A program made the position numbers and the translations under genes. Source: Paludibacteraceae bacterium (GTDB lineage: Bacteria; Bacteroidota; Bacteroidia; Bacteroidales; Paludibacteraceae). Taken from it: a DNA stretch of 49,105 nt. The notes under the pieces are model-generated. The model ran no database searches. It saw only the letters and a program-made list of their open reading frames with translations, and was not told where the DNA came from. Every line of letters starts with the position of its first letter. Position 1 is the stretch's first letter. Location of the stretch: NCBI GenBank assembly GCA_017630395.1, contig JAGBVI010000072.1, positions 1-49,105 of the forward strand, written 5' to 3'. This document shows positions 1-49,105 of this stretch, piece after piece.

Positions 1-184
1 CTCGTCTCTCGTTGTTGGAGAAACCTAATTGCTCCGTATTTAAGTAAGTAAGATCGGCTATCTCTTTTTCTCCTTCTAACTCCAACAGAGCATTTAAAAA
101 ACTGATTAAAAACTCCTTGTTCGCCTCCGTGCCGAAAAACTTCTTGAAAGCGAAATCCGTGTAGAAATTTATGTAGCGACTCAT
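1..184 (-). CDS. Rpn-family PD-(D/E)XK nuclease/putative transposase, 5' end only
   Basis: An open frame runs from ATG at 184 off the left edge of the window (61 codons seen). The N-terminus MSRYINFYTDFAFKKFFG, followed by a LLELEGEKEIADLTYLN-type stretch, is the typical opening of the Rpn / PD-(D/E)XK nuclease family transposases (often annotated TIGR01784), whose members in Bacteroidales are about 280-300 aa. The catalytic residues would lie beyond the edge. It has its own consensus promoter (239-269), so it is a separate unit from the operon at 501-12452. In this family the protein is a DNA endonuclease that promotes recombination; that role is inferred from family only. Whether the gene is intact cannot be seen here. 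Confidence 0.8.
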   Translation of the reverse strand, partial: MSRYINFYTDFAFKKFFGTEANKEFLISFLNALLELEGEKEIADLTYLNTEQLGFSNNERR

Positions 185-238
185 CGCTGTTCCAGGTATG
201 CACATAGTAATCGATTTAAATTTTGTTTATTAATATGA

Positions 239-269
239 CAAAAATAACACATTAATTTCATTTTGCAAA
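239..269 (-). promoter_or_regulatory. Bacteroidales-type promoter for the Rpn-like gene
   Basis: Read on the minus strand: TTTG (266-269), 19 bases, then TATTTTTG (239-246), matching the Bacteroides -33/-7 consensus TTTG / TAnnTTTG. The predicted start would fall about 45 bases before the ATG at 184. Confidence 0.6.
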
Positions 270-500
270 GGGGGATATTATTTCCCTTGAAACAAAAAAT
301 GAGAATTTAGTTATTTTTAATGAATGGGGTGAAACGAAATGGAATTCAGGATGCTAACGCACATTTCAGGTTTCAGGTGGCAGAAACGTGAAACCTAAAA
401 CTTATGATAAAGAATTCAAGTTGTACTCTCTGGACTTGACGAACGGGGAGGCGAGAGAGGCTTAATGCTTGATGTCATACATGTGTATCTGCTATGATAC
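270..500. other. Intergenic gap without a recognised feature
   Basis: About 230 bases between the Rpn promoter and the end of the RyR gene. It carries a weak inverted repeat (GGTTTC...GAAACC, about 370-395) without a T-run, so a terminator for the upstream minus-strand operon is not convincing. No open frame of note. Confidence 0.4.
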
Positions 501-791
501 TCACTTAGAAATTTTATAGCCCAACTTCAAGATTAATCGGATTGTTTTCATAGCTGTATCCCTGTCGTATGATCGCTCTTGCTCAGACAATTGTTCATAC
601 GGGACTAAATTGGAATGAGTTTTCAAATCCTCATCTATAACCTCGCCATAGCTCCACCCTTGCTGAAGTTTCTTTTGTGCCCAAACCTCATGCACATTCC
701 TCGCTATCAATTCTGTCAATGCTTCCAAATCTGCTGATAATTCAACATCAGACAAATCTATCGGACAAGGTATATACTTATCATTTTTCAT
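501..791 (-). CDS. Small RyR-domain protein
   Basis: 96 aa, almost entirely one domain. The pattern IDLSDVELSADLEALTELI, then N-VHEVWA--K---GW-YG and a distal SYDRDTAMKTIRLILKLGY matches the bacterial form of the ryanodine-receptor (RyR) repeat domain, in which the conserved core is VWA...GW.yG...h..lvpy..L...ek..dr. Stand-alone RyR proteins of about 100 aa are common in bacteria and phages; their ligand is not established. It is the last gene of the six-gene minus-strand operon, 7 bases after the stop of the RCK/RyR membrane protein, whose own C-terminus carries a related segment. No signal peptide or membrane segment; cytosolic. The RyR call is firm on pattern, the function unknown. Confidence 0.85.
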   Translation of the reverse strand: MKNDKYIPCPIDLSDVELSADLEALTELIARNVHEVWAQKKLQQGWSYGEVIDEDLKTHSNLVPYEQLSEQERSYDRDTAMKTIRLILKLGYKISK

Positions 792-798
792 TATTTTC

Positions 799-2757
799 TT
801 AACTTAACAATTGTTTCAAATTCAAAATCTTTATGGAGTCATAAACATATATAGACTCTCCGGATATTGATTTCAACTCTATATATGGTTTAATATCACA
901 ATGCACGTATCGTCTTTTAAATACAGCTTTTTTCGACTTATCTTTTAAAATCTCTGCATCCTCACTCTCTGTTGTAGGACGATACCCCAACAACAACTCT
1001 TCAATATTCCAACGATTATGTTCCACTGCAGCCATCATCTCCATTTGAGGACGGGTTATGCTATCCGGAATACCATTGATCCCATTAACAGAACGCACAT
1101 AGGAATCTAAAGACATAACACTGTAAATATTAGACCATTTTTTCACAATAGACAATTTTTGCCACGCCAACTCCTCTTCCCTCTCATCTTTTACAACACT
1201 TATGCACGAAACGGTCTCATACAAATAGTTTAACTTCTTCGCTCTTCTAATCAATTTATCATCAGAAATATAAGACTCATCCATCATGCCAAATGGATAT
1301 ATATTATTGAACTTATCCGAAGTCAACAACTCCTTCTCATACGCATACAAAATGGTATTACGATAGAAAATAGGGATATTCTTCTCGTAAAAAATCTCCG
1401 GCAAATAAAAGGCTACATTCTGACATAATTTTTGGGAATCATAACAAATCGCCATAGACAAATATTCGTTCGTGTTATCCTCTTGTTTCTTTGCTAAAAT
1501 CTCCCAATAAGTATCATCAAAATCAGGCACTTGACAAAACTCCCACTCTATATCCAAAAAATCCTTAGAGGGGAGAAACTCATGTCGATTGGACTCTTTC
1601 CCATCCGAGTACTCATGATACGATACATACGACAAATCAAAAAGAGCCCTATATTTACTCCTAAACTCTGCCATTTTTTTATGAGCATCAGCATCAACAA
1701 AGGTTATTTTGCTCCTTTTCTTCGCCGTAAGAAAATTGGGATAGTGAGCAATATGCGCAGCGGTTAACGCCATTGCATATCCCATATCTGTCATTCCGCA
1801 GACTACCAAATGGACATTACATGGAGATTCCACACCAATTCCCTCTCTATCCAAAGGTGGATAGATGATACCATGCTTACGAGAGCTATTATCCACCAAA
1901 ACTTTTCGGCACCACATCTCCTCTTTATTCATCGTAATCAATTCGTAATCAGGACCATCTGAAAGGGTGGTGATATTACCAACTCTTGAAAGCGAAAAGG
2001 TGTGTCTGTCTTGAACCAATACATGACAACTTAAATCCTCCTTGCGACCTCTCTTTTTGCAAAGATCCACAATTGTATGGTAAGCCATCAGGTTTTGAGC
2101 ATCACGGTCATCACCAATCTCCCCTAACAGATAAATAGCTTTAGTCCGATGCAAAGAGAGTTTCTCCAAGTCGCTCATAGAGTTTAACCGACATCTTACC
2201 ATAACAATCCGCTTTGCATCGGAAGAGGAGAAATAACCTTTAACAAATTCACGCCTATTGTTGACTTGATCCGAAACACCCAATACAACGAATGAGTCGG
2301 GATATTTTTGCAACAAATCACCAATTAAATAGACAACAGAATTATCGAATCCTAAAATCAGCTGGTGATTATCAAAAGAATAGGAGGTCAAACCATTACG
2401 AAAAGATTCTGCTCTCGTTCTAATTGCATTGGATAAAGTAGCAATCAACAAGCCACTGACGAACACCATTCCCACAACATAAACAAGCAACAGTCTGAGG
2501 TACTCTTGCACATCAAACGACTCGTTATATGCTATAGCACGAAGCGAAACAGGAGAAATCATATCCACAAACAAAGAGGATATAATTTGCGAGAAAGATT
2601 GCTCTTTACAGTCAGGAAAAAAGAGGATAAACAAGAATAGAAGAGCAATAAAAATAAACAAACACATCCACAACAATTGATATTTAACCAATCCTGAAAA
2701 AGAACGGTCGAAACTCAACTGAAACTTAGACACTATTTCTCTTAAACGCTTTCTCAT
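799..2757 (-). CDS. Inner-membrane protein with tandem RCK/TrkA-N-like domains and a RyR-like C-terminus
   Basis: 652 aa. Two strong membrane segments (about residues 25-50 and 87-112) are followed by a Rossmann-like region starting near residue 130 (LILGFDNSVVYLIGDLL) and a second one near 318 (VHLVVCGMTDMGYAMALTAA, a GxxxxG fold). This layout resembles ligand-gated ion channels of the RCK type, including the Castor/Pollux group, although no classical TVGYG selectivity filter is visible between the two helices. The C-terminus (about 570-640) contains MMAAVEHNRWNIEELLLGY, which is like the core of a RyR repeat. The start ATG overlaps the stop of the upstream barrel gene by 4 bases. It probably senses a cytosolic nucleotide and gates an ion or other flux; this is inferred from domains. 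It may instead be a non-channel sensor. Confidence 0.65.
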   Translation of the reverse strand: MRKRLREIVSKFQLSFDRSFSGLVKYQLLWMCLFIFIALLFLFILFFPDCKEQSFSQIISSLFVDMISPVSLRAIAYNESFDVQEYLRLLLVYVVGMVFVSGLLIATLSNAIRTRAESFRNGLTSYSFDNHQLILGFDNSVVYLIGDLLQKYPDSFVVLGVSDQVNNRREFVKGYFSSSDAKRIVMVRCRLNSMSDLEKLSLHRTKAIYLLGEIGDDRDAQNLMAYHTIVDLCKKRGRKEDLSCHVLVQDRHTFSLSRVGNITTLSDGPDYELITMNKEEMWCRKVLVDNSSRKHGIIYPPLDREGIGVESPCNVHLVVCGMTDMGYAMALTAAHIAHYPNFLTAKKRSKITFVDADAHKKMAEFRSKYRALFDLSYVSYHEYSDGKESNRHEFLPSKDFLDIEWEFCQVPDFDDTYWEILAKKQEDNTNEYLSMAICYDSQKLCQNVAFYLPEIFYEKNIPIFYRNTILYAYEKELLTSDKFNNIYPFGMMDESYISDDKLIRRAKKLNYLYETVSCISVVKDEREEELAWQKLSIVKKWSNIYSVMSLDSYVRSVNGINGIPDSITRPQMEMMAAVEHNRWNIEELLLGYRPTTESEDAEILKDKSKKAVFKRRYVHCDIKPYIELKSISGESIYVYDSIKILNLKQLLS

Positions 2758-4112
2758 TTAGCAGTACCAATAATTATTTGATCAGAACGAACCCCTTTCG
2801 CCATTAACATCTTTTTCAAATAGGTCAGCAAGACACGATCATTCCGTAAGACTCGCTGATCGAGATTCTTTCTGCTCTGCTCTTCTCCAACCAAGAATAC
2901 CTTATCATGAGGATTCTCCTTTAAGGATAAGGACAAACGATTCACCTCTTTCTCCATCAAAGGATTGACAAATTCATTTCCCGGAATATAGAAGGTAAGC
3001 TGCAATTTTTTACCATTTGTACATAACAAAGTTACTGTTTTTTGTCGAACATCCAATTGTTGCACATTTTTCTTTGTAACCTTAATTCTCGATTTTACAC
3101 TCTCCGTCTTCTTCGGTTCCACTTTCGCGGTATCGACAACAACCGTATCAACAGGAATCGTATCCAAAACCAATGAATCTAACGTATCTTTTATCTCAAT
3201 CGTATCTTCTATCATTATTGGCAACAATGGAATCGTATCATTGGTTAAATGGTTCAATTCCAATGGGTGTTTTTTCTCTTTCATCCAATTCACTTGAATA
3301 CCCAACTTTAAACCTAAAGTAAAGTATTTCATTTTATCAACAAAATCAGGAGCAAAAACATTATGACTCAACATATCGTTATCAAAATTATAAAACGAAT
3401 GTTCCTGATTCAACTCCACACCATTTCTTAGGGCATAGGAGGAGTAAGCAGCCATATAAAATCCTACCTTATCGGTAATATCCCTATCAAAACCCAACTC
3501 AGCAAAAACGGACAAATTCCACTTTGTCAAATCCAATTTACCCACCTGCTCATACTCACCCTGAGGGAATCGACCGGGTAAATCATAAAATTCGATATTC
3601 AAATCGGGATAGTAGCCCCTGATATCATATAAGCCGGATGTTTTATAGGTAGAATAAACAGGTAGGCCCAACAACGCCCCCATTTCTAAACGGAAATGAG
3701 CTTTCTTCTTTCCAAATTTAAAGGCAAGAGAAACCGGCACTTCCAGCAACAAGGCTCGCTCTCGCTCTTCCATATCTAAATGACGTCGTTTCTCAAAAGA
3801 GTAACCATAATTAAGTTCATCAACATAAACAACAGTATCCGGAATAGAAGAATTGAGCTGAAATCTCGAATGATATAGGTTCGCATAAAGACCAACTCCC
3901 AAACCGATATTCTTATGAAAAAATCCCAAATAGTCCAGTCCGATTTTACCACCAAAACCTTCACTCTGAGTTCCTAATTCCGGGTCAAAATGCAAAGTAT
4001 GAAAACCACCTCCCAACTCAATACCAAGTTGCGACCCCACTCTCTCTTGTGCATTCAAAATACCAAAGATGAAAGCCACCAATACTATCAATATATACTT
4101 AACTTTCATCAT
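2754..4112 (-). CDS. Outer-membrane beta-barrel protein with OmpA-like C-terminal segment
   Basis: 452 aa with a signal peptide (MMKVKYILIVLVAFIFGILNA). Residues about 22-270 alternate aromatic/glycine-rich strands typical of a Bacteroidota porin-like barrel (PorT/OmpW style). A low-complexity linker of D/T/V/P (about 285-345: repeated DT-IP, DTVVVDT) leads to a C-terminal region with NLDQRVLRNDRVLLTYLKKM and a following GVRSDQIII, reminiscent of the peptidoglycan-binding OmpA domain (NxxLSxxRAxxV-xYL), but shorter and diverged. It overlaps the flanking genes by a few bases on both sides. Inferred role: outer-membrane anchor or port linking the surface GLUG protein encoded just upstream to the cell wall. 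Confidence 0.65.
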   Translation of the reverse strand: MMKVKYILIVLVAFIFGILNAQERVGSQLGIELGGGFHTLHFDPELGTQSEGFGGKIGLDYLGFFHKNIGLGVGLYANLYHSRFQLNSSIPDTVVYVDELNYGYSFEKRRHLDMEERERALLLEVPVSLAFKFGKKKAHFRLEMGALLGLPVYSTYKTSGLYDIRGYYPDLNIEFYDLPGRFPQGEYEQVGKLDLTKWNLSVFAELGFDRDITDKVGFYMAAYSSYALRNGVELNQEHSFYNFDNDMLSHNVFAPDFVDKMKYFTLGLKLGIQVNWMKEKKHPLELNHLTNDTIPLLPIMIEDTIEIKDTLDSLVLDTIPVDTVVVDTAKVEPKKTESVKSRIKVTKKNVQQLDVRQKTVTLLCTNGKKLQLTFYIPGNEFVNPLMEKEVNRLSLSLKENPHDKVFLVGEEQSRKNLDQRVLRNDRVLLTYLKKMLMAKGVRSDQIIIGTAK

Positions 4113-7100
4113 TCAATCAAAATTTTATCACTAACAATCTTTTTATCAGACAAATAAACAGTCACTACATAATAGCCGGAAGGGAGTCTAAGTTCATTCA
4201 ACTTAGTAACCGGTTCTCTACGAAGAATTTCCATACCCGACTCATCAGAAACAGTCATCACAGCCTTATCAAAATCAGGAGCCATCACCTCCACATAAAA
4301 CGGCTGCATTGCTCTCACCGGATTAGGGTATAACGAGAGGGTTGGAGAACTACTTTTCGCCTCCTCGCGCACAATTAAAAGAGGACATATCGGCACCAGA
4401 TTACCCGAAGTATCAATAATATCAACAGAATACAAGCCCGGAGTCAGACCTTGCGGTTCATAATAAAACTGACCCATTTCATCTTCCAACAATTCACCAT
4501 CGCGATACCATTGATAAGAAGAGAAGAGAGAATTAGGATTCTTAATCGCAATAACGTCTCCCCAGCCACCCATTTCAATCAAGACTGAGTCTTGGTTGAG
4601 TTTAACATCTGTATTATAAGTTCTATAACAACCATCAATTTCAGTGACCAATTGAATACGTCTATCCTCATTTAACACCAATTCAACACCATCAGAGACA
4701 CTAAGAGTATCCACTCCATATCTCCAACAATAAGACTCAGCCCCTTCTGCATAAAGTTTAATGGTATCGGAAGCACAAATCAAACTTGGACGATGCACTT
4801 TTACATTAGAAAAATCGGGGTCTTTGATATGTAAAGTAGGGTTGGTATAATACTTATTGCCAATCACCACCGGTTGCACTGTACCCTCATCATTTTTTGT
4901 GTATTGCTTGCCACCATATTGCGTTTTGGTACAAAGATTTAAAAGAGTATCAACCCTAAGTGTATCATATTGGTTGAAAGGATCGTAACCAAACTCTAAG
5001 ATAGGGTATCCCTTATTAATCTGCACATTAGCAGCTACCCAACCGGAATAGATAGAAGTATCTTGTTGGATAACCCAATTATTAAGAGCCGTCAAGAGGT
5101 CTGTTGTTCCCAACACTTCGGAAGACAAAGTCCAATCAAACCCTTGCGAATATTCTGCCTCTTTGAAAGAAACAAGATTCCACTCCGGATACTGCGTTAA
5201 ATTTATACTATCTGCATTCCAATAAACATATTTCATTTCTGCATCACTTTCCCTCATATGGAAAAGAGGAATAGTGGAGGCGGAATAACAATTAAAAATT
5301 TTACTACCACTGGTACGATAACCGACTAAAGATGCAACACCTTCATTTCCTCTAATAGTTCCAACATTATAAGAATTAATAATTTCCCCAAGATTACCCA
5401 TTGATGCAATAATACCAGCACAATAAGAGCCTCCACCGAAAACATCACCTCTATTACCACAATTTCTAATTTCTCCACCACCTGCACCAACAATTCCTCC
5501 GGTACAACTACAACCTATAATTGTAGCCAAATTCGTGCAATCTGAAACAACACTATTATCTTTTAACCAAGCAACAATTCCTGCAGTAGCTTGATAATCA
5601 ACGTAAGTCGAAGTACATTCTGAATAATCCAAAACAACCGTACCCTTATTTGAACAATTTAATATTGTACCATAATTAACTGCAACTATACCTGCTAAAC
5701 GTACAGATAAATACGAAGTAGAAGCATACAAATTACCACTATTGGAACAACTTTGAATTAACCCATAATTATTTTCGACTACCAAAGCAATAGCAGTTGA
5801 AGATTTTACTCCTGTCAGATTCAAATCTGACTCTTTAAAATTCAAATTTCTAATCTCACCAGAACTTTGTAAATTTTTAATAAATGCAAAACCATTCGGT
5901 GTATTATTGGCGATACGCAAACCAGTGATGCTCTTTTTATTTCCATTGAAGTAGCCATTAAAATTAGGGATACAGCTCCAAACGTAAGCACCCATATCCA
6001 CAGAAGCGGATAAAATCACCTCTGTATTTTCGAAAGAACTTTGGGTTGCACCATTGTATCCACTTGCCACAGAAGCCAACCATGCCAAAGCTTTTTCATC
6101 CTTGATGGTGATGATTGTTTTGCCATCTGAACCGGTTGTTTCCTCGTAGGAATCAGGACGAGAGGTAACGATATCTGTCCAAAGAGAATTCGACGGTTCC
6201 TCCTCGGGCAAATCCTCCAACGGAGAAAAAGTCAGAATAGGATACCCTCTATTTTCCATATCCTCATCAACACTCCAAGAAGAGTAGATATCATCATCTT
6301 GCTCTGCCACCCATGCATTCAGAGCCTCAACAAGGTCTGTTGTTCCAAATACCTCGTATGACAAAGTCCAATCATTGCCATCAGAACCTTCCGCCGGAGA
6401 AAAAGATGCAATGTTATCCTCTTTAGACTCCTTATGAGTTGCGTTGGAAGAAGGGAAATAGATGTATTGAGCCTTAACGTTACCATCATAATTATCATCA
6501 GTCGAATAAAGAGGTTGGGAGATTGAACTATAACAATTGAGAATAGAACAATCAACTCCATCACCTTCAAACCCCGACAATGCGAATGAACTAATACCAC
6601 TCGGAACAGTTACATTTGCCACATTACAACTATTAAGAATAGCAGTTTCACTACCCGTACAAAGAGCAACAACTCCTCCAGAAGTACTTTTCCCTGAAAG
6701 GCTTCCCTTATTAATTGAATTACGTATCTCGCCATTTCCAAGCAAGTTACAAATACCACCACAACCATTACCGGAAGAAAGAGTACCTTCATTAACACAA
6801 TCAGCGACCAAATTATAATTATAATTGGCTATTCCGCCGACAGACCCTACAGCTGCAACAGTAGCCGAATTTTTACAAGACAAGATTTCACCACTATTAT
6901 GTCCAACCAACCCTCCTGCCGGATAATATGCTTGTACGAAACCATCAGTCGAACAATTTTTCAGAACGCCAAAATTCCATGAAACGAATGAAGCTACACC
7001 TAATTCAGCATTTACATCAATACTAACATTTTCCAATCTCAAGTCTTTAATTTCACCCTCTTTTCTAAGAGTATCTACCAAAGAAAATCCGTTAGGCGAG

Positions 7101-7534
7101 TTGTCATTTATTCTCAAACCTATTATACTATGTTGCAGACCATTAAATAAGCCGTAAAACTCAAGAATTCCGCTCCACACATGCGCACTCATATCCACAT
7201 CTGCATCCAAAACCACCTCAGTATTTTCGAATGAACTTTGGGTTGCACCATTGTAACCGGCTGCCACCGAAGCCAACCAAGCCAAAGCTTTTTCATCCTT
7301 GAGGGTGATGATTGTTTTGCCATCTGCACCGGTTGTTTCAACATAAGAATCAGGACGAGAGGTGACGATGTCTGTCCAGAGAGTATCGGAAGTTTCCCCC
7401 TCCTCCCACGGGTCCCATGGGTCGGCAAAATCGTCATTCGCTGTATCATCTTGCGCTACTCCCACTTGCCAACCGGCTAAGAGCAACAGCAAAATCCATC
7501 CTATTTTTATCAATCCTTTCATAAGCCTAATCAT
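4109..7534 (-). CDS. T9SS-sorted surface protein with GLUG-type repeats and internal duplication
   Basis: 1141 aa. An N-terminal signal peptide (GWILLLLLAGWQVGVAQ) is followed by two long homologous halves. Each begins with SLWTDIVTSRPDSY or nearly so, then KTIIT-KDEKALAWLASVA and a run of short G/N/C-rich repeats (ISGIVAVNYGTILNCSNKG type), that is GLUG-like beta-solenoid units. The halves start near residues 52 and 450 and each ends with a ...LxWxxxQDxxIYSxWxxxxxxxxxGYPIL block. The last ~75 residues (LSLYPNPVRAMQPFYV ... SDKILIE) form a Por secretion-system C-terminal sorting domain. It is therefore exported through the inner membrane and then by T9SS to the surface. The start overlaps the STAND gene stop; an alternative ATG lies 12 bases in. 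Probable surface receptor or adhesin of the operon; the partner is unknown. Confidence 0.8.
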   Translation of the reverse strand: MIRLMKGLIKIGWILLLLLAGWQVGVAQDDTANDDFADPWDPWEEGETSDTLWTDIVTSRPDSYVETTGADGKTIITLKDEKALAWLASVAAGYNGATQSSFENTEVVLDADVDMSAHVWSGILEFYGLFNGLQHSIIGLRINDNSPNGFSLVDTLRKEGEIKDLRLENVSIDVNAELGVASFVSWNFGVLKNCSTDGFVQAYYPAGGLVGHNSGEILSCKNSATVAAVGSVGGIANYNYNLVADCVNEGTLSSGNGCGGICNLLGNGEIRNSINKGSLSGKSTSGGVVALCTGSETAILNSCNVANVTVPSGISSFALSGFEGDGVDCSILNCYSSISQPLYSTDDNYDGNVKAQYIYFPSSNATHKESKEDNIASFSPAEGSDGNDWTLSYEVFGTTDLVEALNAWVAEQDDDIYSSWSVDEDMENRGYPILTFSPLEDLPEEEPSNSLWTDIVTSRPDSYEETTGSDGKTIITIKDEKALAWLASVASGYNGATQSSFENTEVILSASVDMGAYVWSCIPNFNGYFNGNKKSITGLRIANNTPNGFAFIKNLQSSGEIRNLNFKESDLNLTGVKSSTAIALVVENNYGLIQSCSNSGNLYASTSYLSVRLAGIVAVNYGTILNCSNKGTVVLDYSECTSTYVDYQATAGIVAWLKDNSVVSDCTNLATIIGCSCTGGIVGAGGGEIRNCGNRGDVFGGGSYCAGIIASMGNLGEIINSYNVGTIRGNEGVASLVGYRTSGSKIFNCYSASTIPLFHMRESDAEMKYVYWNADSINLTQYPEWNLVSFKEAEYSQGFDWTLSSEVLGTTDLLTALNNWVIQQDTSIYSGWVAANVQINKGYPILEFGYDPFNQYDTLRVDTLLNLCTKTQYGGKQYTKNDEGTVQPVVIGNKYYTNPTLHIKDPDFSNVKVHRPSLICASDTIKLYAEGAESYCWRYGVDTLSVSDGVELVLNEDRRIQLVTEIDGCYRTYNTDVKLNQDSVLIEMGGWGDVIAIKNPNSLFSSYQWYRDGELLEDEMGQFYYEPQGLTPGLYSVDIIDTSGNLVPICPLLIVREEAKSSSPTLSLYPNPVRAMQPFYVEVMAPDFDKAVMTVSDESGMEILRREPVTKLNELRLPSGYYVVTVYLSDKKIVSDKILIE

Positions 7535-10500
7535 TGTTTTCCCACGTATTTACGACTACATTCCATCCGTTAAAAGTTCCTTCTACGTATGTTCCGGTAT
7601 TGAGCCATGTGAAACGTCCTACACCTTGCGGCTGTCCATTCAACAAATAGCCTTCGTAAATCCAATTCTCATTACGCAATGTTCCGTATTTTGGTAACTC
7701 TTTCCCTAACGATATGGAAGCTATATCGATGCCTGCACCTATCGTATCGGTCTGAATAACCTTGCCGTTAGGTTTCATATAAGATACACTTTTTTGTCCT
7801 AACGAATCGGCTACCACCTCCTTCTTCCAATAGCCAAATGGTGCACACGGCTCACCTTTTTTATTTTCATAACTTACTGCAACCAACGACTTTTGCTCGT
7901 CATACTGATAAAGCGTTGAGTGTAACGTATCTCCGGATTGATTCATCGCCACCTCTTTCTCCAACGTCATGCCATCATATACAAGAGTGTCTTTGAAACT
8001 TCCTCTATACTGACATGGGAACATATCTGCATCAAAATAGGTGCGTGAAATAGGATTTCCCAATCGGTCATTTACTAATCGCTCTATAGCATAAGGTTTG
8101 TTTGGAGCATTGATGATATAACCTAACATATCATAATAAACGGTTTCTGTTGGGAATTTATTTTCGTCGTAAAAAATCTCCTTCTTGTTCCACCCTTCTT
8201 TGCTCCTTATTGGTGTTTTCTCATCGCTCGCATAACAAGTGGATGAAACCATATTGCCAAACATATCATACTCATTCACAAAGATTTCTTGATTTTCCAC
8301 ATTCTTGTCTTCGCCGTCCTTATAAACACTCTTGGTCAGATTGTTGAAACGGTCATACTCGTAGGCAATGGAGTGATACTTCTGCTCCTTCATGAGAGGT
8401 TGTTTATTGGCATCAAAGAAAGATTCTCTAATCAAATTCCCCTTCTCATCATACTCGCAGACAATACCGGAATGACCCTCATTCGGGTTCATTACCAAAT
8501 TTCCATCTGCTGAATAATGCCAAGTTTCCAACATTTTATCTTGCTCGTTAAATTCCGACCGAATCTCAGCAAAACCATCTTTGCTATCAACTCTGTTACC
8601 AGCTAAATCCAAATAAATCGTATAAATCAAATTCCCCCGATTGTCATAACCATACCGATAGGTTGCCACTCCAAAAGTATCCACACAAGGTTGTTTCTCC
8701 GCCCCAATATTGGTACGAGAAGTCACCAATGTAGCATTAATCTTATCTTCATACTTTTTCTCTTCCCCTGCAACACCATTCACTACATGTAGTGCTTGAT
8801 CTGCCTTATAGTTTAGGGTTCGTTCCACCTTACCTATCTCGTTGTTTTTAATCTCGGTATAGGCACAACCATTCGGCATCAACTTCTTGTTCTCGTCATA
8901 ATATCCCACCAAACTGACACACCCCTTATCATCGTAACGATACCAAATAGCATGACATACCACACCATATTTATTTTTGATAGAAACCGGTTCTCCCTTT
9001 TCATTATAAAAACTCTCGGATATCATTCTTCCCTTGTCATCATAATCATAAATCTGCTGAGCAAAACCTAACTTATTCACGCAGATTTCTCCTCGCACAT
9101 CCACGTTGATTTTCTTTATCAACTTGCCATCTTTATACTCAAACTTGGTTGTTGCCTCGCTTCTACGGTCATAGACGTTCATGCCCGACTCATCAACTAC
9201 GCTTTTCCGAATATACCGTCCATCCTCACCCAATTCCCATTTGTAAGCGTATGCATAATTTTTATCCTTATCGCGATTCCCCCACGCATCAAAAAACTCA
9301 ACTGATTTACGATAACCATCATTATCCAATCTGATATGAACATTGTTGGCACCATTTTTGAAAGATTGAATCGGATAACCATTGGCATCAATATACATAC
9401 CCATGCATTTTACCAACTTATCATTTTCGAAATCATTGACACTATAACAAAAACTATAGATCAAATTGCCGACCCTATCGTATGCTTTCTGTTGAATAAC
9501 CATCTTTTTGCTATCATCCAAGACAAACTCCCACTGACAAACTTGAGCCAATTTTCGAGCCAAAGAGTTTCCTATCAATCGTTTATCTACTACATCTGAT
9601 GCCAAAAAGACCTTATTAAAATCATTATCCTCATTGAAATTCATTGTCCCATTAATAGCGGACAAACGACCCCAATGCGGATTCAAATATCCTCGTTTTT
9701 CCAACCTATAACTCAATGGTCTCTCTTTCACCTCACTCGAAGATAGTTCGTTTATTCCTTTAGGCCACTCATAACAAAAGACAATATTCTCATAATAAGC
9801 AACTTGTTTCATAAAGAATGCCCAATAGGTTCCAGCAATCAAGAGACAAAGGAAAAGAACCAACAAGGACATCAAAATATTTCTCTTTCGGCGGACTTTC
9901 AACTGCTCTTCCAAAACAGCTTGTTGCGCTCTGGCCTCCTCTTCTCGTTTCTGCAATTCACGATTATCTCTTCTCTCTTTTGCCACTTTGCATAAGACAT
10001 CGTGTGTAAATTCTATACGTTTGGCTCCACCCCACTCTTCGATACGAATCAAGCGATTGTTCTTCAAGTGTTCTAACTCCTGCTCTGTAAGCCCTGAAGA
10101 GAGCGCATCATTCAAAGAAACATTATCACGAAACCCATCTTTTGTCAACAAAACATTCTCCAAAAACTCCGCACTTTGAGTCGAAATACCATTGATAGTA
10201 TTAACGTAAAACTCTTGAATAATATCATCTCCGAATGTCTCCAACAAAGACAAAGTAATTTTTTTCTCCTTTTGCTGTTGCCTTTTTTTATCCAATTCAT
10301 TGCAAAACAGCGATAATAGAGCCGGTTCCACACAAATATTATCTGCATGGGTAGATTGCGTTGTCGGACGATAAGCCAACTTATCCACAATCTTCTTTGC
10401 CACCTCTTCTGTGACAATTCCCTCACCCGGTTTCAAAATCACCTCCATCGCTTGTGCGCCACTCATGGCTTGCAAACTATACCGATTGCTCTTCAATGAC

Positions 10501-11147
10501 GGGATAGACTCCGAGCACTCCTCTAAGCGAGCTAAAAAATCTTCGCGCAAAGAGATGATGATTCTGAAATTATCATCACGGTCTAAATACGGACTTCTTA
10601 ATTGATGTTTATTTAAATACGTTTGGATTGATAAAGGAACTTTACCATCGCACAAGTCAGATAGTTGAATAAAAAAATCTTCTACCCATTCCTGATTTTT
10701 TGAAAGAGTGAACAATTCCTCAAACTAGTCTATGAGAATCATTGGTACGATTGGGTAGTTATTCGCATCCCAAAACGAATTGGCGTGAAAATACTCCCAC
10801 AAAGATGGGACGTGATCTACCACTTCGACCACCACTTCTCGCTCTGCCCCATTTCGAGCTAATTCTGCCTCTATTGCATCAATAATCTGTTTTGTGTAAT
10901 GAACATCACCTGCTTCATCCAAACGAATATATACAGGTAAAAAACCATTTTTCCGCGCCAAAGAAAAAATCCCGGCTCTCAAAATGGAAGTTTTTCCCAC
11001 ACCGGAAGGACCATAAACTACGGTCTGCGTATGAGAATATATATCTTCGGACAATTCATGAATCTCGTTTTCACGTCCATAGAACAATTCGGCATCCTTC
11101 TCTTCGTACGAAGACAAACCTAACCAACGAACTGAATTATTATCCAT
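7527..11147 (-). pseudogene. Membrane-anchored STAND NTPase with periplasmic repeat region, interrupted by an in-frame amber codon
   Basis: One reading frame runs 11147 to 7527 (about 1206 codons) but carries a single TAG at 10725-10727 (codon 141 from the ATG at 11147). Upstream of it: GREN box and Walker A GPSGVGKTS (residues about 46-54). At the break, MILID-stop-FEELF exactly replaces the canonical STAND Walker B MILIDQFEELF, so a CAG to TAG change explains it. Downstream, a winged-helix-like segment is followed by a charged coiled stretch, one membrane helix (ILMSLLVLFLCLLIAGTYWA, about residue 415) and a long region of YD/WG-like repeats (YDDKGRMISESFYNEKGEP type), ending in a MORN-like YEGYLLNGQPQGVGRFTW. 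Topology implied: cytosolic NTPase, periplasmic sensor. No other lesion is seen over 3.6 kb, so the event is recent, a sequence error, or read through. The downstream part could restart at TTG 10715 but would lack Walker A. Confidence 0.85.
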
Positions 11148-11159
11148 AATCTTCAAATT

Positions 11160-12452
11160 TTATACGGAAAGAGAACGTACTTCCCTAATTATTTTTTTGA
11201 TATTTGCTTCTCCCATCTCTTCCGAAAAATCCACAGTATGCAGATTATCAAAGAATCCTAAAATAGCATCATCCCAAAGATTAACATCATCCACACGAAT
11301 CGGGAAAATGAATCGGTTATTACCTCTCCATTCCACCTCTTCCTTTGCCCAAGTCCACTCACGTTTGTAGAAACGACGACCTCTATCCAAAACATTTTGA
11401 GAGAGAATAGGGACAAAAGCCCGGCACTCCTCGATATTTTTCTTTATTTTTTGAACATATTCATCACCTGGATCCAAAGAAACTTTATCAAACCAAACCC
11501 CCATTCCAAGTCGTCTGAACGTTTCGGCTACACGATTGGCAACATCATAATCCTCACTTGCGTAGGAGATAAAGACCTCCTTTTTCTCTTCACCCAAAGC
11601 AAATTGCTTATACCTATCCACCAACTCGTCCACAAAAGCATCTGCATCATCATGAATATTGGTGCGCATACGAGATAAAAAGCCTACCAACTCTGCATCC
11701 AACTTACTATCTGCAATCAATCCCATCTTTGAAGAGGGACGAGCCACCGACTTCATAGAATGCAAAAAGAAACGAAATAACCAATCGGGATAACTACAAC
11801 CTATAACCAACAAATATTTATCTCGCAAAAGATTAAACAACTTTTTAGGACGATAACTTTCCGACATCCAATCACTAATAAACTCCAATAGATTATCATC
11901 AGAAAGAACAAAAGAGTTGGGGCAAACATTTGCTTTTCCAAACATTTGATAACAAGTGGGCACTGACTCATCCTCTATATCCTGCTTGCAACTATTATGT
12001 TCATAATGCAAATTTTTCACCTTCCCATTACCCCACACTTCTTCCATAGCATGAAAAACTGCATTACCAAAAGAGGTTGTCAAAACCAACTTAAATTTAT
12101 CAATAGATAAAAACTTCTTTAAGGTTTCAGAAATTTTCAGTTCGCCGGACTCTATTCTTTTTAAAATTTGAGTAGTTTCATAATATGGGTCAGAATCAAT
12201 AGCATCCCAATAGGGTTCAAAAAACTTACTGGCCAACTGCGTTGCATCCAATCCATCTTCATAATCCACACCAACACTTTTAGCCAATTCCATAGCGATG
12301 TACTTCTTCAATGGAATCTCTTCACCTGCAACATTTACAGTAAAGAATTTATCACCAACGATAGGAATCACATTGCCCTTTTGAATTTCAGTCAACAATA
12401 ACGTCCACCCTCGTTCATTTAATTTCGTTGTCTTCTGTATAAATAACTTCAT
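11160..12452 (-). CDS. SIR2-like/TIR fusion protein
   Basis: 430 aa, no signal or membrane segment. Residues about 15-280 resemble the SIR2_2-type Rossmann domain used in bacterial immunity: GNVIPIVGDKFFTV near the start in place of the usual GAG loop, and the closing LLVIGCSYPDWLFRFFLHSM typical of these domains. Residues about 288-430 are a TIR domain: KKEVFISYASEDYDVANRV, then WFDKVSLDPGDEY and AFVPILSQNVL, with a following acidic EW-WAKEEVEW stretch that could supply the catalytic glutamate. In known systems (Thoeris, DSR) SIR2 and TIR domains cleave NAD or make NAD-derived signals; here that is an inference and one of the two may only bind. First gene of the six-gene operon; the STAND gene follows 12 bases after its stop. 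Confidence 0.85.
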   Translation of the reverse strand: MKLFIQKTTKLNERGWTLLLTEIQKGNVIPIVGDKFFTVNVAGEEIPLKKYIAMELAKSVGVDYEDGLDATQLASKFFEPYWDAIDSDPYYETTQILKRIESGELKISETLKKFLSIDKFKLVLTTSFGNAVFHAMEEVWGNGKVKNLHYEHNSCKQDIEDESVPTCYQMFGKANVCPNSFVLSDDNLLEFISDWMSESYRPKKLFNLLRDKYLLVIGCSYPDWLFRFFLHSMKSVARPSSKMGLIADSKLDAELVGFLSRMRTNIHDDADAFVDELVDRYKQFALGEEKKEVFISYASEDYDVANRVAETFRRLGMGVWFDKVSLDPGDEYVQKIKKNIEECRAFVPILSQNVLDRGRRFYKREWTWAKEEVEWRGNNRFIFPIRVDDVNLWDDAILGFFDNLHTVDFSEEMGEANIKKIIREVRSLSV

Positions 12453-12510
12453 ACTCTTCTGAATTACCCTATCTTACGATAGATTTGACTTTTATCTACC
12501 TAAATATTTA

Positions 12511-12540
12511 CAAATATAAATATTCCAAAATAAAAACAAA
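12511..12540 (-). promoter_or_regulatory. Promoter of the SIR2-TIR/STAND operon
   Basis: Minus-strand TTTG (12537-12540), 18 bases, TATATTTG (12511-12518): a close match to the Bacteroides -33/-7 consensus, giving a 5' leader of about 50 bases before the ATG at 12452. The left end of MITE-like copy 1 lies about 20 bases upstream of the -33 box. Confidence 0.65.
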
Positions 12541-12562
12541 AATATCTTTTAGAGTTTTTTAA

Positions 12563-12952
12563 GAAGCAGTTTAAATTTTATTAAAAAAATACTTTAAAGT
12601 TTCACTCTCTTATTTTCGGCATCTTTGAGATTCTTTTAGGTGGGTTTTATAAATTCATTTCGAGGAGTTTTTGAATTAATTTCGAGTAAATTGCTGTACG
12701 AAAGAAGGAAGCAGTGCAAGCACAGTGACCGACTGACAAGCAACAATTTGCCAAAATAAATCAAAAAGTACCGAAAAGTTTATCAATCTTCGATTTACAC
12801 TTTTTAAATTTTAACCGATGAATTTATATAACTCACCTTAAACCTATTATTATTCCTTCTTGATAATAGTCCACTATTAAGGGCAAAAAAACAATATAAA
12901 TAATCTTAAAAATCTCTCTCAAATAGGCTCGAAATAAATTTTAAACAACTTC
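12563..12952. repeat. MITE-like repeat element, copy 1 (carrying a nested element)
   Basis: Begins GAAGCAGTTTAAATTTTATT and ends with the near inverse complement AATAAATTTTAAACAACTTC. The direct trinucleotide TAA flanks it on both sides (12560-12562 and 12953-12955). Its core TTTCACTCTCTTATTTTCGG, CATCTTTGAGATTC, GATAATAGTCCACTATT and AATCTCTCTCAAAT is shared with copies at 16177 and 48944. Without the 199-bp nested insert and its 3-bp target duplication the length is 188 bp, matching copy 2 (189 bp). No coding capacity. Confidence 0.8.
12639..12837. repeat. Second inverted-repeat element nested inside MITE copy 1
   Basis: 199 bp with ends GGTGGGTTTTATAAATTCAT and, read inverted from the other end, GGTGAGTTATATAAATTCAT (18 of 20 match). 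It is bordered by TTA on both sides (12636-12638, 12838-12840). It is absent from the same position of copy 2 and copy 3, where the core reads straight through (GATTCTTTTTAACCTATTT). No other copy in the window and no open frame, so presumably non-autonomous. Confidence 0.75.
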
Positions 12953-13049
12953 TAAGAAAATCTCAAAAGGTAGATTCTATTAATTCAAATTATCTGTACT
13001 TTAAATATACTTCAAGTAGAAATCAAAAGAGTAGTAAAAGTTTAGTTGA

Positions 13050-13634
13050 TTAGTTTTCCGACGCACTAATCTCTACAAGTTTTCTCCATCGCAAATAACC
13101 CACTATCGCCAAAATCGTATAAAGCGAATAGAGTCCTGCTGTAATAGGGATTCCCTTATAGATGTAAAGTCCAACCGTTGTTGCATCCACCACTAACCAA
13201 ACCAACCACTGCTCCACATACTTTTTAGACAACATCCAATAGGCTAATATACATAATGCCGTTGTGAAACTATCCATCACAGGAACAGTACTGTCCGTAA
13301 ATTTAACCAAGAAGAAATAAATGGCAACGTGCAAGAATGCATAGGTAAGAAATAAAATAGGAATTTCTTTTAAAGGGGTATATTGAATAGCACCTTTCGA
13401 CTCATTTTTAGGGGCATTATTCCAAACAATCCACCCATATATCCCAGCCAGTACATAATATAATTGCATGCAGAAATCGGCATATAATCCTGAGGTAAAA
13501 TAGAGGTAACCATGCACCATTGGCATAATCAATCCAACAATCCAAAGGTAAATATTAGCCTTATACTCTAAATAGAGATAGATTAGTCCTAAGACCACTC
13601 CAATTATTTGTAATAACAACTTCAATTCCATCAT
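13050..13634 (-). CDS. pnuT: PnuC-family transporter, probable thiamine transporter PnuT
   Basis: About 194 aa from the ATG at 13634 (the frame can be extended eight codons or so upstream to a TTG, which is less likely). Seven or so hydrophobic helices and the PnuC-family signature region (LEYKANIYLWIVGLIMPMVHGYLYF, YYVLAGIYGWIVW, WLVWLVVDATTVGLYIYKG) mark a facilitative vitamin transporter of the inner membrane. Classical PnuC takes nicotinamide riboside. Here the gene follows 37 bases after a TonB receptor whose leader holds a TPP riboswitch, so thiamine (or a thiamine precursor) is the expected substrate, the arrangement named PnuT in Bacteroidetes. No thiamine pyrophosphokinase follows; the next feature is a MITE copy. 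Confidence 0.82.
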   Translation of the reverse strand: MMELKLLLQIIGVVLGLIYLYLEYKANIYLWIVGLIMPMVHGYLYFTSGLYADFCMQLYYVLAGIYGWIVWNNAPKNESKGAIQYTPLKEIPILFLTYAFLHVAIYFFLVKFTDSTVPVMDSFTTALCILAYWMLSKKYVEQWLVWLVVDATTVGLYIYKGIPITAGLYSLYTILAIVGYLRWRKLVEISASEN

Positions 13635-13671
13635 CAAAATTTTAAATGGGTTCAATACATATAGAACTTAC

Positions 13672-15876
13672 CTAAAATTCATACCTGACATTAGCAAGTA
13701 CATTAAACGTAGCTTGAGGGAAATAAAATACCTCATTCACCCTTTTTCCTCCATAAATTCCTGAGTAGCCATAAGCATTGCTGCAATACTTCGCATTAAA
13801 CAAATTGTTAAAGGACAATCCAAAACGTAATCCCTGAATCTTGTTTGTTTTCAACAAATATCCAAGTTTCAAATCAGTAACGCTATAAGCATCCAACTTC
13901 ATATCCTCTTGTTCTGAATTGGTAATGTATTGTTCCGAAACAAATTTAGAGATCAACTGAGCTTCAAAACCTTTCACGTCGAACTTCAGAAACCAACCTG
14001 CCACCACGCTCGGAGAGTAGGAAATCGTTGTGGTTCCTAAATGAAGAGTGTCTAAACTCCATGTATCATCATTATAAACATACTCATCATAGTTTTTAAT
14101 TCTATTCTGACTAAGAGTTACATTACCTCCAAACGAAAACCAATCCAAAGGCTTAACAGCTATATCCAATTCGACTCCTCTTCGATAGCTATCTTTGACA
14201 TTTTCATACAATGCATCGTAGGTATCCATATTTTGTTGACCTGTCAGTACCAACTGATTATCATAATCCATATAATAGAGATTCAAGCCAAAATTCACAT
14301 ACTTATGTTGCAATTTATATCCAATCTCATAATCAAACATTTTTTCTGGTAGCGGATAAAGAGGTTTCCCGTCTGGATCTTTTCTCGCATTCACAAAATC
14401 ATCGCGAGTAGGTTCTCTTTGAGCCACGGCAAAAGAAGCAAAAATAGAATTGTATTTGGCAAAAGTATAATTCACCCCGGCTTTAGGATTAAAGAAATGG
14501 TACTTCTTATCCACATCTACCTTAAGCATATCATTGGTGGCATAATTAAAGGAAGAGAAAGTTCCTCCAATAACATGATGAATATATCTGTACTGCATAT
14601 CACAATAGAGGTCAAACCCATTGAAAAGATTAAACGTTGCTTTAGCAAAAAAATTCATATCTGTTTTATCTCCTGCATTGCGATAATATTCATGCGGCAA
14701 AGAGAAGTTATTGGGAACAAAAACACTGAGCACCTCTCCAAAATGTTCTCCGGTATAATGATTTGCCGCCAATCCTAATGCTAAATTGGTTCGAGTTGAT
14801 TCATACTTAACAGACCCCACACCTCCGAAAAAGTGATTATACATTGATTTTTTTCTCGTGAGATTGGAACTCTCCTTATCACCTACTATTGGCAAGGTAT
14901 AACAAACCAAATCAGCGTCATTCTTATATTGGTCGTAATAGCCATTTCCGTAAGTATAGTGCCCAACAAGGTTCATGTTCCAACGACTATTAAAAACATG
15001 ATTTAAAATCAACTGATTATTCCACTGAAAATAATTGTCAACTTGATTGTCATAAAAAGCGATTACCTTCCCGTCTGCATCCTTTATTTCTCCACATGGG
15101 TTATATCGTCTGTTTTCCTCCATTTGGTTTTTCGTGAGTCCGTCCCATGCATTATAGGTTTCCTCTTTTCCTCCAAATGTCAGATACTTTAAAGTGGTCT
15201 TACCCTTGTAATAAGCTGCTTGAGCAAGGAAAGATTTCATATCGGAAGAGGCCCTTTCTATGTAACCATCTGAGTAGATATGAGAGAGTCTGGCACTGAG
15301 AATCCAATGTTCACCTAAAAGTCCGGAATGAATACCTATCGACTCTTTATTCGTATTAAACATTCCATACAAAAGAGATACTTCGCCACCAAAATCTTTT
15401 TTCAACGTCTCTGTAGTCATATTGATAGAGCCTCCAAAAGCACCGGCACCATTAGTTGAAGAACCAGCCCCACGTTGTATCTGCATCGAATTAACAGCAG
15501 AAGCCAAATCAGGCGTATCCACCCAATACATTTTATGTGACTCTGCATCATTCATCGGGACACCATTCGTTGTAACATTAATACGAGAGGCATCAACTCC
15601 CCTGATACGAATGTCGGTGTATCCCACACCATTTCCGGCATCAGAAGTAACCACAACAGAGGGGGTATTCTGAATCAAATAAGGGATGTCCTGACCATAG
15701 TTATTGGACTGTATCTCCTTTTGCTCAATATTGCTATGTGAAATTGGAGTTTTCTCCGAAACCCGTATAGCCGATACCACCACCTCTTCCAAATTCGTAT
15801 AAGAACTGATAGAGTCATCTACTGCCCATAAGTAAAAAGGGAATAACAAGAATGTCAAAAAATAAATCTTTTTCAT
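13672..15876 (-). CDS. TonB-dependent outer-membrane receptor, thiamine-regulated
   Basis: About 734 aa from the ATG at 15876; the longer frame to 15900 would use a GTG within the leader. A signal peptide (MKKIYFLTFLLFPFYLWA) is followed directly by a plug domain (SSYTNLEEVVVSAIRVSEKT TonB-box area, then QDIPYLIQNTPSVVVTSDAG, IRIRGVDASRINVTTNGVPM, GSINMTTETLK) and a 22-strand-type barrel ending in FNVLANVRYEF with the terminal aromatic. No carboxypeptidase-like N-terminal domain, so it is not SusC-type. It imports a scarce ligand across the outer membrane using TonB energy. The TPP riboswitch upstream and PnuT downstream make thiamine or a derivative the likely cargo. Confidence 0.9.
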   Translation of the reverse strand: MKKIYFLTFLLFPFYLWAVDDSISSYTNLEEVVVSAIRVSEKTPISHSNIEQKEIQSNNYGQDIPYLIQNTPSVVVTSDAGNGVGYTDIRIRGVDASRINVTTNGVPMNDAESHKMYWVDTPDLASAVNSMQIQRGAGSSTNGAGAFGGSINMTTETLKKDFGGEVSLLYGMFNTNKESIGIHSGLLGEHWILSARLSHIYSDGYIERASSDMKSFLAQAAYYKGKTTLKYLTFGGKEETYNAWDGLTKNQMEENRRYNPCGEIKDADGKVIAFYDNQVDNYFQWNNQLILNHVFNSRWNMNLVGHYTYGNGYYDQYKNDADLVCYTLPIVGDKESSNLTRKKSMYNHFFGGVGSVKYESTRTNLALGLAANHYTGEHFGEVLSVFVPNNFSLPHEYYRNAGDKTDMNFFAKATFNLFNGFDLYCDMQYRYIHHVIGGTFSSFNYATNDMLKVDVDKKYHFFNPKAGVNYTFAKYNSIFASFAVAQREPTRDDFVNARKDPDGKPLYPLPEKMFDYEIGYKLQHKYVNFGLNLYYMDYDNQLVLTGQQNMDTYDALYENVKDSYRRGVELDIAVKPLDWFSFGGNVTLSQNRIKNYDEYVYNDDTWSLDTLHLGTTTISYSPSVVAGWFLKFDVKGFEAQLISKFVSEQYITNSEQEDMKLDAYSVTDLKLGYLLKTNKIQGLRFGLSFNNLFNAKYCSNAYGYSGIYGGKRVNEVFYFPQATFNVLANVRYEF

Positions 15877-15929
15877 CGCACATAATTTCAGGGAGTGCAC
15901 TACAAAATGACATTCTATCCTTGCGAAAA

Positions 15930-16010
15930 ATTTCCTACGCCGGCATTATCCGTACAGGTTCAAGGGTATAATCTCAGCCCATTCAGTAAGGCACCCCACT
16001 ATTTCGGTGC
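15930..16010 (-). promoter_or_regulatory. TPP (THI-box) riboswitch
   Basis: On the minus strand the sequence reads GGGGTGCC...GGGCTGAGATTATACCC, TTGAACCTGTACGGATAATG, CCGGCGTAGG. The CTGAGA pyrimidine-sensor bulge, the ACCCTTGAACCTG block and GGATAATGCCGGCG are the hallmark conserved positions of the thiamine pyrophosphate riboswitch. It ends about 55 bases before the TonB receptor start and should turn the receptor and PnuT off when TPP is plentiful. Confidence 0.95.
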
Positions 16011-16121
16011 AAAGATAATGGATTCAAAGAGAATATAACAACAGTTTGTCATTTTTTTTGCCCATTATAAAGAGATTGATAAAAAAGAGAAAAGTTGAAG
16101 AATTGAATCATCAAAAAAGCA

Positions 16122-16161
16122 AAAACGTGTTGGATAGACCGTTATATCCAACACGTTTTAT
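16122..16161 (-). terminator. Strong hairpin terminator, likely bidirectional
   Basis: AAACGTGTTGGATA and TATCCAACACGTTT form a stem of about 14 bp around a short loop, with A/T runs on both sides (TTTTTGC on the minus strand). It lies downstream of the 1500-aa protein gene and upstream of the TPP riboswitch, so it separates the two minus-strand units. Confidence 0.75.
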
Positions 16162-16176
16162 AGATAATTATTGTAA

Positions 16177-16365
16177 GAAGCCGTTTAAATTTTATTAAAA
16201 AAAATTTAGAGTTTCACTCTCTTATTTTCGGCATCTTTGAGATTCTTTTTAACCTATTTTTATTCTCCTTTTTTGATAATAGTCCACTATTTCCTGCAAA
16301 AGAAGAGTAAAAATAGATTTAAAAATCTCTCTCAAATATGCTCGAAATAAAATTTAAACAACTTC
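16177..16365. repeat. MITE-like repeat element, copy 2 (reference copy)
   Basis: 189 bp. Ends GAAGCCGTTTAAATTTTATT and, inverted, GAAGTTGTTTAAATTTTATT (18 of 20 match), bordered by TAA on both sides (16174-16176 and 16366-16368). Its core is nearly identical to copy 3 at 48944 and matches copy 1 outside the nested insert. It sits in the gap between the terminator and the end of the 1500-aa gene. Confidence 0.8.
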
Positions 16366-16391
16366 TAAATATACTTAGCTAAACTTTTTAA

Positions 16392-19300
16392 CTACTTAAA
16401 AGTAATCTTATAAGTATTGAAGTTTGATGCGTTCTTATCGAAATTTCCTGCCCAAACTACAATCGTCAAAACTCCTGTGGTTTTATCATAATCAGCACAA
16501 TACTGAGCTAATGGACTCACCTGAATCGCCACATCTGATGCAGCATAATCACCATTGATAGTTGAATTAAATTGAAGTTTATCGAAAGAACTATCCACGC
16601 CATTGATAGCAAACGAAGTTACGTATGCCTCAAACACAAACGAAGAAGAGAACTTGATTACGTATTTATGTGTATTGGCAGGATCTTTCTTGATATTACC
16701 TCCATTAACGGTAAGAATTAATGAATTAGCCTCTGCATCAAACTTCTCTGTAACAGTTGCCAACTCATCTGCCTCATATCTGATTTTCAAGTCGGAAAGA
16801 GAACCTTCAAGATAATATTCATATACATCCTTGGCAAATCCTTCCATTTGAACACCATTCACCGTAACATTCACAAGTTGAGAACCATAATAGGTTGGGT
16901 CTGCAAATGAGATGGTATAAACATGATAGTTGGAAGAATTTGTTTCATAATCACCACCCTCTACGCGGAGTGTCAATACGAAATTTTTATCATCGTAGGA
17001 TGTTTTTACCGTAGCTGCACTATCAGCAATATAGCCAACGATACCGTCACTATAGAATTCGGTAGAGATATATTGGAAATTATCTTTATCAAATCCCTCA
17101 ATAGTTGTTCCATTGACTTTTAAATCAACTAATTTAGAAGATAGAGGCTGACCAAATTGTAACTTATAAGTTTTAAAATTATCGTCATAAGTTGCAATAT
17201 CACTTCCCTTAACAACAATTGACAACACATTGGTTTCCGGATCGAAAGATTTTTCGACAGTGGTACCACTCACACCCTGACAAATAATCTTGGCATTTTC
17301 ATACACTACAGAAGCCAAAGAATAATCATACTTATCAGCAGAGAAACCTGGAACACTAGCAGCATTGACCTTCAACAACGTGAGAGTAGCAGGAGCATAG
17401 AACTGAATCTTATAGGTATGAGTATTAGACGGATTGGTTTCAATATCATTTCCGGAAACAACCAATGTCAAAAGATTTGCTTGATCATCAAACGATTTTC
17501 TAACACGTGCCTCTGCGTCAACCGTATAATCTATCTTCTTCTCAAAATCCTCGTATGCGCCACGCACCAAATAACTATACTTGGTCTTTGCAAAATCCTC
17601 CAACAACACTCCATCAATGGTAAATGAAGTAAGGAAAGAGCCGTATGAAGCATGGAATTGCAAAGTATAGGTATGCTTATTATTTGGATAGAGATCCAAA
17701 TCTGTTCCGGTTACCACAATTGTCAAGATAGAGGTTTCCGAGTCGTAGTTAGAAGTAACTACAGCCCCCTCAGTAGCAACGTATGCAACTTTATCACTTT
17801 CGTATGAGTAAGCAGACAAATCGTAATTGTACTTATCTGAGCGGAAAGTTGGCACAGTAGCACCTCCAAAAGTCAATTCCGTAAGAAGTGTTTTAGCACA
17901 GAATTGAATTGTATAAGTGTGGGTATTTTCGTTATTAGATGCATAGTCACCACCTTTTACCTTAATAAACAAACGATTGGTAACCGGATCAAAAGTATGA
18001 GAAGCAGTTGCTTCATCATCAGCCTCATAAGAAACTTTACCCTCTTCATATATTTCTTCCACCTTGTAATCATACTTATCAGCAGCAAAATCAGACAAAG
18101 CAACTTTGTTTAGCGACAAAGACTTCAACTGAGAGCCATATGCTTCGTGGAAAACAATGGTGTAGGAATGAGTATTTTCCGGATTCACTGCTATATCCGC
18201 AGCCTTTACAACAATCGTATAGGTTTGAGTTGCCTCGTCGTATTTTTTCTCAACTGTTGCCTCGGCACTTGTTTGGAAATCTATTTTTGTTACACCATCA
18301 GTATAAACATCCGGAACCGAGTAGGAATATTTTGTAGAAGAAAATCCGGAAAGAGTTGTTCCATTCAACTTAAGATCGGTAAGGAATGATTCGTATGGAG
18401 ATACATACTGAATTTTATACTCATGGAAATTAGTACTGTTATCTGCAATATCTCCACCTTTAACCGTAATTGTCAGCAAATAGGAGGAGTTATCAAAAGA
18501 TAATTCGTAGGTTGCATCTGCATCAGCAACTATAGTGAGTTTTGATTCATCGTAAGTTGTTGAAACAGCATATTCATATCTATTTGAGGAGAATCCTGAG
18601 ATCTTTTTTCCATCTATTGCAAGCGATTGCAACTGAGAGCCATACGAAGCATGGAATTTTATTTTGTAGGTATGAGTATTAGAACTATTGGTAGCATAAT
18701 CGCCACCTTTAACCACTAATACATAAGTTAAACTTGCAGCATCAAATTTTGTTTCAACCTTAGCCTCTGAACTTTGTTCGTACGTAACACTTGTCTCACC
18801 TGCCGTATAAACCTTTGCAGAGCTATAGGTATAAGTAGTTGAAGAAAAATCAGCAACAGAAACTCCATCAACTTTCAATGAAGTTAAATAGGATTCGTAT
18901 GGAGCATGGAATTGAATCTTATAGGTATGAATATTCGACTCATTATCTGCAAAATCAGCCCCTTTAACTACCAACGTATAAATATAAGTTTTCTCATCAA
19001 AAGAGGTTGAAACAGTTGCCTCTTTACTTTGCTCATAAGCAACTTTTGTAGTTCCATCTTTATATACCTTAGACGAAACGTATGAATAGGTTGATGAAGA
19101 GAAGTCTGCAACCGAAACTCCGTCAATTTTCAAGCTCGTCAAATAAGAGTCATACGAAGCATGGAATTGAATCGAGTAGGTATGAATATTCTCCTTATTA
19201 TCTGCATAATCTACACCCTTAACAACCAACTTATAAATCAAAGTTGCAGCATCAAAAGAGACCTCTACTGTAGCTTTTTCACTTTGTGTATAGGTGACTT

Positions 19301-20894
19301 TTGTCACGCCTTCTGTATAAACTTTAGGGGTTGTATATGAATAGTTAGAAGAAGAGAAATCAGTCAAAGAGATTCCATTTACTTTCAGGTCTGTCAACAA
19401 AGATTCATACGGAGCGTGATACTGCACTTTATATTCATGTTCATTACTACTATTTTCAGCAAAGTCAGCACCTTTAACCTTAATAGTTAACACATAGTTG
19501 GTATTATCAAAAGAGGTCTCGTAGGTTGCATCATCATCAACAGTAAAAGTCAGTTTAGATGCATCATAGGGGTTATCCACCTTATAGCTATAAACATCCG
19601 GAGAGAAGCCAGCAACTGGAGCACCAGCAATTGAAAGCGACTTCAGTTGAGACCCATACGGAGCATGGAACTTAAAGGAATATACCTTTGTATCAGCAGC
19701 CGTAACAGTCACTTTAAGAGTATTGGTTGCTTCGTCCCATACTTCTGAAACAGCAGCACAATTCGGATTTGTATAAGAGATGCTCTCCTTCACATTATAG
19801 TAAACCTTGTCAATGGTATATTCTAACTTATCAGAAGAGAACTCGGCTAACGCAGTTCCTCCAATAGCAAAACCATTTATCTTTGCAGGGCAAGCAAATG
19901 AAATGGAATAGACATGTTTATTTGTGTTATCTTCAGAATAGTTATCGCCCTTAACAGTCAACGTCAAAACTTGAGTGGCATCATCAAAAGACTCCTCCAC
20001 AGAGGCATAACGACCATCACTCTCATAGGTAATCATACCACTTTGATATACTTGATCTACCTTGTAGGAATAAACATCTTTTGAAAATCCGGAAATTTTT
20101 GTACCATTAACGGATATGTTTACTAATTTAGAATTGTAGATCATCTCAATATCATCCACATGCAACTCATCTCCAGCCGAACCCTTACCTGCAAGATAGT
20201 TGGTTGAGATTGTAGCAAGCGCATAAGATGGACGTTCCGATCCGGAAAGAGCTTTCCCTGGTGTTCGCTTAGCATCACCTTCACTCTCAATATCATGAGT
20301 TTCTCCATAGTAGAAGAAAGGACAAGTATAACGTTCCCAATTAGAGTTGTACTTCGGATTAACACCTGCAACAGCAATAACATTTGCCCACGTTGTTCCA
20401 GGATCTTGAACAGAGCTATTATCATGCAACATCACATAAAAACGGCCCAATTGATTTTGTTCCTTTGGAAGTGCCTTAATCCATGCGACTACAGAGTCCG
20501 GACGACCTGAAAACGCCATGCTTTTATTGGAGTCTCCAGCGATTGTTTGATTGTTATTCTTGCTATCAGTAGGAGTCATGCTTCCTGCATTAATAACTCC
20601 TGACGTCACAATACCATTAGCTGTAACTTTCATAATAACAGCATTGATTACACGGCTAACGGCAACAACAGAATATTGTCCACTATGACCCTTACCTTGC
20701 TTGCATTGCTCGGCATTCGCAGCTGTTGAGGCATAATTTCCTTGCGCCGTCTCATACGTATTCCAACCATTAGGGATTGTCCCTTTTGAATTCCAATCTT
20801 CAAAACCGGCATTTTCCAATTGATATTGAGCCGATGTCATTTGCAACATCGTAAACAAACAAATCACCGAAGTTAATATCAGACGTTTCGTCAT
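16392..20894 (-). CDS. Giant secreted protein: PCMD-like N-terminal domain plus about 16 tandem beta-sandwich repeats
   Basis: 1500 aa with a signal peptide (LTSVICLFTMLQMTSA). Residues about 22-255 (YQLENAGFEDWNS...GWNTY..., S-VAWIKALPKE, ending GDELHVDDIEMIYNSKLVNI) look like a PCMD/carbohydrate-associated lectin-like domain of Bacteroidales surface proteins. The rest is a run of about 16 units of 70-80 residues built on LKVDGVSVADFSSSTYSY, a Y-x-x-x-V segment, A-V-x-SFD, L-x-VVKGxDxAxN and HTYxIQF. These look like cadherin-like beta-sandwich units. No T9SS tail is present; the last unit ends NTYKITFK, so it may be anchored otherwise or released. The neighbour 134 bases upstream encodes another giant repeat protein. 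Likely adhesin or glycan-binding stalk; this is inferred. Confidence 0.75.
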   Translation of the reverse strand: MTKRLILTSVICLFTMLQMTSAQYQLENAGFEDWNSKGTIPNGWNTYETAQGNYASTAANAEQCKQGKGHSGQYSVVAVSRVINAVIMKVTANGIVTSGVINAGSMTPTDSKNNNQTIAGDSNKSMAFSGRPDSVVAWIKALPKEQNQLGRFYVMLHDNSSVQDPGTTWANVIAVAGVNPKYNSNWERYTCPFFYYGETHDIESEGDAKRTPGKALSGSERPSYALATISTNYLAGKGSAGDELHVDDIEMIYNSKLVNISVNGTKISGFSKDVYSYKVDQVYQSGMITYESDGRYASVEESFDDATQVLTLTVKGDNYSEDNTNKHVYSISFACPAKINGFAIGGTALAEFSSDKLEYTIDKVYYNVKESISYTNPNCAAVSEVWDEATNTLKVTVTAADTKVYSFKFHAPYGSQLKSLSIAGAPVAGFSPDVYSYKVDNPYDASKLTFTVDDDATYETSFDNTNYVLTIKVKGADFAENSSNEHEYKVQYHAPYESLLTDLKVNGISLTDFSSSNYSYTTPKVYTEGVTKVTYTQSEKATVEVSFDAATLIYKLVVKGVDYADNKENIHTYSIQFHASYDSYLTSLKIDGVSVADFSSSTYSYVSSKVYKDGTTKVAYEQSKEATVSTSFDEKTYIYTLVVKGADFADNESNIHTYKIQFHAPYESYLTSLKVDGVSVADFSSTTYTYSSAKVYTAGETSVTYEQSSEAKVETKFDAASLTYVLVVKGGDYATNSSNTHTYKIKFHASYGSQLQSLAIDGKKISGFSSNRYEYAVSTTYDESKLTIVADADATYELSFDNSSYLLTITVKGGDIADNSTNFHEYKIQYVSPYESFLTDLKLNGTTLSGFSSTKYSYSVPDVYTDGVTKIDFQTSAEATVEKKYDEATQTYTIVVKAADIAVNPENTHSYTIVFHEAYGSQLKSLSLNKVALSDFAADKYDYKVEEIYEEGKVSYEADDEATASHTFDPVTNRLFIKVKGGDYASNNENTHTYTIQFCAKTLLTELTFGGATVPTFRSDKYNYDLSAYSYESDKVAYVATEGAVVTSNYDSETSILTIVVTGTDLDLYPNNKHTYTLQFHASYGSFLTSFTIDGVLLEDFAKTKYSYLVRGAYEDFEKKIDYTVDAEARVRKSFDDQANLLTLVVSGNDIETNPSNTHTYKIQFYAPATLTLLKVNAASVPGFSADKYDYSLASVVYENAKIICQGVSGTTVEKSFDPETNVLSIVVKGSDIATYDDNFKTYKLQFGQPLSSKLVDLKVNGTTIEGFDKDNFQYISTEFYSDGIVGYIADSAATVKTSYDDKNFVLTLRVEGGDYETNSSNYHVYTISFADPTYYGSQLVNVTVNGVQMEGFAKDVYEYYLEGSLSDLKIRYEADELATVTEKFDAEANSLILTVNGGNIKKDPANTHKYVIKFSSSFVFEAYVTSFAINGVDSSFDKLQFNSTINGDYAASDVAIQVSPLAQYCADYDKTTGVLTIVVWAGNFDKNASNFNTYKITFK

Positions 20895-21028
20895 ATCGCT
20901 TAATTTTTAATTTTATTCAAATTCTAAGTATAATCGCCATTTTTTCGTGAGGCGACCTTACACCGTTTATTTAATTATCTGTTTTTAGCGAGAGAAGGAA
21001 GTACCCCTCACTCCTCTCACTCTATTGA

Positions 21029-24000
21029 TTACTGAACAACAACTTTCTTATATTGCTCTCCGGTTCTAACAACATACGGACCGGTTGGCAATTCAAACTC
21101 TCTCTCTGTTCCTACATAGATTAACTTACCTGACAAATCATAAAGTTCCACCTCTACATCATCAGCCAAACCTGTAACAAAGAGTCTTTGGTACTCCGTC
21201 CATGTAGTCAAAACTCCTGTTGGCTCAAACTTAGCTGTAATCTTGATGTTGTGATCCGGCATATCTTCCGGAACTTCTGTATCCCAACCGGCGAATACAT
21301 AACCTGCTTTAACAGGGGTTTCGAGAACTAAATTATCACCGTATGTTACTGAATCTTTGTAAGTAACACCATCTATAGTGAATGAAATAACATACTTTTT
21401 AGCCTTCCATAATGCAGTGACAACAAGATCTTTATTCGGCATAATCGCAGGAATTTCGTTGTCCCAACCTACAAACTCATATCCTTTGCGTGTTGGATCT
21501 TTCGGCACCTCTATGCTATCACCGTAAGCATAGTTAATAGAGGTAACCAAACCTTCAACCTCATATATAAAGTTAAATGAATCTACCACCCAAACTGCGT
21601 TGAACACTAAATCTTTTGCAGGCATAGCTAAAGGAACTCTTGCATCCCAACCACTGAAAGTATAACCCTCTTTGTCTCCCACACTAATCTCTTCTACGTC
21701 GGCACCAAAATCATATTTATCAACTTGTACTGTATCTCCGTCTACAACAAAGGCAACTTCATATTGATTGATAGTCCATTGAGCAGACACAGTAACATTG
21801 GAATCCGGCATTGTAGATGGAATTTCCTCACTCCATCCTGCAAATGTATATCCTTCGCGAGTTGGCTCTTTTGGAGCTTTCACTTTTTCGCCATAGTTAT
21901 ATCGAACTTCTGTTCTTTCAGCATCAACAATTGTTGTAAAGATAAATGCATCAACTGAGAATTTTGCTTCAATTCTCACATCTTCAGCAGGCATCATATA
22001 TGGAATTTCAGCACTCCAACCTTCAAAGATATATCCGCTCTTTTGTGGAACTGCAGGTTGTTCTACAATTGCGCCATACTCGTAAGAAATAGTTGTAGAA
22101 TCTTCATCAACAACAATTATCAAGTCGTATCTATCTACCTTCCACAAGGCTTCCGTTACAACATCTGCAGCCGGCATAGTGGCAGGTATCTGTGTACTCC
22201 ATCCGGCAAATGTATATCCTTCGCGAGCAGGTTCTTCAGGAGCATCAACATTCGCTCCATACGGATAACGAACCTCTGTTCTTACATTTTCAACAATTGT
22301 AGTCAACAAGAAGGTATCTACCACAAATTCAGCTTTAACTTCTAAGTTCTCTGCCGGCATAGTTGCAGGAATTTCAGTATCCCATCCTTTGAAGATATAT
22401 CCCTCTTTTGTTGGTTCCACCGGTTTTTCAATTGGAGCACCAAAGTTGTATGCTGTAGTAGTAGAATCATTATCAACTACAACCACGAAATCGTATTGAT
22501 TGATTTCCCATTTAGCAGCAACCACAACATTAGAGTCCGGCATAACGGCAGGGAATTCAACATCCCATCCAACAAAAGAGTATCCCTCTCTTTTTGGAGT
22601 TGCCGGTTCACCTATTTCCTCCTCAAAATTATAATACTCAACAGATGTCTCATTGCCAAACAAGATCGTTAATTGATATTGATTTGCTTTGTACAATGCC
22701 TCAATTTCCAAATTCTTGTCAGGCATTCTCACCGGTAACTCTTCGCTCCACTTATCAAATTGTTTACCTTTTATTACCGGAGCAATGATTGTTTGAATTT
22801 CAGAATCATACGGATAATTATAAACAATAGTTTCTTCACCCGCTTTAATCTTCAATTCAAATGTATCTCTTTCAAACAAAGCATACACCTCTACATTATA
22901 TGCCGGCATGGTTGCAGGGATATTACCTAACCATCTTACAAATGAGTGTCCTTTTTTAACTGGCTCATCAAGCACAAGAAGTGTATCTCCAAAATCGTAT
23001 GAAGTAGAATCTCTCTTACCATCTACATTTACAATAAATTGGTAACTATTAATTACAAATTCAGCATTATAGACCAAATCTCTATCAGGCATAGTTTCCG
23101 CAATAAATTGATCCCATCCAACAAAGGTGTAGCCTATCTTTTCAGGATCTTTCACCTTATTGATTGGTTCTCCGTATGTATAAATCACAGAAGATGAATC
23201 GCCATCAACCACCCAAGTAAGAACATACGAATTAACATCCCAAAGTGCTTTTACCGTATCATTGTATGCCGGCATAGTTGCAGGGATACTCTTGTTCCAC
23301 TCAGCAAATGTGTATCCTTTTCTTGTTGGAATTTCCGGAGTTGCAATCTCCTCCATGTAGTCATATTTCTTAGCAACAGTATCACCATCTGCAATGGTTA
23401 CGAAATAGTAACTATTTACCATCCACTCTGCATTAAATACCAAATCTTTTGCCGGCATAGTAGCAGGAATTTCGCCTCCCATTTCATCCAACCAGTCCAA
23501 GAACAGGTATCCCTCTTTAGATGGTGATTTTGGACGCTCTATTTTTGCTCCATACTTATAAGATAGTGTTTGCAAAGTATCTTCATCTGAAACAAAATAA
23601 ACTTTATATGAATTGGTTTCCCACAATGCCGAAATGATAACATCCTCAGCTGGCATAGTTGCAGGGATAGCAGAAGACCAACCCTTGAAAGTATGCCCCT
23701 CTCTGGTTGGAGCCTCAGGAGCTACAATTGCTTCATTAAAGTTATATAGGATTGTATCAGAATCGTCATCCACCTTAGTGATGAAATTGTATTGTAAAAT
23801 TTGCATATCTGCAATCACCAACACATTCTGTCCCGGCATTGTTGAAGGAATTACCGGATTCCATCCTTTAAACTCGTATCCTTCCACGTTCGGATCTGAA
23901 ATGGAAACCTCATCTCCGAATGTATAAGTGTATGTAGTTGGAACGCAATTTACGAGCGTAGTCAATGTATAATTATTGATACTCCATTTTGCGGTTACAA

Positions 24001-26971
24001 CCAAAGAGTTATCCGGCATCGTTTCCGGAATTTTCACATCCCATCCCAAGAAGGTGTAACCCTCTTTTTCCGGATCGGCTACTTGTTCTATCGTTGCTCC
24101 GAAATCATAGTAAAGCGTATCATTACTAGAAGGATTATTTACATCTGTCACTAAAACAAGTTCATGAGCATTCAACGACCATCTGGCAGTGAGCTTTACA
24201 TCCTTTGCCGGCATGGTAGTTGGTTTATCAAGATCCCAACCTAAGAAGAAATAACCTGTTCTGATTGGATTGGAAACCGACTCATACTCAATAGTTGCAC
24301 CATATTCATAAGTCTGCTTTAAGTACAATGCCCCTTCTGAATAGAAATTTAAAGTATATACATTTACTTTCCATTGAGATTGTAGAATCAAATTTTGAGC
24401 AGGCATAGTTTCCGGAATCTCTTTGTCCCAACCTATAAAAGAATAACCTTCTCGTTCCGGAACAACAACCTCATGGATTCCCTCTCCATATTTATATGGA
24501 AGTGTATCATTCATTGTCAAATCGGTTGGATTGTTTACTACAATAAGTTTATACTCATTCACCGACCATTCAGCCTCTAATTCGACATCTTTTGCCGGCA
24601 TCACCTCCGGTATTTCACCATTCCACTTAACAAAAGTGTGTCCCTCTTTTTTCGGAGTTTCATACTCCAACTCAACCGGAGCATTATAGTCGAAAGAGAA
24701 CGTCTTATATACCTCTCCATCCACCAATAAGTTCAAATTATATTGATTGATTTCCCAAAGAGCTCGAATGGTTAAATTATAGGCAGGCATAGTAGCAGGT
24801 TGTTCTACATCCCAACCTTTGAAAGTGTACCCTGTTCGCTCTTGCGTTCCCAAAGTCTCCAAAGAATCTCCATAATCAAACATTCTAACCATCGAGTCAG
24901 ACTCCGTATAATAAACAACATAACGATATTGATTGATATCCCATTTAGCATTGTAGATAAGATTTTCTGCCGGCATAGTTTTAGGGAAATCGTCACCCCA
25001 TCCGTCAAAAGCATACCCCTCTTTTTCGGGGTCTTCAACCTCAACACTCACCTCTGCACCAAAATCAAATACCAATGTTTTATAGAGTTCTCCATCCACT
25101 ATCAAATCAATTTTATACTGATTTAATCCCCAAACAGCTTTAATTACCAAGTCGTGTGCAGGCATAGTAGCAGGCTGTTCTACGTCCCAACCTTTAAATA
25201 GATAACCTTCTTTTTCCAAATCGGATAAAGGCTCTAAGCTTTCACCATAATTCACCCACTCCTCTGTTGAATCTGTTTCTGAAGTATAGACAACGTAACG
25301 ATATTGATTAACTTGCCATTGAGCCTCATACTCGAGATTCTCTGCCGGCATAGTCTCCGGGAACAGAGCATTCCATCCGGTGAATGTATATCCGGTTTTT
25401 AGAGGTTCTTGATAATCCTCTAAAATAACAGGGTCGTTAAAATAAAATGGATAAGATTTGTATATGGTATCATCCACCATCAAATTCAAATGATACTGAA
25501 CCAATTCCCATTGAGGGTGGAAGATTAAGTCGTGAGCAGGCATAGTTTCCGGTTGTTCCAAATCCCAACCCACATGATTATATCCTTCCTTATCCAATAT
25601 AGGGAGCGGTTCCAAGATAGTTCCATAATCTATCAACAACTCCGTTGAATCTGTTTCAGAAGTATAAACCACATGACGATATTGGTTAGCTTTCCATTGT
25701 GCATAGGTTTCAAAATCGCTTGCCGGCATAGTTGCAGGCAACTCAGGCTCCCAACCCAAGAAAGTATAACCTATATGCTCCAATGGGTCAACTGCAACAG
25801 GTGCATTGTATTCAAATTCTTTCGTTTCAATTTGGGGAACAAGATCCAAGCCTTTTTTTAGAACTATTTTATATCGATTGGTATTCCAAATAGCCTTTAA
25901 CGTAACACTATCTGCTGGCATAGTTACAGGAACGTCAAGATTCCACTCACGGAAAGTATATCCCTCCATTAAAGGAGTTTCAATATTGATTGAATCACCA
26001 TAGTGAAGTTTTTTCTCGATAACACTGTCCTCTTTGATAATTAATGTCAACACATATTCGTTGTGAGTCCATTTAGCAGTATAGGTTGCCCCCTCCATCT
26101 CTGCAGAAACAATTTCTGGCAATGCCGGCTCCCAACTATCAAATGTATATCCTACTTGCGAAGGATTCTCCACAGATACTTCAGTTCCACAATCAAAGAC
26201 TTTATCAAAATCAGCCACTTCAACACCCAATTCAGGATTGGAAACTTTGAAATGGGAAGTGTATTGATTTAACCTAGTCTCAGCAGTTAATATCAAGTCT
26301 TCAAACGGCATAACTTCAGGAACTTCCTTATCCCATCCCAAAAATGTGTAACATTCGTCATTAGGCTGTTCAATCGTAATCGGAGCGTAAGGTCTAACCT
26401 TTTCATTCCTAACGACCTCATCATTATGTATAACTTTCAAATTAAATTCTTTAGGCGTGATATTTATGCCACAAAAAGCACCTCCGAAATTACCTGAATA
26501 ACAAAGTCTAACATAACGTGTTGTAGAGGATAATTGCACAGAAAATAAACTTGAAAGTGCATCTTGATGAGAAGCTTTTGAAATTACATTCTTTTCGGAC
26601 CAATTAGAATTATCAGAACTCTCCTTTACGTACCATTCTGCTTCAGTTACAGGAAAAATACTATTACCATAAGAAATCACCTTGAACGATAATATGTCAG
26701 GAATGCCATCAATTGCTATATCAATATATTTATCATCGTAATTGAACCCATTGCTTTTACCTCCTAATTGAACCCCGCTATTATCACCACGCCAAGTAAT
26801 AGTAGGTGCATCTTTTTTAACTACAATACTTGCATCATTCAACGCAGCCTCCGTCATTGTGAAAGGTAATTGAGCTTGTCCCGAAACGAACAATGGAGAG
26901 AACATTAAAACTGCTCCGACTAAATAAGTTAAAGTCTTAGTTCGTAAAAAATTTACTATGTTTTTCGACAT
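21029..26971 (-). CDS. Giant T9SS-sorted surface protein with about 28 InlB B-type repeats
   Basis: 1980 aa. A signal peptide (about residues 10-32) is followed by a lectin-like region (about 33-180, SFKVISYGNS, YVRLCYSGNFGG). Then come about 28 tandem units of roughly 60-65 residues, each with the signature Y-F-x-G-W-D-x-x-[IV]-P-x-T-M-P-A-x-[DN]-L-x-x-x-A-x-W. This is the InlB B-repeat/Listeria-Bacteroides repeat (Flg_new) known from cell-surface adhesins. The end (EVELYDLSGKLIYVGTE...GPYVVRTGEQYKKVVVQ) is a type A T9SS sorting tail. Codon-level similarity between neighbouring units is high, so the copy number could vary by recombination. It probably projects from the cell as an adhesive fibre; ligand unknown. 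Confidence 0.85.
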   Translation of the reverse strand: MSKNIVNFLRTKTLTYLVGAVLMFSPLFVSGQAQLPFTMTEAALNDASIVVKKDAPTITWRGDNSGVQLGGKSNGFNYDDKYIDIAIDGIPDILSFKVISYGNSIFPVTEAEWYVKESSDNSNWSEKNVISKASHQDALSSLFSVQLSSTTRYVRLCYSGNFGGAFCGINITPKEFNLKVIHNDEVVRNEKVRPYAPITIEQPNDECYTFLGWDKEVPEVMPFEDLILTAETRLNQYTSHFKVSNPELGVEVADFDKVFDCGTEVSVENPSQVGYTFDSWEPALPEIVSAEMEGATYTAKWTHNEYVLTLIIKEDSVIEKKLHYGDSINIETPLMEGYTFREWNLDVPVTMPADSVTLKAIWNTNRYKIVLKKGLDLVPQIETKEFEYNAPVAVDPLEHIGYTFLGWEPELPATMPASDFETYAQWKANQYRHVVYTSETDSTELLIDYGTILEPLPILDKEGYNHVGWDLEQPETMPAHDLIFHPQWELVQYHLNLMVDDTIYKSYPFYFNDPVILEDYQEPLKTGYTFTGWNALFPETMPAENLEYEAQWQVNQYRYVVYTSETDSTEEWVNYGESLEPLSDLEKEGYLFKGWDVEQPATMPAHDLVIKAVWGLNQYKIDLIVDGELYKTLVFDFGAEVSVEVEDPEKEGYAFDGWGDDFPKTMPAENLIYNAKWDINQYRYVVYYTESDSMVRMFDYGDSLETLGTQERTGYTFKGWDVEQPATMPAYNLTIRALWEINQYNLNLLVDGEVYKTFSFDYNAPVELEYETPKKEGHTFVKWNGEIPEVMPAKDVELEAEWSVNEYKLIVVNNPTDLTMNDTLPYKYGEGIHEVVVPEREGYSFIGWDKEIPETMPAQNLILQSQWKVNVYTLNFYSEGALYLKQTYEYGATIEYESVSNPIRTGYFFLGWDLDKPTTMPAKDVKLTARWSLNAHELVLVTDVNNPSSNDTLYYDFGATIEQVADPEKEGYTFLGWDVKIPETMPDNSLVVTAKWSINNYTLTTLVNCVPTTYTYTFGDEVSISDPNVEGYEFKGWNPVIPSTMPGQNVLVIADMQILQYNFITKVDDDSDTILYNFNEAIVAPEAPTREGHTFKGWSSAIPATMPAEDVIISALWETNSYKVYFVSDEDTLQTLSYKYGAKIERPKSPSKEGYLFLDWLDEMGGEIPATMPAKDLVFNAEWMVNSYYFVTIADGDTVAKKYDYMEEIATPEIPTRKGYTFAEWNKSIPATMPAYNDTVKALWDVNSYVLTWVVDGDSSSVIYTYGEPINKVKDPEKIGYTFVGWDQFIAETMPDRDLVYNAEFVINSYQFIVNVDGKRDSTSYDFGDTLLVLDEPVKKGHSFVRWLGNIPATMPAYNVEVYALFERDTFELKIKAGEETIVYNYPYDSEIQTIIAPVIKGKQFDKWSEELPVRMPDKNLEIEALYKANQYQLTILFGNETSVEYYNFEEEIGEPATPKREGYSFVGWDVEFPAVMPDSNVVVAAKWEINQYDFVVVVDNDSTTTAYNFGAPIEKPVEPTKEGYIFKGWDTEIPATMPAENLEVKAEFVVDTFLLTTIVENVRTEVRYPYGANVDAPEEPAREGYTFAGWSTQIPATMPAADVVTEALWKVDRYDLIIVVDEDSTTISYEYGAIVEQPAVPQKSGYIFEGWSAEIPYMMPAEDVRIEAKFSVDAFIFTTIVDAERTEVRYNYGEKVKAPKEPTREGYTFAGWSEEIPSTMPDSNVTVSAQWTINQYEVAFVVDGDTVQVDKYDFGADVEEISVGDKEGYTFSGWDARVPLAMPAKDLVFNAVWVVDSFNFIYEVEGLVTSINYAYGDSIEVPKDPTRKGYEFVGWDNEIPAIMPNKDLVVTALWKAKKYVISFTIDGVTYKDSVTYGDNLVLETPVKAGYVFAGWDTEVPEDMPDHNIKITAKFEPTGVLTTWTEYQRLFVTGLADDVEVELYDLSGKLIYVGTEREFELPTGPYVVRTGEQYKKVVVQ

Positions 26972-27003
26972 AATTATTAAATATTTTTAAACAAAATTTG
27001 GGA

Positions 27004-27011
27004 CAAAGGTA
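27004..27011 (-). promoter_or_regulatory. Candidate -7 box of the 1980-aa gene
   Basis: TACCTTTG on the minus strand matches TAnnTTTG and lies 33 bases before the ATG at 26971. No clear TTTG is present 19-20 bases further upstream, so the call is tentative. Confidence 0.4.
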
Positions 27012-27044
27012 ACATTATTTTTGATGAAATCAGGAATTTTAACA

Positions 27045-27080
27045 CAAAAAAAGAGATGAAGTGCAAACTCCATCTCCTTA
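27045..27080 (-). terminator. Intrinsic terminator for the small membrane-protein unit
   Basis: On the minus strand GAGATGGAGT-TTGC-ACTTCATCTC forms a 10-bp stem with one mismatch and is followed by TTTTTTT. It would end transcripts coming from 27417-28516 before the 1980-aa gene promoter. Confidence 0.7.
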
Positions 27081-27416
27081 TACTATTAATAATCAGACAA
27101 TTTACGGGTTATCATATTTTATGGTAATACGCATAGATACTAATCCAAAAAATTTTGTTCACGAATTTATGGTGTTTGTCGTATATATTATACAATTACC
27201 TGAACCACAGGGTACTACCCTCCATACCGTGGCTTCTGTGCTTTCTATTAACTGATTTTGTCACGAGACTGTGTGCCGAGCAACTAACACTGCGTTCTGT
27301 ACTGTCTCCCAGACAGAGAGAAATGTTGGGTAGGTGAATGCCTGAATCCTGAATCTTAAATCTTGAAACATAGTTAGCTCCTTGGCACCAGAAACTTGGC
27401 TCTACAAGCGAAAATA
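27081..27416. other. Non-coding interval with local hairpins, identity unknown
   Basis: About 335 bases without a credible gene, between the end of the 27417 gene and a terminator. Local pairings include CCAC-AGGGT-act-ACCCT-ccatacc-GTGG (27203-27233) and CTGTCTcccAGACAG (27301-27316). The stretch could be a long 3' UTR or hold a small RNA; no known RNA family was recognised. It is not a tRNA. Confidence 0.35.
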
Positions 27417-27938
27417 TCAGACAAAAATATTAACCAAAGCAACAATAGCTAATATAAAAAATACAAACGAAAACCATACTGCACAGAATATAAAAAGGTA
27501 TTTCCAAAAAGATTTTTGATAACGAACTGCTTCTGCCAATTTACCTTCATCTAAATTCTTAACACTCAGTTTCAGATTCCGACTCGACTTCCAAAGAGCG
27601 TATAACGGATAGGCAAGCACCGCAACCACAATTAAACAAGAAAAAATATTTACTCCTCTAACACCATCAAACAGAGACCACGATGGCAAAAACAGAAAAA
27701 CAAAGAAGCTGAAAGATAAACATAGTAACAAGTAGAATAAATTGATATAAAGATAATTCTTCATATACTTGCTCATTGAGTTCCAAACAGAAAGAAACCT
27801 CTCTTCAAGGACAAACGGATTAACTGCCTCTACTTCTTCATTCAACTCATTATCAGCAGCATGAGTTAAAACTTCGCTATTTTCAATTGGTGACACACAA
27901 TCACTATTTTGCATATTATTTTCTTCCAAATTATTCAT
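27417..27938 (-). CDS. Small four-helix membrane protein, paralogue of the next gene
   Basis: 173 aa. A 50-residue acidic, hydrophilic N-terminal tail is followed by four hydrophobic helices arranged as two pairs: INLFYLLLCLSFSFFVFLFL and FSCLIVVAVLAYPLYALW, a short amphipathic KNLDEGKLAEAVRYQKSFWK loop, then LFIFCAVWFSFVFFILAIVAL. The same loop pattern (LQKQNEDLLYKGAFNLMQYWK) appears in the 28022 protein, so the two are diverged tandem paralogues, resembling small membrane proteins annotated in Bacteroidota as DUF5362-like. No function is known to me. Transcribed with its neighbour; a terminator follows at 27045. Confidence 0.7.
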   Translation of the reverse strand: MNNLEENNMQNSDCVSPIENSEVLTHAADNELNEEVEAVNPFVLEERFLSVWNSMSKYMKNYLYINLFYLLLCLSFSFFVFLFLPSWSLFDGVRGVNIFSCLIVVAVLAYPLYALWKSSRNLKLSVKNLDEGKLAEAVRYQKSFWKYLFIFCAVWFSFVFFILAIVALVNIFV

Positions 27939-28021
27939 AACTATTTTTATATTTTAAGAGACTTGAATATTATGACTACTTCGTGAAATTTATAAAAGGT
28001 AAGTTCTAAAAAATGAAACTA

Positions 28022-28516
28022 TCACAACGCAGCCAGAAGTTCAATTACAAAACCAATAAACATCAATACGATGGCAACAACTTGCATGTAAAAAGTATAT
28101 TTCCAATATTGCATTAAATTGAAAGCCCCTTTGTAAAGCAAATCCTCATTCTGCTTTTGTAGCGATTCTTGAATATATTTTTGTCCTTTCCACAGTTTTA
28201 GCAAGATAAATACTGAAATTCCTAAACTGATGATTAGCAACAATATAGGAAACGAGAGCGATGAAAGCGTTACGGGTAAAAAAGATAACGTCTCTGGCAT
28301 AGCAAAAAGAGTTGTCGCAATCACAAAGAGGATAAAAAACAGGCACAAAACCCATATCCCAATAAAAATTGCGGTAAAGATAAGCAAGCGACGAATCCAT
28401 TTAGACATTTCTTTCAAATTTCCGGACAAATTATCACTTATATTAAAACGTGATTGAAACGAAGCTACCGGCTCTCTATTATCAACAGAATCTATCAAAT
28501 TATTTTCAACTTCCAT
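28022..28516 (-). CDS. Small four-helix membrane protein, paralogue of the 27417 gene
   Basis: 164 aa. A soluble N-terminal tail (~35 residues) is followed by hydrophobic pairs (LLIFTAIFIGIWVLCLFFIL, FPILLLIISLGISVFILLKL), a basic/acidic amphipathic helix (GQKYIQESLQKQNEDLLYKG) and a last membrane segment (YMQVVAIVLMFIGFVIELLA). DUF5362-like by layout. It lies 143 bases downstream of the fumarate reductase operon but beyond a strong terminator, so it starts a separate unit. Function unknown. Confidence 0.7.
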   Translation of the reverse strand: MEVENNLIDSVDNREPVASFQSRFNISDNLSGNLKEMSKWIRRLLIFTAIFIGIWVLCLFFILFVIATTLFAMPETLSFLPVTLSSLSFPILLLIISLGISVFILLKLWKGQKYIQESLQKQNEDLLYKGAFNLMQYWKYTFYMQVVAIVLMFIGFVIELLAAL

Positions 28517-28541
28517 AAGTTACAGTTATAAAGGTATTAAC

Positions 28542-28585
28542 AAAAAGTGAGTCTGTTGTAGAAAAAAAATCTCAAACAGACTCAC
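28542..28585 (-). terminator. Terminator of the frdCAB operon
   Basis: Perfect 11-bp inverted repeat GTGAGTCTGTT / AACAGACTCAC (28547-28557, 28575-28585) with TTTTTG next on the minus strand, 75-118 bases after the frdB stop. Confidence 0.8.
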
Positions 28586-28659
28586 CCATTATTTACATCC
28601 ATCTCTTTTCTAGGCAAGCACACCAACAAGTGACTTACACGAAAAAATCGGAAATTAAA

Positions 28660-29415
28660 TTAATCTTTAATTTTAGCGCACAAGAACTCGCGGTTCAATC
28701 TTGCGATATTAGTGATAGAAACGTTCTTAGGGCACTCTGCTTCACAAGCACGAGTATTAGTACAGTTTCCAAAACCAAGTTCATCCATCTTAGCAACCAT
28801 TTTCTTCGCACGAGCAGCAGCCTCTACTTTACCTTGAGGCAACAATGCCAATTGAGAAACTTTTGCAGAAACGAACAACATAGCAGAACCATTCTTACAT
28901 GCAGCTACACAAGCACCACAACCAATACAAGAAGCAGCATCCATAGCCTCATCAGCGATTGGTTTTGGAATAGGAATAGCATTAGCGTCAGGAATTCCAC
29001 CGGTATTTACAGATACGTATCCACCTGCTTGCATGATTTTATCAAAAGCATTACGATCAACCATCAAGTCACGAATTACAGGGAAACCTGCAGAACGCCA
29101 AGGTTCAACTGTGATAGTCTCTCCATCTTTGAATTTTCTCATGTGCAACTGACAAGTAGTTACATCCTCGTCTGGACCATGAGGGTGACCATTGATAAAC
29201 ATAGAACACATACCGCAGATACCTTCACGACAATCGTGGTCGAACACAACCGGTTCTTTACCCTCTGCAACAAGTTGCTCATTCAACACATCCATCATTT
29301 CCAAGAATGACATATCTGTTGAGATGTTCTTCAAATCAAAAGTTTCAAAAAATCCTTTCTCTTTAGGACCTCTTTGACGCCAAACTTTCAGCGTGATATT
29401 TATTGTATTTTCCAT
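28660..29415 (-). CDS. frdB: Fumarate reductase/succinate dehydrogenase iron-sulfur subunit
   Basis: 251 aa. It carries the electron wire between the flavoprotein and the membrane cytochrome. The 2Fe-2S cysteines are in [20 protein letters not shown] with a distal TCQLH; the C-terminal clusters use [19 protein letters not shown] and the unusual [17 protein letters not shown]. This form is typical of Bacteroidetes class B complexes with a single di-heme cytochrome. It starts 5 bases after the flavoprotein stop. In Bacteroidales the complex usually runs as quinol:fumarate reductase in anaerobic respiration, but sequence does not separate the two directions. Confidence 0.93.
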
Positions 29416-29420
29416 ATAAA

Positions 29421-31364
29421 TTACTCTTTATAGTTACGGGTTTTACGTTCTGTGAATTCATAATCCAAAGGCTCTTTAAGCAATTCAGGATCTTTATCCT
29501 CACCTTGATAGTGCCAGCAAGCAACGTATGAGAATTTATCATCCTGACGCAACGCCTCTCCCTCTTCTGTTTGGTATTCAGAACGGAAGTGTCCACCACA
29601 AGATTCTTCACGATTATAAGCGTCAATAGCCATCAAATATCCAATCTCTAAGAAATCAGACAAGCGAAGCGCTTTTTCCAACTCTGTATTCAAAGAATTT
29701 GCTTCACCCGGAATAAATACATTTGACCAGAACTCCTTCTTCAAAGCTTTAATCTTGTTCATTGCAGTTTCCAAAGATTCTTTCGTACGAGCCATACCAA
29801 CGAAATCCCACATAACAAGACCTAACTCTTTATGGATAGAATCTACAGAGCGTTTTCCTTTGATAGACATCAACTTAGCAATCTTATCATTAACTTCTTT
29901 TTCTGCAGCTTGGAATTCAGGCAAATCAGTACTCATGCGAGGTACCTGAATTTGGTCTGCCAAGTAATTTTGGATAGTATATGGCAACACAAAATATCCA
30001 TCAGCCAAACCTTGCATCAACGCAGATGCACCCAAACGGTTTGCTCCGTGATCTGAGAAGTTAGCCTCACCGATTGCGAACAATCCTTTGATTGAAGTCT
30101 GCAATTCATAGTCAACCCACAATCCTCCCATTGTATAGTGGATAGCAGGATAAATCATCATTGGAGTTTCGTATGGATTTTGGTCGGTGATTTTCTCATA
30201 CATTTGGAACAAGTTACCATAACGAGCAGCAACAACATCTTTACCTAAACGTTGGATAGCGTACTTGAAATCCAAGAATACTGCCAAACCTGTGTTATTC
30301 ACACCAAATCCGGCATCACAACGCTCTTTTGCAGCACGAGAAGCCACATCACGAGGCACCAAGTTTCCGAATGCAGGATAACGTCTCTCCAAATAGAAGT
30401 CGCGATCCTCATCAGGTATATCGTTTGCTGTCTTTCTTCCTTTTTGCAATGCTTCTGCATCCTCTTTCTTCTTAGGAACCCAGATACGTCCATCATTACG
30501 CAACGACTCAGACATCAAAGTCAATTTAGATTGAATATCACCATGAACAGGAATACATGTTGGGTGAATTTGAGCGTAACATGGGTTTGCAAAATAAGCA
30601 CCTTTCTTATATACTTGGATAGCAGCAGATCCGTTAGAACCCATTGCATTAGTTGACAAGAAGAATGTGTTACCATAACCTCCGGTACCCAAAACAACGG
30701 CATGACCGAAGAATCTTTCGATTTGACCGGTTACCAAGTTACGAGCGATGATACCACGAGCACGTCCCTCGATGATAACAACGTCCAACATTTCGTAGCG
30801 AGTGTACAACTTAACAGAACCTCTGTTAACCTCTCTACTCAATGCAGAATAGGCACCCAACAAAAGTTGTTGACCAGTTTGACCTTTTGCATAGAAAGTA
30901 CGAGATACTTGCGCACCACCAAAAGAACGGTTATCCAACAAACCTCCATACTCGCGAGCGAAAGGAACACCTTGCGCAACACATTGATCGATGATGCTGT
31001 TAGAAACCTCAGCCAAACGATAAACATTTGCTTCTCTTGCACGATAATCTCCACCCTTGATTGTATCATAGAACAAACGGTAAACTGAGTCACCATCATT
31101 TTGATAATTCTTTGCTGCATTGATACCTCCTTGTGCTGCAATAGAGTGAGCACGACGAGGAGAATCTTGAATACAGAAGTTCAATACATTGAATCCTAAT
31201 GCACCCAAAGATGCTGCTGCAGAAGCTCCCGCCAAACCGGTACCAACTACAATCACATCCAACTTACGCTTATTGGCTGGATTTACAAGTTTTTGATGAT
31301 TCTTGTAATTCGTCCACTTATCTTTCAACTCCCCTTGAGGAATTTTTGAATCTATAGTAGTCAT
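29421..31364 (-). CDS. frdA: Fumarate reductase/succinate dehydrogenase flavoprotein subunit
   Basis: 647 aa. FAD-binding start [20 protein letters not shown] (about residue 34-53), the flavin-attachment area [20 protein letters not shown], and the substrate/active-site motifs [26 protein letters not shown] and [13 protein letters not shown]. Length is usual for the class B family (~640-660). It interconverts succinate and fumarate on the cytosolic face. Second gene of frdCAB; 31 bases separate it from frdC. Confidence 0.95.
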
Positions 31365-31395
31365 ATTTATATAGTTCTTAAATTAATAATAAATT

Positions 31396-32082
31396 TTATG
31401 CGCACAAACTCTTGCAGAAAAATACGATAACCACAACTGCAAATCCTAAACAAATTACAGTTGAAACAATCTTTGATAGGCATTGAATGCGATCCAACCA
31501 AATCTTGTTACTCCATCCTATTGTTTGCAATGCACTCCAAAATCCGTGAGTCAAGTGGAACCACAAAGCTGTCAACCAAATAAGATACAATACACAAATC
31601 ACAGGCTGACTGAAATAGTAAGCAATAAATGCCGCTCCATCCACCGGAGAAATTCCTCCATTAGCTACAGCATCATGAATACCCATAATTTCAGCAAATT
31701 GCATTTTGTACCAAAATTGCGCAAAGTGCATCAATAAACCTCCGATTACTACCAAGCCCAAAACAAACATGTTTTGAGATGCCCACTCAACTTCTTTCGG
31801 TTTTGAGGAACATGCATAACCTTCAGCTCCACGAGCTTTTTGATTTTTTAGCGTCAAAATAAACGCATAAACAATGTGAACCACTACACCGGCAGCCAAA
31901 ACCAATGTTCCTGCCAAAGCATACCAATTCGCACCTAAAAACTCACATATCATATTGTAGGCTTCTCCTGAAATAATAGCCACAATATTCATTGACATGT
32001 GAAACAATAGAAAAAAGACGAGGAAGAGTCCTGATATACTCATAATCAGTTTTCTTCCAATCGAGGAATTAAGTAACCACAT
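31396..32082 (-). CDS. frdC: Fumarate reductase/succinate dehydrogenase cytochrome b subunit
   Basis: 228 aa with five membrane helices (SGLFLVFFLLFHMSMNIVAI, LAGTLVLAAGVVVHIVYAFI, MFVLGLVVIGGLLMHFAQFW, PVICVLYLIWLTALWFHLTH, VSTVICLGFAVVVIVFFCKS). Histidines within or beside each of the first four (H28-type in FHMSMN, VVHIVY, MHFAQFW, FHLTHGFW) are the expected di-heme ligands of the class B one-subunit anchor. It exchanges electrons with menaquinone. First gene of the operon, with a promoter at 32226-32256 and a leader of about 140 bases. Confidence 0.92.
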   Translation of the reverse strand: MWLLNSSIGRKLIMSISGLFLVFFLLFHMSMNIVAIISGEAYNMICEFLGANWYALAGTLVLAAGVVVHIVYAFILTLKNQKARGAEGYACSSKPKEVEWASQNMFVLGLVVIGGLLMHFAQFWYKMQFAEIMGIHDAVANGGISPVDGAAFIAYYFSQPVICVLYLIWLTALWFHLTHGFWSALQTIGWSNKIWLDRIQCLSKIVSTVICLGFAVVVIVFFCKSLCA

Positions 32083-32225
32083 AAGTTAAAAAATTTTTAA
32101 TGAATAATTATTTATTTATTTCTTTCGTTAATATTCAACGTTTTATAATCAGCACCCCAAAAATTCTCATATCGAAACTTATGACTCTTCGTCGTAACTG
32201 CCGAACAGAATTCGAGATTCCTACG

Positions 32226-32256
32226 CAAAAATATCAGATTTTAAATAATTAACAAA
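32226..32256 (-). promoter_or_regulatory. Promoter of frdCAB
   Basis: TTTG (32253-32256), exactly 19 bases, TATTTTTG (32226-32233) on the minus strand: a perfect Bacteroides-type promoter. It implies a ~140-nt untranslated leader before frdC. The rest of the 32083-32443 gap shows no gene. Confidence 0.7.
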
Positions 32257-32443
32257 GAATAACGAAAGAAAAAATCACCTTTATGAGTCGTTTTTCTTTT
32301 TTTTTTCGACTAATGCGAATTTATTTTTCTCTGCTTTTATACTTATCTTTCTATAAACGTGATAATTATAAATTGGTTACAATGGGATTTAAAGCAATGT
32401 TGCTTATGCGCTACAACTCTCAATTAAAAAGTCTAACTCCCAA

Positions 32444-33514
32444 CTACTCTTCTTTCCCTTGTGCAAACCGACGCCATTTTTCAACCAACAGCCTAAAATC
32501 ATCCGGCCACTCAGAATCAAAATAGAGCTCTTCCCCACTTCGCGGATGTACAAACCCTAACGTTTTGGCATGTAATGCTTGGCGAGGACAGATCTCTAAA
32601 CAATTCTTGACAAACTGTTTATACTTTGCCGTCGTATTTCCTCGCAAAATCTCCATTCCTCCATAACGTTCATCAGCAAAGAGCGTGTGACCAATATGTC
32701 TCATGTGAACCCTGATTTGATGGGTACGACCTGTTTCTAAACGACACTGCACCAACGTTGCATATCCAAAACGTTCCAACACTTTATAATGAGTGACCGC
32801 ATGTTTTGCATTAGGGTTCTCTCCTTCGGGAAACACGGCAAACAACATTCTATCTTTAGGGTCTCTTCCTATATCGCCACGAATTGTACCTTCATCCTCC
32901 TTTACATTTCCCCATACTAATGCATTGTATAGTCGTTTGGTTGTCTTATTGAAAAATTGCTTCCCTAAATGTGTTTTGGAATCCTCATTCTTTGCTATAA
33001 TCAATAACCCTGACGTGTCTTTGTCGATTCTATGTACCAACCCTAACCGAGGGTCATCAATATTAAAATCTTCTCTATCTTTTAAATGCCATGCCAAGGC
33101 ATTCAAAAGTGTCCCTTGAAAATTTCCAAATCCGGGATGCACAACCATCCCCGGCGATTTATTCACCAATATCACATCATCATCCTCATATACAACATTA
33201 ATCGGTATATCCTGTGGAATGATTTCAAACTCAGACGGTGGATAGGAAAGCATAATAGATATAACATCAAGTGGTTTCACTCGATAGTTCGACTTCACAG
33301 GCTTCCCATTAACTAAGATTGATTGTGCGTCCGCTGCATCTTGAATGCGATTACGAGAGATATTGGACATACAATTAACCAGATATTTATCGATTCTAAT
33401 CAATGAATGTCCCTTCTCGACAATAAAACGGAAATGTTCGTGAAATTGCCCATCATTCCCTAACTGAGGTACTACACCCTCATCATCTTGAAATTCTACC
33501 GCTTCTTCTCTCAT
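32444..33514 (-). CDS. rluD: 23S rRNA pseudouridine synthase, RluD family
   Basis: 356 aa. An N-terminal S4 RNA-binding domain (IRIDKYLVNCMSNISRNRIQ, VNGKPVKSNYRVKPLD, about residues 38-95) precedes the catalytic domain with LVHRIDKDTSGLLIIAKN; the catalytic aspartate is D164. GRTHQIRVHMRHIGH is the second family motif. It isomerises uridines in helix 69 of 23S rRNA. An acidic ~25-residue N-terminal extension is common in Bacteroidetes members. The start overlaps the stop of the PASTA gene by 4 bases, so the two are co-translated. Confidence 0.9.
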   Translation of the reverse strand: MREEAVEFQDDEGVVPQLGNDGQFHEHFRFIVEKGHSLIRIDKYLVNCMSNISRNRIQDAADAQSILVNGKPVKSNYRVKPLDVISIMLSYPPSEFEIIPQDIPINVVYEDDDVILVNKSPGMVVHPGFGNFQGTLLNALAWHLKDREDFNIDDPRLGLVHRIDKDTSGLLIIAKNEDSKTHLGKQFFNKTTKRLYNALVWGNVKEDEGTIRGDIGRDPKDRMLFAVFPEGENPNAKHAVTHYKVLERFGYATLVQCRLETGRTHQIRVHMRHIGHTLFADERYGGMEILRGNTTAKYKQFVKNCLEICPRQALHAKTLGFVHPRSGEELYFDSEWPDDFRLLVEKWRRFAQGKEE

Positions 33515-34359
33515 TGGAATAATCCTTCTTCTCCTGTTTCTAACGCAGTAGAATCTACAAAAATCTCCTCCGGTATCTCTAATTTATTTGGATCAGTGGT
33601 TAAATAAATATTGACCGGCGTTCCTACTCGCACTTTTGACGAAGTAATCGGCTCTTGTTTATAAACAAAGTATTTTAACCTCGATTGTTCATCTGGTTTT
33701 TGCTGGTCATCATAAATCTCATTTCCTACATTCAAATATGCAGTATGTGCTTTATTGATTGCTTGATCCGGATTGAGTCCTCTTAAACTTACAACCTCAA
33801 TCTCTTCATCTGCAGCTCCTCTGCCCACCAAAAGTACAACTTTAGAGCCTTCCGGGATTCTCTCTCCTGCAGCCAACAATCGACCATCTGATTTTACATC
33901 TTGCACCAAATCCTTGTACTCAGAAGGAACATATTCTACACTATCCACAATCAATCCAACAGACGTGATTACAGCTTCTGCTTGACGAAGTGAAACGTCT
34001 CTTATATCTGGAATAGAGACTTTCCGTATCGTATTAGAATTGATAACCAAATAGATAGTTCGACCTGACTTTACGGCAGCACCGGCTTCCGGAATTTGTT
34101 CTACAACAGCTCCTAATTTTGCTCCCTTAACATAAATAGAGTCAACCACCTCACATTTTAAACCGCTCTCATTAAGGATTTGCGACGCTTCATCTCTTTT
34201 TAATTCTGTTAAATCCGGTACAACAATTTCATTTCCATGGTTGGTGTAGGTATCTAACCATGACATGGTTCCAATCAACAATCCAATTACAATTAAAACC
34301 ATCAACACCAAACTAATCGTGTATGGATTAATAAATATCTTCTTGAAATTTACATTCAT
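33511..34359 (-). CDS. Membrane-anchored PASTA-domain protein
   Basis: 282 aa from the ATG at 34359 (a GTG nine codons further up is less likely; GAATAGAGAAT precedes the ATG). One N-terminal membrane helix (YTISLVLMVLIVIGLLIGTM) is followed by three PASTA units in the periplasm: IVVPDLTELKRDEASQIL..., VSIPDIRDVSLRQAEAVI... and VSLRGLNPDQAINKAHTAYL.... PASTA domains bind peptidoglycan fragments in kinases and PBPs, but here there is no kinase or transpeptidase domain. This stand-alone form next to rluD is usual in Bacteroidales. A candidate -7 box TATCTTTG lies at 34416-34423. Confidence 0.85.
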   Translation of the reverse strand: MNVNFKKIFINPYTISLVLMVLIVIGLLIGTMSWLDTYTNHGNEIVVPDLTELKRDEASQILNESGLKCEVVDSIYVKGAKLGAVVEQIPEAGAAVKSGRTIYLVINSNTIRKVSIPDIRDVSLRQAEAVITSVGLIVDSVEYVPSEYKDLVQDVKSDGRLLAAGERIPEGSKVVLLVGRGAADEEIEVVSLRGLNPDQAINKAHTAYLNVGNEIYDDQQKPDEQSRLKYFVYKQEPITSSKVRVGTPVNIYLTTDPNKLEIPEEIFVDSTALETGEEGLFQ

Positions 34360-34415
34360 ATTCTCTATTCTTAATGAATTCAACACCTAATGTGCATTTA
34401 GCTATGCGAACGAGA

Positions 34416-34423
34416 CAAAGATA
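34416..34423 (-). promoter_or_regulatory. Candidate -7 box for PASTA-rluD
   Basis: TATCTTTG on the minus strand fits TAnnTTTG and lies 57 bases before the PASTA ATG. The expected -33 position reads TTTA rather than TTTG. Confidence 0.45.
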
Positions 34424-34513
34424 ATAAGAAGTTAGATAATTAAAGATGCTTTTTTCATTTTTTTTAAAAAGAGTGTTATTTAGTTCATCCACATTGCTGA
34501 GACAATAATTTTA

Positions 34514-37500
34514 TCAAACACTCTGACCTTCATCTTCTTTGTACAGAGGAATTTTTACAAAAAATGATGTTCCGACATTCACTTCCGACTCAAACCAAAT
34601 ATCACCTCTTGCCGCCAAAAGAATATTTTTCACGATTGCCAAACCTAAGCCCATTCCGCTTGTTTTAGTAGTAAAATTAGGTCTAAACATCTCCACTCTA
34701 TTCTCGGGAGGTATTCCACATCCATTGTCTCGAATCTCTATCAAAACATTATCACCTTCTAAGCATAAGGAGACATTCACCAATCCATTCCTTTCGTTTG
34801 GGATAGCTTGAATAGCATTTCTGAATAGGTTATTAAATACTTGCAGAATTTGTTTATCATCCATCAATACGTATTCATGTTTATGCCCATTCAGATTAAG
34901 CGAGAAAGAGACCTCTTCAGAATTACTGGCAAAAAGCTCTACTGTTGATTCCAACTTTTCAACAATATCCATTTTCACGCCTTTAGACTCCGATGCTTTC
35001 GCAAAGGATGAAAATTCAGAGGCTATATTGGACAAGTTATCAATTTGGTCAATAAGAATATTGCACGTTTTATTAAAATACTCATCAAAATTCTCCGGGT
35101 CCATCGTCCTCTTTCGCTGGCATTGCTGCACGCTGAGCTTCATAGGAGTTAACGGATTTTTAATTTCATGTGCAATCCTTCGCGCCATCTCTCGCCATGC
35201 AAACTCACGCTCAGATCGAGCCAAATTTTCGGCACTGTTCATCAACTGTTCTACCATTTTATTATATTGCTGCACCAACTCTCCTATCTCATCATCTCTC
35301 TTATACTCAATTTGGGTATTTTGACCGGTCAGTCGGATTTGGGCAAAGTGCTCCGTCAACAATGACAGCGGCTTTGTTGTTTGCCTGTTTAAGAGCCAAA
35401 TTATAAAGATAGACAACAAGGTGATAAAAACATATATATCAATAATTACGACCAAAATATTAAACACCTCATTCCGAACATAATTATATGCAGAGGAAGA
35501 GACCAAATTGATATATCCTACGGTTTCGTTCAAATTATTGTAAACGGCGGTGTAATAGGAATAGTAATCATTCTGCCCCACACTCTCGACACAGAAATAA
35601 TCCAGTTTACCGCCAAACTTCACCTGTGGCTCCACTAAATAGGCTTCCACTTTTCCCACTCCCGTGTAGATAGGTCTGGAAGAGGCAATATAATGACCCG
35701 AATTATCATACAATAGAATGTCTAAATAAAAAAGTTTTGCCAGCTCCTTTATCTCCTCATTCAAAGCAGGTCTAAGGTCTGTCATATCAACCGATTGCCC
35801 CATAATGCTTTGCACAGACTCTTGCACAGCAGAGGCATTTCGCTTTAACTCCTCCTGCTGCGTCTCTTCATATTGCGTCAAAAAGAAAGGGAAAGTCATC
35901 ACTGCCAGCATCAAAAATGTCAGCATCACTGGGACAACAAATATGGTTTGCATCCTCGTCAAAAGAGATTGCCTATTCATTTTTACACGCCTTTTAAATA
36001 GGTTGTAAGCAAAAACAATCAATGATACCAACAGAAAGAAAGCAAAAAGGTAGGTAACAAAGACAATAAAAATATAAGTTTGCCTCTCCGGAACACTTAC
36101 AATGGCCAAACTATCCCTTTCGGGAACTACAGAAACGTAGTGCTTGCAATAATTAGCCTCAAATGAATATCTCCGTAGTTCACTTTCCGGAATCCAACGA
36201 CGAATACTCGGATAGCGGAATGTTCCATCATAGTAGGTTAATTCACCCTTGGTATATTTTGCCAATGAAACACCACTCTCCACCTCTGCATCAGTAATTT
36301 TATCTTTTTTTATGCGATTTACCTTAGGATAAAATTTTAGATAAACCACACGATTCCCAATATCAAAAACTCCTAAATAGGCAATAGGTATCGACTCTGA
36401 CGTATTGGCATAAAATTTTGATTGATCAATTTTTCTAAACTTATCCTCAACCTCGCTAAAAGAATAATAAAATCGATTATTGAAATCATGCCCCATAATT
36501 GAAAGCATCTGAGCAGAATCACAAATTTGAATATGAACCTCATATTTCTCATCAAAGAATCTCAAATAGGCATTCCTAATATATTGCTCTATGACGGAAT
36601 CTCTCTCTGTTTCTAATTTCACCAACTTTTGTAACCTATCATCCGTACGGATATAATAATCCTTCTCTGCCAAAACGTTTTCACTAACCTTATCCTCCCA
36701 CACACAATTATCGTTAACTACTTTATCCACTATTGCTCTATAATGCAATTCATTCTTCTCTTCTCCATAAATGTAACACATGTAAACCACCATCAGAATC
36801 AATCCTAAAGAGAGAATAGAAAGAAGTATAAAAGAAAATTCAGAAAAGAAAGATACAACAAAATCAAAAAAGAGTAGCAATAGACTGAATATCAGCAAAA
36901 TCTTCACCGCAAAAAAGCCCCACAAAGAGTACATCAAAAATGCTAGCAAGAGGGTTAAAACAAGATGAATTATGACATTCAAACCAAAGTACTTTTTCTG
37001 GGCATAAATATTGCTAATCTTTCCAATCAACCAAAAAAGTAGAATTCCCCACAATAAGATAAAGAGCAACAAAACTGTTGTCTGCAATTTCACCTCATGA
37101 ATATTAGAGACTGCCACATTCATATCTGAACTTATTATCAAGGTCACTGCGGAATAGAAAAAAACGACAAACAGAAGGAATGAAAGCAATTTCAAAAGTA
37201 CAACTAAACCGAGGAATCTATCTCGTTGATTTTCATTATTTATGCGCCAATTTGCAAAAAACTTTTTTTTACGGGTTAAGAAAAAAATGGTATAAAAAAA
37301 TAGCGTATAAAAAAATAAATAGGCCAGAGAGGGCATAAACTCCACCCCATCGAATTTTACAGAGGCCAACCAACCGACCGAAAATATGGCATAGGGCTGA
37401 CGATCATACAATGCAAATTTAAGGATGAGTCCCCACAAGAGAAACAAAAATACTCCTTTCAGAATTTTCCCCACCCGTGATGTCCCAATATTCAATTGAA

Positions 37501-38233
37501 TAAAATAGTAAGATAAGAAAATCAACGAAATCAAAGTCAAACTCCACAACATAACCACACCTACATACAATGGGTAATTCTTATGAGACAATGATGCATC
37601 TTGGATGGAGAATAGGTACTGTCCATCTGAAGAGTAGATCGGTAAAAAATAGGGGTCATTATCTGCAGAAATAGCAATATTCCCCGGCAGATTAAATCCT
37701 TTGGCAAAAGAAGCCACTTCATTTTTACGCAAAGGAACTATATCTTTAATTTTTATGAAACAAACACAACAATATTCTCTATAAAAGGATTGAATAACCA
37801 ATGCGTAGGCATTCTCAACACGGTAGAAAAAACGGCGCTTAAATTCAAAATCTGAGATATTATCGACAGCCATAGACTTTGACGACCAAAAAAGCAACTC
37901 ATCACCTTTGTAAATATGATAGACTAAATCCTCTGAAGATTGATCGTAAAGATCTTTGTTGTGATGCAAACTCTCCACTCCCCCTCTAAGAATATCTTCC
38001 TTAATCTTCATGAGTGTTTGAGTTGCCATCATCTCCTTTTCAGACAAAACTTTTTGAAATTGAGCAACATCTATTTTTGCCAAATAATTCACAACATAAT
38101 AGTATTGGAATCCATACGAAAATAAGATTAGTAGTGCCGAAAGCAATACCGAGTTGACAAAAGCCTTCCCGTCCTTCCTCGAATAAAAGGAAGAAATATT
38201 TGATTTTATTGCTCTAAAATTAAACTTACCCAT
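34514..38233 (-). CDS. Large membrane sensor histidine kinase, NtrY-like
   Basis: 1239 aa. A first membrane helix (about 28-52) and a periplasmic sensor region are followed by a cluster of seven or more helices (about 215-500), a second extracytoplasmic region, further helices near 700 and 760, a dCache-like loop and a last helix (about 935). Then comes a HAMP segment, the H-box AHEIKNPLTPMKLSVQQC (phospho-acceptor H1022) and a HATPase domain with NLFRNAIQAIPN, IEIRDNGCGIPP and SGMGLGLAIVKN. Much longer than typical kinases (400-700 aa). The H-box with P-L-T-P is NtrY-type. No response regulator is nearby, so the partner is elsewhere. It follows rlmH by 9 bases. Signal unknown. Confidence 0.85.
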   Translation of the reverse strand: MGKFNFRAIKSNISSFYSRKDGKAFVNSVLLSALLILFSYGFQYYYVVNYLAKIDVAQFQKVLSEKEMMATQTLMKIKEDILRGGVESLHHNKDLYDQSSEDLVYHIYKGDELLFWSSKSMAVDNISDFEFKRRFFYRVENAYALVIQSFYREYCCVCFIKIKDIVPLRKNEVASFAKGFNLPGNIAISADNDPYFLPIYSSDGQYLFSIQDASLSHKNYPLYVGVVMLWSLTLISLIFLSYYFIQLNIGTSRVGKILKGVFLFLLWGLILKFALYDRQPYAIFSVGWLASVKFDGVEFMPSLAYLFFYTLFFYTIFFLTRKKKFFANWRINNENQRDRFLGLVVLLKLLSFLLFVVFFYSAVTLIISSDMNVAVSNIHEVKLQTTVLLLFILLWGILLFWLIGKISNIYAQKKYFGLNVIIHLVLTLLLAFLMYSLWGFFAVKILLIFSLLLLFFDFVVSFFSEFSFILLSILSLGLILMVVYMCYIYGEEKNELHYRAIVDKVVNDNCVWEDKVSENVLAEKDYYIRTDDRLQKLVKLETERDSVIEQYIRNAYLRFFDEKYEVHIQICDSAQMLSIMGHDFNNRFYYSFSEVEDKFRKIDQSKFYANTSESIPIAYLGVFDIGNRVVYLKFYPKVNRIKKDKITDAEVESGVSLAKYTKGELTYYDGTFRYPSIRRWIPESELRRYSFEANYCKHYVSVVPERDSLAIVSVPERQTYIFIVFVTYLFAFFLLVSLIVFAYNLFKRRVKMNRQSLLTRMQTIFVVPVMLTFLMLAVMTFPFFLTQYEETQQEELKRNASAVQESVQSIMGQSVDMTDLRPALNEEIKELAKLFYLDILLYDNSGHYIASSRPIYTGVGKVEAYLVEPQVKFGGKLDYFCVESVGQNDYYSYYTAVYNNLNETVGYINLVSSSAYNYVRNEVFNILVVIIDIYVFITLLSIFIIWLLNRQTTKPLSLLTEHFAQIRLTGQNTQIEYKRDDEIGELVQQYNKMVEQLMNSAENLARSEREFAWREMARRIAHEIKNPLTPMKLSVQQCQRKRTMDPENFDEYFNKTCNILIDQIDNLSNIASEFSSFAKASESKGVKMDIVEKLESTVELFASNSEEVSFSLNLNGHKHEYVLMDDKQILQVFNNLFRNAIQAIPNERNGLVNVSLCLEGDNVLIEIRDNGCGIPPENRVEMFRPNFTTKTSGMGLGLAIVKNILLAARGDIWFESEVNVGTSFFVKIPLYKEDEGQSV

Positions 38234-38242
38234 AGCAATACT

Positions 38243-38716
38243 CTATTCATGATGGTAGGGTTCTCCCCTCAAAATAGTCATAGCTCTATACAATTGCTCT
38301 ATAAAAATCAAACGAACCATTTGATGCGAAAAGGTCATTTTAGACAAAGAGACCTTCCCATTCGCTCGATTATAAACAGCATCAGAGAAGCCATAGGGAC
38401 CACCAACCACAAAAATCAACCGCTTTAATCCAGAAACACTTTTTTTCTCCATAAAAGAGGAAAACTCTTTCGACGTAAATTGAGAACCCTTATCATCCAA
38501 CAAAATTACGTCATCTCCCTCCTGAAAATACTTCATCAGCAATTCTCCTTCTTTCTGTTTTTGGACATCTTCAGACATGCTTTTAGTATTTTTTAACTCT
38601 GCCAATTCCTCTATTTCAAAGGAAATATAGAATTTTAGTCGCTTTTGGTAGTCCAAAATTACGTTTTTTAAAGATAAATCATTAGTTTTGCCGACTGTAA
38701 GAAGTATTACTTTCAT
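38243..38716 (-). CDS. rlmH: 23S rRNA (pseudouridine1915-N3)-methyltransferase RlmH
   Basis: 157 aa from the ATG at 38716, the usual length; a longer frame to 38773 has no homologous extension. SPOUT-fold family signatures: MKVILLTVGKTND start, LLDDKGSQFTSKEFSSF, FVVGGPYGF (SAM-binding knot) and the C-terminal YRAMTILRGEPYHHE. It methylates pseudouridine 1915 in helix 69, the region modified by RluD, whose gene lies 4.7 kb away on the same strand. Co-transcribed with the histidine kinase. Confidence 0.95.
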   Translation of the reverse strand: MKVILLTVGKTNDLSLKNVILDYQKRLKFYISFEIEELAELKNTKSMSEDVQKQKEGELLMKYFQEGDDVILLDDKGSQFTSKEFSSFMEKKSVSGLKRLIFVVGGPYGFSDAVYNRANGKVSLSKMTFSHQMVRLIFIEQLYRAMTILRGEPYHHE

Positions 38717-38740
38717 TAGATCCAAAAATTTTCTTTTGGA

Positions 38741-38748
38741 CAAAGGTA
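38741..38748 (-). promoter_or_regulatory. Candidate -7 box for rlmH
   Basis: TACCTTTG on the minus strand, 24 bases before the rlmH ATG. TTG at 38771-38773 is 22 bases upstream, slightly further than usual. Confidence 0.45.
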
Positions 38749-38892
38749 ATAAATTCAGAAAAAAATGGCACAATTTTTGTGAGAAATAAGTTGATAGGAT
38801 TCGTTGATTGAAGGAACAAGGTGGATTATGATGCGGTGTAATTAACGAAAATTGGCCTCAAATAACAAAAACTCAATTCGCAGAAACAGGAA

Positions 38893-39276
38893 ATGAAATT
38901 ATTAAAAACATTCTTATCAGTACTTATTGCATTAGGTTTTAGTTTTACAACTTATGCACAAAATGAGATTACTCAAGCATTTGCCAGTGCTAACATCTCT
39001 AAGATCGAAAATTTCTTAGGAAATCAAATAGAAGTTAGTATTCTAAATAGTTCCAACGTTTGCAATAAACAAAAAGCCAAGTCTTTATTGGAAGATTTTT
39101 TCAGGAAACATCGTCCATCTAACTATTCTCAAACGCTGAAAACCGAGAAAGACAAGTCCGGATTGTACGTTGGGAAACTTTATACTAACAACGGAGTATT
39201 TAATCTCTTTATCACAACAACAAAAGAGAGTTCAAAACAAATTATACAGCAAATTAAAATTAACAAGATAAACTAA
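38893..39276 (+). CDS. DUF4783-type secreted protein
   Basis: 127 aa with a signal peptide (FLSVLIALGFSFTTYAQ). The mature part (F-ASANISKIENFLGNQIEVSI, K-KAKSLLEDFFRKHRPSNYS, GLYVGKLYTNNGVFNLFITT) follows the Bacteroidetes DUF4783 pattern, an NTF2-like fold of unknown function. It lies 5 bases upstream of nadC and is divergent from rlmH. It begins a compact plus-strand run of DUF4783-nadC-nuclease. Confidence 0.8.
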   Translation: MKLLKTFLSVLIALGFSFTTYAQNEITQAFASANISKIENFLGNQIEVSILNSSNVCNKQKAKSLLEDFFRKHRPSNYSQTLKTEKDKSGLYVGKLYTNNGVFNLFITTTKESSKQIIQQIKINKIN

Positions 39277-39281
39277 ATAAA

Positions 39282-40133
39282 ATGAATTGCGAAAAAGACT
39301 TGATAGAGAGCTTATTAAATTTGGCTTTTGCAGAAGATATAGGTGATGGAGACCACACAACTTTATGTTGTATTCCTGCATCTCAAAAAGGTAAAGTTCA
39401 ACTCATCGTTAAAGAAGAAGGTATTTTGGCGGGAGTTGAAGTAGCAAAAAAGATATTTCATAAATTTGATTCAGATTTAAATATCGAAGTATTTATCAAT
39501 GATGGAGCTAAAGTTAAACCCGGCGACATCGCATTTACTGTTGAGGGGAAAGAGCAATCGTTGCTACAAACCGAGCGCATCGTCCTTAATGTGATGCAAC
39601 GCATGAGTGGAATAGCTACCCAAACAGCAAAATACGCTGAGGCTCTAAAAGGTTATAAGACGAAGGTTCTAGATACTCGCAAAACCACTCCGGGCTTAAG
39701 AATGTTGGAGAAACAAGCGGTAAAAATAGGGGGTGGTGTTAATCATCGTATCGGATTGTTTGACATGATTTTATTGAAGGATAATCATGTTGACTTTGCC
39801 GGAGGTATAGAAAATGCCATAAGGAATGCGCAAAACTACATTCAAGAAAAAGGTAAAAACCTGAAAATTGAGATTGAGGTTAGAAACTTCGATGAATTAA
39901 ATGAGGTGCTTCGTATCGGAGGTGTAGATCGTATCATGCTTGATAATTTCACTCCGGAAAAGACAAAAGAAGCGGTTGAACTTATTAATGGACGCTTTGA
40001 AACAGAATCTTCAGGTGGTATTACTTTTGCCACTTTACAAGATTACGCTAAATGTGGCGTTGACTATATTTCTGTTGGCGCTTTAACTCACTCTGTCAAG
40101 AGTTTAGATATGAGCTTAAAGGCTATAAAATGA
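39282..40133 (+). CDS. nadC: Nicotinate-nucleotide pyrophosphorylase (quinolinate phosphoribosyltransferase)
   Basis: 283 aa, the usual length. It makes nicotinate mononucleotide from quinolinate and PRPP in de novo NAD synthesis. Motifs seen: EDIGDGDHTT near the N-terminus, QRMSGIATQT, DTRKTTPGLRMLEKQAVKIG and the HRIGLFDMILLKDNH active-site block, ending with GGITFATLQDYAKCGVDYIS. The next gene overlaps it by 4 bases. nadA and nadB are not in the window. Confidence 0.95.
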   Translation: MNCEKDLIESLLNLAFAEDIGDGDHTTLCCIPASQKGKVQLIVKEEGILAGVEVAKKIFHKFDSDLNIEVFINDGAKVKPGDIAFTVEGKEQSLLQTERIVLNVMQRMSGIATQTAKYAEALKGYKTKVLDTRKTTPGLRMLEKQAVKIGGGVNHRIGLFDMILLKDNHVDFAGGIENAIRNAQNYIQEKGKNLKIEIEVRNFDELNEVLRIGGVDRIMLDNFTPEKTKEAVELINGRFETESSGGITFATLQDYAKCGVDYISVGALTHSVKSLDMSLKAIK

Positions 40134-41050
40134 GAAATTTACTGCTTTTAATCATAGTTCTACCCTTGTTGGGATGCGGAACCTCTTCCAACAAAAATTC
40201 AACGGCACAAAATGAGGAAAGAAACATCTCCGAATTTTATAATTCAAACATCATGAATACTCACGAAAAAAGATACGAAGATATTGAATATAGAAGTGGA
40301 GATCTATTTACTCACTCTAATAGGAAAGGAAAAACCTATTACCATGAGCACTTCACTCTATCCTACTCTGAGGATGATGAACAGTCTGAATGGGTGGCGT
40401 ATGAACTTACCCGCGAAGAGTCTTACGGTAAACTTCAACGCAAAGAGTTGTTTACCGAAGATCCAACCATTCACACGGAGTCTGCTCAACCATACGAATA
40501 TAGGAGCAGCCAATACACGAAAGGTCATTTGGCTCCCGCAGGAGATATGAAGTTTGACAAAGAGGCAATGGAACAGTGTTTCTATATGAGTAATGTATCC
40601 CCTCAAGAGCGAGAATTTAATGCAGGTGTTTGGAATGATTTGGAGCAACAAGTGCGCCACTGGGCTAGAAAATTTGGTAAGGTTTATGTTATTACCGGTC
40701 CGTTTTTACCTAAAAAAGTGAAGAAAGAAAATAAACTTTCTTACGTAGAACAAGACGGAGATACGATAAAAAGCGACATTACCATCCCTAAGTTTTTCTT
40801 TAAAATCATCTTCGATTACAGCTACAAAGGGAAAGAAAAGATGATTGCCTTTATTATGCCAAACGAAAAAATTGACAATCCGGACAAGCAGGGGGATAGT
40901 TTTGACTATCTGTTTGATTATGCTACTACCGTTGATAATGTGGAAGCGCAAACCGGTCTTGATTTTTTCACTAACATCCCTAAAGAAGAGAGAAAGAGAT
41001 ATGAGAGTACCTTGGATATAAAGGCTTGGAAGAAATTTATGAAAAAATAA
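40130..41050 (+). CDS. DNA/RNA non-specific endonuclease (NUC1 family), lipoprotein
   Basis: 306 aa. A lipoprotein signal with lipobox LPLLGC (Cys16) points to membrane anchoring. The ββα-Me nuclease core is YTKGHLAPAGDM, with the general base H133 in the KGH form of the usual DRGH, followed by the metal-ligand asparagine region SNVSPQEREFNAGVWNDLE. It should cut DNA and RNA in the periplasm or at the surface, probably for nutrient scavenging. It overlaps the nadC stop. Confidence 0.88.
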   Translation: MRNLLLLIIVLPLLGCGTSSNKNSTAQNEERNISEFYNSNIMNTHEKRYEDIEYRSGDLFTHSNRKGKTYYHEHFTLSYSEDDEQSEWVAYELTREESYGKLQRKELFTEDPTIHTESAQPYEYRSSQYTKGHLAPAGDMKFDKEAMEQCFYMSNVSPQEREFNAGVWNDLEQQVRHWARKFGKVYVITGPFLPKKVKKENKLSYVEQDGDTIKSDITIPKFFFKIIFDYSYKGKEKMIAFIMPNEKIDNPDKQGDSFDYLFDYATTVDNVEAQTGLDFFTNIPKEERKRYESTLDIKAWKKFMKK

Positions 41051-41161
41051 TGAATTTTTCAATAAATAATTACTCATGGATAGGGAGAAAACAAATATCT
41101 CCCAACGCAATCCGCTGAGATTTCTTAAAATGAAAAAAAAATAACCTAAATAAAAATAAAG

Positions 41162-42043
41162 ATGAAAGCATTTGTTTTTCCCGGACAGGGAGCTCAATTT
41201 ACCGGAATGGGTAAAGATTTGTATGATACATTACCAGAAGCAAAAGAGTTGTTTGAACAAGCCAACTCTATTTTGGGATTTAGAATAACTGACGTAATGT
41301 TTGAAGGAGATGCTGAAGAGCTGAAACAAACAAAGGTGACTCAACCTGCTGTTTTTCTACACTCAGTTATCTTATCAAAATTTGCCACAACAGACCGTCC
41401 GGACATGGTTGCCGGTCACTCTTTAGGAGAGTTTTCTGCGTTGGTTGCAAGTGGTGCAATCTCTTTCGAAGATGGATTGGTTTTGGTTTCTAAACGTGCA
41501 ATGGCAATGCAAAAAGCTTGTGAAATGAATCCTTCTACCATGGCTGCAGTATTAGGACTTTCAGATGAAGAGGTAGAGTCTGTTTGTAGCACCATTACAG
41601 ACCAAATTGTTGTTCCAGCCAATTATAACTGTCCTGGGCAACTTGTAATTTCGGGAAGTATCGAAGGTATTGATAAAGCTTGCGACCTAATGATGGAAGC
41701 GGGTGCTAAACGAGCGTTAAAACTTCCTGTTGGAGGAGCATTTCACTCCCCTTTGATGGATCCGGCAAGAGTAGAATTGGCAAGTGCAATCGAGGCCACA
41801 CAATTTAATAAACCTATCTGCCCGATTTATCAAAACGTAACAACCAAAGGAGAAACAGATCCTGCCGTAATTAAAGATAACTTGATAAAACAACTTACGG
41901 CTCCCGTAAAATGGACTCAATCTGTCAACAATATGATCGCAGATGGTGCAACAGAATTTACAGAATTTGGTCCGGGCGCAGTTCTTCAAGGTCTTATCAA
42001 AAAGATCAGCAAAGAGGTGACTGTTAGCGGAGCAAGCTTGTAA
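41162..42043 (+). CDS. fabD: Malonyl-CoA:ACP transacylase
   Basis: 293 aa. It loads malonyl units on acyl-carrier protein for fatty acid synthesis. FPGQGAQFTGMG at the N-terminus, active-site GHSLGEFSALVASG with S87, and GAFHSPLM with H195 form the catalytic pair; EFGPGAVLQGLIKKI lies near the end. Normal length and start. A terminator follows at 42068. Confidence 0.96.
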   Translation: MKAFVFPGQGAQFTGMGKDLYDTLPEAKELFEQANSILGFRITDVMFEGDAEELKQTKVTQPAVFLHSVILSKFATTDRPDMVAGHSLGEFSALVASGAISFEDGLVLVSKRAMAMQKACEMNPSTMAAVLGLSDEEVESVCSTITDQIVVPANYNCPGQLVISGSIEGIDKACDLMMEAGAKRALKLPVGGAFHSPLMDPARVELASAIEATQFNKPICPIYQNVTTKGETDPAVIKDNLIKQLTAPVKWTQSVNNMIADGATEFTEFGPGAVLQGLIKKISKEVTVSGASL

Positions 42044-42067
42044 CCACATTTCAAATAGAATATTTGA

Positions 42068-42097
42068 GGGTGTCTCAAAACGAGGCATCCTTTTTTT
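42068..42097 (+). terminator. fabD terminator
   Basis: GGGTGTCTC-AAAAC-GAGGCATCC (9-bp stem with two G-T pairs) followed by seven T, 25 bases after the fabD stop. Confidence 0.85.
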
Positions 42098-42149
42098 ATT
42101 TGTAAAAAATCACTCCCCCACCTCAATTTTTCAGAAATTGTGGAATCAA

Positions 42150-42216
42150 TTTTTTTTGAAGACTTTAGCTCAAAATAAAAATTAAAACCATCAATATAAA
42201 ACGTTACTCTTTTCAA
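42150..42216 (-). pseudogene. 5' remnant of a NYN-domain gene
   Basis: From 42216 the minus strand reads KRVTFYIDGFNFYFELKSSK and then loses similarity. This is the exact opening of NYN/LabA-type proteins (RVTFYIDGFNFYyGLk), including the first catalytic aspartate. The start codon is TTG rather than ATG, and the frame degenerates within about 20 codons near a run of eight T on the plus strand. It belongs to the same family as the larger NYN fragment at 48342, and the two bracket the type III cassette. Confidence 0.65.
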
Positions 42217-42434
42217 AAAACCACTATAAAAAAGCCACTCGAAAGAGATTCTATATCAAACAAGAAAGTATAGCGTTGCTTTTAATTACTGCATAGATAG
42301 AGATTTTATATATATAACAAGATAGATTTCAAGGTAACAGGACAACCATATCAAAATTTAAAGTTATTTAAGTGTAAGATTGGCTGTTCTTCATTTTATC
42401 TTTGCAATTTTCGGAATTTATCAATTAAATTTCT
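42217..42434. other. AT-rich gap, no feature recognised
   Basis: About 220 bases between the NYN remnant and the promoter of the restriction cassette. A second -7-like TATCTTTG occurs at 42397-42404. No open frame of note. Confidence 0.4.
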
Positions 42435-42442
42435 TAGATTTG
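42435..42442 (+). promoter_or_regulatory. Candidate -7 box for the mod-res leader RNA
   Basis: TAGATTTG fits TAnnTTTG. A transcript from it would start just before the first hairpin of the leader at 42453. No good -33 box is spaced 19-20 bases away; TATCTTTG at 42397 is an alternative. Confidence 0.45.
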
Positions 42443-42450
42443 TATCGTTA

Positions 42451-42835
42451 GCAGAGAGGCTCTCCTCTTTTGCAACAAGACATATTAAAAGGCGTTTACT
42501 ACGCTTTGGTTTTGACGTTCTGAAATCTGGCAGTTTCAAAATGTCTGTCAAAAATCAAGCAATGTGAATAGTCCGTAGGTGTGTTATATACATGCCGCAA
42601 TATGCCTATAGCCATTGGTGTATCCATGCACCAATGGCAACTTTGGGTGTATGTGGTTTGTTATAGATACCGGCGTGAAGTTTTTGCATTACTCGTTTCG
42701 ACAGACACGGCTTGCCAGAGCCTCAGAACGTAAAGCGAGCAACAGTGCAGGGCTTCACGTTTTTTTTGTGTCTGTAGGTATGGTAGTTGTAATATAGGTT
42801 ATTGTTGCCCATAACCTCTTTTTGAATGGATTGCT
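42451..42835 (+). ncRNA. Highly structured ~385-nt leader upstream of the type III methyltransferase
   Basis: Successive pairings are visible. AGAGAGG-ctct-CCTCTTT (42453-42470). GCGT-ttact-ACGC (42492-42504). A perfect 10-bp hairpin GCCATTGGTG/CACCAATGGC (42611-42638). Then a large nested domain: CGTGAAG/CTTCACG (42674-42680 with 42753-42759) enclosing TGCA/TGCA, CTCG/CGAG and GGCT/AGCC, followed at once by eight T (42760-42767). ACAGACAC inside that domain (42701-42708) is the exact complement of GTGTCTGT just past the T-run (42768-42775), offering a pseudoknot or alternative fold. GC content is visibly higher than the flanks and no conserved open frame is seen, so this is more likely RNA than protein. 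It could be a cis-regulatory leader or an independent small RNA; no named family recognised. Confidence 0.6.
42796..42823 (+). terminator. Terminator-like hairpin directly before the mod start codon
   Basis: AGGTTAT-tgttgccc-ATAACCT (perfect 7-bp stem) followed by CTTTTTG, ending 12 bases before the mod ATG. It could attenuate transcription or cover the ribosome-binding region. Confidence 0.55.
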
Positions 42836-44761
42836 ATGAACAATAATAGTCTCTTTGTGGAATTGGAAAAACTTCTACGCATGGAAAGTGCCTACTGTAC
42901 AGAAGATGGTGTGCTTTTGAAAAATGCGATAGTGGAGGCTGCACTTGCGCTTCGTCCGGAGTTAATTGCAAAATTGCTTTCACACGATGGATTAAAACGC
43001 AATTTCTTTACGGAGGTTGAAGGTGTTTTGGTATTTGATAAGGTCAGGTTTCAAAAGTTTGTAATGAACAAACGGTTCTTGCCCGATAGCTATACTTCAT
43101 TCAAAAATAAAGTCGGTTTGACCAACGAAGATGGCGATTTCCTTTCAGAGAGTCGAGAGGTTGTCCTTTCGTGGCCATACAAAGATTGTGTGCTCGAAGG
43201 TGGACAAACAAAAGAGGATGCAAAACGCAACGAGGTGTTTTGGAATGAGATTCTTGCTCCAGATGAAATAAACCGTCTCACAGAACCCAAAGTACTAACC
43301 AATTTCAAACGTTACGATAAAGACGGCGAACATGAAGTTGATAGTATATCTATGGATGATAATCTTATCATAAAAGGTAATAACTTGCTGGCATTGCACT
43401 CTCTAAAAAGGAAGTATGCAGGTAAGGTTAAATTGATTTATATAGACCCTCCATATTATTTTACTAAACACAAAGAAAGCGATTCCTTTAACTATAATTC
43501 TAATTTTAGACTTAGTACATGGCTTACTTTTATGCATAACAGACTTTCAGTGGCTAAGGAATTGTTGAAAAACGGTGGAGTAATTCTATGTCACATAAAG
43601 GAAGATGGTGTACATTGGTTAAAGGTCTTAATGGAAGAAATTTTTAAGGTGGAAAATTTCGTAGAGACATTTATATGGAAGAATACCGATAATCCTGATT
43701 CTTTGTCTAAAAAATCAAGATCTTCAGTAGAATACATTTTGTGCTATGAAGTTAACAAGGATTCATCAGTTCAATATTTAGGTAAACAAACAGAAAATGG
43801 TGATGCTCCTTTATTAAATAGTGGCAACTCTATTCACCCATTGGCTTTTCCTGCTCAAACTATTAGGTTTAATATCCCTGACGGTGTTTATGAATGTGGT
43901 ATGCCTGATAGAGTGGAAATATTAACGCCAATCAAAGTTGAAAATGGACTTAATTCAAATGAAGTAACTCTAAAAGGAGAGTTTAAGTGGTCTCAACAAA
44001 CTTTAGATGAAGAAATTGAAAAAGGCACTTACTTTTTGTGTAAAACGAATAAGTTCTCTATTCGTTTCCAAAGAAAGGAAGGTGTATATATGGCTCCTGA
44101 AAAATATTTTGATGAGCAATACTTGTCTAAAGCCATTGGAGTAGGCTCTAATGAAGATGCGAGTACGCACATCAAACAAATGGGACTTGAATTTTCCTTT
44201 TCAAAGCCAGAAAGCGTTGTTGCGTTTTTTATAAAATCCATAACAGTCGAGAAGGACATTGTAATTGATTTCTTCTTGGGTAGTGGAACAACAGCTGCTG
44301 TTGCCCATAAAATGAATAGAAGATATATCGGTATAGATCAAATGGATTATATTGAAGATACTACATGTAACCGATTAACAAAGGTAATAGAAGGAGAACA
44401 AGGAGGTATTTCAAAATCCGTTAATTGGCAGGGTGGAGGATCATTTGTTTATTGTGAACTTGCAAAAGCTAATCAGCAATTTGCTGATGACATTGAGCAA
44501 GCATCATCTACTGAAGAACTTTCCACTATATGGGAACAAATGCAAGAAACCGGATTCCTTAGTTGGAAAGTAAATCCCAAAGAGATTGATGCCAATGCAG
44601 AGGATTTTACCTCTCTTGCCATTGAAGACCAAAAGCGTTTTCTCATAGAGTGTTTGGATAAGAACTTGCTATATGTTCCATATTCCGAAATTGACAATGC
44701 TGAGTATGGTATCAGTGAAAACGATAAGAAGATAAATAACCAATTCTATCAAACGAAGTAG
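42836..44761 (+). CDS. mod: Type III restriction-modification DNA adenine methyltransferase (Mod)
   Basis: 641 aa. Beta-class N6-adenine methyltransferase order: catalytic LIYIDPPYYF (D204-PPY) comes before the SAM-binding DFFLGSGTTAA (from D478). The long segment between them (about 250-440) is the target-recognition region, and SISMDDNLIIKGNNLLALHS is the family lead-in. An N-terminal ~130-residue part is typical of Type III Mod subunits. It methylates one strand of an asymmetric site and gives specificity to Res, which follows 4 bases after the stop. No simple-repeat tract suggesting phase variation is seen in the frame. The target sequence cannot be read from the protein. Confidence 0.93.
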   Translation: MNNNSLFVELEKLLRMESAYCTEDGVLLKNAIVEAALALRPELIAKLLSHDGLKRNFFTEVEGVLVFDKVRFQKFVMNKRFLPDSYTSFKNKVGLTNEDGDFLSESREVVLSWPYKDCVLEGGQTKEDAKRNEVFWNEILAPDEINRLTEPKVLTNFKRYDKDGEHEVDSISMDDNLIIKGNNLLALHSLKRKYAGKVKLIYIDPPYYFTKHKESDSFNYNSNFRLSTWLTFMHNRLSVAKELLKNGGVILCHIKEDGVHWLKVLMEEIFKVENFVETFIWKNTDNPDSLSKKSRSSVEYILCYEVNKDSSVQYLGKQTENGDAPLLNSGNSIHPLAFPAQTIRFNIPDGVYECGMPDRVEILTPIKVENGLNSNEVTLKGEFKWSQQTLDEEIEKGTYFLCKTNKFSIRFQRKEGVYMAPEKYFDEQYLSKAIGVGSNEDASTHIKQMGLEFSFSKPESVVAFFIKSITVEKDIVIDFFLGSGTTAAVAHKMNRRYIGIDQMDYIEDTTCNRLTKVIEGEQGGISKSVNWQGGGSFVYCELAKANQQFADDIEQASSTEELSTIWEQMQETGFLSWKVNPKEIDANAEDFTSLAIEDQKRFLIECLDKNLLYVPYSEIDNAEYGISENDKKINNQFYQTK

Positions 44762-44765
44762 CATT

Positions 44766-47405
44766 ATGAAATACTTACAAGATACGCTTCGTGAAGAATT
44801 TGGCAAGCGTTCAATTGCAGATGTTGAAATGCCAAAATATTTTGCGATCTCGCTTAACCCGATGATGAAACTGCGTCCTTATCAAGAGGAATGCTTTAAG
44901 TATTTCATTACTTATTGGGAGAATGATTTTGATGCGAAAGAACTTAAACCACATCTCTTGTTTCACATGGCAACAGGTAGTGGTAAAACGCTCATTATGG
45001 CAGGTGCTATGCTCTATCTTTACGAACAGGGGTATCGCAACTTCCTTTTCTTTGTAGATTCTACAAACATCATAGAAAAGACGAAAGACAACTTCCTAAA
45101 TACCGCATCAGCGAAATACCTTTTCGGACAATCAATCAACATTGGCAACAAGCAAGTAGAAATAAGGCTTGTGGATAATTTTCAGGCAGTCGATGAAAAC
45201 TGCATCAACCTATGTTTGACAACCATTCAAGGACTACACACTTCGCTTAATACACCGAAAGAGAATGCTGTTACCATAGAAGATTTTGCAGACAAAAGAA
45301 TTGTACTTATATCAGATGAAGCACATCACACGAATACTGCTACTAAGAAAGGCAAGAAACCTGTTGTGACCGATATGGGTTCTTTGTTCAATGATGGTGA
45401 TTTTGAATCAACCGAAGATTGGGAAAGCACTGTGATGAAAATTTTTCATAGTAACGAAGCCAATGTTTTGTTGGAGTTTACAGCAACAGAGGATTTTCAA
45501 GATGCGAATATTGCAGATAAGTATGAGAATAAAGTAATCTTCGATTATCCGTTGAAGAAGTTTCGTGAAGATGGCTACTCTAAAGACATATCGGTTGTTC
45601 AAAGCGATTTATCGCCAATAGACAGAGCTATTCAGTGCGTACTATTGAGTCAATACAAGAGAAAACTATTTTCAAGCATACATCAGGACATTAAGCCTGT
45701 GATGATGCTTAAATCGAAAACCATTGCTGATAATAAGAAATTTTATGATGAGTTCATAAATACAATTAAACGGCTGAATGTAGAAGATATCGAACATATT
45801 GAGACCAATGCAAAAGACGATATACTCGATGTATTCTCATATATAGCCGAACAAGGAATTGAGTTTGATAATCTGCTTCTTGAAATCAAAGAGGATTTTA
45901 AGGAAGAGAACTTATTGCTTGTTGACGGTAACAACATCTCACCCGACAAACAATTGAAACTAAATTCACTGGAAGCAAAAGATAATGAGTTTCGTGTTGT
46001 ATTCGCTGTTGATATGCTCAACGAGGGCTGGGATGTACTAAACTTATTCGATATTGTACGCCTTTACGAAACACGCGACTCTGGACATGGCAAAGTAGGT
46101 AAGACTACAATGCAGGAGGCTCAGCTAATCGGTCGTGGAGCAAGATATATGCCTTTTACCGAACCTACAGGAGAGTTGAAAGTTAGAGAACGCAAATATG
46201 ACAACGACACAACAAATCGTTTAAGAATTTTAGAAACGTTGCACTATCACAGTGTAAACAATCCTAAATATGTTACTGAACTTAAACAAGCGATGGTACA
46301 GACAGGTATTGTAGCCGAAAAAGTGAAAACGGTTGAACTAAAATTCAAAGACTCTTTCAAGAAAACATCACTTTATAATGACGGATATGTATTTGCGAAT
46401 GAACTTGAGCCATATATGCTCAATGAGGAAATCACATCTTTAGGTGAAGCTATTTTGAACAAAGAATATAAAGTACGCATAAAGAGTGGGGATATGAGTA
46501 CGAGTCTGGTGTTTGAATCCGGAACATCATCAAACACAACCTCTATACCTTATCGAGCATATAAATTTAGAGAGTTGGGTAATCACGTTATTCGTGCAGC
46601 AATCAATCGTTTTGAGACTTTTAAGTTTTCCAATCTTAAAGAGACCTATCCCAACTTAAAGTCCATCAAAGAGTTTATTGAGAGTAATTCCTATTTGGCA
46701 GGAGTAAATATTTCTATATATGCGAAACAAGAGGTATTAGACAACATGACTCAAAAAGAGAAACTCTTTTGTGCAATAGAGGTTCTCCGTCAGATAGAAC
46801 CATTGCTATCAAAAGGTGGTATCGGATATAAGGGAACAAAATTGTTCAAACCTAAGCAGATAAAGGATGTGTTCCGTGAACGTACACAGAAATTTTCACT
46901 TGATGTTTCATCCGATAAGGAACTTGGTAAGTCTATGATGGAAACCGAGAATACGTATCTGCGCATGGATTTGTCTAAGACCAATTGGCATGCATACGAA
47001 GATTGTTTCGGAACATCGGAAGAGAAGCATCTTATTCGATACATTGAATCAATTTATCCAAAACTTACAGAAAAGTATCACGATATATATTTGTTACGCA
47101 ATGAAAAGGATTTAAAAATTTATAGTTTTACATCTGAAGATGCCTATCAGCCGGATTATGTCCTATTCTTGAAAAAGAAGAATGGTGCTAAGACGGACTA
47201 TATTCAGATATTCATTGAACCCAAAGGAGAACATTTGAGAAGTAGCGACAAATGGAAAGAGGATGCGATGAAAGAAATTAGAGAAAATGCCGATATTCGT
47301 TTCTCTACTCAAAACAGCAACTTTAATGTGTGGGGGATGCCATTCTTCACAGAAAGCAAACGCGGCATTTTTGATGCCGAAATGAAAAATTCTTTGGAGA
47401 TTTGA
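44766..47405 (+). CDS. res: Type III restriction endonuclease helicase subunit (Res)
   Basis: 879 aa. Superfamily 2 translocase: Q-tip PYQEECFKYF, Walker A MATGSGKT (71-75), DEAH box (184-187), motif III-like FTATEDF, and motif VI QEAQLIGRGARY. The C-terminal nuclease is PD-(D/E)XK: PDYVLFL (D797) and FIEPKG (E818, K820). All key residues are present, so the enzyme looks intact. With Mod it cuts unmethylated foreign DNA at two convergent sites. The end overlaps in another frame with the DprA-like remnant that follows. Confidence 0.93.
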   Translation: MKYLQDTLREEFGKRSIADVEMPKYFAISLNPMMKLRPYQEECFKYFITYWENDFDAKELKPHLLFHMATGSGKTLIMAGAMLYLYEQGYRNFLFFVDSTNIIEKTKDNFLNTASAKYLFGQSINIGNKQVEIRLVDNFQAVDENCINLCLTTIQGLHTSLNTPKENAVTIEDFADKRIVLISDEAHHTNTATKKGKKPVVTDMGSLFNDGDFESTEDWESTVMKIFHSNEANVLLEFTATEDFQDANIADKYENKVIFDYPLKKFREDGYSKDISVVQSDLSPIDRAIQCVLLSQYKRKLFSSIHQDIKPVMMLKSKTIADNKKFYDEFINTIKRLNVEDIEHIETNAKDDILDVFSYIAEQGIEFDNLLLEIKEDFKEENLLLVDGNNISPDKQLKLNSLEAKDNEFRVVFAVDMLNEGWDVLNLFDIVRLYETRDSGHGKVGKTTMQEAQLIGRGARYMPFTEPTGELKVRERKYDNDTTNRLRILETLHYHSVNNPKYVTELKQAMVQTGIVAEKVKTVELKFKDSFKKTSLYNDGYVFANELEPYMLNEEITSLGEAILNKEYKVRIKSGDMSTSLVFESGTSSNTTSIPYRAYKFRELGNHVIRAAINRFETFKFSNLKETYPNLKSIKEFIESNSYLAGVNISIYAKQEVLDNMTQKEKLFCAIEVLRQIEPLLSKGGIGYKGTKLFKPKQIKDVFRERTQKFSLDVSSDKELGKSMMETENTYLRMDLSKTNWHAYEDCFGTSEEKHLIRYIESIYPKLTEKYHDIYLLRNEKDLKIYSFTSEDAYQPDYVLFLKKKNGAKTDYIQIFIEPKGEHLRSSDKWKEDAMKEIRENADIRFSTQNSNFNVWGMPFFTESKRGIFDAEMKNSLEI

Positions 47406-47578
47406 GATATAGTCCAATAAATATACCAAAACAATACGAGGAGGCAATATCACAAAACCGCCTCCTCATAATCTCCTACGAAAAAGAATCGGTAACCCGT
47501 GTCTCTGAAGTCACCGCCCACAAACGCAATGGTTATGTTAGGGAGATTGTAGATGAAATGAAGATCTGTTTGCAGTAA
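47402..47578 (+). pseudogene. 3' remnant of a DprA/SLOG-like gene
   Basis: A frame other than that of res encodes SPINIPKQYEEAISQNRLLI, ISYEKESVTRVSEVTAHKRN and GYVREIVDEMKICLQ, then stop. The pattern (PK-YE-AI-xNRLLIIS...RV-x-TA-x-RN-x-V...-DE-I) resembles the end of DprA-like Rossmann/SLOG proteins that accompany restriction genes. No start or N-terminal part is present; it opens only inside res. Apparently left behind when res and this gene were joined by a deletion. Family call tentative. Confidence 0.5.
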
Positions 47579-47771
47579 AAAATTATTTGTCATACTTAAT
47601 TTTAATTGACTCTCATTTCACAACAACGGCTAATAAATTTGGTGGTAGAATTGAAATCATGTAACTTTACAATCGAAAGCCTTCTCAACAGAAAAACACA
47701 TCTATTTTTCAGCAGAGGAGGATAAGGTAAAAAACAGCCTAGATACAGTTCTATATATACTACTCAAAAAA

Positions 47772-48266
47772 ATGAAGAATAAACTTTTATTACTCGCTTT
47801 CCTATTGGGATTACCATTGTTAGCCATTGCCCAATCCGTATCCTACACATATAAACCTTTAGCTGCCGAAGGATGCTATGTCAGTTATAGTGTAGCCCAA
47901 CAAGACAGTTCTTATTACATCGTTGTAACAATACGTTCTGACAGGTTTAAATTCCTCAGTGAATCGACAATGCTCATACGAACATTTAAAGATGATGTAA
48001 TAAAATTGGAAGGTAAACACATAGATAGTAGCACTGAATCTGTTGGTATCGTATCAGGTAATATTGTGATTCCTGTTACTGAACTTAATACAACGGCTAT
48101 GTTTTCAATAACCTCAGAACAAATAGAAAAACTTAATGATGGGGTTGCAAAGATTCGTATTACTGCAATACCTATGAACCACGAAAGAACATTCAAAAAG
48201 GATAAAATAGGTAAGAAACTTTACGAATTTCTTCATAAGTTATTTCCCAAAAATGATAACTTTTAA
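47772..48266 (+). CDS. Small secreted protein of unknown function
   Basis: 164 aa with a clear signal peptide (LLLLAFLLGLPLLAIAQ). The mature part is rich in beta-type segments (YYIVVTIRSDRFKFLSESTM, IVSGNIVIPVTELN, AMFSITSEQIEKL) and ends with a basic tail (FKKDKIGKKLYEFLHKLFPK). I do not recognise the family. Preceded by 190 bases without a gene (47579-47771). Plus strand, convergent with the NYN fragment. Confidence 0.65.
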   Translation: MKNKLLLLAFLLGLPLLAIAQSVSYTYKPLAAEGCYVSYSVAQQDSSYYIVVTIRSDRFKFLSESTMLIRTFKDDVIKLEGKHIDSSTESVGIVSGNIVIPVTELNTTAMFSITSEQIEKLNDGVAKIRITAIPMNHERTFKKDKIGKKLYEFLHKLFPKNDNF

Positions 48267-48341
48267 CATAACTATGTTAATTCACAATTATGACTATCAA
48301 AAACTTGCAATGCAATAATCATTAAAATTTTAGTAAAGCTA

Positions 48342-48943
48342 TTATCTCTTATCCGTTTGTAATTCTTTCCATTCTGCCGGTATTGATAAATCAAAGCCGT
48401 TTGATAACTTTATGTTATCAGGTAATATCGCGTTCTTAAATTTTCTCTCGTACCTCATCATGTGAATAGGAGCACCACTACCCATTGTAGCCAAATTGCT
48501 TGAGAATTGATGAGGAGGGAAATAGACAAATACATTCACTTTTGCTTCTTTCGCTAACTCGACTGCGGGTATCATATCGCTGTCCGCAGAAACGATTATT
48601 GCCAAATCACAATTACGCTGATAAGCATCAGCTACTATCTGAGTAGCAATACGAACATCCGATTCTTTTTCTTCGTATGTATGAATGATATTATGACATT
48701 TAAAACATTCTATCTCCTTCTTCAAATACTTGCCAAGAATAAGTTTAAATTTAGGATTCTCTTTATTTGCTTGAAAGAAGGCATCTTGCCTTTTGCATTT
48801 TTCTACATCAGTAGGTCTTGCTGAAAAATATTTAACTGCGATTAATTCTTGGTTAGGTTTCAAAAAAGATTCCATAAGTTTTACTATGTCCAGCCAATAA
48901 TACTTTTTCCATGGATACTTTTTGAGTCCATAGTAGAAATTAA
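48342..48943 (-). pseudogene. NYN-domain ribonuclease-like gene, 5' end cut off by MITE copy 3
   Basis: The annotatable ATG at 48875 gives 177 aa, but the same frame continues upstream as NFYYGLKKYPWKKYYWLDIV and KLM without a stop until the repeat boundary at 48943. NYN proteins normally start KRVTFYIDGFNFYyGLk, so the reading frame is interrupted at the GFN|FYYG position by the repeat. Conserved parts remaining: SDVRIATQIVADAYQ, AIIVSADSDMIPAV (catalytic DSD) and a CxxC zinc-type pair (ECFKCH). The family (LabA/DUF88-like) are PIN-like RNases. The missing codons should lie just past the window end. Confidence 0.8.
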
Positions 48944-49105
48944 GAAGCTGTTTAAATTTTATTTTAAAAAAAAATTAGAGTTTCACTCTCTTATTTTCGG
49001 CATCTTTGAGATTCTTTTTAACCTATTTTTATTCTCCTTTTTTGATAATAGTCCACTATTTTCTGCAAAAGAAGACTAAAAATAGATTTAAAAATCTCTC
49101 TCAAA
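48944..49105. repeat. MITE-like repeat element, copy 3 (runs off the window)
   Basis: Begins GAAGCTGTTTAAATTTTATT after a TAA (48941-48943) and matches copy 2 almost base for base through AATCTCTCTCAAA at the window end. Its right inverted repeat would fall about 27 bases beyond the edge. It is inserted in the N-terminal coding part of the NYN gene. Confidence 0.85.

Follow-up and report, generated by a model that had tools for sequence, protein, structure and literature searches.

The window analysed here, a stretch of 49,105 nucleotides from a gut bacterium of the Paludibacteraceae, contains a row of six genes that all lie on the minus strand and that overlap or are separated by at most 12 bases (Table 1). 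From the SIR2-TIR gene to the gene of the standalone RyR protein the junctions are a 12-base gap, overlaps of 8, 4 and 4 bases and a 7-base gap. All six genes are under purifying selection as judged by dN/dS, the weakest being that on the surface protein gene. In agreement with the first-pass annotation, coordinates, junctions and profile matches fit a unit of six genes on a single strand whose products extend from the cell surface to the cytosol. The consensus promoter claimed in that annotation fared less well. A match to what we take to be the Bacteroidota-type consensus exists (TTTG-N18-TATATTTG, read from 12540 to 12511) 58 bases ahead of the first ATG, but the window holds three such matches against 2.7 expected by chance, and the promoter was therefore dropped as evidence for an operon. 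An Rfam scan of the window gave no matches above the gathering score.

Table 1. Features of the six-gene row in the window.
Feature	Position	Strand	Evidence
Standalone RyR-domain protein, 96 aa	501-791	-	Pfam RyR (PF02026), solved RyR repeats, residue spacing
RCK/RyR membrane protein (652 aa) with two predicted helices, an RCK part resembling that of CASTOR/DMI1 and a RyR-like domain at the C-terminus	799-2757	-	Relatives, profiles
Outer-membrane barrel (452 aa) carrying an OmpA-like tail in the periplasm	2754-4112	-	Relatives, family profile, alignment
Variable surface protein (1141 aa) with a signal peptide, two repeats of GLUG type and a candidate T9SS sorting tail	4109-7534	-	Profiles, relatives
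Broken STAND protein: nSTAND1 NTPase in the cytosol, a single membrane helix and an arm in the periplasm bearing RHS/MORN-like repeats	7527 to about 11147	-	Pfam, G006 copy, arm-only relatives
In-frame TAG within the STAND NTPase	10725-10727	-	Reading frames; intact copies in other genomes
SIR2-TIR protein (430 aa) whose SIR2-like half is degenerate and whose TIR half carries the catalytic-type glutamate E365	11160-12452	-	Pfam, residues of relatives
Weak promoter-like match preceding the first gene, no more frequent in the window than expected by chance	12511-12540	-	Bacteroidota-type consensus

The first gene of the row encodes a protein that matches Pfam TIR_2 (E 1.4e-21) and SIR2_2 (E 5.6e-8) as well as the PADLOC ThsB profile (24 bits, E 5.9e-6), and its dN/dS against the copy in genome G006 is 0.021. 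Both halves had been annotated as acting on NAD. For the TIR half this is in line with the presence of the glutamate in 26 of 27 relatives, but alignment to KomC showed that the SIR2 catalytic histidine is missing in all 27 and that the asparagine is retained in only two. On the loss of these residues an active NADase of the KomC, ThsA or DSR type was rejected; the SIR2 half looks as if it is no longer an enzyme and appears inactive, so that the TIR domain is the likely NAD enzyme of the protein. The gene is found immediately upstream of a STAND gene in 23 of the 26 STAND loci that were fetched.

The STAND gene of the window consists of two pieces, 10725-11156 and 7527-10715, that share one frame and are split inside the NTPase. 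Matches to the nSTAND1 profile were obtained for both (E 4.8e-16 and 2.4e-7), the arm contains a Pfam RHS repeat (E 1.1e-7), and the intact copy in G006 has a membrane helix at residues 431-449; a phmmer comparison of the protein with solved structures gave no match. The STAND assignment made earlier was thus right as to NTPase, helix and periplasmic arm, but had taken as one gene what in the window is divided by an in-frame TAG. Since the terminal codon of the STAND gene is itself TAG, a role of TAG as an amino-acid codon was rejected and TAG reads as a true stop codon. The gene is intact in three other genomes. Because it is broken in the window, the signalling chain discussed below is probably silent in this genome. 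A reading in which the window copy is merely decaying and says nothing on function is a minority possibility that we take seriously: besides the interrupted STAND gene, the surface protein of the window is about 760 aa shorter than the G006 copy. Against it, every other frame stays open, dN/dS is still low past the STAND stop (0.036 and 0.031), the single substitution might also be an assembly error, and the other three operons are intact.

The GLUG match of the surface protein is under the Pfam cut-off, and its T9SS tail, annotated without reservation before, scored 21.1 bits with TIGR04183 at a cut-off of 23. Among relatives the score was above the cut-off in L208 (29.0 bits) and at it in G006 (23.0 bits), but L211 reached only 18.4 bits and the surface proteins of L209 and L221 gave no match; Pfam Por_Secre_tail was above cut-off in L208 only. 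The T9SS sortase PorU was found in the window's own genome (1018.6 bits). Neither the 452 aa barrel nor the 652 aa channel has a Pfam match on its own, and both were placed via relatives. Relatives of the barrel match OMP_b-brl_2, and the profile of the barrel family matches OmpA-type domains within its tail. Alignment showed that operon-type tails are missing the GH[TD] stretch, which we take to be the part of an OmpA tail that anchors it to peptidoglycan, and a role of the tail as peptidoglycan anchor was therefore rejected.

Five sister loci, one of them strongly diverged, encode the STAND arm without the NTPase, adjoining the same surface protein and barrel. These loci tie the envelope genes to STAND. 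The gene arrangement suggests that arm, surface protein and barrel form a unit, and that STAND is a fusion of this arm with a switch. The arm was found in none of the 394 genomes from outside the family in our sample of the class (E up to 1e-10). We propose that the fast-varying surface protein, presumably exported by T9SS and seated at the barrel, would sense a phage, a rival cell or envelope damage, and that the periplasmic tail of the barrel and the long STAND arm would carry this event to the inner membrane, as the conserved trio suggests. Such a relay from envelope to STAND is moderately probable. Whether defence is the purpose of the system we judge to be an even matter. The trio might instead sense the mechanical or envelope state in a stress or osmotic response coupled to the channel, with TIR and STAND adding a dormancy switch; the RCK/RyR channel in the operon and the MscS-type channel gene that immediately precedes the trio at four of the five arm-only loci would fit this. 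However, no MscS gene was seen at the fifth locus, TIR and STAND belong to the usual repertoire of conflict systems and the surface protein varies like arms-race receptors, and we consider an envelope-stress response unlikely.

The channel matches CASTOR (E 3.7e-7) and DMI1 (E 2.1e-6) by profile over its first RCK part, ahead of which two helices are predicted, and Slo-like_RCK is above cut-off in the relative L209. A DPG[NS]-like pore motif, presumably akin to the filter of CASTOR, occurs in 37 of 82 channel relatives but is missing in the window, G006, L208 and L209. A single genome scan yielded 278 confirmed relatives of the channel. Its tail has no Pfam match; it aligned with RyR by hhalign (79%, E 1.6e-5) and gave profile matches to RyR structures. 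Four ligand-type residues of the tail (H580, W583, H619 and D640) are conserved without exception in the 82 aligned relatives, although their spacing of 3, 39 and 60 differs from the 3, 25 and 42 of RyDEP. The standalone RyR protein matches PF02026 well above the cut-off of 27.4 (120.6 bits, E 3.4e-35) as well as the solved RyR1-3 repeats, and has H34, W37, H59 and D76 in RyDEP spacing. Of 80 channels, 30 have TIR genes within 5 kb, compared with none of 20 control loci; there is none within this distance at the other 50, where some contigs are short. That the RyR ligand residues do not vary lends support to the idea of a nucleotide-gated channel.

The four residues of the RyR-type domain in phage RyDEP hold a cyclic ADP-ribose product, phage RyR proteins are sponges or glycosidases, RyDEP being a free protein that opposes TIR signalling, and it is asked for animals too whether RyR domains are true receptors of ADPR-type signals (RyDEP preprint). 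In our proposal the TIR domain would turn NAD into an ADP-ribose-type signal; on binding this signal at its RyR-like domain, the CASTOR-like RCK channel would alter ion flow and arrest or kill the cell. The standalone RyR protein, present in the window's genus, may set the threshold, either by retaining the signal or by cleaving it, in the manner of phage RyDEP proteins. That the channel reads the TIR signal has, in our estimate, an equal chance of being right or wrong. TIR could also kill by NAD depletion alone, the channel tail and the standalone protein serving as brakes or antidotes by scavenging ADPR products rather than receiving a signal; the sponges and glycosidases described for phages, and the same four residues in the standalone protein, are consistent with this. 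A brake would have no need of a membrane channel body, yet this body is conserved with the RCK part across the family, which makes such a role rather improbable.

Among 300 sampled genomes of the family, four (G000, G006, G463 and G479) keep the genes for SIR2-TIR, STAND, surface protein, barrel and RCK/RyR in the same order, on one strand and with near-overlapping junctions. These rows span three genera, between which identity is about 28-69%, and they are monophyletic in the channel, SIR2-TIR and STAND trees, which agree with each other. The scattered or pairs-only distribution considered at the first pass was therefore not what we saw, although the set is one of five genes rather than six, as G463 and G479 have no standalone RyR gene. 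PnuC and TonB genes were rejected as parts of the system: G000 and G006 alone have them beside the row, and other genes take that place in L208 and L209. We conclude with high confidence that the five-gene row is a conserved functional unit. Pairs are found far more widely than the full set (SIR2-TIR with STAND, RCK/RyR with RyR, T9SS protein with barrel), each at many loci without the others, but that these are independent modules sharing only a transcript is very doubtful given the order held across this divergence, the congruent trees, and an arm that accompanies surface protein and barrel in both contexts but is part of STAND in only one of them.

The signalling reading would be completed by activation of SIR2-TIR by the cytosolic STAND NTPase, to which the conserved gene pair points. 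As a whole, an envelope-spanning NAD-signalling system appears to us a little short of an even prospect on the sequence evidence. More tentative, and rather doubtful in its full form, is a receptor pathway across both membranes in which a surface event would pass through barrel and arm to STAND, and a TIR-made messenger of cyclic-ADPR type would open the channel via RyR. Such a pathway, if real, would give prokaryotes an equivalent of messenger-gated ryanodine-receptor signalling and would represent an immune-type system whose sensing takes place outside the cell. TIR immune signalling is known for triggers inside the cell and for a few effector types; here TIR chemistry appears to be connected on one side, by a series of physical parts, to a surface receptor, and on the other to a family of channels with RyR-like tails. 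This family offers a small, testable bacterial version of the question whether RyR acts as a signal receptor. We found no description of such a system in the open-licence literature of PubMed Central.

The row resembles known systems in part. It would work like Thoeris, pairing within one operon a TIR enzyme and a protein with a domain capable of binding cADPR-type signals, but a STAND and envelope chain stands in front and the presumed receiver is a channel with an RyR-like domain; the TIR gene is present but the seven window proteins (STAND being scanned as two pieces) gave no PADLOC match to a ThsA profile, and membership of Thoeris was rejected. Avs/AVAST systems and DSR-type SIR2 NADases share the STAND switch and the SIR2 fold, whereas here the effector-like SIR2-TIR is a separate protein, STAND has a membrane helix and periplasmic arm, and the SIR2 catalytic residues are lost; as the same proteins also gave no PADLOC match to Avs profiles, membership of Avs/AVAST was likewise rejected. 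The four ligand residues are those of phage RyDEP/RyR R12 domains (PF02026), but the domain here adjoins TIR genes and occurs both as part of a channel and as a separate protein. CASTOR and DMI1 (POLLUX), plant ion channels, are similar in the first RCK part by sequence profile and in having helices ahead of it; unlike them, the channel here has two predicted helices and an added RyR-like tail, and the filter-like DPGN motif is missing in the operon copies. A survey of nucleotide-centred conflict systems by the Aravind group reportedly includes clusters of TIR, STAND, FGE, trypsin and RyR genes, and clusters of this composition were found at loci L016, L121 and L210.

Transcription of the six minus-strand genes runs in the order SIR2-TIR, STAND (an nSTAND1 NTPase with a membrane helix and a C-terminal periplasmic repeat arm), surface protein, barrel, RCK/RyR channel and standalone RyR, and neighboring genes overlap or are separated by at most 12 bases. 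Profile searches confirmed RyR, TIR, SIR2-like, nSTAND1 and RHS repeat domains in the window proteins. The GLUG and T9SS tail scores of the window's surface protein were under the cut-off, and the window copies of the RCK/RyR protein and the barrel, taken alone, matched no Pfam family; these two were assigned via their relatives. Coordinates are collected in the table.

Coordinates of the operon and of associated features
Locus	Positions	Feature
Window	501-12452	six-gene row, minus strand
Window	10725-11156, 7527-10715	two pieces of STAND
Window	13050-15900	NMN_transporter and TonB-dependent receptor genes
Window	16392-26971	two long repeat proteins
Window	42836-47405	type III restriction-modification pair
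L016	7294-10044	soluble RCK/RyR and the protein after it
L121	12283-15239	soluble RCK/RyR and the protein after it
L096	8232-9782	TIR-WG fusion
L110	1224-2915	TIR-WG fusion
L190	1491-3036	MTDxEI-type gene and RyR-domain protein
L210	828-2502	MTDxEI-type gene and RyR-domain protein
L215	12539-14003	MTDxEI-type gene and RyR-domain protein
L211	4844-7450	MscS-type gene (same place in L212, L213, L214)

All six genes are present at the same place in G006, a genome of the same genus. Some SIR2-TIR match was found in 12 of the 16 genomes of this genus, and a close one (98-100%) only in the window's genome and G006; G002 has a relative at 28%, and the weak matches in nine further genomes cover part of the TIR domain. 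When the intact STAND was used as query, 17 of 300 family genomes matched at E 1e-25. Two of other genera, G463 and G479, encode a full-length STAND (47-48% identity) in a five-gene row with the same order and strand as in the window, from which the standalone RyR gene is absent in both. Identity was 68-69% for SIR2-TIR, 56-59% for the NTPase part, 40-42% for the arm, 36-37% for the channel, 28-29% for the barrel and, over the matching parts only, 28-32% for the surface protein. With starts as called by script, neighboring genes in these rows either overlap, by 4 to 17 bases, or leave gaps, of 10 and 6 bases. STAND occurs in one of six and one of four genomes of the respective genera, the other species there being without it. 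The four operon members were monophyletic in FastTree trees of the channel (82 tips, support 0.993), SIR2-TIR (27 tips, 0.999) and STAND NTPase (33 tips, 1.0); the full operons known are few, four in all, and belong to one family.

The SIR2-TIR/STAND pair is more widespread. In an order-wide search of 393 genomes (E 1e-15), 26 contained a relative of STAND. Of 32 STAND loci fetched, 26 remained once five arm-only loci (arm without NTPase) and L191, where ORF calling preferred a competing frame to that of STAND, had been left out; the 28 rows of the script output also included L012 and L016, two loci from the channel search, which were dropped. In 23 of these 26 loci the gene immediately upstream of STAND is SIR2-TIR; the figure is 22 of 25 without L206, which was originally fetched by its SIR2-TIR match. 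A RyR or RCK/RyR gene is located within 8 kb of STAND in 9 of the 26, and other searches yielded two further STAND loci with a RyR-type gene, L200 and L207 (the latter via its overlap with L016). Exported proteins with STAND-arm-like repeats replace the surface protein and barrel in five loci (L121, L199, L200, L207 and L217). RyR (PF02026) is present in 37 of 393 genomes and co-occurs with STAND in six, versus 2.4 expected under independence; in five of the six the distance between them is about 7 kb or less. Near SIR2-TIR/STAND pairs, RyR-domain proteins of 324-373 aa are repeatedly encoded immediately after a small gene whose product has an MTDxEI-type N terminus.

The SIR2 half was aligned with the NADase KomC as reference. 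Its catalytic His is replaced by F or L in all 27 relatives and its catalytic Asn is kept in two, and the TIR Glu, which we take to be catalytic after the SARM1 work, is kept in 26. These patterns suggest that TIR, and not SIR2, is likely the NAD enzyme.

In the channel family profile, the RCK part is matched by CASTOR, DMI1 and TrkA-type channels and the tail by RyR domains. Eight of the 24 columns invariant in 74 channel sequences fall in the last 75 residues; they include H580, W583, H619 and D640, which are conserved in 82 of 82 aligned members. A preprint on phage RyDEP (PMC13232231) describes a cyclic-ADPR product held by H75, W78, H100 and D117, and phage homologues of which six of eight tested bound the signals and none cut them. 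The window's standalone RyR has all four ligand residues at identical spacing (3, 25, 42). Since the spacing in the channel differs (3, 39, 60), the putative equivalence of its four residues rests on order, residue type and an hhalign alignment (79%, E 1.6e-5).

A genome-collection scan confirmed 278 channel relatives. Among the best 80, 30 have a TIR gene and 40 a separate RyR gene no more than 5 kb away, versus none of 20 control barrel loci in either case (Fisher p 0.0006 and 1.4e-5, values that are optimistic because the loci share ancestry); two channel loci without a usable anchor were counted as misses, and some loci in both sets are short. All ten channel-adjacent TIR genes scanned with Pfam exceeded the TIR_2 cut-off. 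In two loci the gene directly upstream of the channel encodes a fusion of TIR with seven or eight WG repeats. Two others encode soluble RCK/RyR versions of 500-519 aa, each followed by a further protein, which in L016 carries trypsin domains and a weak FHA match.

The window STAND is split by a TAG into two pieces in one frame, and its relative in G006 is an uninterrupted frame of 1209 aa. Selection is equally strict on both sides (dN/dS 0.035 before the stop; 0.036 and 0.031 after), which argues that the stop is recent or an assembly error; the window's own copy of the system is probably non-functional. Recoding of TAG was rejected because the same gene terminates with TAG.

Four other genomes of the genus (G003, G004, G013 and G014) encode a 729-731 aa protein without NTPase that aligns with STAND from shortly ahead of the membrane helix through to the C terminus (35-40% identity, two aligners), and G002 has a fifth, diverged form (598 aa, 28%). 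The arm was not found in the 394 other genomes of a class sample. Since a GLUG-type surface protein and the barrel come after the arm in all five arm-only genomes, the three travel together with or without the STAND switch. Directly upstream of the arm in the loci of G003, G004, G013 and G014 is a gene of 868-870 aa, with MscS domains by Pfam in L211 (1.3e-11 and 8.5e-10) and 78-94% identity to that copy in the other three; thus, both versions of the envelope trio adjoin an ion channel gene.

Relatives of the barrel occur widely, in 57 of 393 genomes. In 11 of 20 loci fetched among these matches, the protein directly upstream has a tail resembling that of the window surface protein, and these loci stand in unrelated surroundings. 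Judged by dN/dS against G006, the fastest-evolving product is the surface protein (0.25), followed by channel (0.095), RyR and barrel (both 0.071), STAND (0.033) and SIR2-TIR, the slowest (0.021). This inside-to-outside gradient fits a putative receptor role for the surface protein, the length of which ranges from 706 to 1898 aa among the operons; the T9SS sortase PorU is present in the window's own genome. What is said here of the system's function, ligand and trigger is what we infer.

Directly upstream of the operon, in both the window's genome and G006, are genes for a PnuC-type NMN_transporter, present in two of the 16 genomes of the genus, and a TonB-dependent receptor. An NAD enzyme adjoining a nicotinamide-type transporter is suggestive; the transporter is absent at that place in the fetched loci L208 and L209. 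Elsewhere the window encodes two long repeat proteins, of 1500 aa (no confident family) and 1980 aa (Listeria-Bacteroides repeats), and a type III methylase (641 aa) with its ResIII helicase (879 aa).
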